From: Pyropia yezoensis
Taxonomy: Eukaryota > Rhodophyta > Bangiophyceae > Bangiales > Bangiaceae
DNA length: 64,000 nucleotides
Direction of reading: 5' to 3'
NCBI GenBank assembly: GCA_009829735.1
Contig: CM020619.1
Span: forward strand, 16,807,816-16,871,815
Shown here: in pieces, positions 1 to 64,000 of the stretch
Layout of the letters: the number at the start of each line of letters is the position of its first letter
How positions within the stretch are numbered: position 1 is the stretch's first letter
The notes under the pieces: model-generated
Seen by the model: only the letters and a program-made list of their open reading frames with translations
The model's database searches: none
What the model was told of the DNA's origin: nothing
Position numbers and translations under genes: made by a program

Positions 1-59
1 GTGCCGCGCCCCCTCCCTCCCCCCACCCTCCCTTTCCCGGTTGCGCCGCGCCCTCTCCC

Positions 60-1070
60 CCACCCCCCGCCGCCCTCTCCACGGTGTGCCGCGCCCCCTC
101 CCTTTCCCCACCCCTCCCCCCACCCCCCCGCTGCTTGTGGCGGCCAAGGCGGCGGGTTGTGTGGCGGTTGTAGCGGCCGGACCGGTGCGTTTGTTGTGGG
201 GGGGGGGGGGGCGAGAAGAGGGGGCGTGAGGAGGGGGGGAGAGTGTGGGAGGGGTGGGGTGGCGGATCGGCGGCCGGCCGGGGGGGAGCACGGGCGCGGC
301 GGCTCTGTTGGGGGAGGGAGGCAGGTCGCGCTAGCACCGGCGGCGCGTGTTTTCAAACCGCGCCGCCGCCGCTGCTGGCGTGCTGCCCCCAAGCCGCGCC
401 CCCACCCCACGGCCGCTGATTCTCTGCCGTGCCCTTTTCGCCTCTTCCCCCCCACCCCCCTCCCCCACCTCCTCACCCCCCGCAGGTGGCAGCGGCCAAG
501 GCGGCGGGAGGTGGTAGTTGCGGCGGTTGTAGCGGCCGGACCGGTGCGTTTGTTGGGGGGGGGGGGGGGGAGAGGAGGGGGCGTGAGGAGGAGGGGGGGA
601 GAGTGTGGGAGGCGTGGGGTGGAGGATCGGCGGCCGGCCGGGGGGGAGCACGGGCGCGGCGGCTCTGTTGGGGGAGGGGGGCAGGTCGCGCTAGCACCGG
701 CAGCGCGGGTTTTCAAACCGCGCCGCCGCCGCTGCTGGCGTGCTGCCCCCAAGCCGCGCCCCCACCCCACGGCCGCTGATTCCCTGCCGTGCCTTTTTCC
801 ACTCTCCCCCCCCACCCCCCGCCCCCACCCCCTCCCCCCGCAGGTGGCAGCGGCCAAGGCGGCGGGAGGTGGTAGTTGCGACGGTTGTAGCGGCCGGACC
901 GGTGCGTTTGTCGTGGGGGGGGTGGGGGCGAGAGGAGGGGGCGTAAGGAGGAGTGGGGGAGAGTGTGGGAGGCGTGGGGTGGAGGATCGGCGGCCGGCCG
1001 GGGGGGAGCACGTTCCCACCCCCCTCCCCAACCCCCCGCCCTCCTTGCAGGTGGCAGCGGCCAAGGCGGC
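60..1070 (+). repeat. Tandem GC-rich leader repeat, block A
   Basis: The block contains repeated units anchored by the string GCGGCCAAGGCGGCGGG at about 140, 492, 850 and 1057, giving spacings of about 352, 358 and 207 bases (the last unit is shortened). Each full unit carries a G-run, a CGGCCGGCCGGGGGGGAGCA segment, a TTTCAAACCGCGCCGCCGCC segment and a pyrimidine tract ending in GCAG before the next anchor. The same unit recurs at 12.58-13.37 kb, upstream of another gene. The pyrimidine tract plus CAG resembles a 3' splice site, so the block may be a shared promoter or 5' leader with intron. That role is inferred. Confidence 0.85.
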
Positions 1071-1146
1071 GGGCTGTGTGGTGTTGGCGGTCTGTGTGGT
1101 GCGCGTGGTGGCGAGGCCGACACCCCGCGGTGGCTCTGTAGGACCG

Positions 1147-4100
1147 ATGGCACCGGGAAAGGCCGGTGGTGGTGCCTGTGGTGGTGGCCGTGGCGGTGGT
1201 GGCGGCGGTGGTGGGGGCGGTGCCCGGGGTGGTGCCCGGAGCGGTTCCCGTGGCGGTCCCCGTGGTGGCGGTAGCGATGGTGGACGTGGCGGTGCCCGCG
1301 GTGGTGGTAGTGGTGGTTGTAGCGGTGGTGGACGTGGCGGAATCTCTAGTGGTGGCAGCATCGGTCACGGATCCGATAATGGCGACCGAGGAGTCGCCCT
1401 GCGAAACGCTGATCGCGACGGACGTGGTGACGATGACGGCGGACGTCGGGGTAGCCGCGGCACTGACCGACTTGGTCACGCTTTTCGCGACGCCGGCCGG
1501 CCTCGCACGACCTCCCGAGACACTACCGATTGTGGTCGCGCTCACGCTCGAAGCACCGATCGCGGTGGACGTGGAGGCGATGACGGCGGACGTCGAGCTG
1601 ATGGCGGTGGTGACCGACCTCGCACGACTTCCCGTGACACCACTGATCGTGGTCGCGGTCACGCTCGAAGCACCGATCGTGGTGGACGCGGAGGCGATGA
1701 CGGCAGACGTCGGGCTGATGGCGGCGGACGTCAAGCTGATGGCGGGGCTGACCGACCTCGCACGACTTCCCGTGACGCTACTGATCGTGGTCGCGATCAC
1801 GCTCGAAGCACCGATCGAGGTGGACGCGGAGGCGATGACGGCGGACGTCGGGCCGACGGCGGGGCTGACCGACCTCGCACGACTTCCCGTGACGCTGAGC
1901 GTGGTCGCAGTCGTAGCGCCGAGCGTGACGGTCGGGGTGCCGGTCGGGGTGGCGGTGGTGGTGGCGGTGGTGGAGGCGGAGGTGGTGCATCAGCGGGAGC
2001 GGGTGGGGCGGGCCGACCAGGCGGTGGTGGAGACGGCGACGGTCGTGGCGTCGCTGGCGGCAGTTCTGGTCGTCGTGCTGGCACCGGTGGAGCGAGTGGG
2101 TCCGGCGGACCGGGCAGTGGTGGAGACGGCGATGGCCGTGACTTCGCTGATGACAGTCGTTCTGACAGCAACTCTCGGGCCCCGTCTGACGATGAGCAGC
2201 TACCACCTGCACCAGGGGATGTTCCAGTTCTGCATATGGACAGTGGCGTGGGGACGGCGTCGGCGCCTACATGGGTCGATCCTACCAGCGACTACGTTAT
2301 AGCGACGAAGCTGTATGTACCGATCGAGGCCAATCGCATTGCCCCGCGGACGGTGCGTACTATCAACCGCGGCACTGTCGACGAACAGCTGCGGTCGTAC
2401 CGCGACTTTGGTTATTCGACCACGTACGGAATGATATCCGTATGCGCAGACCCATAGTGTCCCGGGGCCTAGGATAGATTTTTATTCGTGGACGGCGCTC
2501 ATCGACTGACGGCGCTGCGGGAGCTGCACAAGGAAGGGCACGCCAACGCTGTCGGTGAGGTGCAAGTGGCGGTCATCGTTCGGCGTGACGGGCAACCCTT
2601 GACGCTCATGATGGCCCTCACGTTGGGGGTGCGCGCCAACTCGACGGCCGCCAAGGCCAAGGAGACGAGCGACGTGGACAACATCCACTTCATTACAAGC
2701 TGGCTACGAGAGTACAACGACCGCCAACCTTTGGGCAAGAAGCAGTCTCTGTTCCAGCACAGTATGTCGGACCTCATTCGGATCTTCTACAACTACATGG
2801 ACAACCGCAAGCAGGACCCCATGGACGTGGACCTTGCTCACCGTGAGTCCGATGAGGTGGACCGTGAACAAGAGGACCAAGACGACGCGACCGTCAGGGG
2901 CGGCCCGGAAACGTCCCGTATTGGCAAGGACGTCTTGCGACGCATGATCAAGATTGCCCTGATCTACATTGAGGACGAGCGGTCTGGCGAATACATTATC
3001 AAGCGCATCACCGACTCTGTGGGCTCACGAGGCGAGCACGCCTTGACGACCGAGTCGTGTGCGTCTCCGGCACTTTGCACTTTGGTGGGCGCACCGCTGG
3101 TGTACTGCAATGAGGTGCGCCTGTGGATGCTCCAGGTCGGTTGGGAGTGGACGGGTCGTCGCAACGCGGGCAACAATGCCATCCGGCGGCTGACACGCGG
3201 CACCGACTCTGCGTTTTTTGCTACTCTTGTCTATTTCGCGCGCTTCGCGATCAACGAAGCGAAGTTGCGGCGCACCCTTCTTCGCATGGCATCAGCCAAG
3301 GACCGTGCAATTGCAGAGGCGCAGGCGCTTACGGCTGTGTGTGCCGTTTTCACACACAGAGCGCCTCTGACGGGCGTGTTGAAGCAGAAGCGTCGCCGAC
3401 AGAACCTCTCGCTGCTGGACGAGCTCCAGGTGTTTGTCCTCACCAAGTACGACGCTCCACAGCCACCGGCCCGAGCCGTCTTGGCTGCGGGTGGCGGTGG
3501 CGGCGGCAAGGGCAAGGGCAAGGGTCGACCCGGAAGGAGGGGCACGGCGGCGTCGGGTGGTGCAGAAGACCCTTTCCGGTTTGTCGAAGACCTGTCCTTT
3601 CACGAGCGCTTCTTTCCCGCGTGGGCAGCCAAGGTGCTGGCCTTCATAACCCCTCCCCCGGATGATCAGGACCGCCCCCTCCCTACTGACTCAGTCACCG
3701 CGTCGGGTACGGCGCCGGCGGCTACCAGGGCCGGTTTACGTGAAGGGGGTGGCAATAGTGCCGTCGCGGGGACCAGGCCTGATGCCGATGCCCGCATGGG
3801 TCGCCGTACCACCGGTGGCGATGGTGACGGCGACGGTGACGGCGACGGTGCTGGGAGCGGAGCTGGGAGCGGAGCTGGGAGCGGAGGTGGTGGAGGTGAT
3901 GGTGGGGTCGGTGGCGGAGGTGATGGCGAGGTTGTAGGCGACCACGTGACCGGCACCGACGGGGCCGCTGGTGGTGACGGTGGTGACGGTGGCGACGGTG
4001 GTGACGGTGGTGACGGTGGCGACGGTGGCGACGGTGACGACAATGGCGACGGTGGTGACGGTGGCGACGGTGACGAAATTGGCGACGGTGGCGACGGCGG

Positions 4101-5604
4101 GGGCAGTTGCGACGGCGCAGGTGGTGGTGACGGTGGCGACGGCGGGGGCGGTGGGGGCGATGGTGACGGTGGCGAGGGCGGGGACGAGGCACCCGCTGTG
4201 CCTGACGTTGCGGGCACAGCCGGCTCCGAGGAGCCGGCCAACGGTGGCGACGGTGCCGTCGGCGACGGGGGCGTTCGCAAGCCAAACCGACTTACGCGCC
4301 CGCGCAAGCCACCTTCGGAAAAGAACGCTTCTGATTCTAGTGGCGGAGCGCCTGCGCCACCGCCAAAAACGAAGCGTCGCCGGACGGCGCCGCGAAAGAA
4401 GGGGAAGAGTGGTGCTGGTGCTCCCGGTGGCCGCGGAAGCGCTGGCAGTGGAGGGGGTGGCCGTGGACAAGGTGGCGGTCATGGGGCGTTTGCTCGCAAG
4501 CGCACTGTCACACTAGGGCGTCCAAGTGTTCCAGGAGGCTCTCAGAAGGACGACGACCAGGCCTATGAGGATACCGTACCCGACATTCCGGACAGTATGA
4601 AAGAGGCGGCCAAGGAGAATCGCCGGGCATCGGACCTCTCTTCCGGGCCCCGTGATACTGCTGTGCGGACGCCGCTGCCGCCCTTTGCTCTCCTGCTGCC
4701 CCTGGAGCACCAGAGCCGCGACTTTGTTCCACGGTCCACGTGGGACGCAATGGGTAACGCAGCCGAGACGCTCATGTGTAACCGTGGCTTGGCGCTCCTT
4801 GACTACACATACCTGGCCCTGGACATGCCCAGCCCCCCCTTCGCCGCGGTGGAACGCCATCGACATATCCCCGACACCCGTTTGCTGCTGACCAACCTAG
4901 CGCGTATCCAGTACGGGACCGAGCTTGTCGAGCGAGGCTGGACGGTGGTCAAGCACGCGATGACCTGCATGACCCGTGTGGAGGGTGGTGGTGGCGCGGA
5001 AGTCGGCGTCGACGGCGCTGCCGTCTCGTCTGGATCATCCACACCCCCGACCAAGATGGACCCCGTCGGCGATTTTCTTCATTCTGTGATCAACAAGTTT
5101 CCGGGTGAAGCCGCGCTCAAGGACGACGACCCGATGTGGACGCCCATCCACAACGCCGACCTTGGCAAGGTCGACGAAGCCGCAATGAAACGTGGTCAGG
5201 GGCGGCTCACCGTGCGACAGTTGGCTCTGGCCGCCAATGGGGACGATAAGGACGCGGACGACTTGTATAAGACCAAGCTGCACTGTGACATGCTGATGGC
5301 TGCCATGGCGCACCAAGTGCTGGTCGGTGCACAGACGGCGCGGCAGCTTAATGAGCGCCCACTGGTGCGGGTGCCCAAGTCCGGCGCCCGAGTATTGCTG
5401 ACCACCTCTCGAGCGGTGCGGCAACAGCCACACGTGGACGCCACTGTCCGTGCCGAGAAACCAGACCCTTCTACTGACCAGAATGCCGACGACAGCCGCC
5501 GAGCGCCGCTGCAGACGTTCTCGCGCCTGCGCAGCCACAACTACTTTGCCATGGCGGCACTGTGGTTGTGTATCTCGGCAGCTTTCACGTTGTCCATCGC
5601 CTGA
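1147..5604 (+). CDS. ParB-like domain protein (interrupted by two TAG codons)
   Basis: The first ATG after the repeat leader is at 1147. The N-terminal part is Gly/Arg-rich, with repeats built on DRPRTTSRDTTDRG and RGGRGGDDGGRR. The ParB-like domain starts near 2300 (ANRIAPRTVRTINRGTVDEQ, then LRSYRDFGY) and continues with FLFVDGAHRLTALRELH near 2480-2530, which carries the DGxHR signature of the ParB/sulfiredoxin fold. Two in-frame TAG codons (2455-2457 and 2470-2472) split the domain, although both halves are in the same frame. A 33-nt GT-AG segment (2440-2472) would remove both without changing frame. A helical region follows to about 3640, then a linker (3820-4200) of Gly/Asp repeats, a basic stretch, and a conserved-looking C-terminal part from about 4700. 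Binding of the nearby palindromes is a hypothesis. The domain call is fairly secure; the gene model is not. Confidence 0.65.
2440..2472 (+). other. Candidate 33-nt GT-AG mini-intron inside the ParB-like domain
   Basis: The segment begins GTATGC and ends CCTAG, is a multiple of three, and lies between complete codons (ATA TCC before, GAT AGA after). It contains both in-frame TAG codons of the ParB-like reading frame, so its removal would give one continuous ORF. The alternative is a decayed gene, or read-through of TAG, because the intervening residues VCADP and CPGA fit a loop of the fold. cDNA would decide. Confidence 0.4.
3815..4200 (+). repeat. GGTGAC/GGCGAC coding microsatellite
   Basis: This is an array of hexamer and nonamer variants of GGTGACGGTGGCGAC in the ParB-like gene, translating into a Gly-Asp linker. 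It also contains three copies of the peptide GAGS. Such an array is expected to be length-variable between alleles. Confidence 0.9.
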
Positions 5605-6068
5605 AGAAGAAGCTGGATGTCCCGCATCTGGTGAGACCTGAGAGGGTGGTTGTGCCTGCGGGTGGTCTCCTCGTCGTCCGCGCGGACGTTGCTCACTGTG
5701 GTGCCGGTCACGAGGACGATCTCTGGCGACTGCGCGCCGCGCCGGCATTGCTGTCCTACTCGCACTCCATCCGGCTGCACCTCTACCTACAAAGTTTTGA
5801 CGAGCCGCTGAAAAACGCCATATACAAGGTCCCTGAGTGGTTGTTTGGTGAGGGCACTGGCGCCCCGTGTCTCGAGCCGAGCAAGTGCAAGAATTGTGGC
5901 GAAATGGTGTACGCCAGTGACGTGGAAGATGCCCACCCTGCAGAAGGGGCGGACGTATCAGACACCTCGTCCCGGGATAAGGATGATCAAGATGATGCAG
6001 AGGACTCTCAGCAGTCTAGCTCGTCGGATGAAGACTACGATCCTCGAGGGCCGCCGAGGGTTGTGTAG
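5562..6068 (+). CDS. C-terminal 2OG-oxygenase-like segment of the ParB-like gene (frame-shifted)
   Basis: A different frame from the preceding ORF carries VVVYLGSFHVVHRL, then VVVPAGGLLVVRADVAHCG, then SIRLHLYLQSFDEP. An HVD triplet (in QQPHVDATV) lies just upstream in the previous frame, near 5430. HxD, then a distal H after a GxLxxxRxDxxH stretch, then R in a beta-strand is the metal- and cosubstrate-binding pattern of the double-stranded beta-helix of Fe(II)/2-oxoglutarate oxygenases. The C-terminus holds KCKNCGEM followed by an acidic tail. The frame change near 5560 may be an indel, or a 20-nt GT-AG segment at 5562-5581. If real, the domain would be fused to the ParB-like domain. Substrate unknown; DNA base oxidation is only a guess. 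Confidence 0.45.
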   Translation: MVVYLGSFHVVHRLKKKLDVPHLVRPERVVVPAGGLLVVRADVAHCGAGHEDDLWRLRAAPALLSYSHSIRLHLYLQSFDEPLKNAIYKVPEWLFGEGTGAPCLEPSKCKNCGEMVYASDVEDAHPAEGADVSDTSSRDKDDQDDAEDSQQSSSSDEDYDPRGPPRVV

Positions 6069-6328
6069 TACTTGACAGCATTGTCTCTCTTGTCTACGAC
6101 TGCTTTGGTATTGTTGTCTTCTGTCGTTTGTGGAAAGGTGGAGGACGTGGCCCGTTGGCTTTGTCATGTGATAATGTCTCGGCGAGGTGTTCACGCCCAG
6201 TCTCCAGGTGTCGATTTTCATAACGAGAACTCTGCACGGCTCGCCTAACTGTACACGACACAATCACGCTGCTGATGAGACGACTCAGTCGGCGTGCGTG
6301 ACTCTTGTCTTTGGGCACAACCCCTGGT
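6069..6328. other. Intergenic stretch before the first palindrome cluster
   Basis: This stretch is AT-richer than the flanking genes and has no convincing ORF. It probably holds the 3' end of the ParB-like transcript. Nothing else is recognised in it. Confidence 0.5.
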
Positions 6329-6567
6329 TCGCGTTATGTACATAACGCGACCACTGGACGGGCGCTCGTGCGACGGGGCAAGAAACATCTGGCAGGATTA
6401 CATTTGCTCAGCAAGGAAGGGTGGACAAGCCCGCCGCTGTGTCGTTGCGCCAAATCGCCCCTCCGGGGCCAGACTGCATTGCAATCCCGTGAGATGCGTT
6501 ATGTACATAACGCGAGCACGGGCTCGGCGCGGGTGCTCTGACACCTAGCGATGTTATGTACATAACA
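6329..6567. repeat. Palindrome cluster 1 (three parS/iteron-like sites)
   Basis: Three perfect palindromes share the core GTTATGTACATAAC: 6329-6350 (22 bp), 6495-6512 (18 bp, GCGTTATGTACATAACGC) and 6552-6567 (16 bp). They occupy the gap between the ParB-like gene and the methyltransferase-like gene. Identical sites occur in a second array at 30.0-30.4 kb. Only the palindrome is conserved; the DNA between copies differs. That is the pattern of repeated protein-binding sites rather than of a decayed repeat family. Confidence 0.9.
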
Positions 6568-6816
6568 AACTCATGGTTCCGATGCTGTACTTCTTTTGAA
6601 TTATTGGTAGATATGTCGGTAATGGACAACTCGGACGAGGCGTTCCCTGTACTGGAAGCAAATTCATTTGTACTTAAGATACGACCAGTGTCAGTCTCCT
6701 TGGCGGTCTTCTCTCGGTACCGTCATCGCCGTTCCTCTCCACGTCTACTGTCGGCACGGTGCGACCTTGGCTGCGTTCTCTTCCCCGGTTTGTGGCCCCT
6801 TCTCTGCGCCACCACC

Positions 6817-9363
6817 ATGCCGTCAAGTGATTCTGTAGAGGTGGTCAACCTTGTCTCAATCTTCGCAGAGCGTGCCGCGTTGGCGGTAGCGCGAGCAGAG
6901 ACGTCTTCACCATCTTTGCCGTATCCTTGTGGGGTTGTCGTCTACGTCCTTGGGTCTTTGCGCGATCTATTTGTCCTCCATTCCCTGGAGGGCAGGGGAG
7001 GGCTCTTGCTACGCTCTGGGACATGGGCTGATCTTGTCGACTGGTGCGAGCACCATTGCCGGCCTATGGTTGACATGGATCCGATCTATCTGTGGGACAG
7101 AGTGGGCCAACCCAGGCTACATTCCCGCACTCGCTGGCTGCACGATAGCATCCCGCACGGGGTCTATGACGCCGTGTGGGTACTGAAGCGGTTCGTAGCA
7201 GTACCGCGTGCTTCCTTCAGTCGTGGTCGGGTACTGCGCTTTGCATCCGGGTCGCGGTGGCACACAGTGGCAACCGCGAGCGGTACTGTCCCCCGTGCTG
7301 GGGCCGAAGACCCCTCGGATGACGAGGACATGGACCGGCAGCGGAACGTTAGGCTGGTGCCCGTCCCCGCGGACGAGGATGTTGACCTGAGGGTGTGGCA
7401 ACTGCTGCTTGTACTGGGCGGCGAGGTTGATGGCGTTGCCGAGCTCTGTCGTTGGGCGTCCCGCCGACGGTGTCAGACGGAAGAGGAGGACGCCCCAGAT
7501 CGCCCTGTAAGGGGAAGTTGGCGCGCGTGTCCCGGGCTAGCGCAACACCTACTGCTTCGCGACGTGCTCGGTGTGGGTGTTCGCCGTACCCCGTCAGACA
7601 CTGTGGACGACGACGACGACGACCTGTCCACCTTTCGTGCATTTGAGCACGTTTTGTCCATGTCGTGTTACTACTGTCTTGAGCAACATCTCCGGCGGGC
7701 ATCCCGGTCCACATGGACTCCACACACGGGCGAGCAGGAACGGCAGTACGAGGAGCGTCTAGCCGGCCGTTTGGACGGCGTGGCAGCCCGAATTCGGACT
7801 ATGGCTCGCGACGTCGTTTCTGGTTGGGATGTCGTGGCGCGCAGTCGGGGTTTTCGCTCCGCCGAGGTGATGCTGTCTACGCACATGCTCTGGTGCCCGT
7901 CTGTGGGCTTCTTCGTGGCGCTGGGGCGGCCATTGGACGCAGAGGACAACCTCACATCGCCCGACGGACAGGTAGTGGACCTGCACACCAGCAAAGGGCC
8001 GGTCCGTGGTGACACTGTCCCGGTACAACGGCAGAGCGCAGTGACAGGCCAGCAGTCGGATGGGCAAGATGATGAGCAGAGGGCGGAGGGGAGGCTGACG
8101 CCGCTTGCAGATGCTCAGCTCCGTGCGGCCGCTGGCACCATGCTTGAGCACGTACACGTGTGCACCGGCGCAGACCGCCTGGGTATTACGGTGACGCGCG
8201 GCCTGCTGGGCCGCGGAGGTCGAGGGGACGCGAGCGCCGCAACCCCTGCGGGCGACGGTGACGACGTATCCCACACAGGACAGCGGCGTCGTAAGCAGCG
8301 CAAGGTCGTGGGCTTCTTGACCGTGGAAGACTACAGGCACCCAGAGTGGGACCGCCTGTCTGGCAATGTGCCTAGAGTACTGCGCAGCGTCTTGGCGGGG
8401 CTGACTGCGTTTTCAAGCCCCCCCCCCGCTGGCCGCGGGGGTACGGCGCCTGCGTGGGCGACGGCGTCTACCCTCGCTCGTCGGGGGCTGTCACCTGCGC
8501 CCGACCGTTGTGCATCTTCCGCCAGAACGATTGAGTTGGCGTTTCGTGCTGACTGCAGAGTGGCTGGCTTGATGGCGGAGCAGCAGGTGGTGGGAGGGTG
8601 TCAATCCGGGCTGTCAATTGGCCGATGGGCGGCGTTGCTGTGTGGGGATGGCCGGCAGGACCGGCCGTGTCAGCAGCCTCAGCGGCCCGACGGCCCCGGT
8701 TATGCTCCGCAGGCTGAGCTGGGGGAAGCCTGGGGCGTGCTGGATGATGCCATGGGCGAGGTATGTGCGACCTACGCTTGTGGGTTTGATGACTTGCTCT
8801 CGGCACATGCCACAAAAGTGGCGACGCGGTCCAACGCGTCTCGTCGCAGGGGTGGTGGCGGAGCGCGTGGCATCCTCGGGGACGGTAGCGGCGGGGGGGG
8901 GGCGACGACAACCTCTACACCGACAGGCGAGCAGACCCTCCCTCCCTTTATTAGTTCTTCGGTACAGCTGGTGCTCTGTGATCCTCCGTACAACATTCGG
9001 GCGGACAGGAGCCTGGAACAGTCTGCACATGACGTGTTTACCTCTGACGACATGCAGCGTGCCGCCCGGTTGTTCCAGACCGTTGTCCGCCCTGGCGGCC
9101 ATGTGCTCATTTTTTGCTCTGCGGGTCAGCTGGGTCCGTGGATGGACACGCTCAAGGCGCTCAGAGATATGGACCCGGTGGGGAGGAAGAGCCTGTCGGC
9201 GTTTCGAGTGGACGGCCACCCGCTGGTGGCGATCAAGGACGCACACGCGGTGAACTCGCACAAAGCAGCGGGTCAAGACGCCGCGGTATGCCGCTTCTGT
9301 GCTGGGTGCCCACGGCCCCACGGCGCGGGAGTTTTCGGAGCGCGCGATGGAAGTGGTGTTTGA
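6817..9363 (+). CDS. DNA methyltransferase-like protein (DPPY motif)
   Basis: The start at 6817 has the context ACCACCATGC. Upstream in-frame ATGs overlap palindrome 3 and are less likely. The N-terminal ~700 residues match no family I know and include acidic DDDDDD near 7608-7625. At 8965-9010 the protein reads VQLVLCDPPYNIRADR, followed by VVRPGGHVLIFCSAGQLGPW. This matches motif IV and the following strand of amino-methyltransferases that methylate adenine N6 or cytosine N4 in DNA. The AdoMet-binding motif I was not located, so activity is uncertain. The frame closes at 9361-9363, but a GTATGC donor at 9286 could splice in phase into the downstream frame that carries the SET-like segment. 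Confidence 0.65.
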   Translation: MPSSDSVEVVNLVSIFAERAALAVARAETSSPSLPYPCGVVVYVLGSLRDLFVLHSLEGRGGLLLRSGTWADLVDWCEHHCRPMVDMDPIYLWDRVGQPRLHSRTRWLHDSIPHGVYDAVWVLKRFVAVPRASFSRGRVLRFASGSRWHTVATASGTVPRAGAEDPSDDEDMDRQRNVRLVPVPADEDVDLRVWQLLLVLGGEVDGVAELCRWASRRRCQTEEEDAPDRPVRGSWRACPGLAQHLLLRDVLGVGVRRTPSDTVDDDDDDLSTFRAFEHVLSMSCYYCLEQHLRRASRSTWTPHTGEQERQYEERLAGRLDGVAARIRTMARDVVSGWDVVARSRGFRSAEVMLSTHMLWCPSVGFFVALGRPLDAEDNLTSPDGQVVDLHTSKGPVRGDTVPVQRQSAVTGQQSDGQDDEQRAEGRLTPLADAQLRAAAGTMLEHVHVCTGADRLGITVTRGLLGRGGRGDASAATPAGDGDDVSHTGQRRRKQRKVVGFLTVEDYRHPEWDRLSGNVPRVLRSVLAGLTAFSSPPPAGRGGTAPAWATASTLARRGLSPAPDRCASSARTIELAFRADCRVAGLMAEQQVVGGCQSGLSIGRWAALLCGDGRQDRPCQQPQRPDGPGYAPQAELGEAWGVLDDAMGEVCATYACGFDDLLSAHATKVATRSNASRRRGGGGARGILGDGSGGGGATTTSTPTGEQTLPPFISSSVQLVLCDPPYNIRADRSLEQSAHDVFTSDDMQRAARLFQTVVRPGGHVLIFCSAGQLGPWMDTLKALRDMDPVGRKSLSAFRVDGHPLVAIKDAHAVNSHKAAGQDAAVCRFCAGCPRPHGAGVFGARDGSGV

Positions 9364-10048
9364 CGAACTGGACGTAGATGGCCCGAATGACGCGGTAGAG
9401 GCGGACGTCGGGGGGGGTGGGCCGGGTAACCAGGAGCACGCTGACGTTCGCCCTCGCCACCACCGCCGCCGTCGGTACGATGGCGAAGAAGGGGGGGGGG
9501 GTGGTCGCACAATGCGAAAGCGACACAACCAGAAAGGCCATAACCACGGCGGCGGCGGCCCTGCTGCTGACCTCGGTACCAGAACATTGGCTGGGTGCAG
9601 GGGCGTGCCGACATCTCTGTTTATCGTACCGTCACCACTGTGTGTGACGGGCTCTGTCAATGACGGACGGGCAACGTCCCCGGTTGATGCCGAAGCGACA
9701 TTGGCCCAGATGGGCGCCGGGCCCGCGGACAGTGATGGGAGACGAGGCGGCGCCGGCGGCAGACGTGGCGACCGGGGAGACGTCTGGCTGGTGCGACCAA
9801 ACGTGGCCATCGTCGCCAATGTCGACGACGCGCAGCCGGTACGGCTGACGCCTGCACACTTTGTCAGGCACGACATGATGGTGGTCATCGCGCTGAGGGA
9901 CATTGCCGTTGGTGAGGAGCACGTTGCGGATTACGGGCCGGACTATGTCTTTTCTTCGGCCGACTGGGAGCGACGCGGCCGGGCAAGTGGGGCGGGCGTG
10001 CTCCTGAGCCACTCGACACCCCACACGTTTGCCCCCATGAGCGGGTGA
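9299..10048 (+). CDS. SET-like C-terminal segment, possibly fused to the methyltransferase
   Basis: The frame reads TAREFSERAMEVVFDELD, then a low-complexity stretch, then RPNVAIVANVDD and VVIALRDIAVGEEHVADYGPDY. The PN, the ALRDI.xGEE and the DYGxDY ending match the C-terminal half of SET-domain lysine methyltransferases. The N-terminal SET half was not found. There is no clear ATG; a 46-nt GTATGC...GGGAG segment (9286-9331) would join the preceding DPPY ORF in phase 0. It may therefore be a bifunctional protein or a separate gene with its 5' exon unresolved. A histone or other chromatin target is only inferred from the family. Confidence 0.5.
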   Translation: MLGAHGPTAREFSERAMEVVFDELDVDGPNDAVEADVGGGGPGNQEHADVRPRHHRRRRYDGEEGGGGGRTMRKRHNQKGHNHGGGGPAADLGTRTLAGCRGVPTSLFIVPSPLCVTGSVNDGRATSPVDAEATLAQMGAGPADSDGRRGGAGGRRGDRGDVWLVRPNVAIVANVDDAQPVRLTPAHFVRHDMMVVIALRDIAVGEEHVADYGPDYVFSSADWERRGRASGAGVLLSHSTPHTFAPMSG

Positions 10049-10089
10049 AGAGTGGGGTGGGGTGTGCCCTTTTTTCGTTGGCACTTTGG

Positions 10090-10090
<1 letters not shown>

Positions 10091-10127
<37 letters not shown>
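10091..10127 (+). repeat. Poly-G tract (37 G)
   Basis: Thirty-seven consecutive G residues lie about 40 bases after the stop of the SET-like ORF. Similar tracts occur at 29,730 and, as poly-C, at 12,213, 13,317 and 32,720. Length is uncertain in any assembly. Confidence 0.95.
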
Positions 10128-10128
<1 letters not shown>

Positions 10129-10442
10129 CTTGCAGACACGCAGGTGGGGGAGGGAAACGTGTGAACATCAGCCACGCATACGCACGGAGAAAAGCTACGA
10201 AGAAAAGCCAGGATGAAGAAGAAAAAAACAGAGAGACAATACAAAGCCGACGCCAGCCAGCCGGTGGATGTGGCTCCCTGTCAACGGCGGCCAGGCTCCG
10301 GCCCTGCCGGCTGGTTCAAACCCCCACCCCCACCCAATCCGCCCCCGCACCCGCCCCCACCGGAGTCATCCGACCCCTCAAGGGAGTCGTCGTCGTCGCC
10401 CCGCTGCGGTGCAGCGCCTGTACGCGCGAGTGCGTCGCGGAG

Positions 10443-11460
10443 CTATTCGTTCAGGCGCCTCTGGTGTGCCAAGTCGTCGGACATCGCTTGTAGATTCCTC
10501 GAGGATTCGAGGAGCCTCTCCGACATCCCGGCCAAGATGCTCAGCGCCTCAGTGACGTGAGGAGTGGCGGGGTCGGACTCCCGGGACACGCGCACGGGAC
10601 CTACCTCCGTGGATGGTCCGCCAGTGAACACCGCGTTGGGCACGTCAGTACGCAGCAGCGCGGCCAGATTGTTGGTCGTCTGCAGCAGGTGCTGTACGAG
10701 TGCGGCTTGCTCTGCCACCCGGCGGTTGAGGTCCTCCATCACCCCACGGCGCGCGCCCGTAAGTCTGCGACGGAGGAGCTGCCTCTTGGTCACTCTGCCC
10801 GCCTGGCCATCCTGTTCGGCGGCCCCCCCAGCCCCAGTGTCCGGTTCGGAAAAACCGATGCGCGTCAGCACGTCTTTGTTGCTAGTAAGGGGTGACTCGT
10901 CGGGTGCGGGGCCCGCCCCACCTGCCCCCTCCTCCTCGTCGTCGTCAATGGCGGCATCATAGCGCGGGGGCGGCTGCGCCGCCGCCGCACCCATTCCCCC
11001 TGCCCGTTGCGGCCGCCGCGGAGTCGATGGCGCGCTCACCTGCCGCGCCGCCCTCGCCGGCCCAATCGGATGGCGCCCGTTTCCCGCGCGTCGTAGACAC
11101 GCGCCGCATGAAATTTAGCACGGCGTCCTTGACGGCCGTCGACAGGTCGAGCCGTCCCGGGTTCCTCAGTTCGACTTTACGTCTGGTCCTTGCCGGTCCC
11201 GCCCCACTGCCGCCGTCTGCCTCGCTATGGGCCTCGAGTGCCAGGCGCCGAAAAGACGCCACAGCTTCATCGGCAACGTCAAAGACAGTGCGGAGTACAT
11301 CTGGGTGCACATCACGCGCGACGGCCAGCCGGGCCTTGGCGGCCGAGACGCGGCGCGCAGGGTGCCGAGGCATGTCTGCGTAGCAGGGCCCGCCACCGCC
11401 GCCGCCGACGACCACACACCGGCAAACGGCGGGTCCAGGCAACGTTTGCCAGTCGCACAC
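10443..11460 (-). CDS. Unknown two-exon protein with coiled-coil-like C-terminus
   Basis: Reading leftwards, exon 1 (11,460-11,040, or starting at the ATG at 11,373) encodes PRHPARRVSAAKARLAVARD and a stretch with LDLSTAVKDAVLNFMRRVS. A consensus donor CAG|GTGAGC follows at 11,039, and a GGGCAG acceptor ends at 11,000, defining a 40-nt intron that brings the next frame into register. Exon 2 encodes an acidic patch, a basic TKRQLLRRRLTGARRG segment and heptad-like leucine-rich helices (DLNRRVAEQAALVQHLLQTT, then LSILAGMSERLLESSRNLQA), ending at 10,443. No family is recognised. It is the only gene in the first 18 kb on this strand. A role as a structural or DNA-binding accessory protein would be a guess. 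Confidence 0.55.
11000..11039 (-). other. Candidate 40-nt intron (GTGAGC...GGGCAG)
   Basis: On the minus strand the exon ends GCGGCAG, followed by GTGAGC, the textbook 5' splice consensus. After 40 nt, GGGCAG precedes the frame that encodes the rest of the protein. Intron length modulo 3 matches the frame difference between the two ORFs. Confidence 0.55.
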
Positions 11461-11651
11461 GAGCCAGCAGCAGCAGTGCGCCCGTCACTACCCGCCTGCC
11501 CACCTTCAGACACCCCTGCGGTCGCCGCGCACCCGTGGCGGCGGCGGCTACCGGCCCTTGAGCCTGATGCGCCCCTGCTGTCGCCGCCACCCGTGGTGGC
11601 CGCGGCCATGAACGTCCCGGGGGCCGCTCCCGCCCACCTGGCAAGTGCTGT

Positions 11652-11882
11652 ATGTACGCGCAGAGGGTCGCAACCGCCCAAGCGCAACAGAAGAATAAAT
11701 CGTCCACTTACCGCCGACGGGCCACCGGGCCAGGAATGCTCCGTGTCGGACGGTCTGGTCGGTGCATACACGCTGCTGTCGGCGCCGCCTGCTCGAAATG
11801 GCTGCGCGAGCACGGGCTTGACGTCTCAGGGCCGTCACAGGAAATGCGAATCAGAACAAAGCGATATTTTGGCTGCCTTTAG
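11652..11882 (+). pseudogene. Short ORF sharing a motif with the 14.8-15.3 kb gene
   Basis: The ORF contains AAVGAACSKWLREHGLDVS. The ORF at 14.8-15.3 kb contains AAVGAACSKLLHDHGSLAD, and the DNA is similar as well (GCTGYCGTCGGCGCCGCCTGCTC in both). This suggests a duplicated exon or a remnant of a paralogous gene. No function can be assigned. Confidence 0.4.
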
Positions 11883-11909
11883 TTCCATGCTAAATAGCCA
11901 CGGGTGAGT

Positions 11910-12579
11910 CCCGGCATGTGTCCGGTGGTCTATGCCAGGACGAAATTCCGGTAGTCTATGAGGTTTTGATTCTGCAGGCTTCTCCGGCGAGTAGTCTTAT
12001 TGTCACTTCCTGTGACAACCGACGGCGGTCTATATGCATAATACCGGATACACCGCGTTTCCCAGTCCATTGATCGATTGGAGTAGGGGTTACACAAACT
12101 CCGCGCTTTTTCAGATGTCCGCACACACGGAGTTTGCTCTACGATTTAGCCGTCTGTCGATCTTACGAACGATTCTCCATTGTGGGCCCACAGCTCACAC
12201 CCTTGCCACGAACCCCCCCCCCCCCCCCCCCCCCCCTCCAAAGGAACCGCCCCCTCCTAATGAATCGCCCCTCCTAATGAACCACCATCCGAATGAACCG
12301 CCCCTCACTCTGATCTTGGGGGCGACGATCGCTAAGGGATGTGCTGAAAAGTCTTGTGGCTTTTCCGCAAACTACCAGTGTGTAATACTCAGGACAAAAA
12401 TCGTCGGGACAAAAATCGTGGTTTCCCGGGGCGCACGTCTCGCGGGCGTGCGCGCGCGAATGCATGCGCGCATGCGCGCGAACGCCCTCCCGCGCCCTCG
12501 CTCATGCGTGCTCGCGGACCGTGCGCGTGCATCCACGGGCATGCACGCACGCATGCGTGCACGCGCGGCCCCCACCCCC
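11910..12579. other. Intergenic spacer with C-tract and CpG-rich ATGC repeats
   Basis: No credible gene is seen. It includes a 24-C tract (12,213-12,236), a short AATGAACCGCCCC/AATGAATCGCCCC direct-repeat patch (12,250-12,305), and an alternating GCATGCGCGCA-type purine/pyrimidine stretch (12,440-12,570) of the kind prone to Z-DNA. It ends at the second leader block. Confidence 0.6.
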
Positions 12580-13315
12580 CACCGCCCTCTCCACGGTGTG
12601 CCGCGCCCCCTCCCTTCCCCCACCCCTCCCCACACCCCCCTTCCTGCTGGTGGCCGCCAAGGCGGCGGGCTGTGTGGCGGTGGCGGCGGCCGGACCTGTG
12701 CGTTTGTTGTGGGGGGGGGGCGTGAGGGGGGGGCGTTAGGAGGAGGGGGGAGAGTATGGGAGGGGCGAGGTGGCGGATCGGCGGCCGGCCGGGGGGGAGC
12801 ACGGGCGCGGCGGCTCTGTTGGGGGAGGGGAGCAGGTTGCGCCAGCACCGGTGGCGCGGGTTTTCAAACCGCGCCGCCGCCGCTGCTGGCGTGCTGCCCC
12901 CAAGCCGCGCCCCCATCCCACGGCCGCCGATTCTCTGCCGTGCCTTTTTTACCCCTTTTCCCCCACCCCTCCCCCTCCCCCTCCCCCCGCAGGTGGCAGC
13001 GGCCAAGGCGGCGGGAGGTGGTAGTTGCGGCGGTTGTAGCGGCCGGACCGGGGCGTTTGTTGTGGGGGGGGTGGGGGCGAGAGGAGGGGGCGTAAGGAGG
13101 AGTGGGGGAGAGTTTGGGAGGCGTGGGGTGGAGGATCGGCGGCCGGCCGGGGGGGAGCACGGGCGCGGCGGCTCTGTTAGGGGAGGGGGGCAGGTCGCGC
13201 CAGCACCGGCGGGGCAGTTTCTTGAAACGGCGCCGCCGTTGCTGCTGGTGTGCTGCCCCCAAGGCGCGCCCCCACCCCACGGCCGCTGATTCTCTGCTGT
13301 GCCTTTCTCGCCTCT

Positions 13316-13348
<33 letters not shown>

Positions 13349-13370
13349 CAGGTGGTAGCGGCCAAGGCGG
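12580..13370 (+). repeat. Tandem GC-rich leader repeat, block B
   Basis: This is a second copy of the block at the left end of the window, with anchors at about 12,653, 12,998 and 13,358 (spacings ~345 and ~360). The last unit ends in a 31-C tract and GCAGGTGG just before a gene, as block A does. Two genes of the locus therefore share the same leader architecture. Confidence 0.85.
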
Positions 13371-13453
13371 CGGGCTGGGTTGTGTTGCTGTGTCTGGCGC
13401 CCCGGCCTGCGGGTGTTGGGCCGGCAACGAGGCCGGTGGGTCCGCCGGTGGGG

Positions 13454-14767
13454 ATGGCGGTCACGCCACCGGTGGCTGACCCGGCTGCCGCGTCGGCGGT
13501 GGCGGTGTCGGCAGTCGAGTCAGTCGCGTCGGCGGGTACGGTGCCCGCCGCGTCGGCGTCGGCCGCGGCAGACGTGGTGGCCGAGCCGGCTGGTGTGGCG
13601 CCGGCGGAGCCGACGGTCTCGGCTGCAGCGGCGCCACCGGCAGAGTCGCCGGCGGCGTCGGCCGCGGCAGACGTGGTGGCCGAGCCGGCTGGTGTGGCGC
13701 CGGCGGAGCCGACGGTCTCGGCTGCAGCGGCGCCACCGGCAGAGTCGTCGGCGGCGTCGGCCGCGGCAGACGTGGTGGCCGAGCCGGCTGGTGTGGCGCC
13801 GGCGGAGCCGACGGTCTCGGCTGCAGCGGCGCCACCGGCAGAGTCGTCGGCGGCGTCGGCCGCGGCAGACGTGGTGGCCGAGCCGGCTGGTTTGGCGCCG
13901 GCGGAGCCGACGGTCTCGGCTGCAGCGGCGCCACCGGCGGAGTCGTTGGAGGCGGCGTCGGCGGGCAAGTGCACGGCAGCCTCGGTGGGTGTGGCGGCGA
14001 CCGTCGAGTCGGCCGTGTCGGCGGGTATGTGGACGGCGGCGTCGGGGGGTGTGGCGCCGGCGGAGCCGCCGGCCGTGTTGGCGGCTGCGATGCCGGTCGC
14101 CGAGTCGGTGGGTGTGGTGCATGAGGCGTCACAGACTGACCCGCTGGCCGTGGCGCTGGGGACCCCGGTGGTCGAGGCGGAGGTGCAAATGTCGGGCGTA
14201 GCCCAGCTGATGGGGTCACCAGTGCGGGCGGCCGATCCGTTGGAGCTGCTGAAGGAGATGGACTGTGATGTCGACGAGATTGTGCCGGTGCGACCGGGTT
14301 GGTCTGCGCCTGTAGTGGCAGACGAGCCGGCGGAGACCATGCTGGACGTCACTCACCCGGTGGTGAGGTCCGCGGTGACGGGAGCGGCGGCCGTTGGTAC
14401 CGACCCGGCGGGGGGTGCCATGGCCACGCGGGGTGACACGACGAGTGCCCTCGGACTGGTGCGTGCTTGTGACGCCCTCTTTGCTCGCATGGGCCCGCAG
14501 GCGACGTCCCAGGCCGACGCCTTGTGTGTCATCCAGACCACGTCGACCCTACTTCGTTGCGACCCGGGTGTACGGGTTTCCAAAGCCGCTGTTGCCCACC
14601 TGTCCCGTCTGTACCAGCCGCACGCGAGTGACCCGGTCGTGGTACGTGAGATGGCAACCACTGTGAGGCACGCCCTTCGCGGCCCGGGCTTGGCCAACCT
14701 GCCGCGCGCCAACCTCGAGGCACTCGTGGACATGTTTGTCATCCCCAAAATGGTTCCGAACGTGTGA
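13454..14767 (+). CDS. Ala/Pro-repeat protein of unknown function
   Basis: The ATG at 13,454 (GGGATGG) is the first in frame after the leader repeat. Residues ~35-170 are four near-identical 33-aa repeats built on ADVVAEPAGVAPAEPTVSAA. The C-terminal ~150 residues are not low-complexity and look alpha-helical (LGLVRACDALFARMGPQ, VAHLSRLYQPHASDPVVVRE, NLEALVDMFVIPKM). The ORF closes with TGA at 14,765-14,767, but the same frame stays open beyond it to 15,280, so the product may be longer. No known family is recognised. Confidence 0.55.
   Translation: MAVTPPVADPAAASAVAVSAVESVASAGTVPAASASAAADVVAEPAGVAPAEPTVSAAAAPPAESPAASAAADVVAEPAGVAPAEPTVSAAAAPPAESSAASAAADVVAEPAGVAPAEPTVSAAAAPPAESSAASAAADVVAEPAGLAPAEPTVSAAAAPPAESLEAASAGKCTAASVGVAATVESAVSAGMWTAASGGVAPAEPPAVLAAAMPVAESVGVVHEASQTDPLAVALGTPVVEAEVQMSGVAQLMGSPVRAADPLELLKEMDCDVDEIVPVRPGWSAPVVADEPAETMLDVTHPVVRSAVTGAAAVGTDPAGGAMATRGDTTSALGLVRACDALFARMGPQATSQADALCVIQTTSTLLRCDPGVRVSKAAVAHLSRLYQPHASDPVVVREMATTVRHALRGPGLANLPRANLEALVDMFVIPKMVPNV
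13562..13957 (+). repeat. 99-bp coding minisatellite, four copies
   Basis: The anchor GCCGCGGCAGACGTGGTGGC recurs at 13,562, 13,661, 13,760 and 13,859, an exact 99-bp period (33 codons). The copies differ by only a few bases, which indicates recent homogenisation. Confidence 0.95.
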
Positions 14768-14815
14768 CGGGCAAGAAAGGCAATCGACGACCTGTCTTTT
14801 CGGGCGGCGGCGGCG

Positions 14816-15283
14816 GTGGTGGCAGCGCCCACCCGGATGATGATCACCGGCCGGTCGGGGCAAAAGCAACTGCGTCTCACCGCGCCTGGTGGTCCTGGTG
14901 GCCCCGCGGGTCCGGCTGCGCGTCTGACCGCGCCCGGTGGTCCTGGTGGCCCCGCGGGTCCGGCTGCGGCGCCGTCTCCCCATTCTTTGGCGCTAACCCC
15001 CCCCCGCGCGGCCGGTCGTCGACCTAGGGCGGACGCGCCGCCGGCGACGCTTCCCGCGCAAGGTGCGCGTGCAGCAGACGCTGGCAGTGGGGGTGGTCCG
15101 GAGCTCGCCCACTTCAGCCGCGAGATGGTCGCTGCCGTCGGCGCCGCCTGCTCAAAACTGTTGCACGATCACGGGTCGCTGGCCGATTCTCCCTTCTGGC
15201 CGCACCAAGTGACCTTTTTTCGCACCGCCTGGTCCATGGGTGTCTGGCCCCCCGAGGCTCAGAGGTTCCTACTGAGCGCGTGA
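14816..15283 (+). CDS. Hypothetical protein, same frame as its neighbours
   Basis: The ORF lies in the same frame as the preceding and following ORFs, separated from them by single TGA codons. It has two direct repeats encoding LRLTAPGGPGGPAGPA and then a conserved-looking segment AAVGAACSKLLHDHGSLAD followed by WPHQVTFFRTAWSMGVWPP. The motif recurs at 11.77 kb. It may be an internal exon of one long gene from 13,454 to 16,540. No function is recognised. Confidence 0.4.
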   Translation: MVAAPTRMMITGRSGQKQLRLTAPGGPGGPAGPAARLTAPGGPGGPAGPAAAPSPHSLALTPPRAAGRRPRADAPPATLPAQGARAADAGSGGGPELAHFSREMVAAVGAACSKLLHDHGSLADSPFWPHQVTFFRTAWSMGVWPPEAQRFLLSA

Positions 15284-15313
15284 AGCGCAGACACTGCCAT
15301 CGTCCACCGGGCG

Positions 15314-16573
15314 GTGCTGGCGGGCAAGGGAGGTGCTGCGGTGCCGCAGCCGCAGCCGTTGAATCTACACACCCGCCTGTGGTCGCATTTGGTCGAGTCT
15401 GGCCGAAACCTTTCCGCCCCGGGGCGGGGTCATGGCGACGACAAGCTTGTCCCGGAAGGCGCAGGCAGCCCCGACGACGTGGCCCTGCTGATGTCCATGC
15501 CCGGGTCGTTGGCAATGTTGCCGACAGACTTCTTCGTCGCCTTTAAAGAGGTAGACGCATGGAAAACCGTCATATGCGACATGACGGCGTTGCTGTTTTC
15601 GTCCGTCCTTGGCTCTCCGGGTGCTGCTACTGCTGTCGCGCCGGCTGCGGCCCTGTTTTCACGTGTTGCGAGTGTGACAGCTTCAAACACTGGCGTCGGG
15701 TGGCTGGTAGCCCCCAGTCCACACTTCCGACGGACCGCCCGGCAGGTCATCCGCTGCCTGTCCGGTGTGGGTGAGCGGGGGGGCGGTGGGGCTGATTCGT
15801 GGTCCATCTCGGACCTGTTGGATGGGTGTGCACCCGTCCCGTCCGATGAGGGGTGGCGCGCTGTGTCCGCCCGCGAGACCACCAGCGCTCCCGCCCCGGG
15901 TGTGTCGTCGGGTGGCCCCCCACGGCCTTTTGACGCCCTGCGCGTCATTGAAAACGCCCTGCACTTGCTGGACGTCTCGGTGCGCGCTCGCGGGGAAGAT
16001 CGTGCCTGGAACGGTGTCCCCCTGCAGCAGTTTGCCGTATGTACGGCGTTTGTGCGGAGCAGCCGGCAAGTGTTGGCGGACGTTTGCGCGGGGCGCCCGC
16101 CTGCGGACTCACCCGGCGAGTCGGTTAAGCTGAGGGCGAGCGGAGCGCTCGCCCGTGTCTTGCACCTGCTCATGCGGCTGGACTTCCTCCGAGACGTGAA
16201 GCGCACACGGGGTGTCGGCCAAAGGGCCTTGGTCTCGTGCCTCATCCTACTCTCCGACCACAAGCAGTTCTGCACGCACTTCGATATCATGAACGTGGCA
16301 AACCTGGTTCCCGTTGTCAACGAGTGGATGGAGGCACTCCCGTGGCTTTGGGAGGTTCTTATCGGGCACGTGGAGGCGGACCGGTCACTCTACAACTGGT
16401 TGTACTTCGCGGCCGTCCATAACCTGGTGCGGACGCCTCTTGCGGTTGGCTTGTGGGCATCTCGGCGGGTGTTGGCCCAGTCAACGTTGGATTGGTTGGC
16501 GTCACCGTTGGGCCTGCGGCCCTGGGCCGGAAAATCGGTGGTACGACCTGTTCGGGGGCCCTCCACGCGCTGA
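15314..16573 (+). CDS. Conserved-looking helical protein of unknown function
   Basis: About 400 residues of normal composition, mostly predicted helices, with segments such as FDALRVIENALHLLDVSVRA, VKLRASGALARVLHLLMRLD and YNWLYFAAVHNLVRTPLAVG. The frame continues in phase from the previous ORF, separated only by the TGA at 15,281. A GTACGA donor at 16,541 and a GGCAAG acceptor at 16,608 would connect it in frame to the helicase gene. It may therefore be the N-terminal region of the helicase, or a separate upstream gene. No family is recognised. Confidence 0.5.
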   Translation: MLAGKGGAAVPQPQPLNLHTRLWSHLVESGRNLSAPGRGHGDDKLVPEGAGSPDDVALLMSMPGSLAMLPTDFFVAFKEVDAWKTVICDMTALLFSSVLGSPGAATAVAPAAALFSRVASVTASNTGVGWLVAPSPHFRRTARQVIRCLSGVGERGGGGADSWSISDLLDGCAPVPSDEGWRAVSARETTSAPAPGVSSGGPPRPFDALRVIENALHLLDVSVRARGEDRAWNGVPLQQFAVCTAFVRSSRQVLADVCAGRPPADSPGESVKLRASGALARVLHLLMRLDFLRDVKRTRGVGQRALVSCLILLSDHKQFCTHFDIMNVANLVPVVNEWMEALPWLWEVLIGHVEADRSLYNWLYFAAVHNLVRTPLAVGLWASRRVLAQSTLDWLASPLGLRPWAGKSVVRPVRGPSTR

Positions 16574-16608
16574 AGGGTGCGCTCTGTCCGCCGGCCAGGC
16601 CTGGCAAG

Positions 16609-18702
16609 CGGGCCAGCCCCCTGGTCGTACGACTACGTCAGCGCATCGACGAAGTACTGAGCGGGTATGCTGTGCCAGACGACGCAGAGGCGGGTGTGGG
16701 TGCAGCAGCAGCTGCCGCCGGTGCTGGTGCGGTTGCGGCGGCTGCCGCTGGGGCGGGTGCAGCAGCTGCCGCTGGGGCGGGTGCCGGCTCAGGTGCCGAG
16801 GACGATGGACCGCCACCCGCAACGCCCGGTGTGGACAGGGCGAGCCCACCAGGTGAACCAGACGCCTTTTACATTGGCGACGACGCGGGGGGCGAAATCG
16901 AGTTTGTGTGCTACCTACCCGCAGTGGCGGTCCCAGACAATGTGTTGGCTGCGCAGGCAGTTTCCCCTGTCTACAATGCGGAACCCTGCAACGTCATTGT
17001 GTTCATTGACGACGACGATGACTGGAATGACGCAGAGAACGATGACGTGACTGTCGTCAGTGTGGCCCGGGTGGTCCGGGCCGGCCAACTGGTCGGGCAG
17101 CGGCGGACGTCATCCGCCACTGGGGCGGCCGCCCATGTGGCAGTAGCTCAGAGTGCTGCCACCTCTGTCGCGACGGTAGCTGCCACCTCCTCCGCGACGG
17201 CAGCCGTCCCAGGCGGGCCCTCTACGCCCGAGGTTCCTGTCACGGCTGCTGCTCCCGATGCTCCATCGGCGGCGGGTATAGCCACAGGCGCGGTGGATGC
17301 TGTGGCTGTGGGTGCTCCTGGCGTTGGTGGGGCTCCTGCGGGCACGGCGGCCGTGGCCGACGCGGGTGTTAGCGGAGGTGCACCTGCTGAACCTGGTACT
17401 GCTGCAGCAACCAACACCGCAGGGGTGGCTGCTGTGCGCATGGCAGTGGCTCGGGGGGAGGAGCCCTCTCCCGCTTTGCCTGCAGTTGCAGACGCGGGGG
17501 CGGCTGTTGTTGGAGGTGAGACTGCCGGCGTAGGAGGCCCTTGTATCGGTTCCCCGGCTGGTGGGGGGGACGCGTCTCCCACTGCTGCACCTCTGCCCGC
17601 GTCGGCGGCGGCGGCGGGGGGGGGTGCCACCGAGGCCAGTCCTCCCACACTGTGTGGCGCGGATGGTGACCGGGTGGCGCTCGGTCAGTTGACGCTCTGT
17701 ACGTCCGAGTCGGGGTGGAAGGGTTTCCCAACCCACTTGCGCCCGTCCCCGCTGTACGCAAGAGGACCTGGACCCCACTGGCAGGCCATCGTTGTCGCCA
17801 CCTTGTGCCAGCTTGCCGCCCGCGGTACATACGCGGTGGCGCAGTCTATCGAAGGCAGCAACAAGGACCACGGCGGCGGCGGCGGACGCAGTGGGCGCGT
17901 GACCACATCGTCATTGTGCTCCCGCTTTGGCGTGGCTCGCATCGACGCGCCCATCACCCTGTCGTCGCCGCAGGTGGGGGGCTTCATCCTGGACGACCCG
18001 CGGGCGTGTCGCATGTGCAACGTGCTCGTGCGTATGCCCGCCCCCCGGGGTGGTCCCCCCGGTGGGGGCGGCCGCCCTACCGGGGGATCCGCTGGGCGCC
18101 ACCACCGCCGCCACAAGGACCGCGGGGGAGAGTGTCAAGTGGACCCCACAGACGCCACCCCGGGTGATTTGTGTGCCTTTTGGGTACCGGAACCCGTCGG
18201 CTCGGTGTGCAGCACCCCCGTGGACGCCGTGTTTATTGGCCGCTGCGAGGACAAGGAGGGGCAACCCGGCGGGAGGGTTGGTGGCCCACCGCCCGGGGGG
18301 GCAGGCCAGTGGTGGGTGGACAAGACGCCTGGCCCGGGGCTGGACGAGCAGGACGACGACGCCGGCGGCGCGGCGCGCCACGGTGGCGCTTCCGTCCCCC
18401 CCCGGCGGTTGTGGTTTGCGGTGCGTCGTTCAGACGTGCGGCGGATGCTCCATCGCCGGACGGCAAATGTGGTCGTCACCCTGTCTCATAGTATCCTGTC
18501 GGACAGCCGCGAGTTTGGCGGCCTCGGCCACTGGGACCTTCTTCCGCCAGTCATGCAGAGGGCGCTCGCCATCCACGCAACGCCTCCGCACGGGGGACAG
18601 CAGGTGGTACCTGTACCGGCACCGGGGCCTGCCCCCCTGCAGAGTTCTCCTCCACGCTACGCCCACCTGGACGAGTTCCGGTGGCGCGCAGTCGATTGCA
18701 TG
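16609..18702 (+). CDS. UPF1-like SF1 helicase, 5' part (disrupted)
   Basis: No ATG fits the start, so the 5' end is probably spliced from upstream. After an Ala-rich linker and acidic patches, the conserved part begins near 17,640 and includes GDLCAFWVPEPVGS, DAVFIGRCED and LWFAVRRSDVRRM, resembling the beta-barrel domain 1B of UPF1/SMUBP2-type helicases. It ends YAHLDEFRWRAVDCM, the position of the Q-motif that precedes Walker A. The ORF is stopped by TGA, which is the first three bases of the inserted LTR. Removing the retrotransposon and one target-site copy restores the frame directly into the Walker A exon. The Q-motif and the ATPase core now lie about 9.4 kb apart. Confidence 0.7.
18698..18702. 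other. Target-site duplication, left copy (GCATG)
   Basis: GCATG immediately precedes the left LTR and recurs immediately after the right LTR (28,081-28,085). Five bases is the usual Ty3/Gypsy duplication length. Confidence 0.95.
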
Positions 18703-19170
18703 TGAGGCAAAAACCACTCGCACACACGGCACCCAAGTTGGGGCGGTGTGCGAGGGCTGCCTCCCGTGTCGGGGGAACCGGAAGAAGTGCAAGTCGCACA
18801 CACTCTGTCCCTGTTGTGGGGCAAACCCCCCACCAACAAACAAGAAGATGGTGTGTGGTCCAACAGTTTCTTGGTCGGGACCGGGACGCAGGGCCAAGCC
18901 CCGCTGTCCCTCCCCTTATCCCCCCAGGGTCCCCTCAGAATCTCGCCACTCAGAATCTCCCACCCCAGCACCTGCCCACCGGGCCACACGAAAATTCAAG
19001 ACGATAAATGCAGAAAACCCTCAAATCCAAGTTGGATTTACTACTAAGCTAACTATCCCAAACTTAGGGAATATGGACCCAAATGCAGGGGGAGGAACGG
19101 ATCAGGCTAGTGGCCTGCCGCCCCTTGCATGGCACGTGTTGCCCCCTACCTGGGGGTCAATACTGCCACA
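18703..19170 (-). repeat. LTR (the element's 3' LTR)
   Basis: It starts TGAGGCAAAAACC and ends TACTGCCACA on the plus strand, 468 bp. It differs from the other LTR at only four positions, near 18,705, 18,748, 18,754 and 18,881. It contains two of the palindromes, at 18,732-18,742 and 19,023-19,039. Confidence 0.97.
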
Positions 19171-19183
19171 CTCCCCTCTCCCC
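19171..19183 (-). other. Polypurine tract
   Basis: On the minus strand this reads GGGGAGAGGGGAG, directly abutting the 3' LTR. This is the expected position of the plus-strand DNA primer. Confidence 0.9.
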
Positions 19184-19511
19184 AGTTCCGACCGACCCGG
19201 TCGGCCCTGTGAGGGGGTGCGTAAACGCACGTCTCGGCGTTGGGGGGGGCGCGACTTGCTGTCCCCCCTTGAGTACGTAACGCGGATGTGGCGGCGGTCA
19301 CTTTGACCGCCCCTCTCCTCAAGCTTGCCCACTCGACAGCTTGCTCCCCTCGGTTCATACCTCACCACCACCACCACTTCTCCTTCACCTTACACGGGGC
19401 CGCCCCACGCTGGGGAGGCCACCCGTCTACCCACGATCCGAGTCCCCCTCAACTCGAGGCGGGTCTCGTGCCGCGATAGCCAGGGCGTCTCTCCCCAACT
19501 TGGGGAGAGCC

Positions 19512-21455
19512 ATGGCGACTCCGGGAGTGGAGACGGACTCTCTCGATGAGCGCATGGAGGACGCCTCCTACGGTGCAGCGCCTGCCGGGACTTCCGGCGG
19601 GGGCTCCGCGATCGTTCCGGGGGATGGGACTCCCGCGTCACCCGGCTTTGGGTTGACGGCGGGATCTCCCCCGGAGGCGGGACAAGTTGTCCCGCGTGAG
19701 GCCTTGGGGTGGTGGTTTTACCCCGCTTGGCCTCTGCATGAGGAGGGGTTGAGTGTTCTTCGCTGTGGCCGACTTGGCGCAGCGATGGGTCGGGTATGGG
19801 ACCGCCTACGGGAGAAGTATCCCCGTAGGGTCGGGTTCCCTGCCGGCTTCAGGACGGACCAGTTTGCCTTCCTGGACGACGAGGAGGTCGAAGACGTACA
19901 ACGGGCCAAGGCCATGGTGGACCGCGGGGGAACTATCCCGGGTCCCGGCGACTTGCCGACCTTCACTTGGGACGCGGTGGCAGCTCGCCCCCCGTACCTT
20001 CACGAGGCCGATCCGCACACTCATCACTTTGATGTGCGGATGGAGAAGGACTTCCGGCGAGGTCCCTACTTGGTGACCTCGGCTAAACTTGAGTTTCCTC
20101 AGCAGTCTGCTGCCAGTAAGGAGCAATACTACCCGAAGAAGCCCGAGTGGTGGCCTCAAGTTGAGGTCCCCTACGGGTTCCCGGCGTTGTTGCCACGGTT
20201 GCTTGACCACTTTGGCTCCGTCATGTTGACGGCTGGCCCTGATCATCTGGTGTGGGCCATGTTGGCCACCCAGTGGCTCCTCGAGGTCATGTCGACCTGG
20301 GTGTCTTGTGTTCAGCGGCGGGGGATGCTCTGGCATCTCCCCCTCCGGCTCATCCAGGGTTTGGAACAGCTCACCCCTCAGCTAGTTGCTGAGGGGTGCT
20401 CATCAGGACAACTCACTCTACTTGAGGAGATGCTCCGCCTCCACAAGTTTATCGAGTGGGAGAGCATTGAGCACAAGTTGCGCCGCCCCACTCGTGGGCC
20501 CAAGGACGATGGCGCACTTCGCCAGTTCGTATGGGTCGCTCGTGAACTTCACGACGGCCGTGTGGTCCTACGAGAGGGGTTGGGCATCGGGGACTACCCG
20601 TATGCCCCGGGGGTGGATCGCCACACTGCGCCACCCCCGGACAAGCCCATAGTTATGGCCGTGCCCTCATACGATGACCACATGACTCAACCTACTGCGT
20701 GGGCCCCAAGTCGGGGTCGCAGTTACACCCGGGTCCCGCCACCTCGGCGGGTCCCTCCGCTTCCTCCTGTCCCCTTCCAACCACACGGGGACATCCCGAT
20801 TAGCGTGGCCATTGAGTCGACCACCCCGGTGTCCCCCAACTTGGGGGCCACCCTCTTGACGGTATACCCCAAGTTGGTGTTACCGCCCACGCCTCTAACC
20901 TCAGAGATGATGATCACCACGTTGGTGCGTACCATTTCCTGGTTGGCCGCGTCGACCGCAACCCTCCAAACTTCCGAGCCTCCTCAACTTGAGGAGCGCG
21001 TTCGTACTGCAGTGGCGACCGCGAGTTGCGAGTCGGTGGCGGAGTTTATGACGGCCGAGTTGGCTCGCATTGGGGCTATTATGCCCCAGTCAGCCCCACT
21101 TGGGCGTGGCAAACGTCGCGCGAGCCGGGCATACTCGCCTCCTCACCGTCGTCGCCGACACTCGCGGCGCTCTCCCTCCGTGTCGGAAGACGAGTTGTCT
21201 TACTCCGTCTCGGAGTCTTCTATTCCGTCGGAGACGGAGTCTGTCCGGCGTCTGCGTCGCAAACTTGCGCGCAAGACCAAGCAGAAGAGTAGCCACGGTC
21301 GGCGCCACTTGCGCGACCGTGAGGGGCGCGACGGTTCCGACCTGGAGCCGCCGCCCCCTCCAACGAGTGGAGACCGTTATCGGCGTGGGTCTCGCCGCTC
21401 GCCTCTACGTGAGGGCGAGGGCCGTGGGCTTGGTGAGTCTAGCATGCATGCCTAG
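19512..21455 (+). CDS. Antisense accessory ORF of the retrotransposon
   Basis: This 647-aa ORF is on the strand opposite to gag-pol, between the pol stop and the 3' LTR. The start GAGCCATGG at 19,512 has good context; the frame is open upstream to 19,341. The N-terminal ~450 residues have normal composition, with WWFYPAWPLHEEGLSVLRCG, FDVRMEKDFRRGPYLVTSAK, HLVWAMLATQWLLEVMSTW and RQFVWVARELHDGRVVLREG. The C-terminus is an Arg/Ser-rich tail (PPHRRRRHSRRSPSVSEDEL) resembling nuclear RS or RNA/DNA-binding tails. I recognise no family. Additional antisense ORFs are known in some plant Ty3/Gypsy elements, mostly without a known function. The intact frame in a young copy suggests it is maintained by selection. 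Confidence 0.75.
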   Translation: MATPGVETDSLDERMEDASYGAAPAGTSGGGSAIVPGDGTPASPGFGLTAGSPPEAGQVVPREALGWWFYPAWPLHEEGLSVLRCGRLGAAMGRVWDRLREKYPRRVGFPAGFRTDQFAFLDDEEVEDVQRAKAMVDRGGTIPGPGDLPTFTWDAVAARPPYLHEADPHTHHFDVRMEKDFRRGPYLVTSAKLEFPQQSAASKEQYYPKKPEWWPQVEVPYGFPALLPRLLDHFGSVMLTAGPDHLVWAMLATQWLLEVMSTWVSCVQRRGMLWHLPLRLIQGLEQLTPQLVAEGCSSGQLTLLEEMLRLHKFIEWESIEHKLRRPTRGPKDDGALRQFVWVARELHDGRVVLREGLGIGDYPYAPGVDRHTAPPPDKPIVMAVPSYDDHMTQPTAWAPSRGRSYTRVPPPRRVPPLPPVPFQPHGDIPISVAIESTTPVSPNLGATLLTVYPKLVLPPTPLTSEMMITTLVRTISWLAASTATLQTSEPPQLEERVRTAVATASCESVAEFMTAELARIGAIMPQSAPLGRGKRRASRAYSPPHRRRRHSRRSPSVSEDELSYSVSESSIPSETESVRRLRRKLARKTKQKSSHGRRHLRDREGRDGSDLEPPPPPTSGDRYRRGSRRSPLREGEGRGLGESSMHA

Positions 21456-21566
21456 TTGGCAGCTGCCTTTGTCGTGAGAGTGTGAGGGTTAGGGCTGTAG
21501 TTAAAAGCCACTCTGCGTACCACTTCGACTTGAAGCACTCTCTTGGCACTGTTGCTCGGCCTTCCC

Positions 21567-24500
21567 TCACGTTGAGGGAGGGCTGTTAGGGTCTATCTCA
21601 TTCCGGGCACAGTACGCCCGGACCTTCTCAGCGGGAAGGTCCTCCACATACTCCCACGTATCATCCTTGGCTTTGTAGCCAAACCAACGCACCCTCAACA
21701 TGAGGCGGTCAGTGTCCTCATCCCAGCCGTGGTCGATGAACGTATCGAACACGTACTCCTGCGGGCCCTGTTTGGCCGCAGGCAGCGAGGGGAGGCGCCA
21801 CGCTTCCAGCGCACGTGCCCAAGCTGGGTCGCCTGCAGGCGGTGGTGCAACTTTGACCACGTCCTGTCCGTTCACTGTGCGGATCCCATCGTCACTTTCG
21901 ATGGTGTAGCGCCGCCCATCAGTACGAAGGACCTGGTACGGCCCCTTCGTCTGGAATACCAACTTACCCCCAGTTGGGGTGTGTGAGTGTACCAGCACCC
22001 AGTCACCCTGCTCGGGGACATGTTTCGCATTGCGCACCTTTTTGTCAAAGGTACGCTTGTAGCGCTTTTGTGCTTTGTCCATCTCAGCCCTGACTTTAGG
22101 GATGAGGTTTTCAAGCCTAGCAGCGAACTCCGCCTTACTCTCAGTAGGAGTAGGCGTACTGCCACCACCCTCCCTAGTTGGGAGCGGCCGCCGCACGGCA
22201 ATAGACCGCACGCGACGGGGGGTCACAAAAGCGAGGGGTACTTCCCCGGTAGATGAGTGAACCTGCGAATTGTAGGCAGTCGTCAGAATAGAAATGTATT
22301 GGTCCCACGTCTTCACGTGCTCACTCACATAATGGCGCAGCTGCCTAACAATAGTTTTGTTGAAGCGCTCCACCTGCCCATTAGTTTGTGGGTGGTAGGG
22401 GGTGGCATAGTTTGCCTTAACCCCCAACATATCCAGCACTCCCTGGAACAGTACAGACGCAAATTGCGGTCCATTGTCCGATAGTGTACTATCCGGAATG
22501 CCATACGCGGCAACCCAGTGATCTAGGAAGGCTGACACGACCGACATGGCCGTGATCTCTGCCAGTGGGATCGCTCGCGTAAGTTTCGTGAAGCGGTCAC
22601 TGATGACCAGGAGGTACTGGTTGCCCTCCTCGGTCACTGGCAGTGGCCCAAGGATGTCCATCGCCAACGCGGCGAAGGGCTCCTTGGCCGGGAACAATAG
22701 CATAGCCGTAGTAGGCCGCCGTTCCATCAGACGGTTCTGTGCACAACTTGTGCAGGCAGCCACCCAACTGTAGATGTCCACCACCATGGACGGCCAGTAG
22801 TACCTGGTCCTCAGGGTCTGGTACAGTTTACTAGACCCCAGGTGTCCACCCGTGGGAGCGTTGTGCTCCCTCTCAAGGATACTGTCCTTGAGGGATGCGG
22901 GGACGACAAGTTGCTCGGTCCCCTGGAATACCCCCCTCCTCAGGAGGAGGCCATCATCTCCCAGAAAGAATCGCGTCTCCGCCACTGTATCCAGTGTATC
23001 CCTCTGCGACTTGCAGAAGGGATCTTCGGCCTGGGCCTTCACCACCTCGTCCAGGGACGGGGGCAAGTACTTCTTGTTCCCTGGCACCTCGGGGTTCAAC
23101 GCTTGACCCGAGCGTGTGACTACCCCCACGATGGGGATGTCCTCATCGACTGGGGTGGTGTCCAGTCCCTCGGTAGGTACCCGAGAGAGGCCGTCGGCAA
23201 GGGCATGTTGCCTGCCAGGTCGGTACTCAATATCAAAGTTGAAGGGTGCAAGTCGCACCCTCCACCGGTTGAGACGAGTGTTCGTGCAGTCCGTCTTGAA
23301 GATGAACTGCAACGCGCGGTGGTCACAGCGGATGAGGAACTTCTCACCCTCTAGGTAGTGACGAAGTGACGTCACCGCCCACACCACTGCGAGTCCTTCC
23401 AACTCGGTGACTCCGTAGTTCTTTTCGGCCGAGTTTAGCCCCTTGCTGAAGTATCCCACCGGCAGGTACTCCTTGTCCGGCTGCTGCTGAAGCAACACAC
23501 AACCAAGTTGGTCGTAGCTAGCGTCCACATCCAGGATGTAGTGGCCTCCCAACCTGGGAATAGCCAGGATAGGGGGCTTCAGCAGAAGGTCCCGAAGAGT
23601 CTCAAAGGATTCCTGCTCCACCCGACTTGGGGGAGGCAGGTTCTTCGGTAGCGTTGAGCTCACTAACTCATTCAACGGCTTCGCCACCTTGGCGAAGCCC
23701 TTGGTGAAACGTCGGTACACGTTACGCATCCCGAGGAAGCTCCTCATCTGGGTCTGGGTCCGGGGGTACTGAGCCTTACGGATGGCCCTCAAGTTTTTCT
23801 CGTTGACACTGAGACGCCCCGGACGGACAACATGTCCCAAGTATTCCACCTCTTGAGTGAAGAGGTGGCACTTACTCGCCTTCAGTGACACACCGGCGTC
23901 AGCAAGTAGCTTGAACACCTGGCCAAGATGGCCAATGTGTTCTTCCGGACTTTGGGAGAACACAATGATATCGTCTAGGTACACGAGACAGATCTGCCAC
24001 CGTACTCCGGCCAGAATCATGTCCATAGCGCGCTGGAAAGTTGCCGGCGCGTTACACAGGCCAAACGGTAGACGCTTGCACTGGTAGGTACCACAGTGAC
24101 AGGTAAAGGTAGTTTTATGCCTGTCCTCCGGGGCAATGGGAATTTGCCAGTACCCCGCGTTACAGTCCAGGGTAGAGAACACGTTTGCCTCCCCCAGAGA
24201 GTCCAGACAGTCATCCATCCTAGGTAGGGGATAACTGTCCTTCACCGTGCTCTCGTTGAGCTTACGGTAGTCGATACAGAACCGGGGGGTCCCATCAACT
24301 TTGGGGACTATAACCACCGGACTCGCCCACTCGGCGTTGCTGGCCTCGATCACATCGAGGGCCTCCATGCGAGCAACTTGCTCCTTAACGAGGGCCCTTG
24401 CACGGGGTCCTCCCCTATACGGTTGTTGGCGTATAGGGGGTGCACCGGGCTTCAACTCGATCCGGTGTTGGGTAGCTCTCATGAGTCCCAATTGACCATC

Positions 24501-25550
24501 CCACAACTTGTGATATTGGTCCAAGAGGCGTTCAACTTGAACCCTCAACCTGGGTGGGACACCCTCCATGTTCACATGGGGCCGAGGAGAGGCGGCCGAC
24601 TTGGCTTGATGCTTCTCCTTTCCGGACTTCGGGTCGCTACTTGCGCCCGCGTTGAGGGTGACCGCTACTACCGGTCCCTCGTGTTGGTCGATATAGCCGA
24701 ACTTGGCTCCCGACTTGAAGTACTTGGGCGACGAGTTCAGGTTCATCACCTGGATCCTCCACGGGACTCCGGCTTTGGAGTCCATCGTGCCAAGGGCAAC
24801 TTGCACTTGGTGCTTGCGAGCAAGACGGGGGTGAGGGTGCACCAACCCGTTCCCCGTATAATCAGTTACAACATCCACGTGCGCCACCGAGTTGGGGGGC
24901 AACGTGACTTTACGGGCTAAACGCAGGGTAGCAGTAAGCCCTTCCCTCACAGAACAAACAGGCTTCGACTGTAAGACTGTCACAGGAGCCACGGACTTTC
25001 CCTTACCAAGGATGGGGATAGTCTCCCCATTCATCAACTTGACCCAGTACTCAGGGCCACAAATCAAAGGCACTTGTGTTACGACATAAGGGGTACCCAG
25101 AAGCAGGGGTACCGATATATTCTCAACTACACCATAGGTCACGTCGACCTCATGGGTCCCCAACCTAGTTGGTAGGGTCACGGCACCAACGATGGGAAGT
25201 ACCCCACCATTGATGTCGATCAGATGGTCAGCTGTAGACTTCCAGCGTTGGAGCTTCATCTCCTTTGGTAATAGCGACTTGCGTATCAAGGAGGCTCCTG
25301 ACCCGGTATCAAGTACGATACGGGCACAACAGGCGCGGCCGGGGGCAAGTTGCACCCGTCCCGCCACCTGGAAGTTCTCACCCGTCAACACCGCGATGAC
25401 CCGACGTGGGTTTACGTTCTTGGGGAGTCCTACCCGAGCTGGGCGGACCCCCTTAGGTCGCCGCAGTATCCGACACGGTTGATTCGTCCTTTTGGCCCGC
25501 TTGGCCGAGGCGACCGTTGTGAGCTTCGGACGACCAGCTCCAACGGTCAT
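21567..25550 (-). CDS. pol: Pol polyprotein (protease, RT, RNase H, integrase, chromodomain)
   Basis: The ORF is 1327 aa and uninterrupted. The aspartic protease has LDTGSGAS at ~80-87. Reverse transcriptase spans ~380-560 with VVIVPKVDGTPRFCIDYRKLN and YLDD at ~524-527. RNase H starts around 673 (LDVDASYD) with ELEGLAVVWA and CDHRALQFIF. The integrase zinc motif uses H896, H903, C933 and C936; its catalytic triad is D964 (AMDILGP), D1025 (LSDNGPQF) and E1061 (GQVERFNK). A C-terminal chromodomain at ~1265-1317 contains LRVRWFGYKAKDDTWEYVED, which places the element among the chromoviruses and suggests targeting to methylated histone. Its ATG overlaps the preceding ORF's TGA as ATGA, so expression needs re-initiation or a -1 shift. 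Confidence 0.95.
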   Translation of the reverse strand: MTVGAGRPKLTTVASAKRAKRTNQPCRILRRPKGVRPARVGLPKNVNPRRVIAVLTGENFQVAGRVQLAPGRACCARIVLDTGSGASLIRKSLLPKEMKLQRWKSTADHLIDINGGVLPIVGAVTLPTRLGTHEVDVTYGVVENISVPLLLGTPYVVTQVPLICGPEYWVKLMNGETIPILGKGKSVAPVTVLQSKPVCSVREGLTATLRLARKVTLPPNSVAHVDVVTDYTGNGLVHPHPRLARKHQVQVALGTMDSKAGVPWRIQVMNLNSSPKYFKSGAKFGYIDQHEGPVVAVTLNAGASSDPKSGKEKHQAKSAASPRPHVNMEGVPPRLRVQVERLLDQYHKLWDGQLGLMRATQHRIELKPGAPPIRQQPYRGGPRARALVKEQVARMEALDVIEASNAEWASPVVIVPKVDGTPRFCIDYRKLNESTVKDSYPLPRMDDCLDSLGEANVFSTLDCNAGYWQIPIAPEDRHKTTFTCHCGTYQCKRLPFGLCNAPATFQRAMDMILAGVRWQICLVYLDDIIVFSQSPEEHIGHLGQVFKLLADAGVSLKASKCHLFTQEVEYLGHVVRPGRLSVNEKNLRAIRKAQYPRTQTQMRSFLGMRNVYRRFTKGFAKVAKPLNELVSSTLPKNLPPPSRVEQESFETLRDLLLKPPILAIPRLGGHYILDVDASYDQLGCVLLQQQPDKEYLPVGYFSKGLNSAEKNYGVTELEGLAVVWAVTSLRHYLEGEKFLIRCDHRALQFIFKTDCTNTRLNRWRVRLAPFNFDIEYRPGRQHALADGLSRVPTEGLDTTPVDEDIPIVGVVTRSGQALNPEVPGNKKYLPPSLDEVVKAQAEDPFCKSQRDTLDTVAETRFFLGDDGLLLRRGVFQGTEQLVVPASLKDSILEREHNAPTGGHLGSSKLYQTLRTRYYWPSMVVDIYSWVAACTSCAQNRLMERRPTTAMLLFPAKEPFAALAMDILGPLPVTEEGNQYLLVISDRFTKLTRAIPLAEITAMSVVSAFLDHWVAAYGIPDSTLSDNGPQFASVLFQGVLDMLGVKANYATPYHPQTNGQVERFNKTIVRQLRHYVSEHVKTWDQYISILTTAYNSQVHSSTGEVPLAFVTPRRVRSIAVRRPLPTREGGGSTPTPTESKAEFAARLENLIPKVRAEMDKAQKRYKRTFDKKVRNAKHVPEQGDWVLVHSHTPTGGKLVFQTKGPYQVLRTDGRRYTIESDDGIRTVNGQDVVKVAPPPAGDPAWARALEAWRLPSLPAAKQGPQEYVFDTFIDHGWDEDTDRLMLRVRWFGYKAKDDTWEYVEDLPAEKVRAYCARNEIDPNSPPST

Positions 25551-26011
25551 TCGTTTCCCGCCGACTTGGCGTCCGAATCTGAGGGCGAAGGGGAAGACGA
25601 CGAGTCCGAGAACGACGTGTCCGCCCCCTCCGCCGAGGGTGTGGTGACCGCCACTACCGGTCGAGACCCACCCTCGCGGCGCGAACGTACTTCGTTCGTA
25701 GCCGACTTCTTACTCGCATTCCTAACAAGTTGTTGGATGCGTTTACTCAACTTGGGGCAATCATATGCCCAGTGTCCATCGGAGTTGCAGTTCCAACACC
25801 GATGGTCAGCTCCCGGAGGGGTCTTCCCAACTGGGGAAGACGAAGAGATACCTTGGGAAGTTCCCACGGCAGCTACCACCCTCTCCTTGCGGATTCGGCG
25901 CGCCTCTCTCAACTCTCTGGCCTGGCGCGCCTCCTCCCGTTCCTTGGCCAACTCGGCCTGACGCTCCAGGCGTTGTTCCTCCCGCAACTTGCGGTAGGCC
26001 TCGCCTCTGCG
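25547..26011 (-). CDS. Gag C-terminal part: coiled coil and CCHC zinc knuckle
   Basis: This region is in the same frame as gag, separated by a single TAA at 26,012-26,014. It begins with a charged helix (REEQRLERQAELAKEREEAR) and contains CWNCNSDGHWAYDC, a CX2CX4HX4C nucleocapsid knuckle that binds RNA. A Ser/Asp-rich tail ends at TGA, overlapping the pol ATG by four bases. Either gag has recently lost this part through a stop, or the stop is suppressed to make Gag-NC. Confidence 0.85.
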   Translation of the reverse strand, partial: RRGEAYRKLREEQRLERQAELAKEREEARQARELREARRIRKERVVAAVGTSQGISSSSPVGKTPPGADHRCWNCNSDGHWAYDCPKLSKRIQQLVRNASKKSATNEVRSRREGGSRPVVAVTTPSAEGADTSFSDSSSSPSPSDSDAKSAGNE

Positions 26012-27517
26012 TTAGGCGAACCTAGCCAACTCGGCCAGGGTCGCCCGGGCAGTGTTATGCTCCCGGGTCTCCATCCGGACTGACCAATGGAGTCCCTCCA
26101 CAAACCGACTCTTCACCACAGCTTGTGGATGAAGAAACCCACAAAGATTGTTGAGCTTACGAGCACGCTCCGCAAAGGACATCTCGTCCTCCGCCTCGTC
26201 CTGATGGGCTTGCGTGAACTCCTCGACCTGGGAAGCCAACGCCGCTTCATCAACCATGGCCCTCAACAACCAGTTGACGAGCTCCAAATAGGACGTCACC
26301 TCCCCAGCGCCTCCACTCGAGGAGCTGGGCATGACGGACATAAGTTCTGTCCGCAGGTCTCCCTTCGTAAACTCCTGTAGCATGTAAAAAGCCATGCCTT
26401 CACTTATGGCATTGTCGTCACAGGCTTTTGTGAAACGACGTAGGAACTCAAAGACACGGAGGGGGGGAGTTCCATCCCACTCCGCTTTGTGCCCAAAAGA
26501 GTGAAGTGCATTCTTTTTGGCACGGCCCATGGCTCGGGCCTGGTCAGGACCATACGCCACCGACTTGTTGTGGAGGGCGTAGGTCTCACAGTCAAAGATC
26601 CTCTGGTAGACCGGGTTGGCTACCTGGATCTTGGGCGGCACCTCACGTTGAGGGAACAGCCGCTGTGGCACTGGGGTAAGTTCACCCTCAGTGCCTGTAG
26701 TCCGGCGCGGCGCGCTTGGTGTAGCCGCCGGTGTTGTCGGGGGGACCTCCCCCATGAAGGGCGTACGCCCCACCGAGTATGGTGTGGCTCCCTCGCTGGG
26801 AGTCACAGGGGTCGCCCCCTGTTCGGGGCGACCCGAGATAGGCGTGAGGGGGGATTCCCCCTGCGCCTGCGGGCTCGAAAGCCCCAATCCGGTCTGGACA
26901 TTAAGGCCATCTGGCAAACTCGCCACAATCTGATTCAGAATAGTATTCGTCATCGTGACCACCAGGTCCGGCAAAGTCTGCCGCAACACATTGGTCGCCT
27001 CCCGACGGACAGTTTCCGCGAGGAGTGGATTGACCACTCCAGTTGAGTCTCGGTCCACCTCCGGGAGTCCACCTGAGGGGTAACCACGTTCCTCAGGGGT
27101 CTCAACCGGGGGCATGGGCGCAAGCCCATCGCCGACCGACGGAGGTCCGCCGTCCTCCGAAAGCCTAGTTGGCGATGGCTCCATGCCAAAGTTGGCTCCA
27201 ACCCGAGTGGAACCCGCGGGGACAGTCCTCACCCCTTGGGACGTTCCCGTTGAGTATACCACGCGGTGGCCAGACTTCGGCCCACCCACATCAGAAGTGT
27301 CACCCGAGTGAACTCCCGACTGAGTCGGGGTGGCCTGTTGCCCGCCCGCACTTCCAGTCCTGCTGGCTTGAGGGACCTCTAGTCCCTCTGCGACCCCAGG
27401 TAAACCCACCTGTGTCTCACCAGTATTCAAAGGCACTGAAGTACGTGCGTCACCCGTGTACTCCCCGGACGACGGGGGGTCCGAGCTAGCCATGTTGGCT
27501 AACGATCCGTATGACAC
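26012..27517 (-). CDS. gag: Gag, capsid part, ending at an in-frame TAA
   Basis: The ORF is 501 aa. The N-terminal ~280 residues are Pro/Gly/Thr-rich and disordered. The C-terminal ~200 residues form a retrotransposon gag domain, with RIFDCETYALHNKSVAYGP, LRVFEFLRRFTKACDDNAIS, YLELVNWLLRAMVDEAALA and FAERARKLNNLCGFLHPQAV. The reading frame continues after TAA into the zinc-knuckle ORF, so this is one gag interrupted once. Confidence 0.9.
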   Translation of the reverse strand: MSYGSLANMASSDPPSSGEYTGDARTSVPLNTGETQVGLPGVAEGLEVPQASRTGSAGGQQATPTQSGVHSGDTSDVGGPKSGHRVVYSTGTSQGVRTVPAGSTRVGANFGMEPSPTRLSEDGGPPSVGDGLAPMPPVETPEERGYPSGGLPEVDRDSTGVVNPLLAETVRREATNVLRQTLPDLVVTMTNTILNQIVASLPDGLNVQTGLGLSSPQAQGESPLTPISGRPEQGATPVTPSEGATPYSVGRTPFMGEVPPTTPAATPSAPRRTTGTEGELTPVPQRLFPQREVPPKIQVANPVYQRIFDCETYALHNKSVAYGPDQARAMGRAKKNALHSFGHKAEWDGTPPLRVFEFLRRFTKACDDNAISEGMAFYMLQEFTKGDLRTELMSVMPSSSSGGAGEVTSYLELVNWLLRAMVDEAALASQVEEFTQAHQDEAEDEMSFAERARKLNNLCGFLHPQAVVKSRFVEGLHWSVRMETREHNTARATLAELARFA

Positions 27518-27593
27518 GGTCCAAGTCCACCGTTCCTCTGAGACAGAGGGCCCCCTACACCCGGGTGCACCCGGAGGTAAAGTTTACCTCTGT

Positions 27594-27612
27594 CCCCTGC
27601 TGCTCCACCAAA
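27594..27612 (-). other. Primer-binding-site candidate
   Basis: Directly inside the element's 5' LTR the minus strand reads TTTGGTGGAGCAGCAGGGG, that is TGGTGGAGCAGC after a two-base offset. TGG-initial sequence is expected for pairing with a tRNA 3' CCA end. The tRNA was not identified, and this is not the common initiator-Met site. Confidence 0.55.
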
Positions 27613-28080
27613 TGTGGCAAAAACCACTCGCACACACGGCACCCAAGTTGGGGCGGTATGCGAGAGCTGCCTCCCGTGTCGGGGGAACCGGAAGAAGTGC
27701 AAGTCGCACACACTCTGTCCCTGTTGTGGGGCAAACCCCCCACCAACAAACAAGAAGATGGTGTGTGGTCCAACAGTTTCTTGGTCGGGACGGGGACGCA
27801 GGGCCAAGCCCCGCTGTCCCTCCCCTTATCCCCCCAGGGTCCCCTCAGAATCTCGCCACTCAGAATCTCCCACCCCAGCACCTGCCCACCGGGCCACACG
27901 AAAATTCAAGACGATAAATGCAGAAAACCCTCAAATCCAAGTTGGATTTACTACTAAGCTAACTATCCCAAACTTAGGGAATATGGACCCAAATGCAGGG
28001 GGAGGAACGGATCAGGCTAGTGGCCTGCCGCCCCTTGCATGGCACGTGTTGCCCCCTACCTGGGGGTCAATACTGCCACA
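27613..28080 (-). repeat. LTR (the element's 5' LTR)
   Basis: 468 bp, starting TGTGGCAAAAACC and ending TACTGCCACA on the plus strand. On that strand, an ATG inside it (27,993) is open in frame into the helicase 3' part, adding 29 LTR-encoded codons plus the target-site sequence. Confidence 0.97.
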
Positions 28081-29717
28081 GCATGCGCCGGGGGCTGTTG
28101 TCGGACGAGTGTGACGTGCAGCTGGTGACGGGCCCCCCCGGGACGGGCAAGACACGCGCCATTGTCTCCATGGTGGACATGGTACTTGGGACCCTGCCAG
28201 ACGGGCGGGTCCTGCTGACGTCGCGCACCAACACGGCGTGCGACGAGCTGTTGGACGCAGTGCACGAGTTGTTTTATCCGTCGGGGGCTGCCAGTCGACA
28301 CGGCGTCGCAAAACCCGATGCCGTGACGCTCCTCCGTGTGGGTGAACCCCCTCCGGATGGCCACCGTGCCAAGACAACGCACATTGACGCCGTGGTGGAC
28401 GAGCGCCTTCCTGTCGCCTACCCGTCCGTGACAGCCGCGGTGGAACGGGCAAGGGCACGGGTGGCCGATGTGGGCCGTCGTGTGGATCGTTCCCGCGCCC
28501 AGGGTGCAGAGCCGGGCGCGGGTCGGTCACAAAACCTCCTCGACGAATGTGCCGATGCGGAGCAAGCCCTGGAGGCTGCCTTGCGTCGCCAGCAGCGTGC
28601 GGAACGGGAGCTCCGCAAGCGCATCGTGGGCGGCGCGTCCGTCATTGTAACAACCACGTCAACGTCGACGGGGGCGCTCGTGGGGGGTCAAGGCTTTGAC
28701 GCCATTATCATTGACGAGTGTGCGGCAACAAGCGTCCCTGCGTCTGTCGCCGCCATTGTTCGCGCCAAGCGGGCGGGGCGTGCGGGTGGCTCGTCAGACG
28801 AAGAAGAGGACGGTCATCCGGCAGAGCGGACCAAGTGCATTGTCTTTGTTGGCGACAATGCCCAGCTGAGGCCGAGCGCCGGCATGGAGTACAGAGGCGA
28901 GACACGGCCGATGACATCAAGCGTTTTTGAGCGGCTCGCCAGGTTTCTGTCCGCTTGCGTCATCCTCTCCGTGCAGTACCGCATGCGGCCGCTGTTATGG
29001 TCCCTCCTCCGAGAAGTCTTTTACCGGCACATTGGCGTATGGTCGGACGGGCGCGGGCCCAAGGCCCGCCATGAGGAGGGGTTTGGAACACCCGCGAGGC
29101 TAAACCATCCGAGTCGGCGTATTCGCTTTGGAGGGCTGCAAGTGACAGACACTTCCCGCCTGCCGGCCAACGATCGGGCGCACAAGTCGGGTTCCACCAC
29201 CTGCAACAACAAGAGCCTGATCAACGTTGCAGAGCTTCGGTTGGTCGAGATGGCTCTTACGGATCTACTGCTGGCGTGGGCGACGTCCAGCGGGGCTACC
29301 GAGCTGAAGGTGATGCTCATCACCCCGTATACTGCGCAGCGGAACAAGCTGAATGAAGTGGTGCAGTCGGTGAGAGACAGCAGGCGGCTGCCCCGCAGAC
29401 CATGTGCCGACGTCAGGGTGTCCACCGTGGATGGCTGCCAAGGCGCTTCTGTGGACTGTGTCATACTCTCCCTCGTGCGGTCAGAGCCTGGGGCGCCACC
29501 CGGCGGGAGCACCGACTTTTTGTCCGACGAGCGGCGCGTGAACGTCATGATGTCGCGGGCACAGAGCCATCTCCACGTGATTGGTGACATGGACTACCTT
29601 TCAAGCTCTGGGGGTGTGTGGAAGAGCTGGTGGGACAACGTCCGCCATAGGTGGAGCCGTCCAGATCGACCGGGCCGCGAGCACATCAACATTGTGGCTC
29701 CCGACAGGGCCTTCTAG
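28081..29717 (+). CDS. UPF1-like SF1 helicase, 3' part (ATPase core)
   Basis: The motifs appear in the canonical order: Walker A GPPGTGKT (28,131), motif Ia near LLTSRTNTACDEL, Walker B IIIDECAA (~28,703), motif III FVGDNAQLRP (~28,845), motif IV QYRMRPLL (~28,975), motif V STVDGCQGASVD (~29,420) and motif VI RRVNVMMSRA (~29,535). DECA and the VNVMMSRA ending place it with the UPF1/SMUBP2/SETX group of 5'-3' RNA/DNA helicases. A charged insertion (GSSDEEEDGHPAERTK) lies between motifs II and III. Severed from its N-terminus, it could only be expressed from a promoter in or near the LTR. Confidence 0.93.
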
Positions 29718-29729
29718 TCGGGAGTATGT

Positions 29730-29757
29730 GGGGGGGGGGGGGGGGGGGGGGGGGGGG
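29730..29757 (+). repeat. Poly-G tract (28 G)
   Basis: An uninterrupted G run lies a few bases after the helicase stop codon. It is placed like the 37-G tract after the SET-like ORF at 10.1 kb. Confidence 0.95.
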
Positions 29758-30013
29758 CGGGTGGGAGGGGGGGTGGGACTACACGGCACCCCCTCTTTTT
29801 TTTGCTTTGAAGGTGTCGCTGGTCATGTGGTGGCCAGTTGTTCCCCAGTGTAGTTGACAACTGGTACAGTTGACGTTTTGAGTTGCGAGACATGTTGGTG
29901 GAGGTTCACATGGCAAGGCACTCGTGTTGGGCGATGGGGAAGGGGGGGGGGGGTTTGGGGGGGGGAGGGGGCGTGTGTGGTCCATGGTACCACCATCAGT
30001 CTTGAGTCACGCC

Positions 30014-30388
30014 ATGTTGTGTGCATAACGCAACAGATGGGTAGGTTCCATGGTCGGATGTTGGCCGGGACTTGGCCAAGGCAGACCGAGTCGCGTTATG
30101 TACATAACGCGTCTGGCGAGCACTTGGCATCGTCCCGACAAATTGCCGAGGCTGACCATGTGGCGTTATGTACATAACGCGTGAGGTGAGCCTTTTTGAG
30201 AATGTGGTAGGTGTGGTACGGTAGACAGACCGTGGCGCGTTATGTACATAACGCTCTAGTGATGTTTGTCGAGATAGTTCGCCAGAGCTGATCGCGTCGC
30301 GTTATGTACATAACGCGACCGGTGAGCCAATGAGAATCTGGGAGTCGTGGCTTGTCAGATGGACCGTAGGGCGTTATGTACATAACGC
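30014..30388. repeat. Palindrome array 2 (six parS/iteron-like sites)
   Basis: Five perfect copies of GCGTTATGTACATAACGC lie at 30,092-30,111 (20 bp with CG flanks), 30,163-30,180, 30,237-30,254, 30,296-30,319 (24 bp) and 30,371-30,388. A sixth, degenerate copy (GTTGTGTGCATAAC) is at 30,016-30,029. Successive core spacings are about 62-77 bp. The spacer DNA is only loosely similar between copies. The array lies directly downstream of the helicase gene and matches the cluster at 6.3 kb. Regularly spaced perfect palindromes are typical of partition centromeres, replication iterons or operator arrays. Confidence 0.93.
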
Positions 30389-30399
30389 TCTTCGGATCT

Positions 30400-30667
30400 T
30401 TGTCGAGATTGCTATGTGTCGACGCGTGAATAAGTGTTTTCCGATTGCGTCATGATTTTGATGCTTTGGTATTTGTTAATTTCTTTTCGGCAAATGGACT
30501 ACTTTCATGAGGGAAAGGGGGGTGGTGGGGGGCGAGAAGTTGAACTTGCCTGTTCACCATTTACGAGTCGGGTGCGGTGCCGTTTCCAGACATGTGATGG
30601 CCTCGTCGTCTGGTCGATTCGATCGTTTGACCTCGTCGGCGATGGTGTGGGCTGCCGCCAAGCGACT

Positions 30668-30698
<31 letters not shown>

Positions 30699-32754
30699 GC
30701 CGCCAAGGGACTTCGCCCCCCCCCCCCCCCCGCACCCTCCTGCCGCCAAGGGACTTGCGCTCACGCCTCACTCACGCCTCACTGCCCCTCAAACACTCAC
30801 ACACGCACTCGTGCGTCACTGCCTCTCAAACAGCCCACAAGGCGCACATCACCAGGGCGGTGACGCGCCACTGCTCAGCAGGTGGTGGCTTGGTCTGCGA
30901 TGAAAATTAGGGTCATTAAACCCACCACTCAGTGTCACAAAAATGACTCGGACACACGCAGGACCCACCATTCGCTCATTAAAAGCTCCATAGAACATTA
31001 GACATCTAATCGACCCCTCAATGGGCGCGCGCACCTCTAGTGATGAACGCCACGCGCTCTAGCCCGGGTATGGGCATTTCGCACGATTCACATAATTTTC
31101 TTGCATAGCTACCCTTTGGTGGGCAGGAGGACATCCCGGGGGGCAGACTCGAATGCGCTCGAGCACGCTCACAGAAGAAAGTCAGGTGAGAGTGGGGGGG
31201 AAACCATAAAGAGAGGGCGAGGGGCGGGGGAGGGGGCACGAATTGAATTTCGAATTCCGAGGAGCCCGATCACCGGCCGACACCGACGTTAAATAGATAG
31301 GGTGGGAGGGCCGTCTTTGTCAAGGGGGGCGGGGTGGGAGTGGCGGGGAAACCATAAAGAGAGGGCGACGGGCGGGGGGGGGGGGACGAATTGAATTTCG
31401 AATTCCGAGAAGCCCGATCACCTGCTGACACAGACGCGGATCAAACGGGAGGGGAGGGGATTTGGGCGGCGGCGCGAGATGATGTTGAATTGGACGGTGA
31501 CGTGGGTGTCCGGGGATGGGTGCTCTCATCTGTCGGCCGCACGTTCAGCCACAGGCAGGTCAGGTCAGTCGCTCCCCTCGGCGCCCCCCGGGTCTGACGA
31601 GAGCCGTAGGTCCACGCGGCCCGCACGGTGTCGTGTGCTGGTGTCAGGCCATTTGGATGCACCGCGCGGTGAGCTCGCAGCATGGCAATGCCGTCTGTGA
31701 CGGTGGGTTTGAGGTACACGACTGCCCCCCCTCCCCCCCCCACCAAGACGTCCAGGATGACATTTTTCCCAAACGGTGCTCGTAGTGCATTGCAAACGGA
31801 CGGGGCCTACCGGAAGCACCAAAAGGCTGGGTGCCCGCGTCCCGGCACGCCGCTCCACATGCACCGTGGCGAGCAGGCAGTGCCGAGGGTGGGTTCAGTT
31901 GCAGTGTTGCTATTGCCCCACAGCACGGTGGCGGTCACTCTCCCAACACGTGCCGTCGGGAGGGGAGGGGGGGGGGGGGGGGGGGAGCGGGAGGGGAAGG
32001 GGGGGAGGGGGGGCGGGGGAGGGGGCGCTCGCTCGCCATGGTTGGGCGAGCCGCACGGATGCTGGCGTGTCAGTCGGCTCAAATGCCACAGTGCATGCGG
32101 TGCACTCCGTCCCGCACCCACCGTCGCGCTACTGGCGGCTGCCATGAGCACAGCGTCTGTGCGCGGTCTGCAATTGGGCCACCAACCCCATCACCACCAC
32201 CGCCGCCGCCACACCACCACCGCCAGCCCCACCACCGCCACCGCCGCCGCCGCCGCGCCACAGGACACTCTCACGGCAGCCACCGTCGGCCACGGGTGCC
32301 GCGGAGATGAGAAGGACCTTTCATTTCCGGGGCGGCGAGCTAAGGCCACGAGACAGCCCACAGGGGCACGTGGCGGTGCGAGCATCCTCCGCTCTGCCCC
32401 CTGCCCGAGAGGTAGCGTCGGTTGGGGGGTGGCGGGGGGCGGGCGGCGGGAAGGGGAGGGGGGGGGCGGGAGGGGGTTGGGAGGACCTGGACCGCCGGCC
32501 TCCTGACGGCCCGTGCAGCCCATCGCCAGCGTCTACAGCACGCGTACGGCATCGAGTGAGGACCCCGGCCCGGATGGTGCCTTGCCAGACAATAAATAGG
32601 GCGGTAGGTGGCGCCCCGAGGTTCCCCATCTTTGCCAACCCCGTCAGCCACCGTCGACAATCCCTCCCACCCACCCTCCTCACAGTCGTTCCCACACACA
32701 CAACCCGCTCATCCGCCTTCGCCCCCCCCCCCCCCCCCCCCCCCCGGATTCACG
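30400..32754. other. Gene-free interval with homopolymer tracts
   Basis: No convincing ORF is seen. C-tracts occur around 30,670-30,735, each followed by a CTGCCGCCAAGGGACTT-type repeat. A short CACTCACGCCTCACT repeat lies at 30,760-30,830. A duplicated ~100-bp segment lies at 31.2-31.4 kb, G-tracts near 31,965-32,020, a CCACCACCGCC stretch near 32,195-32,250, and a long C-tract at 32,720-32,745. The latter is immediately upstream of the ATG at 32,755 and may mark a promoter or 5' leader. Confidence 0.6.
31188..31440. repeat. Two-copy direct repeat of about 100 bp
   Basis: The segment AAACCATAAAGAGAGGGCGA...GAATTGAATTTCGAATTCCGA...AGCCCGATCACC occurs at about 31,200-31,280 and 31,347-31,425, offset by roughly 147 bases. 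Each copy has a variable G-run in the middle. Confidence 0.85.
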
Positions 32755-33099
32755 ATGAACGATGATGACGACGGCAGCGACCAAGACATTGGCGTCGACG
32801 GGCTGGACGGCGACACCACCTCAGACGAGGAGTGGGACCCGGCACAAGAGCAGGCGTACGTTCAAGACGCACGCAACGTGGTGACGCTCAAGCGGGCGGT
32901 GCTCGCCGCCAGCCTGAGCCGCCTGCAGGGCGTGTCTGTACCCCCTGGGGGCGACGCGGCCTCTTCGGCCGACTGGTCTGCCGCCGTCGCGCGGTTGCAG
33001 CAGGCGGCCAAGGATGAGGAGGCGGCGGGCCCCCTCGACGGCGCCGGCGAGGACCTCGTCGCGGCCATCACAGACGCAGCACAGGCGGTCAGCGTGTAA
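32755..33099 (+). CDS. N-terminal acidic segment of the Fanzor-like gene
   Basis: The ATG at 32,755 follows a C-tract and opens with an acidic stretch (MNDDDDGSDQDIGVDG). The frame runs 114 codons to TAA at 33,097-33,099, and the same frame is open again immediately afterwards into the zinc-knuckle ORF. A 27-nt GTAATG...GGCAAG segment (33,096-33,122) would remove the stop in frame. It is probably the first exon of the Fanzor-like gene rather than a separate small protein. Confidence 0.5.
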   Translation: MNDDDDGSDQDIGVDGLDGDTTSDEEWDPAQEQAYVQDARNVVTLKRAVLAASLSRLQGVSVPPGGDAASSADWSAAVARLQQAAKDEEAAGPLDGAGEDLVAAITDAAQAVSV

Positions 33100-33132
33100 T
33101 GTGGTGGCCGGGCGGCGGCAAGCGAGGCCGAG

Positions 33133-34530
33133 GTGGAGCTCGCCGCACGCGCCAAGACGGCCGCTGGGCTGATTGGCGTGGCCGCCGCGGGCTTGCCCCG
33201 GCGCGAGGCTGCCACTGACGCACCGCCCGCCCGCAAGGGGCGGACGCAAAAGTGTGGCGGATGTGGCGAGCCGGGGCACAAGGTCAGCTCTTGCAAGGCC
33301 CCGGCTGGTGCAGGGCCGGCAGCCGCTGCCGCTGCCGCCGCCGCTGCCGCAGCCGTCCCGGCGGCGGCGGCGGCGGCCGCGTCCAAGTGTCGCGACTGCC
33401 TGGGAGGGGGCCACAGCAGCGGGGACGCCGCCTGCCCGGTGCAGCGGCACTGTGGGGGCATGCCAGCGGCCTACGACCGCGGCGTCGACCCCGACTGCAA
33501 GGACCCGCTTCAGAGCACTGGACGGCAGACGCGGGCGTGTACCGTGCCGGTGGGCGTCCTCGCGAGGGCGGTGTTTGGGGACGACAAGGACGACGCCGAC
33601 ACGCGCGCGGCGGTGGAGACAGCGCTGCAAGCAGAGCTGGAGGACCTCTCTGGGGCGGCTACCAAGCTCCGCTTCCTCATGCTCCGCGTCCTCGACGTGG
33701 CATTGCGGCGCCTGGTGTCGACCGTCGCGGACGCAGCCGCCGACGACGCCGACTGGGCGGGGGCCGTGCCCGCAAACTGGGCGCCCGTCTGGCTGTGGTT
33801 GGCCTACGCCTGCGGCTGCGAGGGTGTGTCTGGCAGTCCCCTGCAGGCGGGCACCGTGTGTGCGGGGTGTGGCAAGGGGCGGACCAACACGCGGATGGCG
33901 CGCGCCCGCTCTGTGGTGACGACGAGCCACCCGCTGCTGGCAGAGGCGCTCTCCTACGCCCTGACGCAGGTGATGGCCGTCACGGCAGCTGCGTGCGACC
34001 GGTATCTTCCAGCGAGCAACAACACGGCACGATGGGAGCCCGTCGCCACCATCGTGGCCACCCACGCCGGGCGGTGTGTGGACGCGGCGTGTCGCAAGCT
34101 GGGCGCCAAGGCGGCCAAGGACGCGCTGGCCGCCTCCCCCGCTGCCACGGCTGCTCCACCGGGCGGGTCTGCCTGGGACACGGAGCGGCGGCTGACGCGT
34201 TGGGTGGCCGCGCGCTTCCGCGCGGGTACCGCGGATAAGGCAACGCCGGGCCGGCGGGGCCTCGACGGCGTCCCCCCGCACCTGGTCCAGGCGCTGGCGC
34301 AACGGGTGGCTGTCATGCGGGCGGCCATGCCACGCTCTGTGGCGGGCCTCTTTCCAGCAACGCCTGTGAAGAAGCGCCGCTGGTGGGCGTACGTGCCGTT
34401 TCTCCTCCACGTCCTGAATGTGGGTGTGGAGAGCCCGTACGCCCTCATCCCTGGCGCCCGAGCGGTGCTCCACGGTCACGGCACGCTAGCAAAAAGCGCG
34501 GCGGTCGTCACCCGAGGGGAGCGACGATGA
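33133..34530 (+). CDS. Zinc-knuckle middle segment of the Fanzor-like gene
   Basis: Two zinc knuckles are visible: CGGCGEPGHKVSSC near 33,253 (CX2CX4HX4C) and CRDCLGGGHSSGDAAC near 33,391, separated by an Ala-rich linker. A long helical region follows. Near 34,380-34,500 the sequence WWAYVPFLLHVLNVG...YALIPGARAVLHGHGTLAK resembles the wedge/REC-to-RuvC junction of eukaryotic TnpB homologues. The frame ends in TGA at 34,528-34,530 but is open again right after it. Nucleic-acid binding is supported by the knuckles. The assignment as the N-terminal half of the downstream nuclease is inferred from the shared frame. Confidence 0.55.
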   Translation: MELAARAKTAAGLIGVAAAGLPRREAATDAPPARKGRTQKCGGCGEPGHKVSSCKAPAGAGPAAAAAAAAAAAAVPAAAAAAASKCRDCLGGGHSSGDAACPVQRHCGGMPAAYDRGVDPDCKDPLQSTGRQTRACTVPVGVLARAVFGDDKDDADTRAAVETALQAELEDLSGAATKLRFLMLRVLDVALRRLVSTVADAAADDADWAGAVPANWAPVWLWLAYACGCEGVSGSPLQAGTVCAGCGKGRTNTRMARARSVVTTSHPLLAEALSYALTQVMAVTAAACDRYLPASNNTARWEPVATIVATHAGRCVDAACRKLGAKAAKDALAASPAATAAPPGGSAWDTERRLTRWVAARFRAGTADKATPGRRGLDGVPPHLVQALAQRVAVMRAAMPRSVAGLFPATPVKKRRWWAYVPFLLHVLNVGVESPYALIPGARAVLHGHGTLAKSAAVVTRGERR

Positions 34531-36270
34531 TGCGACGGCGGTGGCTCCGGCGGCGGCGGGTGGGACGACGCCCGCGAGGCAAGGACCTACCAGACGGCGA
34601 GCCCCGGCGGTGGCCACGGGCGCGTGCGGCGTGGGCCGCAGGCGTCCATCCGATGGGCCCGCCGCACCCAGCTCGCCACCTCGGTGCGGCGTGTGCTGCG
34701 TCGCACGCGCCTGTCCCGGGGGACTGTGCCCCGTCACGAGGCGGAAAAGGTGGCACGGTGGCTGGTGGAACCCACTGCCGCGGCGGGCGACAGTGCCAGC
34801 GGCACCACCATAGACGCGCCGCTGCAGAACCGGGTGGACGCGCTGCCCCGGCGCAAGGGGTGTCGTCGACTGGCACCCGTCCCTGGCCTTCGCTACAGCC
34901 TGAGTGCCGCCCACTTTCGAAAGGCCAGCGGCGGTAACTTTTTGGCCCGTGCGTGGAAGCAGTGGCGGGCACGCAGCGGTACTGAGGCGGGACTGGTAGC
35001 GGTGGCGGTGGCGGGACTGGTGGCGGCGGCGGCGGGTGACGGAGGCGGCGTCGCTGGCCACCTACCACCCGTCGACTTGGCAGCAGCACACGGCACGATG
35101 CGTACCGGCGACGACGGCAAGCACCTGCAGGCAACGCTCGAGTGGGCCCCCCGTCGCGACACGGCCGCGTACGGCCAGCGATTTGGCGCGCAAGCCACGC
35201 GACACCTGCGGACGGCGCGTGTGCGCAAGGCCATCCAACGCGGCCGCTTTGCTGCCTCGGTGGCGCGGGACCTGACCGGCGGCCTCCTTCGCCAGGTCCG
35301 TGGCGGCGGCGCGGTCGTCGTGGCCATGGGCACCGCGCGCGTGCGCGGGGGGGACGCCTGGCTCCGCCGCCACCTCCGACGGCTGTGCTGGTTTGTCGAC
35401 CAGGACGAATTCAACACGAGCCAGGCGTGCTCCGAGTGTCACGACAAGATGGTGCTCATCTACTCGACGGGCAACTCCCCCCCCAAGATTCCAAGAGAGC
35501 TGTATGGGCCGCCGGCCGGCCCTCTGCCGTCGACACGGCGTGTGCGGATGGCGGCTGGGTCGCGTCGGGGGCGGCCAAAGCGGGCCCTCCCCTCTGCTAC
35601 CCACGTGACGCGCCGAGGGCCAGACCCCGAACCCTACCGGGAGGCCGTCCGAGCCACTGCCCATGCTGCTGCTGTGGCGCGGCGCGCGGCCGCGCTGGCC
35701 GCCTGTGCCGTCGAGGACCGCACCGTCTATGCCGACCCGAGGCGGCTGAGCGAGTGGGCGGCCAAGGGCTGCTACACGTGCTCTCTCGCGGCCCCACAAG
35801 GCCCCGGTCACCCAGCGCCACACCCGCCCGTGATTCGCAATCGGGACGACGTTGCGGCCCGCAACATTGCGTGGGTGGCCGCTCGTCGTCTCACGGGTAC
35901 CAACGTGTGGCCTTTCAAGCGCCCGTTTGGTATGAGGTGGGCCTGGACGACCAAGCGTCCTCCCAGTGGTGTTCCCGTCGCGCCTGTACGTCGCACCCGT
36001 GCGACTACGCGGGTCGATGTATGGCCCGTACTCGCTGCAGTGGACACTGTCGTCGACGGTGGTGGTGGCGGTGGCGGTGGCGGTGGCGGTGGCGGTGGCG
36101 GTAGGGGGGTTGTCGACGGCGACGCGACGGCGGCGTCCTGTACGACGCGACGCGGTGCTCCTGGTGGGGAACAGGTGGCGGCGGCCGGCAGTGCCATGGA
36201 CGGGGTACGTCGGGCGGAGACGGGGGCGACAGACGCGCCCCGTGGTCTGGTGGACACTGCAAGACGCTAA
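34531..36270 (+). CDS. Fanzor/TnpB-like protein, RuvC C-terminal half
   Basis: The C-terminal half carries the signature of eukaryotic TnpB relatives: GLRYSLSAAHFRKASGG near 34,882; GGAVVVAMGTA (~35,308); DEFNTSQACSEC (35,404), containing the glutamate that serves as the alternative catalytic acid in Fanzors plus the first zinc pair; CYTC (35,770), the second zinc pair; and RNRDDVAARNIAWVA (~35,836), carrying the last RuvC aspartate. Family members are RNA-guided DNA endonucleases carried by diverse transposons. The RuvC-I aspartate motif (DPG type) was not found in any frame near 34,500-34,850, and two in-frame stops lie upstream. The copy may be inactive or spliced in a way I cannot see. 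The C-terminus ends in a Gly-rich hexamer repeat. Confidence 0.75.
   Translation, partial: CDGGGSGGGGWDDAREARTYQTASPGGGHGRVRRGPQASIRWARRTQLATSVRRVLRRTRLSRGTVPRHEAEKVARWLVEPTAAAGDSASGTTIDAPLQNRVDALPRRKGCRRLAPVPGLRYSLSAAHFRKASGGNFLARAWKQWRARSGTEAGLVAVAVAGLVAAAAGDGGGVAGHLPPVDLAAAHGTMRTGDDGKHLQATLEWAPRRDTAAYGQRFGAQATRHLRTARVRKAIQRGRFAASVARDLTGGLLRQVRGGGAVVVAMGTARVRGGDAWLRRHLRRLCWFVDQDEFNTSQACSECHDKMVLIYSTGNSPPKIPRELYGPPAGPLPSTRRVRMAAGSRRGRPKRALPSATHVTRRGPDPEPYREAVRATAHAAAVARRAAALAACAVEDRTVYADPRRLSEWAAKGCYTCSLAAPQGPGHPAPHPPVIRNRDDVAARNIAWVAARRLTGTNVWPFKRPFGMRWAWTTKRPPSGVPVAPVRRTRATTRVDVWPVLAAVDTVVDGGGGGGGGGGGGGGGRGVVDGDATAASCTTRRGAPGGEQVAAAGSAMDGVRRAETGATDAPRGLVDTARR
36060..36107 (+). repeat. GGTGGC hexanucleotide microsatellite
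   Basis: Seven or eight GGTGGC units lie near the 3' end of the Fanzor-like ORF and encode poly-Gly. Confidence 0.9.
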
Positions 36271-38842
36271 GACAGCGCACATGTTGCCCGTGACCCTCAC
36301 CTACCACGGGGTGCGTCAGCCGCCCCCTTTTTCGCCGACGAGCCAATTATGGGTAATTGTCGGCCGTTCACTAGTAGGTTAGACGCCGGCTTTTCCCGGG
36401 GACCTTTCCCAGGATGAGTCGGATGTTTCCCGGAGGGGTTTAACCGATAGTTACAGTACAGTATGGGTGTATGTGCTGGCCCCGCCCAACCCTCCTGCCC
36501 TCAAAGCCAAGGCCGCCCTCACAACGGTGGAAAACGAGCTTTTGCGTCAGATTTTGCATGCGAGGCCAGAGTCTGCTCCATTGCATCATGCCGATTCGAT
36601 GCGGACGCCTGGTACTTGGACGACATGCAATCCTTGACACTATCCTATGTATGGTGAGATCCTGCCACTGTGTGGCCGTCCTCGGACCTTTGATCCCGCC
36701 ATTGGCTCTGCTCCATTTCAAAAAAAAAGCGCCACGCGCAGCCAGAGTCCCGCTCGATTGGTTGCCTCCCGAGCGGGGGCGCCCGCGACCTCACTGGTCG
36801 TGCAGGCGTGCCGCCTGCTGGGTCGGTCGGCCACCGATCCACTGGTGGCCCCCCATTCCCGCACCGCTCCAACCGGCGGCGGCCAACCACACACGTCGTG
36901 GGGGCACAACCGCCTGCAGATTTGGTGCTACCGGGTGTGAAAAGACGCTTGCCCGAGGCATCGTCTATAGTAGTATGTTGTCGACCGGCTAGTCTAGTGG
37001 ATAAGACGCTCCAATCGGGAATAACGTACCGATACCGACTTTTATTTCGCTTTCCCGTAATCGATGATTAGTTTGATAGCCCGCTTGTGGATCCTACCAC
37101 GGTCCTGGCACGGAGGTAACGTGTCTGTGTCTCCTCACTGACGTCTCTCACAGAGTTGGCGTGAGCCAATGAGAGGTCGCAGAGCATCGGACGAGGGAAC
37201 TGTCGCATGGCCCATGGGAAGCACGACTTAGCGCTCGTTCGGCTCTCCTCTGGGAAACCAGTCCCCGAGTTAACGGACTTACAAACTGGTCCAGTCCAGT
37301 CCTATCCGTGTCACCGCCGCCCCGCGCGCTCACAGTTGGTACTGTACATATTCATTCTTCCGACAGCCAGGTGCCGCCCCAACCAGCCGGTCGCCGACCG
37401 GCCGAGCCCGCCACCGCCCTGTCGAATGATGGCAAGCCCCGGCCAGCCGCCGCCGCCCCGCATGTCCAGTAGCGACCAGCCGGCTTGTGAGTTATGTCCC
37501 CGGTACATATGCCGCACAGAGGGAGGTACTCAAGCATGAGCATCGCCGACCTGGCTCAATGGTTGGGCGCACGTATTGTGTTCCCACACGGCTTGCGGCC
37601 GTCCTGCGCGCTCGGCGACGGCCAGGCTGGGCCAGCCTTCCACCCCACACAGCCCACCACGGACAGCCCAGAGTGCCGCCAATAGCCCGCCAGCTGCACG
37701 GGGTGGCGTCGGCTGCCCGCCCGCGGGCGCCGCTGCCGCCGCCCCTGCCCGCCGGCCGGCGGCGGCACCCCGCCGGCAGCCTGCCGTGGGGGTCGCCGCC
37801 ATTCCTTTCCTCCTATCAGTAAAATTCCATTAGAATAAAACTACTATGACATCAAGACGCCAACTGGTCCTGCGTCCAGGACGCGAGTGACGCAAGGCAA
37901 CTCACTGTTGATAACCAATGTAATAATACTGAGGCCAACTCGCAGACAGAGGCCAATTCTTTAACGAATCCTCTCTATGTACAAATCAGGAGCATCTCAC
38001 GATGCATCCGAGTGTGCTCCCCCCAATCGACCGCCGTGAAGCCCGCCCACCAATCAGACTGGCGCGGAGGGGGCCCCTTCCACACCGCACCGAAAGGGTG
38101 TGCGGCGTCACTGTGTGACAGGTGGGTCAGGTTGGTTGGCCCCCTCGAGCGAGGCGCATGGCCAAAATCAACCAAACCCTTCAAGGAAGTTCCCTACACT
38201 GTCGACCGTCTGTCGTGTGGGCGGAGAGCCTCGCGTAGGCCGGTCCGTCGTGTGGTTGGTTGGCGGGGCGTGCCGTTCGTGGTGACCAGGGCCACCCCCC
38301 TCCGTATTGGTCTGCTGGGGGGGAGGGCCGCGTGCCGGTACGGTATGGGGGGGGCACGCGTCGCTGTCGCTGTCGTTGTCCCCCTGTGTGGGGTTTGCGT
38401 CGCCCACGACTGGCCCAGTGGGTGACGCGGCCCCCCACCGAACCACGCCCTGCGGCGCGCCCCCCCGCCCACGCGCGCCGCCGCCCCATCGCCCTGCGGC
38501 GGGTACGCGAGGGCCGCCAGCCGCGTCCTGCCGGGCCTCCCCCGTTCTTCTCCACCGCGGTCGATGCGTGGGGCCTGCTGACGGCGCCGCGGTTGCCGTC
38601 ACACCATCCGCGCGCTCGCCCCCGCCGGCCCCGCGCGGGTGCCACTCAGTCTGCTCTGCCGCTACTGTCGCTATCGCCGCGTCGAGTGCCTCATCGCCCA
38701 CTCGCCCATCCTTGCCGCCGCACCTACCCTTGACCGTTGGTGTTGGTTGACCTTTACGCTCCCCCTTCCCCCCTTCGCCGCCCCCCTGTTCCCCTCACGC
38801 TCGTGGTACACCCCCTTCTCCGCCCCATTCTTGTGTTTCGAC
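36271..38842. other. Intergenic region between the Fanzor-like gene and squalene synthase
   Basis: There is no convincing coding sequence. At 36,985-37,005 there is TAGTCTAGTGGATAAGACGC, which resembles a tRNA D-arm or A-box, but no B-box or cloverleaf follows. The stretch 37.8-38.0 kb is AT-rich, and 38.2-38.8 kb is GC-rich and probably contains the squalene synthase promoter and 5' UTR. If the accessory locus has a right end it should lie here, but I saw no terminal inverted repeat. Confidence 0.5.
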
Positions 38843-39229
38843 ATGGCGGGTGACCGCAAGAGCACCATGGCCGAGCTTGCCACCGCCGCCCGCCGCCCCA
38901 CAGAGCTCCTCGCCCTCCTCCGCTTCCGAGCGCGGGGCAAGGCGGCCATCGCGACGGCCATGGGTGGCATGGACGACCGGTGGCGGTGGTGCTACCGCAT
39001 CCTGGGCCAGGTGTCGCGCTCCTTTGCGCTTGTCATTATGGAGCTCGAGGCTGAGCTCCGCGACCCGGTGGCTATCTTTTACCTCGTCCTTCGCGCCCTC
39101 GACACCGTCGAGGACGACACGGCCGTGGCGGCGTCGGTGCGCCGGTCACTGTGCATTGGCTTTCACGAGAAGTTGGTGCCCGAGGCGGGGGGGTGGACGA
39201 CCGACGGGTTTGGCAAGGGCGCGGAGAAG
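38843..39229 (+). CDS. SQS: Squalene synthase, exon 1
   Basis: Start at 38,843. The exon has 129 codons and includes CYRILGQVSRSFALVIMEL (residues 50-68) and the first Asp-rich motif LRALDTVEDD (83-92), which binds the Mg-diphosphate of farnesyl diphosphate. It ends AAG|GTACGA in phase 0. The enzyme condenses two farnesyl diphosphates to presqualene diphosphate and reduces this to squalene with NADPH, the first committed step of sterol synthesis, on the ER membrane. Confidence 0.95.
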
Positions 39230-39609
39230 GTACGAAGGGCCCCCATAGGGGAGGGGGGTGGGAGGGACGCGGTTTTGCTCGACAGCGATACAGCGGGGAG
39301 TGGGGTCAGGCAGGGTGCCGAGGGCGTCTCAGAGACGCCTGATATGCTTGTGCTTTGGTGAGCGGTTTGGCTCCAATGGCGGTGACGGGTGTGGCTGGCT
39401 CGGCAGTGCTGGTCGGAGTGGAGTTTAGTGGTGAGTGATCCAGGCGAGCTTCTGGTGCTGCTGGGCGCTCGGTGTGGGTGCCTCGGAGCGCGCACTGACG
39501 CCCCGGTTACCGATCGTTCTCTCTTTCTGCTTGGGCTCTCGCTCGCTGTTGGGGGCTACTCTTGTGCATGCTTGTTGCCACTGCCATGCCGCCTCTTCTC
39601 TGTACTCAG
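39230..39609 (+). other. Intron of squalene synthase (380 nt)
   Basis: The donor is GTACGA and the acceptor TGTACTCAG. It is a phase 0 intron, and joining the flanks restores the conserved order of squalene synthase motifs. It shows that ordinary host introns here are several hundred bases long, unlike the 27-50 nt candidates in the accessory locus. Confidence 0.9.
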
Positions 39610-40824
39610 GAGCTGCTTGAGCGCTTTGACACTGTGCATTCGTGCTTCTCAGGTCTCAAGCCCGAGTACCAGCGTGTTATTGCAGACATCACGCGGGAGA
39701 TGGGCTTTGGGATGGCCGAGCACATGGATGAGACGGCGTGCGTGACAGTGGCCGACTATGACCGGTACTGCCATTATGTGGCTGGCTTGGTGGGCCTCGG
39801 CCTGACCAGGATGTTTGCGTGCTCGGGCCTCGAGTCGCCAGCGCTCGCGGACCCCCAGCGGGACCACCTTGCCAACTCGATGGGCCTCTTTCTTCAAAAG
39901 ACCAACATCATCCGGGACTACCTCGAGGACCTCAACGACGGCCGGACGTTTTGGCCCGAGGAGATTTGGTCGGTCCACGCCGACCGGCTGGGCGCCTTTG
40001 CCGCCCCCGAGCAACGCAAGGCCGCCCTCTCGTGCCTCAACGCGATGGTCACCGACGCTCTCCGCCACGTGCCGGACTGCCTAGAGTACATGTCGGCGAT
40101 CCGGTCGCCGAGCGTTTTCCACTTCGTGGCCATCCCGCAGGTGATGGCCATGGCCACATTGGCCGAGGTGTACGCCAACCCGGCGGTCTTTTCAGGGGTG
40201 GTCAAGCTCCGCCGCGGCAAGACCGCCGTGCTCATTTCGCGGGCCACGTCGGTCGACCTGGTGCACGAGCTCTTTTTTCAGTCGGCCGTTGGCATGCGCG
40301 CCGCGTGTGCGCCGGCTGACCCGTCTGTGGAGGAGACACGGAGCGCGCTGGAGCGCATCATCCGCCGGACGCTTCCCCACGTGCCCGCCACCCCCGACCT
40401 CACCGTCCCCAACCGGCTGTCCATTGTTGCGTTCGTGACGCTTTCCTCGTACCTCCTCCGCCGGCGCGCCGAGCACAATGACGGCACGGGTTTTTCGTGG
40501 CGCCGCGGGGGCATCCCCGAGCCGCTCGACATGCTCGCCGCGGGCGCCCTCTTCCTGGTCATGATGTGGATGTTTTCCTTCTTTGGCCTCCAGTTTGTGA
40601 CAGCCGGCCTCCGGCCGCGGACGGCGCGGCCGGCAGGTGGCGGGCGGGCGGGCGGCGGGGGGGGGGGCGCCAGGCTCGCGGCGGCGGCGTCGCCCATGCC
40701 GGCCGCTCACGCGGGGCGGTTGCAACCGGCGCCGGCGGGGGAGGCAGTGATGGGTGCCCGTGGCACCGGCGACGGGGTTGCCCCCGCCGCGGCAGCACCA
40801 GTATCAGGGGGCGGCACCGCCTGA
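39610..40824 (+). CDS. SQS: Squalene synthase, exon 2
   Basis: The exon has 404 codons and a stop, giving a protein of 533 aa. It carries YCHYVAGLVGLGL (~182-194), SMGLFLQKTNIIRDYLED (219-236) with the second Asp-rich motif DYLED, FWPEEIW, and FHFVAIPQVMAMATLAEVY. A hydrophobic C-terminal segment (LDMLAAGALFLVMMWMFSFF, ~434-453) is the usual membrane anchor. An unusual Gly/Ala-rich tail of about 70 residues follows the anchor, making the protein longer than the usual 400-460 aa. All key residues are present, so the gene looks functional. Confidence 0.95.
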   Translation, partial: ELLERFDTVHSCFSGLKPEYQRVIADITREMGFGMAEHMDETACVTVADYDRYCHYVAGLVGLGLTRMFACSGLESPALADPQRDHLANSMGLFLQKTNIIRDYLEDLNDGRTFWPEEIWSVHADRLGAFAAPEQRKAALSCLNAMVTDALRHVPDCLEYMSAIRSPSVFHFVAIPQVMAMATLAEVYANPAVFSGVVKLRRGKTAVLISRATSVDLVHELFFQSAVGMRAACAPADPSVEETRSALERIIRRTLPHVPATPDLTVPNRLSIVAFVTLSSYLLRRRAEHNDGTGFSWRRGGIPEPLDMLAAGALFLVMMWMFSFFGLQFVTAGLRPRTARPAGGGRAGGGGGGARLAAAASPMPAAHAGRLQPAPAGEAVMGARGTGDGVAPAAAAPVSGGGTA

Positions 40825-43800
40825 GCGCCCACTGTCGTCGCCGCCTGGTCGTAGACGTGTCGAAGTTGAGGCGTCGCTGCGGCGTGGCGGACGAAGGGGG
40901 GGGGGGAGGGGGGAGAGATATGCTGCCTGCCTTGACTGTTTGTTGGACTTCCGTGACCTGAGGAACAACTTTTCGCTTCCTCGCGCTGTACATGTTGCGT
41001 ATTCCACCCCGTCTGCTCGCGGCGGTCCCCATTCTTTTCCGCATGCACCCGTGTTTGTGACCGAGCGCGGCTGCCGCCTCACTTTGATCGCCTGCTAGCT
41101 AGCACCCATTTTTCCTCCTGGCGCGGGGCTTCCCATTTTGTTTATTCCTCTCTTGCGCCCCAGCTGTCTCGCATCTTGCGAGCGGCGCATGACGCTATCC
41201 CCCCTCCCCTCGTCCCCCTCCGCCTTGCTGCGTCAGCGGTGGCGGGCTGCGTCCTAGCCGAAACGCGCCCACCTACAGTTACGCGTTCGTCCCTGACCCT
41301 TTCACCCGCCCCACCCCCCCCGTCCCCCTCTCCCCTCACGATAGGTGCATCCTGCGCTCGATGCGTTTCAGAGCGCCGGATGAGCCCGTTGTGGTTGAGA
41401 TTTCTGACCGATTTCTGAGCCGATCCGCCAGAGAATCGAGAATGCACCTTTACTTGCATTTAGTAACTGCCGGCAGTTACTAGCACTATTGTACATGTGA
41501 TACTGTCTACTTCGATCTCTACGATCGTTGGACGACTGCCAGTCAGTCGACAGCTTGAGTCCTCTGGCGGATCTGGAGCAGTCGTGACACAGAAGCACAT
41601 TTATCACCGAAATTATACCCACGTACGGATTTCGCTCGGAAGAGACATGCGCTACAAGGGGCTCTGGGGGGGGTGTAGGGAGAAGAGCAAGCATGCCATG
41701 CCGAGAGTGTGCGCGGGTGAAACAGGCAACTGGCAACGGAAAAGAGGTCTCCTTTATGGGGGCATCACAGCCCTGTGCAGCACGCACCCGAACAAAGGCG
41801 AGAAGGTAGCAGTAACTGCAGTTACTAAGCCGCTGATAACAAAGGGAACAGCTGTTCCCTTCTGTTTAGTAACTGCATGTTACCAAGCCCTTCCCGCTGT
41901 AGTCAGACCATAAAAATGCAGAGCCTGGGTGCGCATTATGCGTACAGTAAGATGCCGTAAAGAAAACAGTCAGTGATGATGGTCGCCAAACCGGTGGTGT
42001 CAAGGTGTCTATAGGCGCTCAAAAGGGGACCTTGGGGGGGGTTCTCCGAAAGTGGCAACGACTCCCTCAAGGCGACCGTTTTTGAGGGTAGTTTTTTCTG
42101 CTCTCTGGCATTGCCTTGATGGACGACGTCTGTTCCTCTCTCGACAGCTCTTTTTTCTGGCCTATTTGATGAGCACAAAGTCCGTGAGCCCCCCGTGTCC
42201 ACCTCACACACCCTCCCCCCCCGTCCGCGCCACAGCCGCTTCTCACTGGCAGCACCGCAACCATTGCGGGGCTGACAAGGCGGGCTTTCTGGCCACCGCC
42301 TCTTCCATTGCAGCCCTGGCCGCCCACGCCACGACCGCAGCTGCATCTTCGCTCAACGGCAGCAGCGGCAGGTGCAGAGACGTCAACGGCATCGCCGAGG
42401 GCGGAGACGGCCGCCCCAGAAGCGCCACGGCCGACAGGAGGCGGGAAGGGCGAAGCGGTGCAGCTAAAGTGGTCGCTGCTGCCGTCACGACCGCTTCTGT
42501 CGACGCCGCTGCGGCCGCCGTCGCCCACTCTCTAATCGCTCTGCTTGCCGTGGTCACGGCCGCCAGTGTCCCAGCCGCTGCTGCCATTACTGCTTCCGCC
42601 GTCACTGTTGCCGCTGCTGGTGCCACTCCGGTTGCAACCACAGCCGCCACCGCCGCCAGTGCTCTGAGCCTGAGACCATAAAGGGAGATGCTGGTCGGCC
42701 ACGGTGGGGGACAAGGGACGGGGCTCGTAGGCGCCGTGTGCCCCCCTCGGCACGCCCAGTCCGCGGCGGCGGCGAGGACTGCGTCGGCGGCAGCGGCGGC
42801 CGCGGCGGTAGCGGCAGCTCCCGGCCCACAGCGGCCGCCCCGAGCGGCGGCTGTGGAGAGGGAGAGGGAGAAGGGATGGCGCCCGCCGCGGCAACCGAGA
42901 CCAACACAGCAAGGGAGGCTCCAGTCGGCATTCCGCCGGCGTAGGTACATTGCGCGGCCGTCCAGGCCGGCGGCGTAGGACGGGGACGGAGGGAGGCGCG
43001 GCAGCCAAAGAGGCAGCTAGCTGCGGCGGTGACGGCACCGGCGTAGGTGGCACCGGCGGCGCACCGGCGATACCACAAGTCTCGGGCGTCCTGGCCGACG
43101 ATGGGCGGACGTCCCCACCACCGTCGCCTTGGCCGCGGCAGTGCCGGTGGCTACCGCCGCCGTCGCGGTGATGGGCTCGGCCGCGGGCCGGTCCGGCTCA
43201 AGACCGCCGCCGGCATGGCAACCGCCCCAGTGGATTGTCCCCGCCGCCTCCGACGCCGCCCTCGACGCTGGGGAGGCGCGGCGTGAGGGGCAGGGGGAGG
43301 GGGGGGCGCTAGAGGGACCAACGAAAGAGGGTGGAAAGGGCGAGAGAAGGCAAAGGGGGACTAGCGTACTGGAATGGCGTGGGAGAGGGGGCGGTGGAAA
43401 TGAAAAGCAAGCTTTTCGTGGTGTGGCGACAGCGGGGCGGCTGGTCGGGCGCACCAATGTCGCTCCCCCGCTCCCCCCCGTCCCCCTTCCCCCCTCTTCC
43501 TCCTCCTTGAGCTTGACCTGGCCTCACCTGCCCCCGTCAACCGGCTGCTGCTGCGGCATCGGCTGCGGCTGACGAACCTCATGAGACGCACGACCACCAC
43601 GGCGGCGGTGTCCTTGATGCCCGTAACCTTTCCAGAAGGGCGCCAGCTCGCGCTGCCACCGCCGCCGCTACGGCCGCTGCCGCTGCTGCCGCCTTCTGCG
43701 CCTCTGCCGCCGCTGCTGCTGCACCAACCGCCTCTGTCGCCCGGTGCGGCCGCTGAACGACCACTCGGTTGGACAGTGACATTCGCAGAGAGGCGCAAGG

Positions 43801-46582
43801 CACTGAGCTCAGATGGCTGACGAAGAAATTGGTTTTTAAGTGGATTCGACAACAAAGAAACTTATTGGCGAATTGGATACACCACGTCATCGCGGGGGGC
43901 TACTGTGCGTACTGAGTGACAGCGTCTGTATTCAGTGACAGCGCTGAGGAAGAGATGCCTGGCACACGCCGTGTGTGTCTTGTATGCATCATGCTGAACA
44001 CGGTCCGTTGACCCTGAAAGATGACCACTCACGGTTGCAAACACGAACCCGCTCTGAGTCAGCGAGCTGTCAGTTCCCAGGACTAGATGAAGAGTGTACC
44101 ACGAGTGGAAGGCCCCTCCGCGAAGGCGTGCGCCCCCCCTCGCCCGCCCTCGCCCCCCACTCAGGCAGGATGGCCTTTGTCAGCCACCGTGACAGGCAAG
44201 GCCCGGAGAGTGCCCTCCCCCCCCCCGGACCGCGTCGTGCGGCCCGCCGCCGTCCCCGATGCCGCCCGCCACCCCCAGTTGGTGGGTCGGTCGGTCGGTC
44301 GGCCCTCTGTCCGGTGCCAGGAGGGCCTTCGCGCCGGGTTCTTCATCTGAGAACCCTACGTGTGCCCCCGTTAGGGCGCGCGACATCGAGGCGGCTCCCC
44401 CGGCCCACGTGCGGGGCACGCCAAACAATGAAGAAATAGAAGCCTCTCGAGCAGGGCGCTCCGACCGCGAAAGGCCGTCAAGGAGCCCCGTCCCCATCGC
44501 AGAGCTGAAGGATATGAGAGCACGTGACAGCCCGGCTCTCGACTATTCGCAGCCGCATCCTCTATGCAACGTACGAGTGCTAGGCAGCATCAGCCTATAT
44601 TAACAAAGACAGCCTTCTCAAAGGTCTCCGACGGGTGTGAAAGGTCATCTGAGACATACACGATCATGACTTTGACTCAACAGTTCAACCTTCATCGTCG
44701 AGTGCACGTGTCGCACCCCCCGACCTTCTCGCCTGTCGCGTCGATCAGTGGCGGCCGCCCCGCCCGTGGCATCCCTTGCCGCCCCGTCCCTGCCACCCAA
44801 CGGACAGGTAGCTTTTCGCCGGCCCACTATCCCCCCCCTCCCCCCCTCGTCGACCCAACGCCAGCGCTTGCATGCCAACGTCCTCGCCGCCGCTCTCCCC
44901 GCTCCGCCAAACCGCGCTTGGCACACCACCTGTGGCGGGTACCCGCGGCGAGCACTCGGGTTCTCGTCCCCTGCGCTCCCTCTGCGCTCGCGGTCGGCGG
45001 CGCGGCGGTGGCGACGGCGGCGGTGGCGCCGCCGCCGCCGTCGCCACCGCCGCGCCTGTCGCGCCGCCGCCGCCACTGCTACCGGCGCCGCCGCCGTCGC
45101 CACAACCACCTACGACGACGGTACGCGGCCGCCGAGGCCTGTACCGGCTGGCGGGGGCAGCCGTTCGGGAGGCGGCGGCAGCGGCGGGTGGCGCCACGCG
45201 CAGCATCCCCACCACGCCTGACGGCACTCTCGATGGCGGCGGTACGGCCCACCGCGATTCCCACTTCATCACCCCCAGTGGCACTACCCACGCGCCCGCG
45301 CACGGCGGGTATGACCCACCGCCGCCAATAACCACTCCGCGGCAGCGGCGGTGTCCGCGACCACCAGTGGTAGTGGCGGCCACGGGCCGGCTGCTGGCCC
45401 GGCGCGGTGTTTCGCCCCATTCTTCCAGCGAAGAGCGGTGGAGGCGGCGGCCTGTTGTGCCGGGTACTTACCTTGCTCCCATCGTCGGAGTCCATCGCGG
45501 CCATCATGTTAGCGGCGACTGTGGTGGTCTAGGTTGGATCGGAAGGGTCCTTTCGAGGGGGGGGGTGTTCAAATCGCCGTGGCGAAGGCGGCAGTGGCGG
45601 CGGTACATGCGGTGCGTTGTTGCGGCGCGCGCCGTGGGGGGGGGGCCGTGAAAGAGTAGGCGCGCGCGGCTGCGGTCACGGCGCCCTCGGCGTCAGGCGG
45701 TGATGTCACCGTCGCGCCCGCGTCTCCTCCAGCGGCGCTGGCACCTCCCGCGCCCTGCTCGACCGTTCCGTCGGCCACGGTCACAGTTCACCCCGCGCCC
45801 TGCTCGGCCGCTGCGTCCGCCACGGCCACAGTGCCCACCACAATCCACGTCATTCCTTCCTGTTGGCTTCTGCGCGCCACCACTCCGACCTCTACCACTG
45901 CTTGCACCTCAGGCGGGGGGCGGGACATGTCCATTACCCCCGGGCACCCCTACTGCTAGTGACTCCTGCAACGGCAGGTGGTCGCACGCGGGCGAGACTT
46001 TGTCACCTCAGGCCACCTCACGGTCAACACTGTCTGCGCCGGCGCGCGCGGGGGACGTGGGGGTCCATATCGCCAGCAACATCACTTTCACCGTCAACAC
46101 GGAACAAAGTATCTGTGTGCTCATGGAATACAGGGAACATAAGGGGCAAGAACAAAACATTAAAAAAGCGCGGCAGGGGCCCCCGTCGCCATGCCGTCGG
46201 GCGCTGGGCGCCCATGTTTTGGGCCGAAAATACCTGAAATTGGCGATGTCTGTGCACACGTCGTGCACGAGGGACCACACACTACCAGCCCTGTAAACCG
46301 ATTTCGCTGGCGACGATTCTTCCTTGCGGGTGTCCCGCCCTCGCTGCTTCCGCGGCTGCCTCCACAACGCCAGCTGCTCCCGCGGCCACCGCCACGGCGC
46401 CCCCCCGTGGGTGCGCCGCCCGCGCTGCCGTCCCGGCCACAGCAGCTGCGCCCGCCGCGGACCTAGCGGCTCCCGCCGACCGCGCTGCTGCTGCACTGGC
46501 CGCTGAAGCCGTGGCGATTGCCTCTGTCGCCGGCACTCGTAGCCGCTGCAGTAGCTGTGTGGCCGCCGCAGCTGCCTGTACC
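40825..46582. other. Long low-complexity interval without a supported gene
   Basis: ORFs of 100-300 codons exist on both strands, but they are Ala/Arg/Pro-rich, overlap one another in several frames and contain no recognisable domain. Short palindromes built on AGTAACTGC lie at 41.46 and 41.81 kb. The rest holds GCC/GGC-rich runs (42.3-43.3, 44.9-45.3 and 46.3-46.5 kb) and AT-richer spacers. It may include untranslated regions or decayed transposons. Confidence 0.5.
41461..41826. repeat. AGTAACTGC palindromes
   Basis: A perfect 22-bp palindrome at 41,461-41,482 (arms TAGTAACTGCC / GGCAGTTACTA) and a 16-bp one at 41,811-41,826 (AGTAACTGCAGTTACT) share one arm sequence. An imperfect third (TAGTAACTGCATGTTACCA) lies near 41,869. 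They may be sites for one DNA-binding protein or remnants of a small inverted-repeat transposon. Confidence 0.7.
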
Positions 46583-48356
46583 ATGGCAGAGATGCTTTTG
46601 CGCCGCGCGCCGGACAACTACGAAGATCCTTTCGAGTCGGATGACGGAGCGGATTCTGCTGATGCGGCGGGTGGCCCGGAAGCTCGGCACGGGGAATCCG
46701 AGGTAATGAGGGGATCTGGGGGCGGGCGGGAGGACGAGGAGAGGGAAAGAGAGGTGGAGGACGGTAGGTATGAGGAGGAGGAGAGGCCTCCTCTCCCGTC
46801 CACCTCAGCAAGGTACATTCCGCGGCCCTTGGGGAATTACGAGGAGGGCATGAACGTTGCTCGCACTCGGGACGAGGGGCGCTCCAAGGCCACGCTGCGG
46901 CAGTACAGGGAGGAGACAAAGCGGTTCGCTCGTTTCTTGAGTATGGACGTCGCACGAACTCTGCGAGCCATTGTTGGGGAGCACACCGGTCTTCTGCACG
47001 TGACCAGCCGTGGCGCTCCGCCTCGCGGCAAAGCGCTCACGTCTGGCGACGCAACCATTGATCTGGATGGCATTTTTGAGCACCCTCCCCGCCGCTCAGA
47101 TGTGCTGATCAAGGCTTTCCTTTGTGACCGCACACTGTCATGGGTGCGCTCCCCGGGAATGGGGCGGAAGATTGTAGCCGCCCTGTCGCGGGAGTTTGAA
47201 CGTTTTGATCACACCGCGGAGTGGAACGGGCGAGAGGGCAACCCCGCAAACTCCCCAGTCGTCAGCGCCGCGCTGAAGGCGCACGATGCGAAGAGCCGGC
47301 GGACGGAGACGTCGGCCAAGGGGGTCGACCCCGTCCGCTACCGCGACCTCGACAGGTTCTACACGCGGCACTTTGACAGCCGAGATTTAAGGGACTGGGA
47401 TGAGCAGGCGCTGATGCTCTACACGGCAATGCTTGTGGGCCTGAACCTTTGCCTTCGGTTTGACGAGCTGTCTCGCCTCTCGTACGTTGGATGCCTATGT
47501 TCTTCCTGAGTGCGGTGAGCGACGGTGTCCTTGTGGCTTTGTGCTGCTCACGGTTGCGTTTTTCTTGCAGGACATTGCTAACATTGTCGGTCCTCCCTAG
47601 CACTGGCACTTCTACGTTTGCTGAGCAGGCTTGGACAAATGGAAGTGGATGATGATCGCATACGCTTTTAGTTGATCGGTACGAAGATCAACAAGGGCGC
47701 AACGGTGCACTTCAACGTGATCAGGTGGCCAGGCACGTTATCTGGAGACCTACGGTGCGTTAAAGTTTCTTGTCGGGCTCCTATGCAGGTGAGTCGTGGG
47801 CAACAAGTAGTTCAATGTCATGCTCATGGGTGTCATTGACATTGTCTGACGCTGGGACCGACGGTTTCTCCTGCCTTGTCCATTGTTGTTCTTCTGCCGC
47901 AGTGTTTGCCCATTGTTCTTCCTCCGCCTTTGGTTGAGCGTACGTGGAGTACAGGACGGATACCTCTTTCCTGGCTACTGGAGGAACGAGAGCGGGCGCC
48001 AGAATGGCACGCAGGACTTTATCATGGAGTACGTCCCGGGGGAAAGATTGAAGTACCCGAAGTTCCGGGACCTCCTCAAGGACTCCCTTTTTCGTCTCGG
48101 CTGCGCAAACGCATTCTTCATCGGCACCCACAGTCTTCGACGGGGGGGCACCCAGCTGTTTTTGCTTCCGGGTGTGTCGCTTTATAGCGTGCGACAACGC
48201 GGCTTTTGGGCGACGTATCAACGCATGGAGACGCACATGGCGACTAATAACAGGCGCGAGCTGGAGGGCGACCTTTGGCCTGCACCCACACTCCTTGCGT
48301 ACGCGTCTTTCTCCGTAGTCGGTATGGAGGCCATTGAGGCGTCCTTGTCGCGATAA
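46583..48356 (+). pseudogene. Crypton-like tyrosine recombinase, broken
   Basis: Exon 1 (46,583-47,509) starts at CCATGG, has an acidic Glu/Arg-rich N-terminus, a core-binding-like region (SKATLRQYREETKRFARFL), and ends with LMLYTAMLVGLNLCLRFDEL, the box-A arginine region. The fragment LIGTKINKGATVHFNVI (~47,672) fits the conserved beta-hairpin lysine and follows a TAG in its frame. The terminal part (47,903-48,356) has GTHSLRRGGTQLFLLPGVSL, the HxxR box. An intron GTGAGT...GCCGCAG at 47,789-47,902 is plausible, but no set of splices I tried gives a continuous frame. No reverse transcriptase is nearby, so Crypton rather than DIRS is favoured. Confidence 0.72.
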
Positions 48357-50430
48357 CACCGTTGTTTTAACGCTTGGGGTTACTCGTGAACGTGCTTTGC
48401 ATATGTCGAAGCTACTTACAAGAGCCCAAGATGCGGGACAGAAGCGGGGACGCAGGGGAGGGGGAAGGGAGGGGGGCGGCGGAGGCGACCGCCGCGACGG
48501 CGGCACGACAAGCGGCGCGCCCGCCAGCGGGCGGAGGCAGCGCCAGCAAGGGGAGGGGGCGTGGGACCGGGTTGAACGCAGGCGGCGTCCAGCGGGGAAG
48601 ATGGGGAAGGGTAAAGATGGGAAGGGAAGCAGCACGACGACGGCGTCAATGGAGGGTGGGGGCGGCACGGCGATGCCGATCATCGGCGACCGGAACCACA
48701 TGCAACTCAATCACACACACTGCATGGCGTTGTATTTCACAATTTTCCACTGCAACGTACTGCAACATCACGCGAAGACCGTCCACTGATGAAAAAAGAG
48801 CGCCACTGCAATACATGTCATGACTTGTGTATCGCCGCATCTTCTTGTATTTCCCTGCAACACAGATCCCTCATGCACATCACCGCTCCTCACACACTGG
48901 CAATCGCGACTCCGACAGTCGCATCGGACAAGCTGGTCGAGTCACGGACGACGAAACATCGACCTTTCGTTCTCCACGCCTACACGCCCGGCCGACAGTG
49001 TCGTCTTCGTTCAAAATACATCGCTGAAGAGTCCACCAATTCTTCCGACCCGACCAGATCGCGCGGTCCGGACGTTTCAGGACATCTGATTGACCACACA
49101 GCCTCGCCCGAGCCTCCATTTACGCAGGCTACTTTTTGGCATCCCCTCCTGAACATGCTTATTTGCGCATCTACCGACGCCAGTGAGCTAATTCTGGACT
49201 CAGCTTGTCATAAATCGCACCAAGATCCTCCACAAGTGATGATCCAGTCCCCGGCTCGCACCCCTCCCACATCACCACGCGAGGCACCTCCCGAGAATCG
49301 TCCTTGGGGAGGGGCACGGTGCTTTCTGGGCCCAAGTCAGAGGACTGTCGACTTGGTGCAGTCAGCGAAGAGGAAGAACCTGTACGTCTGCGTGTCCATG
49401 ATTGAAGATTTCACCGAATCGCCTCTCCTTGCCACGTCCTGAGCAATCCCCACCCCTCTTTCCCAGAATTCTCATCTGACTCCTCAAATCCTAGTCAATC
49501 GCAGCTCCGGAAGCTCTCTGCCTCCCCGCCCCCCCGCGCCCCCCCAGCCCTCCCAGTTGCTCATGTTGACCCCCCCTCCAAGAAGGGCTCTCAATACACG
49601 AATTCAGCTCTTGGAACTTGTTCGGGAGGACGAATGACGACGGGAGCAAGACGCCGGGCTCATTCGACAGCGTGATCCCCCGCTCCCGGGCAAGCTACTG
49701 CGACGTAAAAAAATATCCCGCAGGGGCATGGACGACTGACAAGCTACCAAATCGGTCTCACTTCAGATTTCTTCTCGAGAAAGTTAGTAGACCTTAATTG
49801 TTCATGATAAGTCTCATTCGACACCACTATCGTGAATTTGCATAGGGGCACCATCGCGTTCTGGTTGGTCCATGTGATGATATGTTTTGAATACGTTGCA
49901 TTTCCGCATGTTTTCTTGATGACTTACGTTAGAATGCTCGAGCACTCCGAAATTTGGGATGCTTCAAGCACGTTTTCGTCAGTATTTGAACTTTCCGTGT
50001 GCGCAAGTACAGGATCTTTTGTTGAACTCTCACAGAATCTGAACAGAGTGGGCAGATCCTTGCACGGGCTTGCTCCATATGAAGATTATTTGCTTGACCA
50101 ATCAGCGCAATCCGCCACCACCACTTGGCGCCCAATGAATGAACTGGTGGCTACCGTCGCTGCGGTGGAGACCGCACGCCATTGGATGCGTGTGGAGCAC
50201 GAACCGGGCTTGCCACACATTGCCCCCTCCACCCACCGCCTTGCCTCCACCTCCCCCCCCCCTCCACGCCTCGCCCGCACTCTGCTCCATCCCCTGCAAG
50301 CGCTCTCCCGGACTGCCCCTTCTCCCACCGTGTCGTGTCCCATTCCTTTCCTGCTCCCCCCCCACCCCCCTCCGTCTCCACCCCCCGCGCCCCCCTTCTC
50401 TCCATCTCCTCTCCCACTTCCCCGCACCCA
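48357..50430. other. Non-coding interval with scattered short repeats
   Basis: No supported gene is present. Motifs such as TTGTATTTCCCTGCAAC (48,848) and ACTGCAACGTACTGCAAC (48,752) resemble parts of the satellite at 50.5-51.5 kb, suggesting decayed copies. The AT content is higher from 49.4 to 50.1 kb. Confidence 0.5.
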
Positions 50431-50464
50431 TGCCCCCCCCTCCACCCCCCCCCTCTCCACCCCT

Positions 50465-51500
50465 CGCGCCCCCCCCGCTTCCCTCCATCTCCTCTCCCGC
50501 TTCCCCGCACCCACGCTCTTCCATTTCCGCTTGCTCTTCTTGTCCACCACTCAGGTATGTGCGGAGCATGCCATGAGTGGTGCATGTGGGTGGATCGGCT
50601 GGACGGAGCTGCTCTGGTAATGTACGTGGGTGTTTGCGCGGGGGGCTGCTCGCGCGGTGGTACGAGAGGGCGTGTGGGAGGTTGGCAGTTTGCCGTGGTG
50701 GTGGCGGTAGGAAGACGATACACATGGGGGTGCCATACATGCACAGTTCCATGTCATGCGCTACATTGGCTTGCATTTCCCTGCAACTGCGTTGCGTTGG
50801 CTTGCAGTTATCTGCACTATCTTGCATATTCACCAGTGTTCTACTCGCTACGCACCTTTCGCAGGTTCTTCTGGATCTTTTTCTTGTCGAGCTGGCGTCC
50901 TCCCTTCCCTTTCCACCCCCCGCACCCCCCCCGCTTCCCTCCATCGCCTCTCCCGCTTCCCCGCACCCACGCTGTTCCTTTTCCGCTTGCTCTTCTTGTC
51001 CATCACTCAGGTATGTGCGGAGGATGCCATGAGTGGTGCATTTGGGTGGATCGGCTGGACGGAGCTGCTCTGGTGATGTACGTGGGTGTGTGCGCGGGGG
51101 GCTGCTCGCGCGGTGGTACGAGAGGGCGTGTGGGAGGGTGGCAGTTGCCGTGGTGGTGGCGGTAGGAAGACGATACACATGGGGGTGCCATACATGCACA
51201 GTTCCATGTCATGCGCTACATTGGCTTGCATTTCCCTGCATGTGCGTTGCGTTGGCTTGCAATTACCGGCATGTTTTTGATATTCACGAGTTTTTTGCCC
51301 GCTAGGTACCTTTCGCAGTTCCTTCTCAATGTGATCCTTACCGCGCTGGTGTCCTCTCTTCCCTTCCCTTCCGCCCCCGGTTTCCCGGCTCCCCTCCACG
51401 CGATTTCACACCCCCCGGCGCCCTCTCCCTCCTCCCCTTGGTCTTTCTGTGTACCCATCAGGTATGCGCAGAGTATGCAGTGAGTGGTGCATGTGGATGG
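50465..51500. repeat. Satellite of about 457 bp, two full copies and one diverged partial copy
   Basis: The junction CACTCAGGTATGTGCGGAG occurs at about 50,545 and 51,002, and a diverged form near 51,457. Each unit contains a pyrimidine-rich half (CCCCGCTTCCCTCCATC) and a half with GTGCCATACATGCACAGTTCC and CTTGCATTTCCCTGCA. The two full copies are highly similar, indicating recent tandem duplication. Confidence 0.88.
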
Positions 51501-54500
51501 ATGAGCCGGACGCAGCTGCTATGGTGATTTAGGTGGGTGCGTCGGCGGGTGGATGCGTTTGCTGTGGTACGGGAGGACATGTGGGCGGGAGGCCGCGGGC
51601 GTAGTTGTGTGCGTCGGGTGACGGCGAGTACAGGCGGCCGCGCGTGGGAGCACCAGTAGGCGTGCGGAGTGTCTGGCGGGATACGTTGAACGGTGTGTCT
51701 GCCCACTGTGTCAGGGACGGCGGGTGTCTGGGGCGGCGCAGACACTGCGGCGAGGCATTGACGTCGATGCGGCAAGTGGCTGTGACTGTGTCTGTCTCTG
51801 GTGTGTGTCTGTGCCTGTGTCTGTTCACCTGATCAGGCAGCTCCAGGTGGCCCGCCTCTGTATTACGTGTCCAAATGCTTTGAGAAGGTGCTGAGTAACT
51901 ACTAAAGTAAACAAAAATGGATGAGCGATTCCACAAGGACCGGAATAACAGGGGCCGTCATCCGGCGTCATCCGGACTGTGCCGGATACGCACTGTAGTG
52001 GCCTATTCAACTCTATGTGTTTCACACTGCAATCTAGCTTGCATTGAGGTGTGTTACGGGATGCAATACACGTGGTGTATGGTGCATCACACCATTCTTG
52101 CTGCCCTTTTTCGGTGCCTGAGTTGCAAGCATCTGCCTGTATCTACTGCATTTCAAACAGGCGTTGAAATGCAGGAAAACATGCAGTGAAATACAGTGGT
52201 TCTGGTCGCCGACGATGGGGGTGACGTGGGGGTGGCGGCGCCGGCAGCGGCGGCGGCGGGCGCGGCACGAGCGCGGCGGCGAGCCCCCCGGCCGCCACCT
52301 CTACCGCCACCACCGCCCCCTTGCCGCCCGTGGCCGTCGCGTGCGCTGTCGTCGAGCGCGTGTGCCGGCCACCGCAATCCACCCCACCCCCGCCCCCCGT
52401 CACCACCCGCTCCGTAACTCCACCCCCTCACACCACCCCCGCTGCGATGCGCTCCATGTAAACCCCCCCACAACAGCCCCCCAATTAAGGAGTGGGGTGG
52501 ATACTGCCCCGCTCGGGGGCCGCCCCGCGCCCCCCCCCCCCCAAAACTGTACGGGTAAGCACACCAGGCGCGGCCGTGGCGCGGAGAGAGCTCGCAGCCG
52601 CCCCCACGATTGCGCGCGCGCCACAGCGGCGGTGGGCAAACGGGCCAACCCGCCGTTGCTACCTTGACCTTTGCCGCCGCCGGCCTAACCACCGCCCGGG
52701 TGGATGCTGGCGGTGCTCGCCGAGTGCGCCACAAGCGGCCAGTCGGGGGGGCCCAGCAGCCCGTCGGGCCCGCCACTGCCGCGACCGCACCCGCCGCCGC
52801 CCCTTCCGCGGCCGCTGCCGCCGCCGCCCCCACCACAAACGCCGCTCGCCCACCGCTGCTGCTGCCCGACGACACGCGGCGACGGTAGTCAAAGCCGCCC
52901 CCCGGCGGCGTGTCTACGCTGCGCCCCCCCCCCCCCCCCCTGCGGTCGCCGCTGTCGCTCACTAGGCGTCCGTTCCGGAGGCTCGTCTCTGTCGACGCTG
53001 CCGCCGCCGAGGCGCCGGCCGTCGCGGGCGATGGTGGCCCCCCACCGTCCCCCGCCGCGGCCGCCGTCTGCAACACGCACCGCGCCGCCGCTGCCTGCGC
53101 TGCCGCCGCCGGTTGTGCAGGAGCTGCCGTGTGCGCGCTCCACTGCCGCGCCAGCCGCCGCGACGCTGCCACGACTAGCGCGCGCCACAGGTAGCGACGG
53201 CCATCAGCCACCAGCCTCCGTCGCCAGCACCTCCGGTACCTGCTGCCGCTGCTGCCGCGTCGGCTGCGGCTGCAGGCCGGCGGGCGGGCGAGCGCAGTGC
53301 CCCCCCCCACCCCACAGCCACGGCCACGGCCACAGCCACAGACACACACACACACACCCGCGCCGATGGCCAACCCCCCGACGCGCCCGGCGCCCGCTGA
53401 CGCCATTGCCGCCCAGTCGTGGAGCGGGAGCGCACTCGGCGACTAGGGCACATAGGGGGGGGGGGGGGGGGGGGGGGGGGGGAGCGACGGCGATGACCGC
53501 GGCGGTGGTGGTGACGGTGCCAGCAGCGGAAGCGGAGCGGCGGCGGCGGCAGCGTTTCAGTCCACTCCCCCCCCACCTTGACCCTGCCCCCCCCCCCCCG
53601 CGCTGCCGAACCGAGTCGCTGCATGCCACCGCCAGCCGGGGTACACGTCTGACCCAGTGGGACCACCTGCTACCCCCCCCCCCCCCCGCTGCCAACCCGT
53701 CCGTCCCGACCCCTCCACCTCACCCACCACCCCCCCCCTCCCGCCTGGCGGCGCGGGCGGCGCGTCGTGGCGCCACTGCCGCAGTTGCTCCTCCTCGGGC
53801 GCCTCGAGCCCACCATCCCCCTTCCGACCCCCCCCCAACCCCCCACCCCGCCTCGCTCCCCCGCCCAATCTGCTTCGAGTCGACAGCCGCGGGACTTTGC
53901 ACGGAGACGTGCGGTCCGTTCCGCCCAGTTAGCGGGGGAGCCGGGCGGGGGCGGGGGCAGGAGGGTGGGCGGGCGTACTACCGCGGCGGCGGTTGCGCCG
54001 TCCGCCGCCGCGTGTGCCGTGCCCGCGGCGGCAGCACGCGGCCGCTTTGGCCGTACCCCCGACCGGGGGGGGGGAGGGACGGTAGGGCGGGAGGGGGGGG
54101 GGAGGGGGGAGGCGGGGGGGGGGTGTTGCCCCCCATACGGGGGGTAGGGGGGGGGGGGGGGGGTGCGGCGGAGGAAAAGCCGGCCGGCCGGCCGCCTTGG
54201 CGCTGCCATTGCCCTTGCCGCTCTTCCTCTCCCCCCCCCACCTTTGGAGAGAAGAAGGACCCTTGTAGGAAGACGGGGGCAGGGCGAGGGTAAGGGGGGG
54301 GGGGGGGGGTGGAGGAGGAGGGCGGGGGGCCGCGAGTGTGTGCGCTCCATGCGACGCGCCGACGACGCGGCAACGGCACGCGCGCGCGCGCGCGCTCCGT
54401 GACGACCCAGAAGGAGAGGGGGAGGCGTTGCGCCCGCCGGTGGACGCGAGTGCCACTGCTCATACCCCTGCACCCGGTGACGTGTTTGTGGCTGCAAGTG

Positions 54501-55509
54501 GCACGCTGTTGCTCTTGCCTCCATGAGACAAAACTCGGGGAAAAGTAATACATACGTAGTAAGGCTCGAACATTTTGGACTACTGGGACAGGGTTACCTG
54601 ATGTTTTTTGCCGTATCTGAACTTCCTTCCCCCCCAACCAAGTTTGCGCCAAAAACGCGCGCACCCGTCGTGCGCGCCAAAAAAAGGCGCGCATCGGGGC
54701 CATGTAGGGCGGTGCACCCGCGTTGTCGCCTGCACACACTAGGCTGCTTCACGGTCGCAGGCGCTTCCAGCGCAGGGGAGGCGATTCTACGACCACGGCG
54801 GGATGTCTCACATAAGTTTTACAAAAATATGAATTGGTCTAAGAAAGTCCTAACCTCATCGCGCGACGCTCAGAATCGCCCACTCGCGGGACCCCCTGGC
54901 ACTCACACTTCCGCCTCGACGGGGCGATTCTTGCTCCGCGTCGTGCGGTGCGGATCGTGCGCGGGCGTCATCGACACGCATGCCCACCCCGCTTTTCTTC
55001 TCTCAGCGGGACCGGCCCGTGCACGCACTACTCGCTAAAGACACACGCGCACTGTATGTTCACGGCCTCGCTTGACGTGTGGGTGCCCTGTCGTTACTTT
55101 TTTTTCCTTACTGTCTGGACGAGTCCGCATCTGCGTCGTTGTCCCATTCGGCGACTGACAAACACGTTGCGCTCCCTGTGGCTCGTTTCTTCTGTCTTGC
55201 TTGTGCCTGAACGGGATGATTGCCTCTACTTGTCCGTCTCTCACCCCATGCCCCCCACGTGCTCTCCTGGTACGGTAGCTTGCCGCGCCCCCCCCCCCTC
55301 TCAGCCACACCGCTTGCTCTGCGTCGGCCCGTTGAGCTGGCGTTGTCATTGGTGGTTGACCGCTGCACGCCGCACCCGTCCTCGCGCCAACGTGCCAGAC
55401 GTCCGTGCGGTCACGCCCCCACGCGCTCTCTAAGTAGTTCCGAACCCCTCTCTCCTGTGGACGTGCCGCTTCGGTCTTCATAGGTATCAAGCATAATTTC
55501 AACCCGAAT
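51501..55509. other. Gene-free interval, mostly GC-rich low complexity
   Basis: The stretch 51.5-52.2 kb is mixed unique sequence ending in a GCATTTCAAACAGGCGTTGAAATGC inverted repeat near 52,149. The stretch 52.2-54.4 kb is Pro/Arg/Gly-coding low complexity with G- and C-tracts (for example 53,455-53,482). The stretch 54.4-55.5 kb is unique and includes 12-base CGCG runs. The ORFs here have no domains and overlap on both strands. Confidence 0.45.
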
Positions 55510-56785
55510 ATGGCTCGTCGTACACGCAAGACTGTCATCTCTACTTTGCGTCAACGAGTTCTACTTTTCTCGCTTCTGGTCGTGATGCTGAAGGTCGGCA
55601 CACTCAAGAAGGGCGATCTTTTTCCTGGTGGTGGACGGCTGAGCAAGATGTGCTTCGAGCTTTGTTGGGCGCTGTCATGGCAGGCTCTTAGCCATTTAAG
55701 CGCCCGCCGTTATCTCCGACGCGGCCGACGCGTGGTGCCCAAGACGGACGCATGGTTCCGGACGGTGTTCTACCACGAGTCGGAGGAGCGCTTCCGCACA
55801 CACTTTCGGGTCAACAGGTCGACGTTTCTGGTCGTGAAAAACTCACTCCTGTTGCACGCGGAGAGCGTTTTTTTGCGTCGACGGGGGGGGGGGGCAGCTC
55901 CAGCTCGACTTGCAGCTATCAATTACCCTGGTGCGACTCGGCCACTACGGGAATGCCAGCGCGGTGGACGTGGTGGCGGTCATGTTTGGGGTTTCCGTGG
56001 GAACAGTTCTCAAGTGCACGAGGCGTGTTTTCACCGCGTTGGCCGGAAATGCCCCGCAGCACGTTCCATGGCCTGATATGCGGCGGCGCGCCGCTCTTTC
56101 CTCGTTTGCCAAAGAGGCGTACGGCTTTGATGGTTGTATAGGTGCATCGGACGGCACAGCTTTTCCGCTGGCATACCTGCCCGCGCTGCATCCGTGGGCG
56201 TACTTTGACCGCAGGCAGCGGTACAGCGTGAACGGGATCATCACGTGTGACTGGGACTGCTACATCACCAACATCGTTCTCGGCTGCGCCGGGGCGGCGC
56301 CCGACACGTACGTGCAATCGACGGCCGAGTGGCATTGTCGCCCAAATATTTTCTTTACTGCTGGCCAGTACCTGTTGGGGGACAAGGGGATGCTCTATTC
56401 GAGAAACGTGGTTAGGCCGTTCAAGGAACCTGAATACAATTGCCCTCGGCATCGCAACGATAACTACCAGGTCGCACGGCTGCGGGTCAAGTCCGAGCAT
56501 GCGATTGGCATCCTCAAGGGGAGGTGGAGCAGCTTGAAAGAGCTCGGGCTGGCGCTGGCCAGCGACCGCCGGTTCTCCTTCTGCATGAGTTGGATCATGG
56601 CTTGCGTTGTCCTTCACAACGTGTGCATCAAGGTAGGTGACAACTTCCCCGACCAGCCGGTACCTGAGCCCTCGCCTGAGTCCGCGGTGCTGCCCGTTGA
56701 GGGAGCGCTGGTCCGTCGACAGCAGGTCATGGATATGGTGTGTACCTTTATGAAGGAGACAGGGATATACAGAGAGAACGTGTGA
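55510..56785 (+). pseudogene. PIF/Harbinger (HARBI1-like) transposase with G-run frameshift
   Basis: The N-terminal part (55,510 to ~55,890) includes RFRTHFRVNRSTFLVVKNSL, typical of the family before the DDE domain. A run of G at about 55,880-55,891 changes frame. After it, the second frame reads QLSITLVRLGHYGNASAVDV and then a DDE_Tnp_4 catalytic core: first Asp in GASDGTAFPL, second Asp in YLLGDKGMLY, Glu in VKSEHAIGILKGRWSSL. It ends at 56,785. The catalytic triad is intact; only the homopolymer frame breaks the gene. This could be a real inactivating slip or an assembly error. Confidence 0.88.
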
Positions 56786-56807
56786 AGAGGGCGAGTAAAA
56801 AAAAACA

Positions 56808-58199
56808 CTATTGAGGGGGTGCGGACGGCCCTGCGGGCTCCCCCATTGCGATCCTAAGCATATCCCGAAACGTCTCGTTGTCCGGGTTCTTCTCCACCGC
56901 TGCCGTCAGGACGGCCACCCGCTTGGTCCGCTCAGACTCCACCGCGGCCAGCCTCTTCGCCTTCTGCTTCTCGTCGAAGCGGCGAGCACCGTCAGCTAGA
57001 GACTCGCCTAAACGGCGCATGAAGTCAGCCCCGCCAGGCAAGACGGATTCAACCGCGGCGTCCGCCAGTGCAGCGCGGCGGGACCGCCCACTGGCGCCCC
57101 CAGCGTGGTGGCCAGTGGCGGACATGGGGGACACTAGGGTGCGGGGTTCACCGGTGCTGGGACCGCGCTGAGCGCTGGAAGCCCCCCCCGCCGCCCCTCC
57201 TCCTACACGTTCCCCCCAACTGCCGCCAGTAGTGGCGCTGTCCTCGGCGACGTTACCGGCTCGGCGTGCGCTATCCGCGTCGCTGCCATCATGGTCCCCA
57301 GACAAGTCCCCGTCCGCGTCGTTGCCGCCGCCCACGGTGCCCGCCGCCGGGTTAAGAGGCCCCGGAGAACCGACGGCACTCCCAGCCGCCCCTTCGTCCG
57401 CCTCCTTTCGCTCCTCCTCGCTGCCGCCACCGCTACCGGCGGTGGACCCCCCCGCAGCAGAGCCAGCCTCCCCAGCCATGCCCCGCCGATGCTCCCAGTA
57501 ATTGCCCGACGCAGCAGCGGGCCCGTCATTGGGCGGAGCGCCACTGAAGGGAGGACTGGATCGTTGCACTCCGCCGACCAATGGCTGTTTGTCAATTACA
57601 AGACGTAACATTTTGTCAATGTCCTCGAAACTCATTCGCCACGACTTGCCCTGCTCCGCGATGCGCTTCTTGACGAGCTTGTCGACATAGTCGGCGCTTC
57701 TACCCGTTGCATGAGACTTGATTGAGTCGGTGGCGTTGTAGAGGGTGACGGCCTTGGTTATCAAGCGGGACACAGCAGCCTTGTCAATGACCTTGCCATC
57801 CACACGGAGCCGCTTCACCCACTGGTTGGTTTGGACCAGGTGGGCGGACACAGCGGCAACCTGGAGACGCTTGGACACCCCGCGCCGCTGGTGCCGCCGG
57901 GCACGATCGTGGACCGTGCCGTGCCACAGCTCGATGATGCGGAGTCTCACGAAAGGAAAGAAGGTCGTCGAGCTCTTAGCGTTAATGGGGTCGCCGTCCA
58001 CCAGGACATCCGACCGGCCGCCACCGAAAGATCTCGCAGCACCGCCAGGAGCACGGCTGTCGGCCGACCCACGTCCACCGCGAAATCCCGCAGCGCCGCC
58101 AGGAGCGCCGCCGGTATTAGCCACAGCTCCTCCGTAACCACCGGCACCAGCGCCTGCATGGATGGGTGAGGTCCCGGGGGCAGGCGTGTCGGTCCCCAT
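56808..58199 (-). CDS. PIF/Harbinger partner protein, Myb/SANT-like
   Basis: The gene (463 aa) converges on the transposase with only ~22 bases between stop codons, the usual two-gene layout of Harbinger elements. The DNA-binding-like region at ~85-200 has FFPFVRLRIIELWHGTVHDR, VAAVSAHLVQTNQWVKRLRV and VSRLITKAVTLYNATD, compatible with the trihelix/Myb-like fold that binds the terminal repeats and imports the transposase. The middle is Gly/Ser-rich, and the C-terminus is a charged helix (EKQKAKRLAAVESERTKRVA). The frame is intact. Confidence 0.7.
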   Translation of the reverse strand: MGTDTPAPGTSPIHAGAGAGGYGGAVANTGGAPGGAAGFRGGRGSADSRAPGGAARSFGGGRSDVLVDGDPINAKSSTTFFPFVRLRIIELWHGTVHDRARRHQRRGVSKRLQVAAVSAHLVQTNQWVKRLRVDGKVIDKAAVSRLITKAVTLYNATDSIKSHATGRSADYVDKLVKKRIAEQGKSWRMSFEDIDKMLRLVIDKQPLVGGVQRSSPPFSGAPPNDGPAAASGNYWEHRRGMAGEAGSAAGGSTAGSGGGSEEERKEADEGAAGSAVGSPGPLNPAAGTVGGGNDADGDLSGDHDGSDADSARRAGNVAEDSATTGGSWGERVGGGAAGGASSAQRGPSTGEPRTLVSPMSATGHHAGGASGRSRRAALADAAVESVLPGGADFMRRLGESLADGARRFDEKQKAKRLAAVESERTKRVAVLTAAVEKNPDNETFRDMLRIAMGEPAGPSAPPQ

Positions 58200-59176
58200 A
58201 GAGATGGGGGGAGAGGGAAAGCACGGTAGCGGGATGGGGGGAGGGACGGGATCGCGAGCACGGCCGACGGGGGCTCAAAGCTGTCGAATAGGGGGAAAAA
58301 AAGAGAGGGTTGCTGGAAGAGAAGAACCGAGAGATACACAAGGCGAGGTATACCCGGACGCAAATGCGTTGGGTGCGCAGCGCACCGACGCGGCCGCACA
58401 CACGAGCTAACTCAAACCCGCGCAAGCAGCGCGCGGGTGCACGTCGTCTGTGAAAGCAGCGTGTGCCGGGCAAGCGGCGCGAGGGCGCACACGTGCGCAA
58501 GTGCACCCACGCGGCGCTTTGTGACGTGTCGTCGCACACCTCTGCGAGGGTCGTGTGGGCGCGCACCCGTACAAGGGTTTCGTGCGCGCGCTCTGCAGGT
58601 GGTGTGTGGGCACGCTGCTGCCTACACTGCAGCGCTCAAAACGTAGGCGCGTCCCCCAGTCGAGGGACTCGGGTGCGTCGCGTCATCGCTGTTGCGAGCC
58701 GACTTCTAGACGTGATTCAAGATTTGTACTGCTGGGGAACTCAATTTGATCAATTAAGGTCCCGTCCCACAAAATCGCCAGCGCTTTTCCAGGTGTGAGT
58801 CAACCTACTCTTCGCCACCCTACCCGCCGTCGTCGCCACCCCGCCCTCTTCACAATCCCACCCCCCGTCGTCCCCACCACGCCTGCGTCACCGGCCCTTC
58901 CCGTCGTGGCCACCCCGTCCCCCATCGTTTCTACCCTGCTGTGCCCTCCATCGTCGCACCATCTCCTTCGTCAATCCTTGGTGTTTGGTATTCGCAACTT
59001 CTACCACGCCGTGCCTCCGCTGCTTCGTGCCCTCTCCTCCCTCCCCCCCCCCTGTACTCTTTGATCAGGTGGTCTTCCTGTTTTTCTGCGCGTTCTTGTA
59101 TTTCTTCCTTTTTGTGGAGGGTGTATGTATGTTCCTCTTCGTTTTGCTCGAGGGTTGCTTTCTTCGCTGCCAGCTT

Positions 59177-59470
59177 GGCTGGGTAGGCCTGGTATACGCT
59201 GGGTGCTCGGCTGCATACTGTGCTAGTCGCTGCCAGGGTGGCTTTATCGGCCTGGTGTGCGCTGTGTGCTTGGCTGCATACTGGGCTAGTCGCTGCCAGG
59301 GTGGCTTGATCGGCATGGTGTACGCTGTTTGCGCGGCTGCATACTGGGCTATTCGCTGCCAGGGAGGCTTGATTGGCCTGGTGTACGCTGTTTGCTCGGC
59401 TGCATACTGGGCTAGTCGCTGCCAGGGTGGCTTGATCGGCCTAGTGTACGCTGTGTGCTCGGCTCCCTAC
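59177..59470 (+). repeat. 63-bp minisatellite, about 4.7 copies
   Basis: Units of the form GCATACTGGGCTAGTCGCTGCC...GGTGTACGCTGTGTGCTCGGCT repeat every ~63 bases. The period is a multiple of three and one frame stays open, encoding repeats of AAYWASRCQGGLIGLVYAVC. Whether this is translated is unknown. The peptide would be hydrophobic and membrane-like. Confidence 0.9.
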
Positions 59471-59687
59471 TAGGAATGTCGCTGCTAGGGTGGCTGCCCT
59501 GGCCTGGCTGACGTTGCTATATCCGTTACGCACTGGGGCGCCGGCCACGTTTCCTTCATGCTTGCGTACATCCGAAGTCGCTCTGATTCTTACGCTTGTA
59601 CACAGCACCATCCCGCTCTGTGCCGTTACTTTTTTTTGATTTTGGTATCGTGACTGTTTTTTTTTTTCTTGACTCTCAGCGACAGCT

Positions 59688-60551
59688 ATGGGAAAGAAGG
59701 GAAAGCCGGGTCACCGGGTCAAGGGTGGAAGAAGAGTTCAAGCCCGGAAGAGGGCTCTGCAAAGCCGTTAGGCTGCGGCCCTCCTTGTGGCAGGCGCGGG
59801 CGGCGGACCGGCTCAGGAGGTTGCGGTCGCCCTCGCGTGGCCAGGCCGCACGCCGGAAAGGTGGGCCACCGGAGCTGCTACGTCGGACGGCGACGGAATC
59901 CGTGCGGCAGAGAATACCCTCGTGGCTGTGGCGTCGGCCATCCGCTCCAGCGAGGCGGCAGAAGAGACCGCCAATTTCCTTGCACTGACCAGCCGCCGAC
60001 CAGCCGGGGGGTCTGCCTTAGCTGAGGTTGTGACCGAGCGCGGTGCACCAGAGGTGGCTGCCGTGGCCGTGGCGTCGCCCAGTGCTGGGGCGGCCGAGGA
60101 GAATGCCATTGCGGTGGTGCCTGCCGGCGGGGAGGAGGCAGGGGCAGACGCTGGCGCTCCCCCTCCGGAGTCCTCTTCGAGCAGTCTGCGGCAGCGGCGC
60201 GCCAGTGCATCAGCCGCGGCTCTGCGCTTGCGCCTCGGCGTGGCATCCAAAGCGTCGGTGGCGCCCGCCCTCCAGCCGTCCGAGTATGCCCCACGGCCAC
60301 TGACAAGCGGGGAGGGGGCGGGTTGCACCGCGCGTGAGATTGAAGCGCTTCCTTCAGTGTCAGGGCAAGAGCGTGCGCGGCCTGGGGAGGGAGATGTATG
60401 CGTTGTGTGCCAGGAAGGCATTGGCGGTGGAAACACGCTCTATGAGCTTCCTTGCCTGCACGTGTTGCACCCAGGATGCACGCACGGCTGTTTGACACTG
60501 CAAAACCGCTTCCCTCTGAGCAGCCTGCCTGTGGTGATGTGTGATGAGTGA
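59688..60551 (+). CDS. RING-type zinc-finger-like protein (in-frame TAG near the start)
   Basis: The ATG at 59,688 opens a very basic segment (MGKKGKPGHRVKGGRRVQAR) that meets TAG at 59,769-59,771; the same frame then runs to 60,551. A GTCAAG...CGTTAG segment of 54 nt (59,718-59,771) would splice in frame. The middle is Ala/Glu/Ser-rich. The C-terminus has CVVCQEGIGGGNTLYELPCLHVLHPGC followed by CLTLQNRFPLSSLPVV. This matches the first six zinc ligands of a RING-H2 ubiquitin ligase, but the final CPxC pair is replaced by FPLS. It could be a truncated RING or have a missing last exon. Confidence 0.5.
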
Positions 60552-62870
60552 TGAGGTTCTGTATTTCTTTTCCGCATCGCTCTCCTTTTGCCTACCCCGC
60601 CGAGCGGCTGTCGGTGGGGGCGCCGCGGATGCCGCTGGGAGCGTCGGCGGGGGAGGCAGCGGTGGCGGCGACAGAGGCAAAGGTTCGCGCGGGAGTTTTC
60701 GGGGCGCGGCCGGGGGGGGGGGGCGCCGGTCGGGGATATGGGGTGGGGGTCGCCGCGCGCGCGTGGATTTTGCAGGCCCGTCGCGCGATGGGCACCACCT
60801 CTGGGGGGGAGGGTTGGGGGGGGGGGACGTGCGGAGGGGATGGGGGACTGGCCGGTTTGTATCGCGCGCTGCTGGCCGGCGGCGGCGGCTGCCACATTTG
60901 CACAACCATTGAGAAGGAAATCCCCGTGCAAGGCGAGTGGGCGCAAGAGGAACCGCGTTGGTGAGGATGAGCAGCGCGCAGCACCCCCCCCCCCCGCCTT
61001 CCTCCCCCTTTCCAAGCGGCGACGCGGGAGCGACAGCCCTGACCACTTCGTCCGCTCCCCTCAGCCCCAGCCCACTTCACCCGCCGCCGCCGCGGAGAGG
61101 AACTCCCAGCCCGCCGCCAGAGCCGTGAACGCCAGCGTCAGAAACATCGCCACAGCCACCGACACTGCCGCTGCCGCAGCTGTCGCTGCTGCCACCCACG
61201 CCGCGAAGCTCTCCGTCGCCGAGATGCCGACGGTCGCCGTTGGCGGCACGAGCGGTGGGGGGGGCGGGGGCGGGGGTGGGGGCGCGGGTTCGGGCGTGCG
61301 TGGAGGCGAAGAACCGGCGGGTGAGCGAAACGGGGTGGTTGTCCTGCAGCGGGAGGGGGGGGGACCGGGGGTGGCGCCGCCAGTGGCGGTGCGCGGCGGC
61401 GGATGCGTGGGCGTCGTCCACACTCCGCCGGGCGGCGCTGGCGGCCGACCAGCCCCGTGCGCGGCGGGCGCGTCCTCGGCAGCGGGAAGGGGGGGTGAGG
61501 GGCTATCTCTTCCACACCGCACCCGCGCGCGCGGCGCAGACATGGCCGCTGATGGTGGGGAGTCGGGGGGGGGGGGGTTCGGGATGGCGGTGGGCAGATG
61601 CGGCGGATGCCATATAAGCGGCGGAGGCGGGGCCTTACGGCGCGCGTACAGCAATACTCCAAATGACGCGGCCGCGGGACCCAGACCGACCACCCCGACA
61701 GGCTTCCAATGAATAGAAGCCGGACGGCGGGCGCCGTTCGCGCTGAATCACCGGCGTAATGTGGCGAGGCGCTGTGACTGGAGGCTACCCGATGGGTGGA
61801 GGGGAGCGCCTTCATGGAGCGGGAGCATCGCGAGGAGGGGGGGCAGCGACGCAGGGGGGAGAGGGGGGGGGCGTCGCGGGGGGGGGGGGCTTGACGCGGA
61901 AGGGGGGGGCAGAACGACCCGTAGGCGGGCGGGGGGGGCGCAGCCGCGGCTCCGGGGGGGTGGCCGGTGACGTCGAGCGCGACAGTGCGGCTGACGCGCA
62001 TTGACAGTACGGCAAGGGGGGGCGGGGGGGCAGCGCGCGCGACGCGCGGAGGAACAGACGGGAGAGGGGGGGGGCGACGCGGTGGGGGGGGGGGGTTGTC
62101 GCGTGGGGGGGGGGCGTCGCGGGGGGGGGGGGCTTGACGCGGAAGGGGGGTACGGAACGACCCGTAGGCGGGCGGGGGTGGCGCAGCCGCGGCTCGGGGG
62201 GGGTGGCCGGTAACGACGAGCGCGACAGTGCGGCTGACGCGCATTGACAGTACGGCAAGGGGGGGCGGGGGGGCAGCGCGCGCGACGCGCGGAGGAACAG
62301 ACGGGAGAGGGGGGGGGGCGACGCGGTGGGGGGGGGGGTTGTCGCGTGGGGGGGGGGGGGGGGGACGGCGCGGGCGGGGGGGTCGTGGAACGTTGCCGCC
62401 GCCGCTCGGGGGTGTGGCCGTCCACAGCCGCTTTGGGGGGGGTGCCCAGTGACGACGAGTGCGACCGTCCGGCCACCGCGGTCGACGCCACTGCAGCTCA
62501 CCTCGTTCCGGGCGGTTGTCAAAAGGCGGGCGCACAATGCGGGGCGGCTCAGCAGTACGTTTTGTTCTTTGGGCGTAGGGGGGGGGGGTGGTCTTGTGGG
62601 GCGTGGATGGATGGGCCGTGGTGCTGGTGGGACTGGAGGGGCGGGTGCTGCTGCAGCGCTCTGCTGTCGGATATTGGGGGGTGCTGCCGTTGCAGGGGGA
62701 TAGGTGGACGGAGAGTGGGGTCGCGTGTGTTAACGGAATGCCTTCTGACGTGCCTGGGCTTGCCTCCACCTTCATCTCTCTTCCTCCCCTCCCGCCCCTG
62801 CCCCCCCCCCCTCCCCCACCCCCCCCACTCCCCCTCCGCACCTGACTTTTGCTGCATTCCCTCGTTCCCC
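60552..62870. other. G-rich low-complexity interval
   Basis: It consists of many short G-runs and GCC repeats with overlapping low-complexity ORFs on both strands. It includes a two-copy tandem repeat at 61.84-62.33 kb. No domain is recognisable. The end (62,760-62,873) is a strong pyrimidine tract finishing TTCCCCAG, a good 3' splice site for the following exon. Confidence 0.5.
61840..62335 (+). repeat. Tandem repeat of about 242 bp, two copies
   Basis: The string GCGACAGTGCGGCTGACGCG occurs at ~61,979 and ~62,221, with the flanking CGCGACGCGCGGAGGAACAG and GGGGCTTGACGCGGAAGGGG also repeated at the same offset. G-runs vary in length between copies. Confidence 0.88.
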
Positions 62871-62873
62871 AGA

Positions 62874-63761
62874 GTGGTCGGAGCGTACCGAGCGGGAGGA
62901 AGCCGACCCCCTTCGCCGGCGGGCGGTGGAGGAGCTCGTGGTCCACCGGGCGCTGCCGTCGAAGAACTGTGTGCTGAGCCTTGGCGTCAGCGATGACGAC
63001 GGCGACGACGCCGCCTACGACGACTGCTGCCGGCGGACGCGGCAAAGAAGGATGTACGTGTGGTGGAAAGCAAGTTTCGGGGGTGGATTGGGGGGGGTGG
63101 GGGAGTGGCGGGACACTTTGCTGAGATTGTCGATAAACGGGGCCCCGGTGCGGGGGCTCGTCGTAGGGTGTGGGAGAGGGGCACTGTCGGGGAGGTGGAA
63201 GGGGGACAAGGACGTCGGGGGCGCCAGGCGGCCACGCGAGCGCCGCTGGTGGCTCGCGGGCACCGACTCGGGTGCCCGTGCTCGCCGCTGGCGGCGTTTC
63301 CGGCGCTGCTGGCGGCCGACGCCACCGACGTACCCACCGTCTGACCCACGTGCGTGCGCTCCCCCTCCCCCCAACCTCGTCCCATTTGGTGCACTCCTCC
63401 CCGATCTGCTGTGACACCCACCATGGGTGCTTGCCTTTTTTTGGCGGGGGGCTGTTGCAATTTGTCCCTCTCTCACCCTCTCCCCCATTCGCTTTTTTTT
63501 GCCGTCCCCCCCCCCTTGCTTCCCTGTGGTTGGGCGTGCAGGTATTGCGGGCAGCCCGAGCTGCTCATGGCCGCTCTCCTCCTACACTGCCCCATCGCCG
63601 TGTACGTGCGGTGGGCCGGGGCGGGCCCGCCGGCGGCGCGGCCGCTGCGGCAGATCCAGGTGTACGGGCGGCAGTACCTGACCATACCGCTGTACATTCT
63701 CTACTCGGATGGCGTCGACTACGACGCGCTGCTGCCGGCGGCGGCACGGGCGGTGCCATGA
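62874..63761 (+). CDS. Possible OTU-like (YOD1-type) cysteine protease, two exons, altered active site
   Basis: The first exon begins at ~62,874 after a strong 3' splice site and contains LVVHRALPSKNCVLSLGV, reminiscent of the RxxPxDNSCLF active-site loop. The second exon starts at ~63,540 (GCGTGCAG|GTATTGC) and reads YCGQPELLMAALLLHCPIAV then LTIPLYILYSDGVDYDALLP. The order, WGG-EL, then PI-V, then a (H)YD ending, fits OTU deubiquitinases. The catalytic pieces are off-consensus: KNC instead of DNSC, and VDYD where HYD is expected. It may be an inactive homologue or a misjudged similarity. The middle exon(s) between 63,070 and 63,540 are not resolved. Confidence 0.35.
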
Positions 63762-64000
63762 CAGGTCAACCCCCCCCCCCCCCCCCGTGCCCCCCGCCCT
63801 CTGCACCGCCACCGCCGCCACCTCCGCCCCCGAATCCACGGCCACCACCACTAACACGACCACTTGCACCGCCGCCGCCGCCGCCGCAGCTACCGCGGCC
63901 GCCGCCGCCGCCGCCGTCACTGTCACAATCACTGCCACTGTGACTGCCGCGTTGTAGGGGTGCGGCGGGGGGGAGGGGGGAGGGGCGGTCGCCACGGGCT
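63762..64000. other. CCG/CCAC-rich low complexity at the right edge
   Basis: The interval holds C-tracts and GCCGCC runs after the OTU-like stop codon. No feature is recognised. Confidence 0.6.

Follow-up and report, generated by a model that had tools for sequence, protein, structure and literature searches.

Short dyads with family-specific cores in Ty3/gypsy retrotransposons of Pyropia yezoensis: possible hairpin tags in element DNA

A Ty3/gypsy element rich in odd palindromes

The window, a 64,000-nucleotide stretch of Pyropia yezoensis DNA, contains an element at 18703..28080 that lies on the (-) strand by its LTRs, gag and pol. An initial annotation had called it a retrotransposon, and its LTRs, gag, pol domains and target-site duplication (5 bp, GCATG) bear this out; the order reverse transcriptase, RNase H, integrase, together with the LTRs and the duplication, identifies it as a Ty3/gypsy LTR retrotransposon. 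Its features are as follows.

18703..19170, (-) strand: 3' LTR, 468 bp, 4/468 mismatches to the 5' LTR; palindromes centred at 18737 and 19031 lie inside it, with an imperfect one at 19063
19341..21455, (+) strand: antisense ORF between pol and the 3' LTR, 704 aa from a TTG, first ATG at 19512
21567..25550, (-) strand: pol ORF (reverse transcriptase, RNase H, integrase), with Pfam matches
25547..25987, (-) strand: CCHC zinc-knuckle ORF, 146 aa (PF00098, E 4.4e-6)
26012..27517, (-) strand: gag ORF, 501 aa
27613..28080, (-) strand: 5' LTR, 468 bp

The LTR has at least 40 full-length genome matches at 98-100% among the 40 candidates scored, its own two copies included. The pol matches are to RVT_1 (E 5.5e-36), RT_RNaseH (1.5e-30), Integrase_H2C2 (1.4e-17) and rve (4e-11); the chromodomain PF00385, which in chromoviruses marks the pol C-terminus, was not called in this pol, though P0007 and P0008 are among the homologues that have it. 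A pol search of viral and prokaryote contig collections returned no relatives there. We compared the element with three further Ty3/gypsy families of the same genome, represented by L024, L021 and L022 with L023 (these last two being one family). The gag ORF, which has no Pfam match, is 62%, 50%, 45% and 46.5% identical to the gag of L024, L021, L022 and L023, respectively, over 200-213 aa.

The initial annotation had listed 15 perfect odd palindromes centred on AACTT or AAGTT (AASTT), all of which are present, exact and correctly placed. Further AASTT-centred palindromes of at least 11 bp lie at 24502-24512, 25724-25734, 27642-27652 and 27933-27949, the last two being 5'-LTR copies of palindromes. 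The count of at least eight that reach 15 bp or more also holds, there being nine, or eight with the LTR copy counted once. Seven sites had been cited as examples with one mismatch; five are dyads with 7-9/10 pairs (centres 21571, 22177, 23252, 23688 and 25831), while near 21,525 and 25,555 the best dyads have only 6/10 pairs.

Odd AASTT-centred palindromes of at least 11 bp number 19 in the element and 0 in the remaining 54.6 kb of the window, and arms of at least 5 are found at 19/45 AASTT sites inside the element versus 0/23 elsewhere in the window. Pairing frequency at AASTT centres is 0.49-0.69 at distance 3-8 and at most 0.33 at distances 9-14, whereas the element's other palindromic 5-mer centres, 558 in all, give 0.25-0.29. 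With one LTR counted, 17 sites reach an arm length of 5 or more; 500 dinucleotide shuffles yield 0.17 such sites on average and never more than 2. Synonymous-codon shuffles (1000 each), a check proposed when the palindromes were first described, also fail to give them at the observed numbers (observed vs shuffled mean: antisense ORF 6 vs 0.28, pol 5 vs 0.20, zinc-knuckle ORF 2 vs 0.03, gag 0 vs 0.04). The palindromes are thus far above chance, and the two kinds of shuffle rule out chance, composition and codon usage as their cause. Given that none was observed in gag in this comparison, gag, though named in the initial annotation, is without palindromes of the AASTT kind. As annotated, the palindromes are indifferent to coding or noncoding status and to ORF strand, and therefore act, or arise, at the nucleic-acid level.

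When any centre is allowed, 38 odd dyads in the element have at least 8/10 pairs (4.4 expected); even-length dyads are not enriched (4 vs 4.5 expected). The central base is C or G in 36/38, and 27 of the 38 have ACT or AGT as their central triplet, so the AASTT centre, taken before to be fixed, is a strong preference and not a rule. Individual dyads, none assigned to a strand, include the following.

19023..19039: 17-bp odd palindrome in the LTR, core CAAGTTG
19489..19509: 21-bp odd palindrome, core CAACTTG, 10/10 pairs
19677..19695: 19-bp odd palindrome, core CAAGTTG
20154..20166: 13-bp odd palindrome, core CAAGTTG
20375..20395: dyad with 9/10 pairs, core TAGTT (of the A[C/G]T type but outside AASTT)
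20540..20554: 15-bp odd palindrome, core GAACTTC
20833..20847: 15-bp odd palindrome, core CAACTTG
20980..20996: 17-bp odd palindrome, core CAACTTG
22740..22754: 15-bp palindrome across the C-x-x-C codons of the integrase zinc motif
22872..22892: dyad with 9/10 pairs, core TACTG
23502..23512: 11-bp palindrome within the conserved ASYDQLGC motif
23847..23867: dyad with 9/10 pairs; its homologue in L024 differs in the centre base (ACT/AGT)
24371..24383: 13-bp palindrome
24530..24542: 13-bp palindrome
24790..24810: dyad with 9/10 pairs in the window copy, 6-8 in seven other copies compared
25821..25841: dyad with 9/10 pairs
25854..25866: 13-bp palindrome; centre G changed to C in copy L018
25982..25994: 13-bp palindrome
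27574..27590: 17-bp palindrome upstream of gag, core AAAGTTT

Some AASTT sites of pol fall in highly conserved motifs. Insertion of small palindromic elements is ruled out for pol, where the AASTT sites lie in ungapped protein alignment.

Different codes in four families

All three other sampled families show dyads, each with a different code, and none of the four families lacks the feature. In the window element the dyads are odd, with an A[C/G]T core and a commonest predicted loop of 5 nt; in L024, its near sister, they are odd, with A[C/G]T kept, different flanks and a loop of 5-7 nt; in L021 they are chiefly even, with TTAA-like cores and a 4-nt loop; and in L022/L023 they are odd and A/T-centred, with a 3-nt loop. 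At the threshold of 8/10 pairs the observed and expected numbers are, for L024, odd 32/6.7 and even 10/4.8; for L021, even 63/5.4 and odd 18/5.7; for L022, odd 29/5.6 and even 9/4.8; and for L023, odd 37/6.1 and even 10/5.0, the L021 sequence including 260 bp of flank, that of L022 some flank, and L024 being used without defined borders. Predicted hairpins at the commonest loop size likewise exceed shuffles (window element, 5 nt, 69/27; L021, 4 nt, 114/44; L023, 3 nt, 68/26; L024, 6-7 nt, 78/43). The annotated palindromes are real, but their centre is family-specific and not one universal AASTT motif. Parity is leaky, there being an odd excess in L021 too, and 8-bp stems of the other parity are enriched about 2.6-4.6-fold across the four families.

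Each family carries some 30-60 short dyads of about 19-20 bp, with stems of 6-8 bp and random spacing along the element. Stem sequences are arbitrary, and dyads are seldom common to two families, with almost no positional conservation. In the rest of the window the excess is small (odd 74 vs 48, even 74 vs 46), and a genome-wide habit is thus weak at most. One control stretch, window 12001-14000, reaches family density (even 10 vs 3.1), mostly through CG-rich repeats. Family-level density is also seen in L018 from 5480 on (even 16 vs 3.2), where there is one weak pol match; this stretch may be another element and, given its even excess, such dyads may extend beyond the four families.

Strand evidence and variation among copies

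One account of the dyads, possible but in our view rather unlikely, is that they are dispersed RNA packaging signals or kissing-loop dimer sites, such that only a family's own RNA is packaged; Gag would bind the family-specific loop in the packaging variant, and complementary loops would pair (ACU with AGU, UUAA with itself) in the kissing variant. Packaging signals differ between families in loop size and sequence. Those of MS2, STNV and hepatitis B virus, like the algal dyads, consist of many stem-loops over coding sequence with a common loop motif and variable stems, and a fixed loop with a variable stem across the genome is the pattern described for such signals (PMC6281560, PMC7612645). 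The preference for loops of 3, 4 and 5 nt is moreover a hairpin property, and RNA folding z per 180 nt has means of -1.5 to -3.6 in the families versus -0.35 and -0.10 in the window control. The sense strand folds slightly better in 3/4 families, but the antisense strand is almost equal, which counts against an RNA signal.

Base pairing speaks more directly to the strand. The 168 dyads of the four families have 168 arm mismatches, of which 32 are sense G-U and 43 A-C; in a looser dyad set the counts are 88 and 86. For 8-bp stems of each family's own parity, a count in which a single hairpin may score at several loop lengths, the observed (expected) numbers are 69 (2.8) for perfect stems, 67 (8.8) with one sense G-U, 96 (9.5) with one A-C and 165 (38.8) with one other mismatch. 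With sense RNA as the target, one would expect G-U to follow perfect stems in number, which is not the case. There is no strong strand bias in the cores either, the central base being C in 21, G in 15 and another base in 2 of the window-element dyads, and C in 10, G in 18 and another in 4 of those of L024. A loop-reading protein would not be expected to take C and G equally, although kissing loops would account for this. The absence of G-U tolerance and of a clear strand bias, the preferred parity and the Watson-Crick stems all set the algal dyads apart from packaging signals, which belong to RNA and reverse-transcribing viruses, whereas here we have an LTR retrotransposon. Of the options first raised, that of an RNA hairpin with a fixed loop is thus weakened in its sense-RNA version by the lack of G-U tolerance. 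The G-U counts and the near equality of central C and G suggest that DNA, or both strands, is the level of action rather than sense RNA.

Another account, which we think unlikely, is a mutational by-product: in reverse transcription the growing strand would fold back, copy itself and return, perfecting hairpins, with loop length given by the geometry of each family's polymerase. Pairing that is Watson-Crick only and alike on both strands fits this, as do the near absence of positional conservation between families and, in the window element and L021, a surplus of inverted repeats with longer loops. However, noncoding DNA, where no protein constrains the sequence, is no denser in dyads than coding DNA (pooled density 3.8 vs 4.7 per kb, the noncoding portion being just 5.5 kb). 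This similarity weakens the template-switch option of the initial annotation, which nonetheless keeps some probability. The fixed core sequence is also left unexplained.

Comparison of copies bears on the same account. In ten other window-family copies or part-copies, third-codon arm columns vary at 11/177 positions vs 353/2405 elsewhere (P=0.0005), the window copy used to choose the sites being left out since its inclusion overstates the effect. (L017 and L019, which are LTR only, and the short loci L001-L008 were excluded from copy comparisons.) First-codon, second-codon and noncoding arm columns in this family are no more conserved than background. Third-codon arm columns show no conservation in the L021 family (23/149 vs 148/1127 varying) or between L022 and L023 (9/92 vs 90/1241), as the mutational account would have it, and P=0.34 when all four sets are pooled; the L021 and L022/L023 copies may be older than those of the window family. 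Covariation of the arms between copies, envisaged in the initial annotation, did not materialize in the window family, where 0 compensated copy-cells stand against 50 broken ones, a result that also tells against hairpin perfection. Elsewhere, compensated changes were seen twice, at a stem pair that differs between L022 and L023 and at a loop-position pair within the L021 family. A substitution cluster at site 21231, which goes with 9 dyad pairs in L011 and L020 vs 6-7 in others, favours the mutational account; against it, the variable dyad at 20676 changes among copies in a stepwise 6-7-8 series, and substitution clusters (up to 12 per set) do not clearly favour hairpin gain.

It is quite improbable that a double-strand DNA-binding homodimer reads the short palindromic core alone, the arms being secondary. 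The soft cores (around CAASTTG, CCTTAAGG and CCTWAGG) are nearly strand-symmetric, as such a reader would want, but arms of arbitrary sequence pair out to distance 9-10, and ordinary duplex recognition needs no such pairing. We give almost no credence to an integrase target preference or nested-insertion scars, despite a title cited in PMC11963269 according to which LTR retrotransposons often target palindromes: the pol sites are not insertions, and target duplications are 5 bp in the window element, L023 and probably L021 (GACGT, depending on the judged LTR start) though L021 dyads are chiefly even, which also rules out duplication length as what sets dyad parity.

Candidate DNA tags and a putative reader

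Our best guess, held tentatively and drawn from sequence patterns, is that the dyads tag element DNA with hairpins peculiar to each family, which a factor encoded by the element would read. The loop, through its length and soft sequence, would mark the family, and the 6-8 bp stem could have any sequence; the tags would fold as hairpins while the cDNA is single-stranded, or as small cruciforms where the DNA is supercoiled. Cruciforms with stems of 6-8 bp are physically marginal. The promoters of the phage N4 virion RNA polymerase are small DNA hairpins with a 3-nt loop and a short stem, extruded from duplex and read by protein; these are few sites in a phage, whereas the algal elements have dozens of dyads across a retrotransposon. 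We infer the DNA level, the reading by a factor, that factor's identity and the purpose of its action from the pattern described above. An element's own protein would thereby find its own family's DNA and leave other families untouched, and the purpose might be protection from silencing, or steering into replication or integration.

The antisense-ORF protein, which evolves fast, is the best candidate for the reader. Its ORF lies 3' of pol in 3/4 families, with homologues in L024 (37% over 288 aa) and L021 (30% over 218 aa), that is 30-37% identity vs 52-60% for pol; L022/L023 has no ORF matching it. Beyond P0001, no protein homologues were found among the 8000 candidates scored per search. The domain structure prediction has a pLDDT of 43, too low for fold reading, and no Pfam family matches at E 0.001. 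The Retand plant LTR retrotransposons are likewise gypsy elements with a long pol-to-3'LTR region and an ORF antisense to gag-pol, and their antisense ORFs are predicted to bind DNA (PMC11963269); TRP28 (PF04195), unlike in Retand, was not found in the algal ORF. In that paper, palindromes are named in the reference list only, and hairpins nowhere. The VANC anti-silencing proteins of VANDAL transposons, which bind family-specific motifs and remove methylation, offer a parallel in combining a dense, family-specific short DNA motif with a fast-evolving element-encoded reader (a candidate one in the alga). VANC motifs are of fixed sequence, mainly in noncoding tandem repeats and in one orientation (PMC5735166), whereas the algal dyads are variable-stem hairpins, coding and noncoding, randomly spaced and with both centre orientations.

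In the portion of the literature surveyed, no report announces retrotransposon families that combine dozens of hairpins of arbitrary stem with a loop code of their own. It is conceivable, and we put it forward with due reserve, that bangiophyte LTR families carry a heritable DNA hairpin code (parity, loop length and core) that is rewritten at family splits, and through which an element-encoded factor would separate its own DNA from that of rivals and the host. To our knowledge, a self/non-self recognition layer of this kind is known from no mobile element. If functional, the code would suggest, in a form open to direct test, how families that share a genome reserve their replication machinery for their own use; it would also be a natural case of recogniser and hairpin code having diverged together several times within one genome. 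If the pattern is mutational, it would point to a strong process of hairpin perfection, linked to particular reverse transcriptases and shaping coding sequence. Either outcome would be surprising.

The element and its palindromes

The window (C2:16807816-16871815 of a 107.5-Mb assembly) holds the following features.

16453-18705: open reading frame that stops at the left border of the element
18703-28080, minus strand: Ty3/gypsy LTR retrotransposon with a GCATG target duplication
28081-29717: open reading frame with helicase domains AAA_11 and AAA_12, continuing from the right border, past the 5' LTR
39562-40824: open reading frame with a squalene/phytoene synthase domain (PF00494)

The LTRs are 468 bp each with 4 mismatches between them, and they enclose gag, a zinc-knuckle ORF and pol, with an antisense ORF, opposite to these genes, between pol and the 3' LTR. 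Given the helicase-part ORF beyond the 5' LTR, the element seems to interrupt an AAA_11/AAA_12 helicase gene. At least 40 full-length LTR matches at 98-100% were found among 40 candidates scored, the element's own two counted. Two 5.0-kb copies on different chromosomes (C2:26203421-26208439 and C1:13896443-13901460) share identical internal deletions, lacking most of pol and gag and retaining the LTRs and the antisense-ORF region, as would be expected of a non-autonomous subfamily. The family of P0003, a pol homologue, seems to have been active very recently, since at least 35 matches have pol 98-100% identical to it (e.g., C1:16457601-16461587).

The initial annotation had listed 15 perfect palindromes centred on AACTT or AAGTT (AASTT), and all 15 are exact. 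Arms of at least 5 surround 19 of 45 AASTT sites inside the element and 0 of 23 outside, with pairing of 0.49-0.69 at distances 3-8 and near background farther out. Shuffles, synonymous-codon shuffles among them, did not reproduce the excess, and the observation therefore withstood the suggestion that codon composition might account for it; in the codon-shuffle comparison gag was the sole region without palindromes of this kind.

Separate codes in related families

Three further gypsy families of the same genome were sampled by pol homology (L021; L022 and L023, counted as one; L024), and dyads, that is, paired arms around an odd or even centre, were scored at 8 or more of 10 pairs, with expectations from dinucleotide shuffles. 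Every sampled family has a common architecture and a separate code of its own.

Dyads, observed/expected
Element; odd; even
Window element; 38/4.4; 4/4.5
L021; 18/5.7; 63/5.4
L022; 29/5.6; 9/4.8
L023; 37/6.1; 10/5.0
L024; 32/6.7; 10/4.8

The central core is ACT/AGT in 27 of 38 dyads of the window element and 26 of 32 in L024, most frequently TTAA in L021 (10/63), and A- or T-centred in L023 (29/35). The most frequent predicted hairpin loop is 5 nt in the window element, 4 nt in L021, 3 nt in L023 and 6 nt in L024, the favoured sizes occurring at about 1.7-2.6 times the shuffled number; a matching parity comb appears among 7-bp stems in the first three, L024 being diffuse. L024, a sister family (pol 60%), retains A[C/G]T as its core but has less sharply defined loop lengths, and its code is perhaps in transition. 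Folding z-scores lie well under shuffles on both strands. In addition to the fixed-loop hairpins, window 18703-27612 and L021 hold more inverted repeats of 7 bp with 9-60-nt loops than expected (loops of 21-60 nt: 52 vs 30 and 66 vs 35, respectively).

The majority of control stretches fall below the family dyad densities. The two exceptions, which match them, are a CG-rich window stretch (even dyads 10 vs 3.1 expected) and locus L018 on C3 from base 5480, beside a truncated copy (even dyads 16 vs 3.2 expected). In the latter the most frequent core is GTAC (3), and a single weak match to pol occurs there; this stretch may represent an additional, separately coded family.

Origin and maintenance of the stems

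Past distance 3 the arms are of arbitrary sequence. Dyad spacing is random, and pooled density is alike in coding and noncoding sequence (4.7 and 3.8 per kb). Within pol, the AASTT sites fall in stretches that align without gaps to homologous proteins, some inside highly conserved motifs, and thus arose by substitution. Dyads of separate families fall at differing codon columns; the exception, 1 of 19 in pol, is common to the window element and L024, with the centre base swapped (ACT to AGT).

Comparison with ten other copies or part-copies supports selection in the window family. Third-codon arm columns were variable in 11 of 177 cases vs 353 of 2405 elsewhere (P=0.0005), first, second and noncoding arm columns being at background; over all arm columns 34 were variable where 48.6 were expected (P=0.014), a count matched or undercut by 77 of 2000 circular shifts. 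Selection is not supported in the others: neither the L021 family (the reference and five further copies) nor L022/L023 showed arm conservation, and these pooled with the remaining sets gave P=0.34.

Arm covariation between window-family copies, to which the initial annotation had looked, did not appear (0 compensated vs 50 broken cells); elsewhere there was one compensated change at an L021 loop position and one in a stem, L022 vs L023. Nine dyads range between copies from at least 8 down to at most 6 pairs, dyad 20676 as a stepwise series via single changes and dyad 21231 with a four-base cluster. Measured against the window copy, single substitutions push dyad scores up about as often as down; measured against L011, another copy, own-parity scores fall 496 times and rise 281 (other parity, 388 vs 399). 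That the dyads are a by-product of the copying process in reverse transcription is the least likely of three readings, although the pooled arm conservation and the even-dyad excess of L018 shift the balance marginally towards it and away from a DNA-level tag.

Strand preference and a candidate reader

Were selection acting on sense RNA, stems with G-U pairs should be accepted as readily as perfect ones. Enrichment among own-parity 8-bp stems is 25-fold for perfect pairing, 7.6-fold with a sense G-U, 10-fold with an A-C and 4.3-fold with other mismatches (other parity: G-U 2.6-fold, A-C 4.6-fold). Arm mismatches in 8-of-10 dyads (n=168) include 32 G-U and 43 A-C (window element 8 and 10, L021 12 and 9, L023 4 and 16, L024 8 and 8), and a looser set from the first three gives 88 and 86. 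The 67 G-U vs 96 A-C among own-parity 8-bp stems (nominal P 0.03, the counts not being independent) favours, if anywhere, the antisense strand. Central C and G are near-equal (21/15 in the window element, 10/18 in L024), and certain single loops look strand-biased, chiefly in L021 (e.g., TTCA 0.52 paired vs TGAA 0.30). Overall, because G-U is not favoured and C/G centres are balanced, the data suggest a target seen from both strands, i.e., DNA. Against this, folding energy slightly favours the sense strand, by about 1 kcal/180 nt, in three families, with each difference under 2 standard errors and L023 reversed. Putative RNA packaging signals or kissing loops rank second, an unlikely reading, if less so than the copying process.

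The antisense-ORF protein is a candidate reader of the code. Homologues sit at the corresponding position in L024 (37% over 288 aa; pol 60%) and L021 (30% over 218 aa; pol 52%); none was recognised in L022/L023, and database searches (8000 candidates scored per search) found only P0001, a close relative. The structure model of the conserved part was too poor for interpretation. Antisense ORFs of plant Retand elements, which carry another domain, are predicted to bind DNA (PMC11963269); VANC proteins are element-encoded factors able to read family-specific motifs (PMC5735166).

The family-specific hairpin code in retrotransposon DNA is genuine at the sequence level and, as far as our literature searches show, undescribed. 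A DNA-level tag for self-recognition ranks first among the three readings, as a tentative proposal for what the code may be.
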